A stretch of 30,596 bases of DNA from Beroe ovata (Eukaryota; Ctenophora; Nuda; Beroida; Beroidae): positions 115,541 through 146,136 of the forward strand of contig CAMPET010000176.1 of NCBI GenBank assembly GCA_946803715.1. Reading direction: 5' to 3'. Shown one piece after another: positions 1 to 30,596 of this stretch (position 1 is its first letter; each line of letters starts with the position of its first letter). The position numbers were made by a program, and so were the translations under genes. The notes below the pieces were generated by a model. The model searched no databases, was not told the DNA's origin, and saw only the letters and a list, made by a program, of their open reading frames with translations.

Positions 1-660
1 TTGAAAAAAAAAAAAGAAAAAAAAAACAGAAAAAATGAAATCAATCAGCTGCGGATTTCTTACAAAAAATGACACGCTGAAAGATTATTTTTACTGTACT
101 TGAATTTGCTGCAAGCTGTTTTGTTGTGCTGCAATGAATTTTGGTATTGTATTTTGTACTGCAAAATTTGCTGAACAGTACAATCAATTATTCTCCTCAA
201 TGTAACAAGAACATATGGCATCCAAGTTCCACATTTACCCATATTTCAAAAAAAATGCGGTATGTTCTTGAAACATTGTATTTGCTAATTAATTTTTCTC
301 TAGGATATCTCTTCTGTTGATTTATTACGTTTCAAAATTACCACTTTTCAAGTTCATCTAATCAAAAATTAACTTAAGTTAATTTAACTTTGGTTAACCA
401 GTTAAATTTATCCTAAAAGCTACAGTATAGCGTTTTTCTTAAAAAAATCTCATTATGTTCAATTATTATTGTTATTGGCTATGAGGGAAATTGCTGAGCA
501 ATTGATTTCATATATTTGTACTAGCAAATCCTATGTGGCTAAGCTGATGAGTTCAAGTTATATGCACCTGTTAAACAGAAACATATAACATCCAGCAATA
601 AATAGAAACTTGCCAAGCAAGACTCTGATTATAGCACATTGAACCACAACTAAAAGCCAA
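1..660. other. AT-rich non-coding stretch with a hairpin
   Basis: The first 45 bases are A-rich low-complexity sequence. No coding region can be supported here. A hairpin with arms AAGAACATA (from about 211) and TATGTTCTT (near 262) matches a hairpin seen in the dispersed repeat copies near 17331-17385 and 29857-29935. This suggests an old relic of the same family. Confidence 0.5.
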
Positions 661-676
661 GAGGATGATATGAGCA

Positions 677-1905
677 TTGAGTATTCTGTGTTTTCAAAAC
701 ACCACGGGACTTGATCGCCGGGACGGCTCTACATTGGTCGGGGGGATGTTATGCCCCCTGGCTCAGCATTCTCCTGAGCCCGGTGTCATGCTGGAATGTG
801 CTATTTGCTCTGTAATGCATTTCACAATTTCCCAAATAATGGAAGATCGTGGTGTTGATAATTACTTGCTGTTTTGGTGATTAATTGTCGTGAATAGAGG
901 AGCTATGATTAGCGAGCTGGAGAGATTCATTAATGAACTGTGGGAAATATTCGAAGATCAATTATCTATTTTCGTGTTTATTTGATTTCCCCGGAACGTT
1001 GATTGAGAGGAACGAGCTCCAGCAAATCAGGATATTCAGGATCTCATTAACTCAAGTAATGAGACGATAGCAGGAGTACGTGGGTGAATTTCATCACGAG
1101 CTAGGGGGAGAGAGTTGGGCAGAATCAAGAACTCAGAGTCTGGAGTCGCCTTCTCGGTTTTGCAGTTCTTCCTACCTAGCTGCAGTTCCGTCCCCAACTT
1201 CCCAAGATTGGAGATGTGTGTCCAATTCTTCAAGATGCTGACAGTGACACAGAGAAAGTAAGGAAGATCGACAGACTAGACGCACGGTATCCTGAGATCA
1301 GAATGAGTTCCACGGTACACATGCCACAGCATTGATCCAGTGTCTACGCAGTCAACACAGTCTACAAATGTCCTGCCGACCTTTCTCCATCTCTCACCGA
1401 ACATCATACTTCACGGTGGCAGCAGACTCTCACTCATAGCTCGGTTGTTATTCGTTCACACCTCCTGCTTTGGCTTCTCCATCATCATCAATGCAACACT
1501 ACGTCTTGGACTATGAACCACACAGAACAATCATATTAGGACTTCAATTTGGACTATGCTTCATTTTATTATATTTTTACAAAGCAAGAAAAGCAAAATA
1601 GCAATCAAAAGAAACAACCTTTTCCTTTACCTTTTTTATATCATTGTTTTCCTTGGTACCAAATTGATCAGAACTATAAATGAGGAGTCCTTGGGTCGAT
1701 ACCCCTAACCCTGAGTCATGCTCGCCCTGACTGCTATGCAACACCTCTGACCGCTACAAGGAGCCCTTTTCTTCCATCAGAAATGAATAAATAACAGTAG
1801 CGTGTCCTCGTGAGAGTTGCATATCGTTGTGTGCGACCCATACTCTTATGGATGACTTGTTACGCCCTCACCTGCTAACCTGGGCCTTAACGAGGGTTGA
1901 TAACA
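677..1905 (+). repeat. Degenerate LTR-like dispersed repeat, + orientation
   Basis: This stretch is collinear, in reverse complement, with segments found at 16780-17120, 16440-16700 and 23418-23880, so it is one diverged copy of the dispersed family. The best-preserved part runs from about 1440 to 1905. It holds a TATA-like box (TATAAAT near 1677), an AATAAA polyadenylation signal (near 1786) and a terminal TTGATAACA shared exactly with the 23.4 kb copy, after which the copies diverge. TATA, AATAAA and a CA end are the organisation of an LTR. Divergence is high, so this is the oldest copy here. Boundaries at the left end are approximate. Confidence 0.6.
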
Positions 1906-2060
1906 GCATCTCGGGAACTGTTCCTTGTAACCATCGAAACTGTATGTGTTGTAAGATGATAACAGACAAGGAGAAGTTAACAAGAATTACGCCCGTTATT
2001 CCCGACAGGCGGGCGTTATATTTCCACTCAGCCTTCAAAAGCAATCAGGTTAAAATCTAA
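1904..2060 (+). pseudogene. Possible Penelope-like element fragment (Cys-rich linker)
   Basis: Immediately after the LTR-like end, a short open frame (stop at 2058-2060) contains the pattern GTVPC-x4-C-x2-C-x2-I (about 1914-1965). A PC-x4-6-C-x2-C motif of this kind lies between the reverse transcriptase and GIY-YIG regions of Penelope-like and related retroelements. Neither flanking domain is present, and the frame upstream belongs to the LTR-like repeat. It looks like a scrap into which the repeat inserted. The call rests on one motif and could be chance. Confidence 0.3.
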
Positions 2061-3830
2061 ATTCTAAGGTCTGGCTAAATTGTAATTTGGCCGCATTGTC
2101 AATTGCGCGATCTTATTGCCTTATTTCATAACGGCCAATCTACGACGCCGCGCATTTCATAAAATTGGTCATTTTTAGCTAAAAATTTTACTTTGCGATT
2201 GCGCGCATGCAATTGCGTGCGGAGTGGTTTCTATCACAACACTTTGAAATGGTCGCGCGCGCACAATACCATTTATAATTAACTGGTAAATAGCTCCGGC
2301 CCACAATCCACATGTTTTATGAAGGAGGGGCCACCGCAGACGACCATTTTACCAACCCCACTATCTTCACCAAAATCTCCAAATTCCTAACCACCTTATG
2401 CCTTTTTAGGCCGCTTCGCGGCCAGGCTGGGTGGAAAAAATNTGGCTTATCAATAATAATGTCAATACCTAATATTGACTCAATACAGTAACTTACTGTT
2501 TTCACATTCCGTATCAGTACAATATGATTGGCTCTGCCTCAGCTAGAAACAATTGATTAAATTGGACCCAGTAAAATCAATATCACAATATAGGTGTTTT
2601 TATAGGTATCCGATCCAAGAAAATATGAAAGGAATAATATCTCAATAAGTACTCACAAGTGATAAGAGGCGCCTCATGGCTGCCTCCTGAGAGAAGGCAC
2701 ATTCACATGGATCAAATCCCCCACTCATATCATCCTTTACCTTAAAAGTGAAAGTATAAAGATCACATCAAGGATAGGCAGTCTATTGACTTGTTTTGAT
2801 TTTAGTTGTGATAAACCAATGAAATAACAACATTTGAGATGATTCGATGATGTCATGATGAGTGCAAGTGAATGAAAGCCAAGATGTATGACACATTGAT
2901 CATAAATCGAACCTTACATACCCCCACTAATCAACAGACATCAGCCAGTTTCCGAATTAAAACTTATGTAAGCTAAAACTCCATCTTCAGGATCTCCGTG
3001 AGAATGCACATCATCAGTTGGCAAAATTTGGCTAAGACTTCTTTTGACAAAGCCCAAAAAAGTGGGAATACTTTGCCAAAGTTTGCCATTATTACCACAA
3101 GGTTTTAGACAGGTTAGGACAATTTTAACGCCTCAATAAGGACATTGTGGTCATTTAAAACAATGTAGGCTACCAATTTCACTTAAAATTGATTAAGCGT
3201 CCAAAATTATGTAGGAATCGATTGTTTTTGCAACAAAATCGGTCAAAAAACATTTGGCCACTTTGGCTTAGGTGGTGACTTTGGTGGCTCCCCATGTCGT
3301 CAATACAACCGTGTTAGGTCTCATAAAATAAATAAATAAGAGTTTAATGATGCCAGCATCATCACAAATCCCCCCTCAAAATATCAAAGACCTACCAAAT
3401 TAAAAGTAATAATTTAGTTAAAAATATAAGTTATTCCATTGTCACAAATATGAGTAAAATTTAAATTACAAAATTGAAAGTTTAATTTAAAGAAAACACA
3501 AAAACACTACAATACATCAATAAATATTGATAAACTTCTTTTGTGCTACAAAAGGATTGTTCATAAGGTAACTGTTATGCTCAATCTCCTTTTCTAAATA
3601 GTTGCCAGATTCTATACGCCTTAAAACTTCATTTGACATTTCCCAAAAGTTACCACTCTCACAAATACCTGAACAAATGGTCCATACTTTACGATTCTCC
3701 AATTTACTTTTAAAATCATTCATTGAGGTGGCATTGAAGCTTATTCCAATACATCATAACACGATCATTAATAAAATTCCTAAAGAGACCTGAAATTTGT
3801 GTACCTTTGCTCTTCCTAAATCCTAGGCTT
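2061..3830. other. Intergenic AT-rich region, no gene seen
   Basis: No ORF with a recognisable domain or coding-like composition is visible on either strand. A short GC-rich palindrome with a TTC triloop sits at 2409-2423 next to the gap at 2442. Alternating CG/GC-rich patches occur near 2200-2260. The rest is A/T-rich and looks like old transposon or intergenic sequence. Confidence 0.5.
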
Positions 3831-3839
3831 ACACACTAT

Positions 3840-4207
3840 ATTCATACCTGATATACTAAAATTGAACACACCACTCAAACTTGATACTCCATAACAAACT
3901 TTGAAAACTTCAATCAGATTGCCCCTCGGTCGACACTCAGCCAGTGTGGTCACCTTCAGTACCCGCAGGTGCCCAGAGTACGGCAGCAAGCCTACCTCTT
4001 CAATCATCTCTGGACGCCCTCATTCTTCAGTATCAATGACCAGTCACCATGCTCTGCTGCTGGATTCCAAAGCTGAACACAATATTCAAGGTGCGGTCTG
4101 ATCAAAGACTTATAGACTCTCAACATGTGTGATCTTTCCCTACTAATCAAATTTCTAGCGATCCAACATTTGATTTGCTTTGCTGATGCATGAATTGATC
4201 TGGTCAT
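3840..4207 (-). pseudogene. LINE (CR1/Jockey-like) reverse transcriptase C-terminal remnant
   Basis: The minus strand shows a typical non-LTR reverse-transcriptase C-terminal signature in two overlapping frames. The first (4207 down to about 4004) has the thumb-region pattern YKSLIRPHLEYCVQLWNP. It is continued in another frame (about 4007 down to 3840) by a segment with LPYSGHLRVLKVTTL and GNLIEVFKV, the usual continuation in CR1, L2 and Jockey-type elements. A frameshift near 4004-4007 breaks the reading frame. No palm domain, endonuclease or ORF1 is found nearby, so this is a dead 5'-truncated copy or an internal fragment. Confidence 0.75.
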
Positions 4208-4607
4208 TCCAAAGCAAGGTGATGCAATATTTCCTCTTCCTCACATCCACATTAATGACATCAATCGAAATTAGCATTAACAAGCCCTATTTGTAAGGAC
4301 AACATCCAAGTCGCCATATCTGCCATAACATCTGCTATAACATCTGCTTCAAAAGTTCAGAGAAATTTCAGAGAATTTTCCGAGAATTTTCTGTCAAAGT
4401 AAAAGTATTCAAACTATTTTCATTGACCATTTTTGAATATTGACTTCGAATCTGTCTTCAGAATTGAGCTAGCTTGGCAGTGAAAGGGGAATTGACGCAA
4501 AGTGGTCAAAAATGTACTCCACCATATTCCCACCATAATTTTTTAAAGGTCTTTTATTGATCTTAGATCCAATCTCAGGACGTGGAAAATATTTGTCAGA
4601 TGTTTTC

Positions 4608-4692
4608 TGACCTGTTTCTCGCAAGCGCGCGCCTTCATCATCGGCCTTCGATGCAAAGGCGCGCGCCGCGCGCAAGAAACAGTGGACAGATA
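4608..4692. repeat. GC-rich inverted repeat (hairpin)
   Basis: Two arms of roughly 25 bp (CTGTTTCT-C-GC... near 4612 and ...GC-AAGAAACAG ending near 4683) pair around a central spacer, with alternating CG/GC runs in both arms. The surrounding DNA is AT-rich, so this stands out as a fold-back or MITE core. Confidence 0.55.
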
Positions 4693-4782
4693 ACATCCGG
4701 CAAGGTCAGATAAAATTAAAATCTGACAAGAAAATAGTTTAACTCATAAATGAAATCAAATTTGGTCAATATAGATCATAGA

Positions 4783-4870
4783 TGTTTGTCGATCGATGAT
4801 ATAGATAGACCCTGTCGAGAATTTCTCATGCGCGCGCGCGGGCGCAAACTTCGCTTGCAATTGCATCAGC
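4783..4870 (-). repeat. Copy of a GC-rich MITE-like end
   Basis: In reverse complement this contains a CG-alternating run followed by AATTCTCGACAGGGTCTAT and ATCGATCGAC. The same block recurs at about 15780-15832 and 28150-28202. This is a dispersed element end, here in the opposite orientation to the other two. Confidence 0.6.
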
Positions 4871-5187
4871 GATCTAGAAATAGGGTCCGGGTTTTGGGGT
4901 TTCCCTACTGTCGGTGCCCATGCACATGCACATTGCACGGCACCGCGCAACGGCGCAGTAGCGCACTGAGCTGTACTTGTATGATTTCTCTGGTGGGTTC
5001 TTACCAATTTACCGGGCGTAGCTGCACCTGCTGCAGCTGGGATCGGGACATGGGATGGATGTGGGAGTGGGGAGAAATCCTACGAATATGAATAATTTAC
5101 TCGGCGAGTATTAGTATTACTATTATAAATTAAGCTAAAAATGAATATGACAATTGACGCAGTTCAATCAATGATCAATATCATATA

Positions 5188-5456
5188 ATTTTTCCCAAAA
5201 CCAAATGAGATTTGGTTGTTATAGTCCGCAGCATCTGTGCGTTCTTTATTTTAAAGTCTGTGATATGAAAAAGAACGCGGCATGTACGACAGACTGCCGC
5301 CACCTCACAGTAGAAACACTGAAGCTTTTTCTAGTGATGTGGCGGCAGTCTGTCGTACATGCCGCGTTCTTTTTCATATCACAGACTTTGAAATAAAGAA
5401 CGCTTGATGCCGCGGACAAAAACAACCAAATCTCATTTGGTTTTGGGAAAAATATC
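5188..5456. mobile_element. Long-arm fold-back element (MITE-like)
   Basis: Arms of about 110 bp are near-perfect inverted repeats. The left arm runs from about 5189 to 5305, the right arm from about 5340 to 5455, with a loop of about 35 bp. The outer ends are TTTTTCCCAAAACC and its complement, followed by a palindromic subterminal ACCAAATGAGATTTGGT. Both strands therefore carry nearly the same apparent ORF, which is a by-product of the palindrome. No transposase is encoded, so mobilisation would be in trans. Target-site duplications are ambiguous in the AT-rich flanks. Confidence 0.75.
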
Positions 5457-6344
5457 ACTATTTTTCAATGAGTAAACGTTGGGCCAACCGGACACTAACT
5501 TCGGATCGTTAAGTTTGTGTGGCCTACATCAACATAATTTTCGGTCAATAAGTCAACAATTTGGAAAAGTTTCCCATCATAGATTTCTCGTTTGAATGAA
5601 GAAGTGTGTCAGATGTAGGAGTAATAGTATGCACTGTGCACCGAGCTCTGAGCAGTTCCAATGCTGCCAGAACAGTAAACTATTTTTTCAGGGTCGGAAT
5701 GGTATATTGTTTTCCTTCAGACATGTGCCAATGGTCAACGGACATAAAATGAGCTATTTCTAGCCATATACCAGCGTTGCTGGCNCAACCAAATCTCATT
5801 TGGTTTTGGGAAAAATATCACTCTTTTTCAGTAGGTTAAACGATCAGATCGTTATTTGCAAAGCCTATATACCGACATGATAATAATTGCATTATTTTAG
5901 ACAATGAAAGATTAAAAATATTAAAAATGTTCCCATCATAAGATTCAAAGAAAAGTCCTTACACTTGCAGTTGCTGAAATAATTTTCCCGTCAGCATGTC
6001 GGGACCTTTGACAATAAAATGATTTAATCGGTACTGTTTCAACATAATATCCAGGATAAAAGCTAAGGTCACAGTGCAAGATCACAGTGTAAGATTCTTT
6101 GTTGTGGGCGGGGACTGGTTGATGTAGCGGTGTGTAATGAACATCACTGCAACAGGCAGTTAAAACGTAGCCATCAACTTTGGTAACGGGGTCGAAACTG
6201 GAAACTGCCCCGGTCCTTGCCATTTATTCATATTCTATATCTAATCGATATCATATCATTGGTATATTGTTTTCCCTCAGACATGTGCCATTGGTCAACG
6301 GACATAAAATGAGCTATTTCTAGTCATATACCAGCGTTGCTGGC
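5423..6344. repeat. Two versions of one locus joined at a gap
   Basis: The gap at 5785 is flanked by crossed similarity. Sequence just after it (from 5786) matches sequence starting at 5423, including the right end of the fold-back element. Sequence just before it (about 5699-5784) matches 6260-6344. Thus 5423-5784 and 5786-6344 are two diverged versions of the same interval (362 and 559 bp), placed end to end. Unmerged alleles are the simplest reading. A true tandem duplication is the alternative. Confidence 0.6.
5952..6223 (-). CDS. Hypothetical exon, unrecognised
   Basis: An ATG at 6223 opens a 90-codon frame that ends near a GT donor-like site (AGT|GTAAGG, near 5952). The composition is balanced and Cys/Tyr/His-containing rather than repeat-like, but I recognise no family. 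It lies in the part of the post-gap version (5786-6344) that has no clear counterpart in the pre-gap version, so it may be an insertion. No upstream or downstream exon was identified. Equally possible is a chance ORF. Confidence 0.25.
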
Positions 6345-6811
6345 TGTCCTCGCAAAGAGTCACACTCATCATAGGATTAGCCACTGCACAGCTACATAGT
6401 GACTGTATAGAGCCTTGTCTCCCACGGTATAAATAGGTATAGATATATTTTCTCATATATGTAGGTACTAGGTGAGCCTTGTCCGCCTGCAAACAGATGA
6501 TTGTGGTAAGCACGAAGTACAGAGTAACCAATACCGCGAATACATAATCATCATGTCAATTTGCAATCACTCATCACTCACCTTGACATGGACACATGCC
6601 CACCAATGGTAACAGCAAGTATCGATGTTGCTGGTGGACGTTGACACTGGGCAGGAAAAAACTGAAGTGTTAACGGTGCAAAATCGCTCAAGGTAAGATC
6701 TATAAAAGGGGAGAATAAGTTAAAAACAGACAACATTCATGAATCATCTCTATGATATTGATAAGGTCAAAAATACTTCAAGTACTAGTAATAGTGATCA
6801 GGTGTTAACTG

Positions 6812-9800
6812 TTAATTCATGGCCGAGAAGGCATTGACAGAACGAATGGCCATCAATCTATACAAAGGAATGGAGCTTTGCTCCCAACTATAATGACTCC
6901 ATGACCTAATGAAGCATTCCGCATTGAGCAGACTGAACACGCCACAGTCGAACTTGTTCTGTTGGCGCTGAGACTCACCATTGATGAACTGGAATTCTCT
7001 CACCTCGAGGCTAGGACGTGACCAATGAAAAGTGGATGAGTGAGAAGCCCTTACATGTTGTCTGAAATTATTAATGAATTCAATGAGGAAAGCACACCGA
7101 TCAACTAATATGTCCTCAGGCACATCCCGACCAGAGTCGAACATGGTCACTGATTTTTGCCCCTCCCGTTGGTCTAGGATGAGCAGATACCAGTGACCTT
7201 CTGCATTGTCGTTGCAGAAGTTCATGATAACCTCACTAGCCAAAGGATCTCCTGCAACATTAATGCTGTTAGACACTGCTTGGGTGTTTTCATGAGGCAA
7301 TGGTTGTGAGTAATGGACTTCAGTGTGAGTAGTGTTGATGTAATCCGTGATGTAAGTGTTAGGATGGTGCTTGAAGAGGAAGCGTGCGTATGGTGAGATG
7401 AAGTGAACTGATGGAGCTGATGCGATGGATGATGAGAGGTTTCTGAGATACATCCCATAGATGTTCATGAGATCACTGCTGAGCCACTTTTGCCTGGTGT
7501 GATTGGCTATGCCGAATGGATCCGGCTGCAGCTCAATAGCAATGCGTCTCACGAGAGCATCAGACTGGCGATCACAGTATGGTATGATTGATGTGTGATA
7601 GGTGTTGATCATGGACTGTTGTGATATGTGTTGAAGTATGGTGGTGCTATCAGAACACAATAAAGCAAGACGCGTGATTTCTTTGACACTCTTTGATACG
7701 CATATTGGGATTTGAATGAATGATTGTTGTGATGATTGGTGGGGTTTTGCGGGGCTCTTGTGTTTATCCTGCGGACATAAATCATTTTTCATTGAACAAA
7801 ATACAATATTTTCAAGATTATATCCTAATTTCATAACTTTTCCTGAAAATCTCAACTGAATATGGCAGTGGAAACACTCCTTGTGATACAAAGCCCTTTG
7901 AAACTGCTCTAAAGTTTTCAATAACAAAGAACGAAAAATTTCTACTTCAATATATTGAAGATTAACCCTCAGTCCGCTATTTCCTTCAGAGGTACGGAGC
8001 TTCCCTTTCAAAAAATTCTTATATACTGCGATAAAATCATCAACTAAATCTCTACATTCACCACAAGAAAGATTTTTCCTAGCATAATTTAACAATTTCA
8101 ATAAATCACATATGTATTTCATATTGAGAACAAGAGGCTGTAAGGACTCTGTAGAGGGAGTATCAATATCGTCTACAGGAATTGACCCAAGATTACCACG
8201 TTTGGATCCATCCCTGTTTTGATATGAAATGTTCACCACCTCCTTCTGATTGCTAGGTATTCTAAGTGATGAACACTCGGTACTAAGCAATTCAGACAGG
8301 AACACAATAGCTTGATTATTCAGTCTCATAGTCTTATTACATTCAACACACGTTTCTGAGCCATCATGAGGAGCAATCGAATTTCTGAAATACCTCAGAC
8401 CCTTCAACACAGCTTTTTTGTGACAGTTCTTACACAAATACCCCCTACACCTAAGATTATCAATGTTTTCCATGTTTTGGAGCTGTGCACTCACTAGCGG
8501 GTGATCGCAATTCACAGCCATGGTAGCTTTCCCTTTCCACGTCTTCTTTTGAGGGACTGAACACCAACAACAGCATGATTCATTAAGTCTATGATTTTGA
8601 TATGATCGTTTCAGTTTCAGCGCAACTCTAGCAGTGTTTGTTAGGTCAATGGATTTGAAATTAATGAGTGCATGTCTGCTACCAAGTTTCCATGTAACAC
8701 GTGTTCTGATATCCCGCATCTTTTCACCACACTGATTACAAAGACTCCTGGCCGCAGCCAGTCTACGAGAATAGTCCAGTACCATGTGCAGCAGTGCAAA
8801 TTTCAGTTTATCTGATGGCAACTTCAGTCCTGATATCACCCCTATGTCATGATCACTGAGTTCTACAAAGTTAATCTCATCGGTTTTTGGCCATTGTTCG
8901 ACACTTCTACATCTATTCCCCTGGCAACTATCATTCACTGCCCCTCCACCCGACAATTTACGATTTCTCCCAGTACCAGCCTGTGATCGTGTGATGTCCA
9001 TCTCTGGAACGTCGGACTGATCGTTTTCTGATGATCCGCTGTCTGATGGACAACACTCGTCTGACGAAACTGCTGGCGGATCATCTGACACCGTAAAGGA
9101 AAGTGCTGAACTAGACGAGGACAAACATGCCATACTGTCATCAGACANATTGATGAGTGCATGTTTGCTACCAAGTTTCCATGTAACACGAGTTCTGGTA
9201 TCCCGCATTTTTTCAAGACACTGATTACAAAGAGTCCTGGCTGCTGTGAGTCTACGAGAATAGTCCAAAACCATATGCAGCAGTGCAAATTTGAGTTTAT
9301 CTGATGGAAATTTCAGTCCTGATGTCACCCTTATGTCATGATCACTGAGTTCTACAAGATTAATCTGATCATCAGTTTTTGACCATTGCTCGACAATTAC
9401 ACCTCTATTCCCCTTACAACTATCATTCACAGCCCCTCCACCCGACAATTTACGATTTCTCCCAGTACCAGCCTGTGATCGTGTGATGTCCATATCCGGA
9501 ACGTCGAACTGATCGTTTTCTGATGATGAGCTGTCTGGTGGATAACACTCGTCTGACGAAGCTGCTGGCGGATCATCTGACACCGTGAAAGAGAGTGCTG
9601 AACTAGACGAGGACAAACATGCCATACTGTCATCAGACATGAAAACATCACTGCTGTCATTGTCATCCTGGAATGCGTTAGAGCAGTGAGGAATATCAGC
9701 AGAAGGCATTGATACTAACTCGTCCGTGCTTGGCGGGTCAGCTGGCTGTGTGGTAGCCTGACTATCATCAATGTCATCAGGGGGGAGTAAATCAATAGGG

Positions 9801-11521
9801 TTAGCAGGGATAACTACATCTTTATATAGGGGGTTATTGGCTTTCAGCCATACTAGAGCGGTATGTATTTTTACTACAGAAACTAGACGCTGCCACACAG
9901 CCCTATCTTTCTTAGGTATACCGTGCAAAACAATGAATTCATCAGGATCAACAAGTTTAGTTGGCCTATCCCCAAACAATTCCTTAATAGTAGAGTCTAG
10001 AGGAGACATTATGTGAACTGCAAACCCCTTAAGCTTATCCATACGAATACTATACGGTAAATTAGCCCCTACTGCTGACACTTTGAATATACTTTGATAA
10101 CACATAGCTATATGAATGAATATTCTCTCAAAATCATTCAAATTTTTGATACAATCGGGAAGTAGCCCAGTATCCATACCATTAATTTTTGATATGGTCG
10201 GAATCTTATCCCTACTGAATTCGACTGAACATGCACGACAAATTTTCAGTCCAATTAGGGTTTTTACTGGCGCCTCACCCCTCACAATCACACGCTCATG
10301 ACAGTTGAGATACCTGAACAAGCTCTGCCATGCTGAGTTGTGAAGACTCCTCCTCCTGGATGTGATGGTCTCGATGTGGGCGTCGTCGACCAACTTATCA
10401 CAGGAGACACATGGCGTCCTGGGGAGATTTGAGTTACATTCCTTGTAGAAATCGAGCAAATGTTTCCCATATTTTTGTGCAAGAGTTTGACGGTTAACTA
10501 TAGAATTAGGACGCTGAACATCAAATATCTTCGTAGGTTTTTCTGGAGGAAGATAATTAAGTAGTTTATACAAATATGCAAAGTCCCCACATGCAACTGC
10601 TGCATCAAAGTCTGAAATTAATTCGTTAATATTCTTTAGATCGCTCAGAATATCGTATAGCTTCCTAAGATTGCTATAGTGAGGGTACAGTTTCCTGAGG
10701 AGAACCAGTTTAGATGTGCAGCCGTTCACACCACTAAAACATTCAGAGGGATGATTTCTCTTGTCGACAGTTAAAAGGTATGGTTGTGAAGATGCTACAG
10801 TACACTTATTGATCTCATCAAGGAAAGAACGAATGTTTTTACGACTCACCATTTTAGCTTCCTCAAATAACTCCAGTATACCTTCTACTTCACCTGGTTT
10901 AGCCGGAATACAGTTCTTCACACAAGGACTAATGACATCTCCCTCTTCAAGACCTGAATCTACATGAATATTTTTAGTCTTTTTAGTTTTAGTTTTAAAT
11001 TGATACTCTGTCATACCCCAACGATAGGAAAATTCAGGGAAATATGGCTCCCAACCCTTAGCGTGACAAGCATCCCCCAGTGCAGCATTAGTTTTATCCC
11101 CCTCAGCTGATAAGGCTACCTTTGCAGAAATTTCCCCACAATAAACATTCAACCGATGAAGGGTATTGTAAACGCACTGTACCCATCGATCCCGCCTTAG
11201 AAGAATATCATTAACTAAGGACCGAGCTAGGAAATTTGTCTTAAACCTGTCCCCGTACCCATCGAAACTTTTGCCCCCTGAGTAATTTTTCAGTAGATTA
11301 TCGATATCCCCATACTTGAATAGTGCACTAGATATGATAGCAATAGCCCGAGTTTTGTACATTATCCTAGTTTTAGACTTGACGAATTTCTTATTCTTGA
11401 ACAGCGCGCGGTAACTTCTCTGGTCGTTGTCAGATGGTAGGGAGGGTAGGAAGAGTCGTTTCCTCGAAGTATTGATGAGTCTTTCCGCTTTCTTGTAGGC
11501 ACCCACAACGTACGCAGGAAC
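6812..11521 (-). CDS. Exon 9: DUF6570-like region and Ulp1/C48 cysteine protease
   Basis: The terminal exon is 4710 nt (ACTGTCCAG|GTTCCTGCG to stop at 6812). Residues about 1066-1268 carry two CxxC pairs followed by KIPTISKINGM, an L-x-x-F-E-R hydrophobic stretch and KGFAVHIMSPL. This order (C-x2-C, P-x-x-S-x-x-N-G, L-N-x-x-E, KG-x-x-V-x-x-x-P) resembles DUF6570 of Helitron-associated proteins. Several more CxxC pairs follow at 1.6-1.9 k residues. The C-terminus is a Ulp1-type protease: EGHWYLLILD (His2138), VTMFDSG (Asp2157), QQNKFDCGVF (Gln2216, Cys2221), all catalytic positions present. Such domains cleave SUMO or related conjugates. In transposons they are of unknown role. An n at 9148 interrupts the sequence. 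Confidence 0.85.
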   Translation of the reverse strand, partial: VPAYVVGAYKKAERLINTSRKRLFLPSLPSDNDQRSYRALFKNKKFVKSKTRIMYKTRAIAIISSALFKYGDIDNLLKNYSGGKSFDGYGDRFKTNFLARSLVNDILLRRDRWVQCVYNTLHRLNVYCGEISAKVALSAEGDKTNAALGDACHAKGWEPYFPEFSYRWGMTEYQFKTKTKKTKNIHVDSGLEEGDVISPCVKNCIPAKPGEVEGILELFEEAKMVSRKNIRSFLDEINKCTVASSQPYLLTVDKRNHPSECFSGVNGCTSKLVLLRKLYPHYSNLRKLYDILSDLKNINELISDFDAAVACGDFAYLYKLLNYLPPEKPTKIFDVQRPNSIVNRQTLAQKYGKHLLDFYKECNSNLPRTPCVSCDKLVDDAHIETITSRRRSLHNSAWQSLFRYLNCHERVIVRGEAPVKTLIGLKICRACSVEFSRDKIPTISKINGMDTGLLPDCIKNLNDFERIFIHIAMCYQSIFKVSAVGANLPYSIRMDKLKGFAVHIMSPLDSTIKELFGDRPTKLVDPDEFIVLHGIPKKDRAVWQRLVSVVKIHTALVWLKANNPLYKDVVIPANPIDLLPPDDIDDSQATTQPADPPSTDELVSMPSADIPHCSNAFQDDNDSSDVFMSDDSMACLSSSSSALSFTVSDDPPAASSDECYPPDSSSSENDQFDVPDMDITRSQAGTGRNRKLSGGGAVNDSCKGNRGVIVEQWSKTDDQINLVELSDHDIRVTSGLKFPSDKLKFALLHMVLDYSRRLTAARTLCNQCLEKMRDTRTRVTWKLGSKHALINXSDDSMACLSSSSSALSFTVSDDPPAVSSDECCPSDSGSSENDQSDVPEMDITRSQAGTGRNRKLSGGGAVNDSCQGNRCRSVEQWPKTDEINFVELSDHDIGVISGLKLPSDKLKFALLHMVLDYSRRLAAARSLCNQCGEKMRDIRTRVTWKLGSRHALINFKSIDLTNTARVALKLKRSYQNHRLNESCCCWCSVPQKKTWKGKATMAVNCDHPLVSAQLQNMENIDNLRCRGYLCKNCHKKAVLKGLRYFRNSIAPHDGSETCVECNKTMRLNNQAIVFLSELLSTECSSLRIPSNQKEVVNISYQNRDGSKRGNLGSIPVDDIDTPSTESLQPLVLNMKYICDLLKLLNYARKNLSCGECRDLVDDFIAVYKNFLKGKLRTSEGNSGLRVNLQYIEVEIFRSLLLKTLEQFQRALYHKECFHCHIQLRFSGKVMKLGYNLENIVFCSMKNDLCPQDKHKSPAKPHQSSQQSFIQIPICVSKSVKEITRLALLCSDSTTILQHISQQSMINTYHTSIIPYCDRQSDALVRRIAIELQPDPFGIANHTRQKWLSSDLMNIYGMYLRNLSSSIASAPSVHFISPYARFLFKHHPNTYITDYINTTHTEVHYSQPLPHENTQAVSNSINVAGDPLASEVIMNFCNDNAEGHWYLLILDQREGQKSVTMFDSGRDVPEDILVDRCAFLIEFINNFRQHVRASHSSTFHWSRPSLEVREFQFINGESQRQQNKFDCGVFSLLNAECFIRSWSHYSWEQSSIPLYRLMAIRSVNAFSAMN

Positions 11522-14500
11522 CTGGACAGTAATGAGGATTAATTGTATGCTTAGCATGATTAATGAAACGATTGATTCAATAACAGTAAGAATTTGAGTG
11601 AGATCGAGACACTTTCTAATTCTATTATACCTATTGCGAATAAATTGTGGCCTCTTATATACTTACATTATGCGATCTTATAGCCTCCATGGCGTCTTTG
11701 TTCGAGACTCGGGGAGCTGCAGCAGATCCGGGCTGGTTGTTCTCCTCCTGCTCAGTCTCCCCACCAGTCTCTACAGCACAGTCTCCCCGCACCTTCCCAC
11801 TCACTGCAGCATGCTTCCCCGCTTTCTTCACAGCCTTCTTGTACCACACCAAGTTCTTCCTATACTTCTGCTGCCTAGCTTTGGCGTTCTTGGACAGATT
11901 ATACTGCTCACGGGTCTTCCTTCCCTTCTCACTGTCTTCATATCTTCTGATAGCACGTCTACTTGCTTCCTGCCACGCTTTCGTCTTCATGTAGTTCTCC
12001 ATCCCCTTCTTCTGCGCTATCGACCAGCCCTCTGTCTTCATATACTCCCGCATTGCCCGCTTCTGAGCCTCCATATAACTATCTGTCTTCTTGTATCTGT
12101 CAAAAACTCTTTTCTGTGTTTCCATGTACTTCTCTGACTTCAAATAATTGATGACTGCACTAGCATGAACAGATCTCCACTTCTCGGATTTCATGTATCT
12201 GATCATAGCACGCCGATGCGACTCAGCCTTCTTATCAGACCTTTCATACTTCCTCTTCGCCTCCTTCGTTTTTGCTGCACCGCTTCCACTTTCTCGATAC
12301 TTCTTGTTGCTCCTAGTGACACTGTCTTTCCCAGCTGGCGTCTTCCTCCACTTAGCCATGTATTCTGCTCGCGACTTGGGGGTAGTCGGAACATCAGCTG
12401 CAGTATCCTCTGCGTGTGTGTCATCACTTCCGGACTCCATATCTTCATGATCGTCAGTCACCGTCGACACCCTTCTGGTCTTGGTCTTCCTCGCAACATT
12501 TCGAGCCTTTCCTCGTCCTCTACGTCGTCTCTTTTTGGGAGTCTCTGGCACAGGCCCTTCTTCTTCACCAGACTCCTCGTCACCTCCACCAATCAGTACG
12601 AGGCGTGACCTGTAATAGGTATCATTATCACACAATTATGATTGTTTTTCTTCACTTTATATTATCAAATTTTCATAGACGAGCTGCACCCTATTAAATT
12701 TTTCCTTGAATATCGGTAGCACAGAGATCAGAAAAGGTGGACTGCCAAGGTAGACTTGGTACGTCTTTACTTATGAGTTATGAATGATTTACATCAATTG
12801 CAGGTGCCGTTTTGTATACCTAACGAATCTTTGAGTTGTATCACTCACCAATTATGTGATGTTGAAATGAAGGAAGCCTGCTCAGGGTCGTAGATGTGGC
12901 ACCCTGAGCCTCTGATTTCTGAATCAATTAAATAATCATTTTTAGTAGAATTCTACTTGTTGACCGATTAGATAAGCTGCTCTCTGCATATCGTTGATAA
13001 TTACTATCGATTCAAGAGATCTCATATAACTCCGAGATTCAGAGTTTGTTTTTGAAATTCTTACTTGTAGTGCGTTGGCAATGGTTCTTGGTCTTAGGCA
13101 CGGTTTTCCATCCATCAGAAGTGTAGCCAGAGCTGGTGGACCTTTCTGCATCAATCTTCATCCCACGTTTTAAGTTGTGCCCTATGGAGAAGTGCATGGT
13201 ATTGGATTTTATAGCTATTAAAGTTGCTTAATCGAAAGAATTGACAATAATAGGTACATATATAGTAATTGATATTGCCCAAAAATTGAAATGCTATCTG
13301 TGTAATGTGTATGACATATCTATGTTCCTTTGTGTTTTTTTCTACATTCAATTTCAATTAAGGTCTTGAACACTAACCTTGACTTGCGATGCTCTCCTTC
13401 AGTAATGCGGTGGCTGCAGTCACCTCAACTCGTGTCCCCCTGACCACGAACTTCCTGATCGTCCCATGAGAAGCTGGAGCTAGAGTCACTGTAGTCCCGG
13501 TCTCTGTCATGATCCTCTTGATGTTTCGTCCTCTCTGTATTATCATCATTATATGGACGTAATACTAATTAAAACACAGTAATTTCCTTGCTTATCGGCG
13601 ATAGTCCTGTCTTCCGCTTCGCAGCTTGCATCAAATGGGACTATACTCTATAGCATCACAAAGCAACAATTCTCACCTTTCCAATTACAACTCCACACAC
13701 TGACTCTGGGACAGTCAAACATTCCTCAACAGAAAAACGCTCCCTTTTCATGACACAGTTGACCGGCGCTGATTTGATCATCTTGATAGTCTCCCCTGAG
13801 TGATTATAATATAAATATATTTGATGCAGTATGTAAAGAACATTATCGTCAGTGATTCGCACTAAAATTCAAGTGTTGTCAAGAGTTAATTCAAGCGTTG
13901 TCATAATATTCATATGTTAGTGTTACACTAATATCTATATTATACGGATACCTGGACAAGGCACCCCGGCTGACAAAGCTGCAGTCAAATACACCGGCTC
14001 CCTGTCCGGCTCCTCCACCTCCCTCTCCCAGTTCACCAGCTCCGGGTTCACCACCTCCATCTTCGTCGTCTCCACCTCGTAGAACAGCGGATTCGGCATC
14101 ACGTAGTAGTAACCTGGATCTTCTCTCCCTGAAACATGCCTCATGATTTCGTCCCTGAAAATATAGCTGGATTTAGGTGCGGGATGTAATCCGTCCTTCT
14201 TGAAGAGGCTGATGTTCACCTCCCCGTCAGGACCAGCAAATTTGTCATACAACCTGATTACCCGGCCCGGATACTCCCTGTGCAGCATACGGTTGAGGGT
14301 CACTGCGTGATGGTTGGGGTGCTGGGTTGTGGGCACATTGTCCCGGGTCCAGGATTTGCGAGGCAAGACCTCACACACATCCACGGTAGCGTCAGGGTTG
14401 AGCTCCTGGAGCTCAGCCATGATACCGTGGATGTCCGTGACGGTCTCGTCCTCATCCGTATACCCCAGGTCATTGGCCCCCACCAAGATGACCACGTGGT

Positions 14501-14954
14501 CCCAGTCACCACGGAATTGCTCACGATGTCCCCTAACCTGTATGTGCAATATGGTCATCATGCTTCATCAAACACGCTATAACATATTAAAGGCAAATGT
14601 ATACCAGGTCATGGAATGAGAAGCAATTCACACTACAGACAAAAAGCAAATTCATCACGCACCTTCTGCAGTAACCGGTGGGACGTGATTCCCGGATAGG
14701 TCAATGTAGATCCGGTCTCAAAACGAATGTGTCTCGAGATCGAGTCTCCGACAATTAACACCTGGCGTAAGTGAAACTTTATGGAATTAGATTGAAATAA
14801 GTAGTGTTGAAAGTTTGAATTTAAGGAATTAATGTCATCACTACCAGGTACTACTGATACTATTACTAAAAAATGTCATAGCGCATGCTGTTACAGTACA
14901 AAAGGATCATTTCGAAATATTTACCTCGTGGCTTGGAGCAACCAAGGAGTTCAT
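6812..14954 (-). CDS. Nine-exon gene: SGNH esterase-KH-repeats-DUF6570-like-Ulp1 protease
   Basis: Whole-gene model. Coding exons are 14954-14925, 14761-14663, 14537-13952, 13795-13677, 13534-13378, 13145-13065, 12918-12849, 12609-11667 and 11521-6812. Every intron starts GT and ends AG, phases match at every join, and the sum is 6795 nt, giving 2264 aa plus stop. Domain order is SGNH/GDSL hydrolase (about 11-165), KH domain (about 257-328), basic NLS-like cluster (405-427), 17-aa repeats (about 485-605), CxxC plus DUF6570-like region (1066-1268), acidic/Ser linker, further CxxC pairs, and Ulp1 (C48) protease (about 2129-2264). Residues about 1322-1650 contain a duplication straddling the gap at 9148, probably an assembly artefact. 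Helitron-associated proteins are known to carry DUF6570, Y-S-E-K repeats and proteases. The joining with an N-terminal esterase and KH is inferred from splicing. No transposase or helicase is visible. Confidence 0.8.
8661..9639 (-). repeat. In-frame duplication straddling gap at 9148
   Basis: 8661-9147 and 9150-9639 are two versions of the same roughly 490-bp coding segment, with one codon of length difference, on either side of a single n. Both remain open in the same frame. Placement exactly at the gap suggests two alleles laid end to end. Removing one copy (492 nt, 164 codons) keeps the frame and gives a protein of about 2100 aa. The versions differ by a noticeable number of amino acids, so recent paralogous duplication is not excluded. 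Confidence 0.7.
11667..12609 (-). CDS. Exon 8: NLS-like region and 17-residue tandem repeats
   Basis: This 943-nt exon runs from TATTACAG|GTCACG to CATAAT|GTAAGT. After a Gly/Glu-rich stretch comes a strongly basic cluster (PKKRRRRGRGK, residues about 405-415) likely to be a nuclear localisation signal. Then seven near-consecutive 17-residue units begin with Tyr (Y-x-K-[ST]-[ED]-x-W/Y-x4-[QK]-[KR]-x-[AM]-x-x), followed by two 13-residue units. Lys/Glu/Arg-rich repeats with a Y-x-x-S-E-K-G core are familiar from proteins of Helitron and DUF6570 context in invertebrates. They should be helical and may bind nucleic acid. The long open frames on the opposite strand are shadows. Confidence 0.8.
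12849..13145 (-). CDS. Exons 6 and 7: linker (81 and 70 nt)
   Basis: Exon 6 is 13145-13065 (GATGCAG|AAAG to CTACAA|GTAAGA). Exon 7 is 12918-12849 (GATTCAG|AAATC to AATTG|GTGAGT). They encode a Ser/Thr/Lys-rich linker and then a short segment with GCHIYDPEQASFI. Exon 7 has an alternative acceptor 7 nt downstream (start 12911). That one leads to an early stop in exon 8, while 12918 keeps the frame open into exon 8, so 12918 was chosen. These are the least certain exons because they have no recognisable domain. Confidence 0.6.
13378..13534 (-). CDS. Exon 5: second half of KH domain
   Basis: This 157-nt exon (ATACAG|AGAGG to CAAG|GTTAGT) continues the KH domain. RGRNIKRIM completes IGKRG-x-N-I-x-x-I, followed by TETGTTVTL, the strand RKFVVRGT and a closing helix with A-x-x-L-L. 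Spliced to exon 4 it gives a full-length type I KH domain with an intact GxxG loop (Gly277-Lys-Arg-Gly280), so binding of single-stranded RNA or DNA is expected. The frame was not evident from single ORFs because the exon is flanked by stops. Confidence 0.8.
13677..13795 (-). CDS. Exon 4: first half of KH domain
   Basis: This 119-nt exon (ACTCAG|GGGAG to GGAAAG|GTGAGA) encodes residues 239-278 and ends exactly inside the KH GxxG loop, with VPESVCGVVIGK as its last residues. The preceding E-x2-L-T-V-P matches the first KH beta strand. The rest of the domain lies on exon 5. The reading frame is fixed by the phase-1 entry from exon 3. Confidence 0.8.
13952..14537 (-). CDS. Exon 3: SGNH hydrolase blocks III and V
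   Basis: The acceptor ...CACATACAG|GTTAGG and donor CCAG|GTATCC bound a 586-nt exon. It encodes VILVGAND (block III: Gly63, Asn65) and KKDGLHPAPKSS (block V: catalytic Asp158 and His161). With Ser17 in exon 2 this completes the Ser-Gly-Asn-His set of a potentially active esterase or acylhydrolase. Residues about 165-238 are a linker with acidic and Pro/Tyr content and no recognised fold. SGNH domains also occur in ORFs of some LINE (CR1/L2-like) and Ngaro-type retroelements, but no reverse transcriptase accompanies this one. Confidence 0.85.
14663..14761 (-). CDS. Exon 2: SGNH hydrolase blocks I and II
   Basis: This is a 99-nt, phase 0-0 exon bounded by ...CGCCAG|GTG and CAGAAG|GTGCGT. It encodes V-L-I-V-G-D-S (block I, nucleophile Ser17 of the model protein) and the block II glycine in a YPG context (Gly34). 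GDS near the N-terminus with a Gly 15-20 residues later is the SGNH/GDSL esterase pattern. Exon 3 supplies the remaining catalytic blocks, which confirms the join. Confidence 0.85.
14925..14954 (-). CDS. Exon 1 of the large gene (start codon)
   Basis: The ATG at 14954-14952 opens a 10-codon exon ending GAG|GTAAAT. Joined in phase 0 to exon 2, the frame runs straight into the VLIVGDS motif of the esterase, so the start falls about 14 residues before the catalytic block, as is usual for cytosolic SGNH hydrolases. There is no signal peptide. This start was too short to appear as an ORF and was found by working back from exon 2. Confidence 0.7.
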
Positions 14955-15126
14955 GATAGTTTATAACTGACTCGGGCTTTATCAAGATATAAACTGATAT
15001 CGATATGAGATTGGTGCTCTGAAAAAAGCAGCAAGTCTGCGACAGTGAGAAAAGTAGATAAAGCGATTGGGTCGTTAACACTACAATAGTTGTAAACGGA
15101 GAGGGAGTTAGGGAGTTAGATACTCC

Positions 15127-15133
15127 CTTTATA
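15127..15133 (-). promoter_or_regulatory. TATA box of the large gene
   Basis: On the minus strand GGTATAAAGGGAG lies about 175 bp before the ATG at 14954, leaving room for a 5' untranslated leader of roughly 145 nt. The match to the TATA consensus is full length. It sits just below the E-box cluster, as expected for a core promoter. Confidence 0.55.
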
Positions 15134-15173
15134 CCTACCTAAGCTGCGTTGCGTGATGAGTAACGGACTCCAA

Positions 15174-15416
15174 CACGTGACTCATCCACCCTCATCTCAA
15201 GTTTCTGCTCCCCTCCATTAGCATGACCACGTGATTCATGTTCAAGCTTCCACAACACGGGGTGACACAATACTCAGGTCACGTGATGTAAATCAAGATG
15301 CAATATGCATCAAATTATAAGCCTCATCATATAATGACACGCACCAATTAGTGATGTTCCTCCTAATTATTCAATTACCCGACCAATCAAGGTTTGACAC
15401 ATTACACTTGCACGTG
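15174..15416. promoter_or_regulatory. Cluster of four CACGTG E-boxes
   Basis: CACGTG occurs at 15174-15179, 15228-15233, 15280-15285 and 15411-15416, each followed by A on the + strand. The first continues into TGACTCA, an AP-1/bZIP-type site, and the second into TGATTCA. The cluster is 40-285 bp upstream of the TATA box. CACGTG is the core of bHLH-ZIP factors (MYC/MAX, USF, MITF/TFE). One copy per 4 kb is the chance expectation, so four in 243 bp is notable. Confidence 0.55.
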
Positions 15417-15734
15417 ATTATACCGCCCTAAGCTTCAGGGAGTATACTCAATACTGTCTTCTGTTAAAGTGTTATTTAGAAGAGTTGAGCCAGATAAACA
15501 TTTAGGTAAACACCTATCGGTCAGACAAAAAACAGTTCGGCAAAATTGTCCTCAGATGTTATGCTGAAATTTTCACTTAGATAGTTCCAATTAAGACGAC
15601 ATATGATGCCCTAAATCAATCAAATTCACTGGAAAGCGGTTTTCTTGGATACCGACTCGAGACTATGATAATTGAGCTGATCGTAAATGGAGTCAGAAAG
15701 ATTCGATTTGTCTCCTACAATCATTAGAATTTTT

Positions 15735-15845
15735 GGTCGGTCTTTTGTCTGGCGATGCTAGACCGCTGATGAGAATAAGTTTGCGCCGCGCGCGCGCAAA
15801 GCGAAATTCTCGACAGGGTCTATCATCGATCGACTAGTCGGTCTT
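15735..15845 (+). repeat. GC-rich MITE-like copy
   Basis: This contains GTCTGGCGATGCTAGACCGC, a CG-alternating run and AATTCTCGACAGGGTCTAT. The same blocks occur in the same order at 28105-28205 with a 12-bp insertion. It is a short non-coding dispersed element upstream of the large gene's promoter. Confidence 0.65.
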
Positions 15846-16262
15846 GTTCAATAATCTCTATGATACTTGTTCGCCAATTATTCAATTAACTAATTAGATC
15901 ATTGAATAAATATCAATCATAAGATATCAGTATACTGAACCGAGGTATCGTATCCTGTTGAAAAGCTTGGCTATCTGCTTTATATCAAGAAATATTAACG
16001 CTAATTGGGTTAATTAGGTAATCAGGTATAACTAGATATTCGGAAGAGTAAAACCGCATCATCAGATAGCTCAGAAACGAAGCACGGTATCTTATCCCGT
16101 TGAAAAAATTAATCTATATGTTTTAAATCACGAGATATTCACCTTAATTAGGTTAATAAGGTTATCGACTAATTAGTTTTGGGACCATCATTAATATCAT
16201 AAAATTGAACGTACAATTGGAAGCTAATGATAGAATGACTGTGGCATATTTCCTTCAAAATN

Positions 16263-17912
16263 CTCAGGTGCTGAGATAGAATAGAGTAAGTTAGAAAACG
16301 GGGTTAGATGACATGATATTCAGTATTCATTGTTATTCCACACGACTATCACTACCACACTGAACTGTGAACATTTTAAGTTACTGATAGTGTGCCTACT
16401 TGTAAGCATAGTCACAGAAGCAGAGCAATATGAAACTGTACTGGGAGAGCTGCGTCTCGGGAAACGGGGCGCAAGTCTGCTCTTCCCTCTCAGCTCGTGA
16501 CTCTATCCCCTTCCACTTCTCCTGCTTCCGTCTCATTACAGGACATAATGAGTTCTTGAAGCTCCTGATTCGCTAGGTCTGTTTATTCCATTATCAGGTC
16601 AATGGAATTCCAATCCTTTTGGAGGTAGATAATTGAGCGTGGGTTCTTTCCCAGAGTTCGTTAATAGATTTCGCACAATAATCTTATCACCACTTAATCC
16701 GGGGTTTCCTATTCGCAGGAGGTAAATTAATGACGGCAAATAATCATTGCCTATGCATCAAGTTATTTGTTCCTAGAATTTGGGAACCAAGAAAAGCTTT
16801 TATGGAAAATGCAAGGCACTGATTTTAGGAAATATTGGAAGTTTAGGAGTGATAGCAGGCCTGAATAATAGTGCTGAGCCAGGGGGCATAACATCCCCCC
16901 GACCATTGCAGAGCCGTCCCGGCGATAGGATCCCCCGTTGCATCAAGAAAATCATTATCAGTCCTTCACTATTCCTCGGAGTTAAGCTATAGGAGGTATA
17001 ATATTGTCTTCTTGCTGCGCAGAATTCATTTATACCATGTGAGATATGCTTCTGTATAACAGAAAGGATATCAGAATCCATGAGCCTTTCTTCGAGGAAT
17101 TGTCACATCTAAAATATTATCTCAATATTTCCTTATCTTTGATATCCTATTTTGGAAAATTTTTTGGTCTTAGAATAATTTAATGAGCTCATTTTTCTTG
17201 AAAAAATGTTTTTTAGACATATCTTATCTTATTTACCTAAAGGTTGTAACCAAATACTAATACATACTATTGTTATTTGGTTTGTCTAACAAAACTTTTG
17301 TCCTTCTCTTCTTGGACAATAGAATGTTTTAAGAGCATACATTTGGTTTTTTTACGAGATTTTTAGCACAAAATGTTGTATGCTCTTATAACATTTAAAA
17401 ATAGTACTTCCAAACATAGTACTTGAAAAAAAAAACATATGCCCCAAAAACAGTTCAATGCAACTCAAATATTTCAAAGCTGCATGTGTAGTACACATGC
17501 AAAATGACTTGTACTTATTATCACTTTGTAGTGTACTGTGATAATGAGTAGAAGTAATAAGTATATAATATCATGGTCATTGTAGTATATCATGACATTG
17601 CACACTCTATAACAATGACAGCAGTTCTTTTTTTAGCGTTATTATTTTTTTTATATTTATATTTTTTTTGTCAATCACACAGATTTTTATGAATGGGGAT
17701 GTTTCCATATTTATATGTTATATGAGTTATGATAATATTAAAGAGTATATATTTTGGGAAATCACAAACAGCATAAACAAAAACAGCAGCAGATGAAAAT
17801 TCTGTAGCAGACAGCTTATCATCTTTTGTTTTTTTTCTTTTCTTTTGTATTTTTTATTTATTTTTTTTCAATCACACAGATTTTTTTGTTTTGGGATGTT
17901 TCCTTAATCATA
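16263..17912 (-). repeat. LTR-like dispersed family, copy A
   Basis: This begins at the gap at 16262. 16263-16676 matches 24181-24586 and 26040-26495. 16598-16775 and 17125-17360 match 28256-28660. 16848-17715 matches 29382-30253. A segment at about 16780-17120 is absent from the 28.3 kb copy but present in the 29.4 kb copy and in the old copy near 677-960, so it was either deleted there or is a nested insert. A hairpin lies at 17331-17385. Near 17640-17910 a T-rich block with AATCACACAGATTTTT is tandemly repeated. No protein domain is visible. Confidence 0.65.
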
Positions 17913-17978
17913 GTGTTAATAGCATAATAATATTGCAAATGTTTAGCAAAATATTCTCAGCACAAATAGCAAAACCAG

Positions 17979-18154
17979 CTAATAATGAGGTTCTGAGGCT
18001 CGTTGGGGTGTTACCTCATCTGGTACCTCGTTATATTCATACGAAGTCGGCATTACCATTGTTACCATTGGTATCGGTGGCGGCATCCTGCATGGTTTTA
18101 TTGGTGGAGGAGCACCATACTTGTAATCAGGCACATATGTTGACTGCGTCGGAG
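17979..18154 (-). CDS. Possible last exon of Gag-like gene
   Basis: An open frame on the minus strand starts after an acceptor-like CACTAG|CTCCG and ends at the TAG at 17981-17979. It encodes about 57 residues rich in Pro, Met and Tyr (for example GAPPPIKPCRMPPP). It joins in phase 1 to a donor-like CGTCAG|GTTACC at 18412 near the end of the Gag-like ORF. The composition looks like a real protein tail rather than chance, but both splice sites are only moderate. Confidence 0.35.
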
Positions 18155-18382
18155 CTAGTGCTACTTAATTTGCAGAGACAACATAGTCCGGAAGTGGTGG
18201 TAAAATATACGTGTTATTCACCACATGTTCAATATTGTGGATATTATATAAACACGTGGTATGCTTTGGTGTTTGGATAATACTGCACACAATGACCTAC
18301 GTCCTTTCCTGCAGTAAAGTCGATGAATTTACTAACTGGTCAGAAAAGCCTGCTGGGCTATCCGTTTTTACCTTGATAAAAG

Positions 18383-19339
18383 TTATTCATTGTTATTATA
18401 GTACTGGTAACCTGACGGCCTCCACTGAGATGGTCCCGAATACCTTGAGTTATAGTTTCGATCACGGTCATGGTAATAATTCGGTCTGTAGTACCTATTT
18501 AGTCCCACACTTCTACGATTTCCGTGGTACTGGTAGGTCTCATTCCGACCTGGTGCAACTCCTGGTGGCCCTTCACTGTTTTGCACAACTACGGCAGTGA
18601 GTAGATCAATGACTTTGTCGAGCTTTTCCTCAGACTGGCTAACTCCCCTACTGTCTGAAGGTATCTGCTCTACGTTGTTGACCGTTGGTGGCCGGTGTTT
18701 CAAACTTGAGGACCAGGAATCGTCCATGAGGTTAGGATCGGTGGAGGTGGAATTCACTTCTGATTGTTGGTTGATGCTGGCATTTTTGCAATTCAAGAGA
18801 TTCACTGCCAAGTCCAGCAATTGCTCGTTGTTAAGTGCGTCATGTTCTCGCAACCTGGTTGAGATCTGTGAGTCCTGGAAGTTTGCTACGAAAACATCCC
18901 TCAGGTTGGCATCCCTGACCTGCTGGTTATCGGGGTATGCTTTCTTTGCAAGATGCCATAGTTTTGAGTAAAAACTACGGACGTCTTCATGTCTCCCCCT
19001 CAGTGTTTTTCGGAGCTTAGCCTTATAGTCCTCCCTATTCAAGCGTGCAACTCCCATTTCGCGCCGCAGCACCTCTACAAGTCCGTTGTATGTGATATCG
19101 TCCGCCAAATGCCTCTCAATGAACGCCATGACCTCATCGTCCAGTGAATTTATCAGAATGTGCGGAATTTCTTCAGGCCTAGCACCAATCGAATTTGTAT
19201 AGGCCTGAAACCTACGGAGATATGTATCGAGGTCCATGTTCAGTTTGAGTACCGGTGGGGCCCTGATAAATTGGAGTCCCTGCTGTTGATGGCGCTGCCT
19301 GGGCGGTAATGGAGCTGGTTGGTCTGCTTGATCGGCCAT
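18383..19339 (-). CDS. Gag capsid-like ORF (retroelement-derived)
   Basis: The ATG at 19339 has a good context (CCAAATGG) and opens 318 codons. After a Pro/Gln-rich start, residues about 25-190 look like a Ty3-type Gag capsid: an initial LKLNMDLDTYLRRF, helices around LINSLDDEVMAFIERHL, a Lys/Arg helix before LRKTLRGRHEDVRSFYSKL, and the final LLDLAVNLL. The C-terminal 60 residues are Arg/Tyr/Asn-rich, suggesting RNA binding. There is no zinc knuckle here; those lie in the ORF immediately upstream. No protease, reverse transcriptase or integrase follows, so it is either a domesticated gag or a remnant. It is intact over its whole length. Confidence 0.7.
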   Translation of the reverse strand: MADQADQPAPLPPRQRHQQQGLQFIRAPPVLKLNMDLDTYLRRFQAYTNSIGARPEEIPHILINSLDDEVMAFIERHLADDITYNGLVEVLRREMGVARLNREDYKAKLRKTLRGRHEDVRSFYSKLWHLAKKAYPDNQQVRDANLRDVFVANFQDSQISTRLREHDALNNEQLLDLAVNLLNCKNASINQQSEVNSTSTDPNLMDDSWSSSLKHRPPTVNNVEQIPSDSRGVSQSEEKLDKVIDLLTAVVVQNSEGPPGVAPGRNETYQYHGNRRSVGLNRYYRPNYYHDRDRNYNSRYSGPSQWRPSGYQYYNNNE

Positions 19340-19522
19340 TTGGTACGTCTAAAACATGATGATAAAATGTGTTAGCTCGTATATTACTAAACCTTAAAGT
19401 AGTATGTTGTTCATACATAAAGGTATGCAATGAATATTGAGAGTGACTAGGAATTCAATCAAAACGCCAAAAACCCCTAAAAACAAAGTTTGTTTACTTA
19501 TATAGTAGCCAGGCATTACAAC

Positions 19523-20326
19523 TCAGCCAAAAGCGAAGGAAGGATCCAAAGGGGTATAATCTACCATAAGTCGAGTACCTTCGGGAATGGGGTTTGCAAC
19601 ATCCCTTAAAATACCGTCTATGATAGATCTCAGATTTCTTATGAATCCTCTGTCTTCGTAAATTGCCTCGTACTTGGAGGACTTAACTATCTCGAAGAAG
19701 TTCATGTTCTGGTGGGCGAACATACGAGATTGATAGGTGAGAAGAGCCTTCAATACGCGAATTTCAGTTTCGCAGGTCTCACGCTGTTCCTCGAACCGTT
19801 GGAGACCTGATGGCTGGGCCCCCTGAGTCAAATGGCCGCTTCTCCCCATGTGGGGGCTCGTGCCCAGACTGACCCTATGGTATTTCAAAAGACTCACGTG
19901 GCCGATTCTCATTCTGAGAGATAGATCGGCAACACGGTACATGAGAATATTTTTGCCAATCGGTGAAGGAACCCGGTCAAAGATGGGCTCACGGCTGATG
20001 AATTCGTTTACCACACTGAATGAACTGTTAATGCTAGGCATTTGAAGTTTCTTAACAACCACTTGCCCGATGATTTGGTTCATTAATCTACAACACACCC
20101 TCAGGGATATGAGACTGCTGATATCCATGGGATTGCAAAGCAATTCCAAAATCCGGAACCACATTGAATAGTTCAGATACCCAGTCAAGGGTTCCCCTTT
20201 ACAGGGACAGTCGGCTCTTCCGTGTGCACCTCTGCAGATGGTACAGTCCCGAGTGGTACCTTGCGCTACTGGGCAGGCGTTTGACATGTGTGCTCTACTC
20301 TTACACACGTAACACTTTCGCGTCAT
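19523..20326 (-). CDS. Zinc-knuckle protein with F-box-like segment, 267 aa
   Basis: The ATG at 20326 is preceded by an in-frame stop. Residues 5-18 form a CCHC zinc knuckle (CYVCKSRAHMSNAC, C-x2-C-x4-H-x4-C). A second, slightly shorter one follows (CTICRGAHGRADC, C-x2-C-x3-H-x4-C), then a CPC. Residues about 55-100 (MWFRILELL, LRVCCRLMNQII) resemble an F-box helix bundle, although this is weak. The remainder is helical and unrecognised. The stop lies 184 bp before the Gag-like ATG on the same strand. A donor-like ATG|GTAGAT at 19565 and an acceptor TTTTAG|ACG at 19349 would fuse it in phase to the Gag-like ORF. Zinc knuckles normally sit after the capsid, so this order is unusual. Confidence 0.65.
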   Translation of the reverse strand: MTRKCYVCKSRAHMSNACPVAQGTTRDCTICRGAHGRADCPCKGEPLTGYLNYSMWFRILELLCNPMDISSLISLRVCCRLMNQIIGQVVVKKLQMPSINSSFSVVNEFISREPIFDRVPSPIGKNILMYRVADLSLRMRIGHVSLLKYHRVSLGTSPHMGRSGHLTQGAQPSGLQRFEEQRETCETEIRVLKALLTYQSRMFAHQNMNFFEIVKSSKYEAIYEDRGFIRNLRSIIDGILRDVANPIPEGTRLMVDYTPLDPSFAFG

Positions 20327-20339
20327 GTTAGCAACTGGC

Positions 20340-21225
20340 TATTGCGAATAGTAATCAGTGGTATATAAACAAGCATGCCAATTGTAGCACACGGTAGCAT
20401 ATGGTACGTAAATGATATTCAAGTAGGTGTAAAACTATCTTGATTGAGTATTACCTATACATCAGTCTTACTCGAGAAATTTTGTACAATGCACTATTAA
20501 CGTGTACAACACACCGACCGAATACCAGGATAGTGACAGTGATTGTGATATGAATTATACCCCTACACCTTCTCCACCAGTTTAGTCGGTCACAAAGGAC
20601 CCATGGCTCGGATAGGATGAGTAAGTGCCGATAGTACAATATTTCTATAACCAGATGCCACCTGCGCCACCGTCTGTGTATCCGTAACTGCAGTACCCAT
20701 GGCTGTGGAACTGTGGTAAGAGAATTTTCAAAATAGTCATCGGACCGTATGTTATGATAGGTTAGTTTCAGACGGACATAATTCTGGTAGAGCTACTTTC
20801 CTGTATACAATTCTACACGAAAATAAGATTTTACTCATCATGCCGCCTATATTCGCACCACTTATACCAGCGAAAACTAGAAAGAGACCACACCCATAGC
20901 TGTAACGGTGTCTGCGCATGACACACGCTATGCCGTCACGGGGAGTAGGGCGGACTGTACTGTTGTTGATTGATTGTCAAGTTATTGTCCAAAATGTAAA
21001 TACCGGCCGGTAAGAGAGTAGTAGGAGTCATATAGTCATGTCCGTTAGTCAAATCTGTTATCCGCACCCGCTCTCAATGATAGGGCCTAGTCACTTCCCA
21101 GATTACTACGGATATGCATGAAGAATCACGGTATGTGCGCTTCTGTATTTCTCTGTTAAATACTTCACTTCTCGCTTTGTCGTATTCTCATATAACTCGT
21201 AATCGCATTTTGCACTCTATAATAA
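20340..21225. other. Upstream region, no gene seen
   Basis: No coding region is supportable. A TATATAAAC-like block lies at about 20361-20370, close to the zinc-knuckle ATG, but no promoter layout is convincing. The remaining sequence is moderately AT-rich and unrepetitive. Confidence 0.4.
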
Positions 21226-21228
21226 AAA

Positions 21229-21305
21229 TCTCACATCTTCATATTCTCACATCTTCATATTCTCACATCTTCATATTCTCACATCTTCATATTCTCACAT
21301 CTCAT
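21229..21305. repeat. 16-bp minisatellite
   Basis: About five head-to-tail copies of CACATCTTCATATTCT are seen, the last truncated (CACATCTCATATTCT). Downstream, to about 21540, a looser repetition of ATTTCACTTTC continues the theme. The + strand frame that runs through here is a product of the repeat. Confidence 0.85.
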
Positions 21306-21331
21306 ATTCTGATCACATCTTGGGATAACAC

Positions 21332-21402
21332 GATATATGCCTCGAACGAAGCGAGTGGCATATATCTCTATTATTCACCGAAGCCGAAGGCTGAGTTGAA
21401 TA
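21332..21402. repeat. Pair of hairpins, one with GAA triloop
   Basis: GATATATGCC (21332-21341) pairs with GGCATATATC (21357-21366). Immediately after, TATTCA (21372-21377) pairs with TGAATA (21397-21402), enclosing AGCC-GAA-GGCT (21382-21392). The GAA triloop closed by C-G also occurs at 30330-30401 and, in complement, at 2409-2423. Confidence 0.6.
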
Positions 21403-22418
21403 GTACAAGTTACACCATTCCTTGCATCTCACAAATTAGGTCGACACATATTTCACTTTCTCCTAGATTTCACTTTCGTATATACTTCACTTTCGCATAT
21501 ATTTCACTTTCGCATTCAAATATAACATTTCACTCCCACTTCTCACAAAGCGAACACTTATCCATTCAATTCGATATACTTGTCGTTTATTTAAATCGTA
21601 TCTCGCACTTTAAAACGTTTCTCAAAATATCTCACATCTCAACTCCCAGAGCGCACATTCTACTTAGGACGTGTCGGTATGGCCATACCTTGAGCATGCA
21701 TAGAGGCATAAGATTACCATAACATACGGAATTATGCAAGTTAACATCAATAAGGTATATATCCACAAGTGCATGATAGGTACTGCATTTACGGCCGAGT
21801 CGAAGAAGATCACAGATGGCGCAGGGTGACAGTATAACTTGGCGGGAACGGCAGGTATGCATGATGCTCGAGCAAGATGAGTCTACATATCCGTGACTAA
21901 TGTTGCACGTTTTCTACACGGAGTAATACACGGTACGTATCCGAGACACGCAAATACGACACTGCTGGAGACTCGTGGTGGCGAAGGTGGATACCAGGGA
22001 GACAACCTACACTAGTCTTTCCAGACTAGATACTTAGGAAGTGTTATAGCGCTGAATTTTTGTCCAGATCCCAGAAGAAAATGAGTTATCAGCGTATTTA
22101 AATCCCGGAGAAAATCAGAAAATCCCAGATGGAAATGAAATGTTGAAAACATAAGCGAAATGCGAGCAAGACAGCAATCGACTTACGTCTGGTAATCACT
22201 ATCTTTTTCTTTCTTCTCTCTAGATATCCGATCTTTACCGTCGTCTCGTTTTCTCCATGTCGTCATTCTCCTCTCCTTCTCTGAGTCTTGACAATTCTCC
22301 GCATTCCGGGTCTTGCTGGCTTTTTCCGCGTTGTCAATCTCTCCAGGCCGTTGTCACAACATCTGGCCGTCCGAGTCAGGTGGTCTATCTCATCCGCTGT
22401 TATCATGCTGCAGCTCTA

Positions 22419-22904
22419 TCATCGTGCATTGTTTCCCCTCATATCCTCGCTCGAGCTCCTTCTGGAAAAGCCACTTGTTCCTGGATTTTCTTGGCTTATC
22501 AACATGTCACTGTCATGATAATAGAAACAATCTTCCTCAAAAGGGCAGTAACCTGCCGCCAAGTTTTTGCACGGAATCTTGGATACTCCCTGTTTATACT
22601 TCTCTATGATGAATCTCTTTTCGTGACTAGTGACAGGAAACACTCGAGAGGGAATAACAGTCACACTGGTTACTCGGCAAAATGAGCACTTCCATCTCAG
22701 GTGCCTCGTGATCTCGTCACGAACATCTTGCCTCCACTGCATGATACAGGGTAGACAGAAAGGATGCTGACAGCCAGACAGCAAACCAAATCATCGCTTT
22801 TCCTCACTGGGGATAGAGTAACAGATGTGGCACGTCTCTCTTTCTGCTATTCGTCTGCTCTCTAGCACCGTCCACGGCACAAACTCTCTTGCGTTGGGGT
22901 TCAT
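22419..22904 (-). pseudogene. Makorin-like RING/CCCH ORF with in-frame TGA
   Basis: From the ATG at 22904 the frame reads 37 codons, including CHIC, the first RING cysteine pair. It meets TGA at 22793-22791, then continues in the same frame as FGLLSGCQHPFCLPCIMQW, CSFCR and VIPS, and a CCCH finger (C-x7-C-x5-C-x3-H: CKNLAAGYCPFEEDCFYYH), ending at 22419. The order RING, then R-x-FG-x-L, IPS, then CCCH is diagnostic of makorin E3 ligases. The residue lost to the stop is usually Arg (RRFG), so a CGA to TGA transition is the likely lesion. No introns interrupt it and it is much shorter than full makorins, which suggests a retrocopy or fragment. A sequencing error could also explain the stop. Confidence 0.75.
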
Positions 22905-23392
22905 AGCGTTTGTTACTGTCGGGGACTATTGTGTTAGTGTCATCGATCCAAGTGCGTAGTCACTACTTTATGCGGCCAATTCTTCATGGATATGAGTGAC
23001 AATGAAGTGAGTCATGATTGTCAGCATTGGCCGGTGTGTTTGTTTCTACACAGTACGCTTAGGTGGAATTAATCCTAGTATTTGCACTACCTATGGCACC
23101 CATATTCTCACACAGTTACTTAGTTACACGGTAGTCTTATACAGTTACACAAAACACTGTAATGTGCTCAGTACGTAATTGTATGCTAGTCTGTTTACAC
23201 ATGCGGAGGGGTACAGTGCCTGCGAGCCACTACGATCACAATAACTATAGTATAAAAGAAAATTAAATAGTATAAAGAATAAAAATGTAGGTTCGAATGC
23301 CGTGCAAAAGTGGGGTAAATGTAAGATAAAAATAAAGTGAATAAACAAATGAAAAAGATGACGTGAAATGGAATCAAATTGACCAGAAAAGG

Positions 23393-23412
23393 GAGCCCCG
23401 CATCGGGCTCCA
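23393..23412 (-). other. Primer-binding-site-like sequence
   Basis: On the minus strand, five bases after the LTR-like end, TGGAGCCCGATGCGGGGCTC begins with TGG. Its pattern TGG-N-GCCC-N5-GGGGCTC is that of a tRNA-Lys primer binding site. This placement is the textbook arrangement 3' of a 5' LTR and fixes the orientation of the element as minus. Confidence 0.5.
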
Positions 23413-23417
23413 AAACA

Positions 23418-24586
23418 TGTTATCAACCCTCATATGGCCCAGGTTAGCAGGTGTTAAGGAGATGAGGGTGCAACAAGTCATCCATAAGGGAAAGGGGTCG
23501 ATCACGATTGATATGTAACTCTCACGAGGACGCGCTACTGTTATTTAATCATTTCAGATGGACGAAAAGGGCTCCTTGTAGCGGTCAGAGATGTTACATA
23601 GCCGTCAGGGGATGCATGGACTCAGGGTTAGGGATTCGGCCACAGGACTCCCATATATTTCTGGTCAATTGGATACCAAATGAAACAAACACGTAAAAAA
23701 GGAAAAGGTAAAAGGGTGTTTTGATTGGTGGTTTTTTTCATATTTTCTTGTTTTTCAGAATAAAAATAATATATATAATATGGAGTCCAATTCGGAGTCT
23801 ATGGGAGGTTGAAATCCTTAGGTGACGAGAAGGGTTGCATGACGATGTGAGGAGCTGGTGAGGACGGTAACCGGAGAAGGAAATGGAATAAATCACCTGG
23901 GTGAAATATAGTATTAGTAAGAAGCATAATAACCGAACCATAGGAAACTCAACGTAAAATAAAAGCAAACATCGAAAGGGGTTAAATATAACATATCTAT
24001 AAAGACGTGGTTTAATAGGCCAATACGAGTAGTAGCACGCAGGCACGTACCGAGCTATACTGAATAGGGTTCAGGATGATCGTGGGGCAATGCCTGGATG
24101 TGTGTGGAGCACTAGACTGTAGCAGAGGAATACATCCAGGAGGTGTACATGTCGTATAACACTAGTACACTTGTGACTCAGGTGCTGGGATAGAATAGAG
24201 TAAGTAGGGAAACTGGGTTAGATGACATGATATTCAGTATTCATTGTTATTCCACACGACTATCACTACCACACTGAGCTGTGAACATTTATAATACAGT
24301 GTGCCTACTTGTAAGCATAGTCACAGGGCAGAGCAATATGAAACTGGACTGGGAGAGCTGCGTCTTGGGAAACGGGGACGCAAGTCTGCTCTTCTCTCTC
24401 AGCTCGTGACTATATCCATTCCACTTCTCCCGCTTCCGTCTCATTACAGGACATAATGAGTTCTTGAAGGTCCTGATTCGCTGAGTCTGTTTATTCCATT
24501 ATCAGGTCAATGGAATTCTAATCCTTTTGGAGGTAGATAATTGAGCGTGGGTTCTTTCCCAGAGTTCGTTAATAGATTTCGCACAA
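23418..24586 (-). repeat. LTR-like dispersed family, copy B
   Basis: On the minus strand this ends TTGATAACA at 23418 and is followed by the primer-site-like sequence. 23418-23880 corresponds to 1440-1905 in reverse complement. 23640-24180 recurs in 26497-26990 and 27000-27480. 24181-24586 recurs at 16263, 26040 and 27485. It is cut by the gap at 24587. No internal gag-pol coding is visible on the far side of the primer site (23390 leftwards). Confidence 0.65.
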
Positions 24587-24587
24587 N

Positions 24588-25416
24588 TCATTAAAACTAG
24601 TACTATAGTGCGCGTAGAACCAGCTCGAGGAGTAATATCACTATTCACTGGCTCCCAGATAAGAACTGGTATCTGTCATCTGACACTGGCATTAAAGCAC
24701 GTTGCACTCCCTCACTTATTTATTTGAATTGTATGACACAAGAACAATGTTAATCAACTGATATTTATCATGATATTTTTATGATCTTGCAGTTGCTACA
24801 CGTGGCACAGTTGTAGGATTACTCCCTTATCGGTTGCGCGGCGCGACGGGAGGGGGAAATCTTGCACGTGTCTTTCCGTGTCACTGGATAATTTGATGGT
24901 GGAGGGAATGCGCCGCGCAGTGATATGGGACGATATCGAAAGAAATTGAGAAGTGGTAATATGGAATGGTTTTGTTGCTTTATCCCGTGATAGCATACAT
25001 TTTGAACTTTCCATTACCATTGATTACCTGTATTGATTTAATTATTCAGTTCGAATTTCAATTGTTTCTCATTATAGGGTTGATAGGAGTGCGTACCGGC
25101 ATATCCTCCTACTGTGATGAACACTATTGATTGATCGGAGATATATTCAAGTTTTAAATAAGTATAAAATGTTATATTATACTTAATATCTGTTTGGATA
25201 AACGTTGCAATATAAGATACTGGCTCAAAGCAATAGAAAAAATGAGTCATTTACAGTCCCTTGACACCGCATTGTAACCAAAACATTGTCACATCATTTA
25301 CCAACAACGAATATTGCATGGATAAGGATCATCTCTTGACGCCAATAAATCAGCAAATCCATGACTCTAATCCATCCTCACGCTGTTGACACCTCTCGCT
25401 TCTTAACACAACTCTC
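24588..25416. other. Non-coding interval
   Basis: No gene is supportable. A GC-rich patch with GCGCGGCGCGACGGG occurs near 24837. The rest is AT-rich without visible repeat structure. Confidence 0.4.
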
Positions 25417-25552
25417 ACTGAGACACCACTCACTGTGACACACCACTCTCACTGTGACACCACTCTCTCTGTGACACACCACTCTCACTGTGACACCACT
25501 CTCACTGTGACGCACCACTCTCACTGTAACACCACTGTCACTGAGACACGCT
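25417..25552. repeat. About 20-bp minisatellite (CACTCTCACTGTGACAC)
   Basis: Six to seven imperfect units of CACTCTCACTGTGACAC(AC) are present, with alternating unit length from an extra AC. The + strand ORF through it, rich in His and Thr, is a repeat product. It ends near the gap at 25596. Confidence 0.85.
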
Positions 25553-25849
25553 GCACTCTCTGGCTACCAACACTCTTCCTCATAGTACAAACTGTNTTAT
25601 TCTTTTCGACTCATGGTGAAATACGATGTTATTAGCGCTACACAAATTGAAACGATTAACGAAAGGCAGACAATCGGGAAAGCACCATTTTCTATGCTTA
25701 TTCGAGGAAATGGCCAAATTGTGATCAAGTGCTCCTTCATAAAATCATCTGTTTTAAATAGGTAACTGTAAGTTTTAGCTGTCGTTCTAAAGTAACGTCC
25801 TGGTGTCTTTTATGGGTAGTGTATCACGTCCAATTGGCGGGTTTTCTAG

Positions 25850-26495
25850 TATATATATAAAAGACGTGGTTTAATAGGCCAATACGAGTAGTAGCACGCA
25901 GGCACGTACCGAGCTATACTGAATAGGGTTCAGGATGATTGTGGGGCAATGCCTGGATGTGTGTGGCGCACTAGACTGTAGCAGAGAAATACGTCCAGGA
26001 TGTGTACATGTCGTCGTATTACACTAGTACACTTGTGACTCTGGTGCTGGGATAGAATAGAGTAAGTTGGAAAACTGAGTTAAATGGCATGATATTCAGT
26101 ATTCATTGTTATTCCACACGACTATCATTACTAGTACTACGCTGAGCTGTGAACATTTATAAGATAGTGTGCCTACTTGTAAGCATAGTCACAGAAGCAG
26201 AGCAATATGTGAAACTGTACTGGGAGAGCTGCGTCTCGGGAAAACGGGGCGCAAGTCTGCTCTTCTCTCTCAGCTCGTGACTATATCCATTCCACTTCTC
26301 CCGCTTCCGTCTCATTACAGGACATAATGAGTTCTTGAAGCTCCTGATTCGCTAGGTCTGTTTATTCCATTATCAGGTCAATGGAATTCCAATCCTTTTG
26401 GAGGTAGATAATTGAGCGTGGGTTCTTTCCCAGAGTTCGTTAATAGATTTCGCACAACAATCTTATCACCACTTAATCCGGGGTTTCCTATTCGC
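25850..26495 (-). repeat. LTR-like dispersed family, copy C
   Basis: From about 25857 the sequence matches 23998-24586 closely (for example GACGTGGTTTAATAGGCCAA), and extends about 40 bp further than copy B through CTTAATCCGGGGTTTCC before the gap at 26496. Confidence 0.7.
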
Positions 26496-26496
26496 N

Positions 26497-27693
26497 CAGG
26501 GTTAGGGTATCGGCCACAGGACTCCCATATATTTCTGGTCCATTGAATACCAAATGAAACAAACACGTAAAAAAGGGAAAGGTAAAAGGGTGTTTTTTAT
26601 TGGTGGTTTTTTCATATTTTCTTGTTTTTCAGAATAAAATAATATATATGATATTGAGTCCACTTCGGAGTCTATGGGAGGTTGAAATCTTTAGGTGACG
26701 AAAACGGTTGCATGACGATGTGGGGAGCTGATGAGGACGGTAACCGGAGAAGGAAATGGAATAAGTCACCGAGCTATACTGAATAGTGTTCAGGATGATC
26801 GTGGGGCAATGCCTGGATGTGTGTGGAGCAGTAGACTGTAGCAGAGGAATACATCCAGGAGGTGTACATGTCGTCGTATAACGCTAGTACACTTGTGACT
26901 CTGGTGTTGTAAGCATAGTCACAGAAGCAGAGCAATATGTGAAACTGTACTGGGAGAGCTGCGTCTGGGGAAACGGGGACGCAAGTCTGCAATGAAACAA
27001 ACACGTAAAAAAGGAAAAGGTAAAAGGGTGTTTTTTATTGGTGGTTTTTTCATATTTTCTTGTTTTCAGAATAAAATAATATATATGATATTGAGTCCAA
27101 TTCGGAGTCTATGGGAGGTTGAAATCCTTAGGTGAGGAGAAGGCTTGCATGACGATGTGGGAGAGCTGGTGAGGACGGTAACCGGAGAAGGAAATGGAAT
27201 AAATCACCTGGTTGAAATATAGTATTAGTAGGCGGCATAATACCCGAACCATAGGAAACTCAAGATAAAATAAAAGCAAAATCGAAGGGGTTATATCTAT
27301 ATATAAGACGTGGTTTTCTATAGGCCAATACGAGTAGAAGCACGCAGGCACGTACCGAGCTATACTGAATAAGGTTCAGGATGATAGTGGGGCAAGGCCT
27401 GGATGTGTGTGGAGCACTAGACTGTACAGAGGAATACATCCAGGAGGTGTACGTGTCGTCGTATTACACGAGTACACTTGTGACTCAGGTGCTGGGATAG
27501 AATAGAGTAAGTTAGAAAACGGGGTTAGTTGCCATGATATTCAGTATTCATTGTTATTCCACACGACTATCACTACCACACTGAACTGTGAACATTTATA
27601 AGTTACTGATAGTGTGCCTACTTGTAAGCATAGTCACAGAAGCAGAGCAAGCAACTAGACGGGGAGAGCTGCGTCTCGGGAAAACGGGGCGCA
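26497..27693 (-). repeat. LTR-like dispersed family, copies D and E
   Basis: 26497-26995 matches 23622-24370 with internal deletions. At about 26993 it jumps back to sequence equivalent to 23680, and 27000-27693 runs through the family again. This is either two tandem partial copies or a recombinant. It ends at the gap at 27694. Confidence 0.65.
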
Positions 27694-27694
27694 N

Positions 27695-28205
27695 TCGCGC
27701 GCACCGACGGTAGGGTAAAATCCTACAAGCTGGGACCAGCATCGCCAGGCGAACATTGTCGGGCGATGCCAGACCGCGACCGCTGACATGATGCAAGCAG
27801 CGAAGCGGCATGTGTCTGCGACAATGCGAACACAAAGCTGAGCAAGCCGTTTGCGTTTGAGATTATAATAGGTTTGCTTGTAGGATTTTACCCTACCGTC
27901 GGTGCGCGCGATTTTCAATCCGCCCCGATTTTCAATCCGCCCCTTGCCAGGGATAAAATCCCGCCAGCAAGGGTAGGGTGAAATCCTACAAAGGTTTGCC
28001 GGTTTGCGCCTTTCGCGCGCGCAACTTATTCTCAGACAGACTTGCGGTCTAGCATCGCCAAACAAGTCTATGGCCATGGCCCAGGTTAGCAGGTGTTTAG
28101 AAGTTGTCTGGCGATGCTAGACCGCTGATGCAAGCCGCGAAGAGAATAAGTTTGCGCCGCGCGCGCAAAACGAAATTCTCGACAGGGTCTATCATCGATC
28201 GACAA
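27695..28205. mobile_element. Nested GC-rich inverted-repeat elements
   Basis: TCGCGCGCACCGACGGTAGG (27695 on) is repeated inverted at about 27892-27911, with a further shared TAGGGTAAAATCCTACAAGC arm, forming terminal inverted repeats of about 36 bp. Inside are GCGATGCCAGACCGC-like blocks. A tandem GATTTTCAATCCGCCCC pair follows (about 27911-27945). At 28005-28062 and 28105-28170 the TCTGGCGATGCTAGACCGC block with its CG-rich neighbour occurs in opposite orientations. No coding is present. This looks like MITEs inserted within MITEs. Confidence 0.6.
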
Positions 28206-28255
28206 TTTAGAAGATGATTGTCAGATTGGAATAGTCAAGAGGAGGGGGAGGAATC

Positions 28256-28798
28256 AGGTCAATGGAATTCCAGGTAGATAATTGAGTGCGATTCTTTCCC
28301 AGAGTTTGCTAACAGATTTCGCACAACAATCTTACCACCACTTAATCCGGGGTTTCCTATTTGCGGGAGGTAAATTAGCGACGGCAAATAATCATTGCCT
28401 ATGCATCAAGTTATTTGTTCCTAGTACCTCAATAGTACCTCATTCTTTAATATCCTATGTTGAAAAATTTTAGTCTTTGATTAATGGAATGGACTAATTT
28501 TTCTTGAAATAATGTTTTTTAGACGTATTTACCTAAAGGTTGTAACCAAATACTGATACTATTGTTATTTGGTTTGTCAAACAAAACTTTTGACCTTCTC
28601 TTCTTGGACAATGAAATGTTTTAAGAGCATACCTTTGGTGCTTTCATAACGTAATATATCACTTGTCATTTTCTTGACTAGTTTTCTGGGCCTGGTCACC
28701 ACTCAGATGATAGATATGAAGGGCACTACTCTTTTGATCATTAGAATTTCTTTGTTGCCTCCCTAGGTTTCTTTATGGTTCAACACTGCTGAGTATAA
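28256..28798 (-). repeat. LTR-like dispersed family, copy F (internal deletion)
   Basis: This matches 16598-16775, then skips the equivalent of about 16776-17125 and resumes at about 17126-17360. The rest, to the gap at 28799, is unmatched. The small ORF across the deletion point is not supportable. Confidence 0.65.
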
Positions 28799-28799
28799 N

Positions 28800-29380
28800 T
28801 AAAGTAGTATGTTGTTCATACATAAAGGTATGCAATGAATATTGAGAGTGACTAGGAATTCAATCACAACGCCAAAAACCCCTAAAAACAAAGTTTATTT
28901 ACTTATATAGTAGCCAGGCATTACAACTCAGCCAAAAGCGAAAGAGGGATCCAAAGGGGTATAATCTACCATAAATCGAGTACCTTCGGGATTTGGGTTT
29001 GCAACATCCCTTAAAATACCGTCTATGATAGATCTCAGATTTCTTATGAATCCTCTGTCTTCGTAAATTGCCTCGTACTTGGAGGACTTAACTATCTCGA
29101 AGAAGTTCATGTTCTGGTGGGCGAACATACGAGATTGATAGGTGAGAAGAGCCTTCAATACGCGAATTTCAGTTTCGCAGGTCTCACGCTGTTCCTCGAA
29201 CCGTTGGAGACCTGATGGCTGGGCCCCCTGAGTCAAATGGCCGCTTCTCCCCATGTGGGGGCTCGTGCCCAGACTGACCCTATGGTATTTCAAAAGACTC
29301 ACGTGGCCGATTCTCATTCTGAGAGATAGATCGGCAACACGGTACATGAGAATATTTTTGCCAATCGGTGAAGGAACCCG
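28800..29380 (-). pseudogene. Truncated near-identical copy of zinc-knuckle gene 3' half
   Basis: This matches 19396-19977 with only a handful of substitutions. It retains the coding 3' part (stop at 28928) and the downstream untranslated or intronic sequence, including the candidate splice donor. The 5' part with the zinc knuckles is missing because the sequence runs into the gap at 29381. Low divergence means either a very recent duplication or a misplaced allelic contig. Confidence 0.75.
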
Positions 29381-29381
29381 N

Positions 29382-30253
29382 GAGTGATAGCAGGCCTGAC
29401 TAATAATGCTGAGCCAGGGGGTGCATAACATCCCCCCGACCATTGAAGAGCCGTCCCGGCGATAGGGTCCCCCGGTGAATCAAGAAAATCATTATCAGTC
29501 GTTTACCATTCCTCAAATTTAAGCTATGAATCTCAAGGTATAATATTGGTTTCTTGCTGCGCAGAATCTGTTTATACCATGTGAGATATGCTTCTGTTTA
29601 ACAGATAGGATATCAGAACTCATGAGCCTTTCTTTGAGGAATTGTCACACCTAAAATATTATCTCAATAGTTCCTCGTTCTCAAATATCCTATGTTGAAA
29701 AATTTTGGTCTTAGAATAATTTAATGGGCTCATTTTTCTTGAAAAAAATTCTAGACACATTTACCTCAAGGTTGAAACCAAATACTTATACTACTGTTAT
29801 TTGGTTTGTAAAACAAAACTTTTGTCCTTTTCTTCTTGGACAATGAAATATTTTAAGAGCATACCACTGGTTTTTCTAAGGATTTTTTTAGCTTGAAAAA
29901 ATGTAGTTTTTAGATGAGGTATGCTCTTATAACATTTAAAAATAGTTCTTCAAAACATAGTACTTGAAAAAAAACACAGGCCCCAAAAACAATTCAATGC
30001 AACTCAAATATTTCAAGGTTTCATGTGTGGTACACGTGCAAATTGACTTGTACTTATTATCACTTTGTAATGTACTGTGATAATGAGTAAAAGTAATAAG
30101 TATATAATATCATGGTCATTGTAGTATATCATGATATTGTACACTCTACAACAATGACAGCGTTTCTTCTTTTTTTAGCTTTTTATTTCTTTTATATATA
30201 TATTTTTTTTCAATCACACAGATTTTTATGAATGGGGATGTTTCCATATTTAT
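29382..30253 (-). repeat. LTR-like dispersed family, copy G
   Basis: Collinear with 16848-17715, including the GTGATAGCAGGCCTGA start, the hairpin at about 29857-29935 and the T-rich CAATCACACAGATTTTT tract. It diverges from copy A after TATATGTTAT at about 30260. Confidence 0.7.
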
Positions 30254-30329
30254 ATGTTATGTATATCAAGGGGCTGGCAAGCCCCTGGCAAGCCCCTCGC
30301 GGCATCTGTAGGTAGTGTTACACGTGCGA

Positions 30330-30401
30330 GCAAAAAGGGCCCGAAGGGCCCTTTTTGCGAGCTCGCTCACCGAGGCGGCCCGAAGGGCCGACTCGGTGAG
30401 C
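30330..30401. repeat. Two adjacent hairpins with GAA triloops
   Basis: GCAAAAAGGGCCC (30330-30342), GAA, GGGCCCTTTTTGC (30346-30358) is a 13-bp perfect stem. GCTCACCGAG (30365-30374) pairs with CTCGGTGAGC (30392-30401), enclosing GGCCC-GAA-GGGCC (30377-30389). Both apices are CCC-GAA-GGG. GGGGCTGGCAAGCCCC-type repetition lies just before, at 30269-30299. The remaining sequence to the window end shows no gene. Confidence 0.8.
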
Positions 30402-30596
30402 TTTGTGCGTTTATGTAACGCGCGAAAAGCTGCGACGCTTGCCAGACCCTATACATATGTTTTTCCAAACTAGCCGAATTTCGACTATGAATAACTCCGT
30501 TTCCTTTTATCCGATTGTTATGAAACTTGATATCCCGTCGATTTGTATCATAGAGACGCAGCAACAAAAATTTGAAGTCAATCGGTTGAGAAATGA

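Follow-up and report, generated by a model that had tools for sequence, protein, structure and literature searches.

Related mobile elements

Helitrons move by rolling-circle transposition, in which Rep nicks one strand and the helicase peels that strand off. Mutator elements carry a DDE transposase and not a rolling-circle Rep. Two accounts of autonomous Helitrons and Helentrons describe accessories of the OTU, VTD or endonuclease type (PMC6431247, PMC9741609). The family described here resembled them in that Rep and helicase were in one protein, and some of them also have a ubiquitin-type cysteine protease. However, our family had a protease of the Ulp1/C48 type, where theirs is OTU or VTD, and was predicted to have an SGNH-KH-basic part spliced in front. 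An SGNH hydrolase is also tied to Helitrons in the case of Texim, whose genes are carried by fish Helitrons and are related to CR1 esterases. In contrast to our locus, Texim stands as a separate gene (15 exons in teximYa/b), the Helitron being located 3' of it or in the last intron, and the available passages of that paper mention no KH, DUF6570 or Ulp1 fusion (PMC4021074). The CR1/L2 ORF1 esterase ZfL2-1 is an active esterase and binds phospholipids (PMC3905857). It was the best solved-structure match of our SGNH part (PDB 4c1b, 4e-4). Unlike in a CR1/L2 retroelement, no reverse transcriptase domain was found among the ten window proteins scanned; the original prediction had likewise seen none.

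The rice Mothra "mother element", proposed as a semi-autonomous Helitron, has retained an accessory gene and lacks RepHel. The window type likewise keeps its accessory part without RepHel. However, the Mothra accessory is an RPA-like gene, whereas that of the window is a four-domain protein with a measured dN/dS (PMC4683698). Mutator and Ginger transposons bear an Ulp1 protease, similar to the Ulp1 on the putative transposon protein here, but Ginger has a DDE transposase, not a rolling-circle Rep (PMC2836005). Literature searches, with many subscription papers outside their coverage and sources seen in part, gave no Ulp1-bearing or SGNH-KH-bearing RepHel protein among the papers listed on Helitrons with SGNH, Ulp1/C48 or SUMO proteases, and no papers for DUF6570.

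Gene structure

The window was a 30,596-nt stretch of contig C176 of Beroe ovata, and its copy was located on the minus strand at 6812-14954 (all window coordinates refer to the full stretch). The original prediction, made from the letters alone, had proposed a single gene of nine GT-AG exons with a spliced frame of 6795 nt. Nine exons with GT-AG borders and consistent phases were rebuilt. The single continuous frame was recovered, and in this version it came to 6,831 nt including the stop codon. The exons were as follows.

Exon 1, 14925..14954, minus strand: start codon
Exon 2, 14663..14761, minus strand: SGNH block I (GDS, Ser17) and Gly34
Exon 3, 13952..14537, minus strand: remaining SGNH hydrolase (GAND Asn65; DGLHP Asp158/His161)
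Exon 4, 13677..13795, minus strand: first half of the KH domain, ending within the GxxG loop (VVIGK)
Exon 5, 13378..13534, minus strand: second half of the KH domain
Exon 6, 13065..13181, minus strand: linker
Exon 7, 12849..12918, minus strand: linker; acceptor uncertain, alternatives exist
Exon 8, 11667..12609, minus strand: basic region with Y-x-x-S/T-E-K repeats
Exon 9, 6812..11521, minus strand: DUF6570 module, cysteine-containing middle, deletion junction and Ulp1 protease

A separate exon 1 was apparently absent in C213 and C494. The exon 8 donor was kept in all 10 covered related loci, C494 among them; three secondary exon 8 alignments were internal repeat matches and were left uncounted. 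The exon 9 acceptor was kept in 15 of 15 covered loci and was unreadable in the other three of the 18 DUF6570 loci (L005, L015, L016). In addition, the KH intron borders were conserved in 9/9 copies examined. Because the exon 8 donor and exon 9 acceptor were kept across related loci, the view that the esterase-KH exons and the Ulp1-bearing exon 9 form one gene holds up at the sequence level, and these exons would be joined by splicing in vivo.

Domains of the predicted protein

All four domains named in the original prediction were above the Pfam cut-off: Lipase_GDSL_2 (SGNH) with 1.3e-9, KH_1 with 4.1e-12, DUF6570 with 2.5e-14 and Peptidase_C48 (Ulp1) with 5.3e-11. Two of the Pfam matches were located in exon 9.

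9806..10213, minus strand: DUF6570 (PF20209)
6893..7489, minus strand: Peptidase_C48 (Ulp1/SENP) catalytic domain

The SGNH residues Ser17, Gly34, Asn65, Asp158 and His161 were all present, as expected from the prediction. The predicted His/Asp/Gln/Cys set of the Ulp1 part was found as His2150, Asp2169, Gln2227 and Cys2233, which in this protease family would be the catalytic residues. Pfam lists DUF6570 as a domain of unknown function. The predicted structure of the N-terminal part of exon 9 containing DUF6570 (610 aa, 17 sequences) was of low confidence (mean pLDDT 50.4, pTM 0.41). The Rfam search gave no match, and the NCBIfam search gave weak KH-type matches only, below the cut-off.

Assembly quality

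One part of the frame contained a repeat.

8660..9639, minus strand: 492-bp direct repeat with its halves on either side of a lone N (9148); probably an assembly overlap left unmerged

The two halves (8660-9147 and 9149-9639) were 90.6% identical, adjoined the lone N and were in frame. Duplicated or mismatched sequence was likewise present at several further single Ns, both elsewhere in the window and in C494, C213 and C532, and for this reason the repeat, approximately 164 residues of the predicted protein, probably arose as an assembly artefact. A join at a single N can be chimeric. We considered whether mis-joined contigs also produced the absence of Rep and helicase or the joining of the two halves of the gene. 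Single Ns did connect pieces whose ends were duplicated, and connected pieces from different copies in the case of C532. However, in all three copies that share it (window, C25 and C532), the deletion junction was within a piece free of Ns. No N interrupted the sequence between SGNH exon 3 and the beginning of exon 9 in the window piece 9149-16261 or in C224, C197 and C453, and overlapping N-free pieces covered the whole order. Such an artefact is very improbable.

Relatives in the genome and in databases

SGNH matches were found on 18 contigs of the Beroe ovata genome, including the window contig. Residue conservation was counted over 17 loci (L019-L035) of these contigs. Ser17 and Gly34 were each kept in 13 of 13 covered loci, Asn65 in 15/15, and Asp158 and His161 in 15/15. 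These matches with kept catalytic residues meant that the SGNH domain in the window was more than chance. Several matches were partial and 6 of the 17 contained stops, which spoke against their intactness; the exon 3 stretches aligned for the residue check had no stop. Of the 16 contigs having a DUF6570 match, 14 also had SGNH upstream of it in the same orientation. Four contigs had an SGNH match and no DUF6570 match, and 5/16 Helitron_like_N contigs had no SGNH match. The pairing of SGNH with the Helitron module is common, not universal.

The predicted Helitron connection was borne out at the sequence level by six loci that carried SGNH-KH-DUF6570-Helitron_like_N-PIF1-Ulp1 in the same order on a single strand. 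At five of these loci, one and the same open-frame length, between 2,418 and 3,073 aa depending on the locus, was obtained for DUF6570, Rep, PIF1 and Peptidase_C48. Across the genome, Helitron_like_N was found at 18 places, a count that includes other Helitrons and fragments. The PIF1-type helicase was joined to Rep in the complete relatives. In C494, the only complete locus checked for motifs, Helitron_like_N was over the cut-off, and the HUH motif HFH and the two-tyrosine motif YVTKYVTK were present; HFH with YVTKYV[TL]K was read in C494 and P0002 only. The C494 frame matched PIF1s (5.3e-31), Helraiser 7lcc (3.9e-27) and SENP1 (1.5e-4). Among database relatives, 3/9 had DUF6570, Helitron_like_N, PIF1 and Peptidase_C48. 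The 330-aa SGNH-KH query gave four relatives and the 707-aa query, scored over residues 1-400, gave none; searches with SGNH exon 3 or with the exon 9 alignment gave none among viral contigs. Based on the six-domain loci and the C494 motifs, the complete relatives are Helitrons.

The deletion and the copies that share it

In the complete relatives, Rep and the PIF1 helicase follow the DUF6570 part and precede the Ulp1 part. In the window copy both were missing in frame (approximately 1,350 residues), and no Helitron_like_N or PIF1 match was found on C176, as the original prediction had said. Since the complete relatives carry these domains between its two halves, the window copy is, on this comparison, a non-autonomous internal deletion derivative of a Helitron. 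Of the options first offered for the gene, a passenger and an unclassified element did not fit with complete Helitron relatives, and a domesticated gene was left as a rival.

7727..7814, minus strand: in-frame junction region from the loss of Rep and PIF1 helicase, common to C25 and C532

The deletion was found in two long copies (window and C25) and one fragment (C532). The window and C25 were sisters with tree support of 1.0; C532a (185 residues) and C513 (none) were under the length limit of the tree. Direct comparison of the sequence just upstream of both copies gave a single 46-bp match, and a 2.9-kb stretch farther upstream of the window copy had no C25 match. This meant that the two copies are at unrelated places. 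In the 5' flank search, a dispersed repeat limited scoring to 40 of 1,115 candidates, and the statement on the surroundings is based on the two comparisons above.

Apparent selection on the form without Rep

The dN/dS between the window and C25 was 0.24 (0.20-0.28; 2,007 codons, omitting exons 1, 6 and 7, gaps, Ns and stop codons). It was 0.02 for DUF6570 and 0.37 (0.24-0.62) for the junction and Ulp1 alone. The dS varied along the gene, 0.14 at the junction and Ulp1 versus 0.24-0.59 elsewhere; the junction may therefore have passed from one copy to another by gene conversion, and some of the constraint could be older than the deletion. Unless the junction was spread late in this way, purifying selection appears to have continued on the form without Rep.

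These values were weighed against decay, in which dead deletion copies would have gathered few disabling mutations so far. Rep and helicase are gone, and a search for the element ends (TC...CTRR, 3' hairpin, A^T target) did not fix them, the copies being few and diverged. In addition, C25 had two stop codons, at 7220 and 7229 of its stretch, shortly ahead of an N at 7251, and the window frame had none. However, neutral expectation was 21.4 stops for both copies, with a minimum of 8 in 2,000 simulations, and the dN/dS was low. A decaying relic was considered improbable.

The main rival to a semi-autonomous Helitron was a domesticated host gene, in which the form lacking Rep and helicase was recruited by the host and then duplicated, and its SGNH-KH-DUF6570-Ulp1 protein would be retained because it serves the host. 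It would explain purifying selection in copies unable to move themselves, their low number, and the 2 non-synonymous versus 22 synonymous changes in DUF6570. However, the homology of the two copies was bounded and included non-coding flanks, in differing surroundings, as expected of a mobile element, and a third fragment exists. We regard domestication as unlikely, though clearly less so than decay.

Proposed mechanism

We favour, with a probability of about 0.6, the reading that the window gene is a semi-autonomous Helitron, a derivative without Rep and helicase that is moved in trans by complete copies. The parent protein, when spliced, would consist of SGNH esterase, KH, basic Y-S-E-K repeats, DUF6570, HUH Rep, PIF1 helicase and Ulp1 protease. 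In complete copies, Rep would nick a strand and the helicase would peel it off, giving rolling-circle transposition. Judging by their families, the esterase and KH parts might act in the localisation or handling of mRNA or nucleoprotein, and Ulp1 might free transposition proteins or host factors of SUMO or a comparable modifier. The window type would have lost Rep and helicase in one in-frame event, kept the accessory modules, and reached two unrelated places and left one fragment. Rep-Hel from complete copies would act in trans, and the accessory protein of the window type itself probably still matters. No ends common to the window type and the autonomous family were established from the few, diverged copies, and since the ends were not fixed, movement of the deleted form is a proposal only. 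The limitation of the deletion to just two long copies and one fragment also weighed against the semi-autonomous reading. Mobilisation in trans should leave an element with no need of a coding capacity of its own, unless its protein favours its own DNA or RNA.

Implications

It is possible, and we suggest it tentatively, that a Helitron lineage shed Rep and helicase and persists on a selected SGNH-KH-DUF6570-Ulp1 protein. It would then be either a host gene or a selfish element, the latter with borrowed Rep-Hel and a continuing need for this protein in cis. The family presents a predicted Helitron protein with an esterase and KH spliced to the front and an Ulp1-type protease at the end, and a natural deletion parts these accessory modules from the Rep-helicase. 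If the modules are truly selected without the replication enzymes, their function would be testable apart from rolling-circle replication.

Gene structure and domain content

The candidate gene was rebuilt from the window sequence.

6812..14954, minus strand: candidate gene joining SGNH esterase, KH, DUF6570 and Ulp1 protease parts

Nine exons with GT-AG borders and agreeing phases were reconstructed on the minus strand, which confirmed, at the level of sequence, the spliced gene of the original prediction. Exons 1-7 held the SGNH, KH and linker regions, exon 8 the basic Y-S-E-K repeats, and exon 9 DUF6570, a middle region and Ulp1. The four domains that had been proposed were recovered by Pfam search, all above the cut-offs: Lipase_GDSL_2 (SGNH; 1.3e-9) and KH_1 (4.1e-12) in the first 707 residues, and DUF6570 (2.5e-14) and Peptidase_C48 (Ulp1; 5.3e-11) in the exon 9 frame. 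The top solved-structure match of the SGNH part was 4c1b (4e-4), the esterase from the ORF1 protein of the retrotransposon ZfL2-1 (PMC3905857). This esterase was described as active and phospholipid-binding (PMC3905857).

Relatives were examined to decide between one gene and two. In the 77.8-Mb assembly to which the window's contig C176 belongs, 16 contigs carried DUF6570, and in 14 of these it had an SGNH match upstream of it, on the same strand. The other two, C532 and C513, gave no SGNH match. The exon 8 end showed a GT donor in 10/10 covered loci, including C494, and the exon 9 start an AG acceptor in 15/15. Both borders of the KH intron were present in all nine copies examined. Intron positions varied elsewhere: C224 had no intron separating exons 2 and 3, and C213 and C494 apparently had no separate exon 1 (no exon 1 intron). 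Four SGNH proteins were found in the public protein set, and two of them (P0013, P0014) continued through the first half of KH, beyond the same intron position. These results suggested that the esterase-KH and DUF6570-Ulp1 parts form one gene, not two. The SGNH proteins P0011 and P0012 had weak OSK domain similarity (0.0053 and 0.0022), below the cut-off. SGNH was matched on 11 of the 16 contigs with a Helitron_like_N match, so the esterase was not in every Helitron here, and C464, C460, C61 and C8 carried SGNH without a DUF6570 match.

Relation to Helitrons

Nine database proteins matched the exon 9 part. Three of them (P0002, P0008 and P0009; 2,788-2,822 aa) contained DUF6570, Helitron_like_N (Rep), PIF1 and Peptidase_C48, and the protease of P0002 stood after the helicase. 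Six contigs of the window's genome (C494, C213, C453, C224, C110 and C197) each carried, on a single strand, the series SGNH, KH, DUF6570, Helitron_like_N, PIF1, Peptidase_C48. Exon 8 was recognisable in all six, and in five of them an identical open-frame length was given for the last four domains; in the sixth, C213, the frame was broken by an N. An HFH motif and YVTKYVTK were present in C494, and we take them to be the HUH and tyrosine sites of Helitron Rep; only C494 and P0002 were inspected for these motifs. Against solved structures, C494 matched PIF1 helicases, Helraiser and SENP1. The complete copies possess the parts for rolling-circle transposition. The suspected Helitron connection held, and the alternative of an unclassified element was set aside because six same-genome relatives carried Rep and PIF1 in the same order; judged by its relatives, the window element is most probably a Helitron derivative. 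A second PIF1 and Peptidase_C48 stretch was seen directly downstream of the complete C224 copy (C224:24533-26986).

Loss of Rep and helicase

Profile searches of the genome contigs gave neither a Helitron_like_N nor a PIF1 match on C176. The alignment of the window with C494 stopped near residue 719 and picked up near 2,072 of the compared frame, so that some 1,350 residues were lost in frame. Contig C25 had the same junction, with the surrounding nucleotides aligning unbroken with the window, and the C532 end fragment had it as well.

Misassembly could create such an order. Exon 9 contained a 492-bp direct repeat whose halves met at a single N (9148), several repeated blocks at 16-30 kb started or stopped at single Ns, protein segments of C494 and C213 were duplicated either side of their Ns, and the N of C532 joined two different copies. 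The single Ns were taken as contig joins with unmerged overlaps. However, the junction lay within N-free sequence in the window, C25 and C532. The SGNH-to-Ulp1 order was also spanned by N-free pieces that overlap: window 9149-16261, C25 as far as its N at 7251 (own stretch numbering), C532 between DUF6570 and the junction, and window 5786-9147, which runs from the middle into Ulp1. Misassembly was thus less likely. The stretch 16262-30596 was a mosaic of repeat blocks (e.g. 19395-19975 vs 28800-29380, 98.8% match) that looks like unresolved contig overlaps, not biological repeats.

In a tree built from the N-terminal part of exon 9, the window and C25 grouped as sisters (support 1.0). They shared only a 46-bp match directly upstream of the homologous region and only short repeats downstream. 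A 2.9-kb window stretch further upstream had no match on C25, and 910 bases beside the element had no C25 match among the 40 of 1,115 candidates scored. The element ends were sought and could not be fixed. A stretch of ~90 bp upstream of the gene (about 15740-15840) was a dispersed repeat with at least 74 matches (40 of 1,115 candidates scored). A MITE-like 266-bp palindrome (5188-5453) lay directly downstream of the element; it was about 90% self-complementary, and parts of it repeated near C25.

Apparent selection on the Rep-less copies

Between the window and C25, dN/dS was 0.24 (bootstrap 0.20-0.28) over 2,007 codons. By region, it was 0.19 in SGNH, 0.32 in KH, 0.25 in exon 8, 0.08 in exon 9 up to the DUF6570 end, 0.02 in DUF6570 alone (2 non-synonymous, 22 synonymous), 0.38 in the middle, and 0.37 (0.24-0.62) in the junction and Ulp1. 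For the window against C532, DUF6570 gave 0.06, and the middle and junction together gave 0.36. The window frame had zero stops and C25 had two (7220 and 7229 of its stretch, just before the N at 7251). Neutral simulation at equal change density gave a mean of 21.4 stops, with a minimum of 8 in 2,000 runs. A decaying relic was less likely given this dN/dS and the two stops of C25 against the neutral mean. Since the junction was common to both, the window-C25 changes should post-date the deletion. However, dS was 0.14 at the junction and Ulp1 end vs 0.24-0.59 elsewhere, so copy-to-copy conversion may have moved the junction. If so, some constraint may pre-date the deletion.

Proposed mobilisation in trans

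The main competing explanation was domestication of the Rep-less form as a host gene: when a protein is unable to mobilise the gene that encodes it, selection acting on that protein calls for an explanation. Accessory domains have precedents in transposons. OTU and VTD proteases, different from Ulp1, are found in Helentron-type Helitrons, and zebrafish Helitron VTDs were described to cut ubiquitin (PMC9741609). Ulp1 was reported in Mutator and Ginger transposons (PMC2836005). The SGNH gene texim was described as moving with fish Helitrons as a gene of its own (PMC4021074). The rice Mothra mother element, a Helitron with an accessory gene and without RepHel, was termed semi-autonomous (PMC4683698); as in the window copy, the accessory gene was kept and RepHel was gone. 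Based on these precedents, a semi-autonomous Helitron moved in trans was favoured for the window type. The complete copies would transpose by rolling circle, and the Rep-less type would be mobilised in trans. What appears to be new here, as read from the genome sequence, is the SGNH-KH-...-Ulp1 architecture of a Helitron, together with a Rep-less derivative that bears signs of selection.
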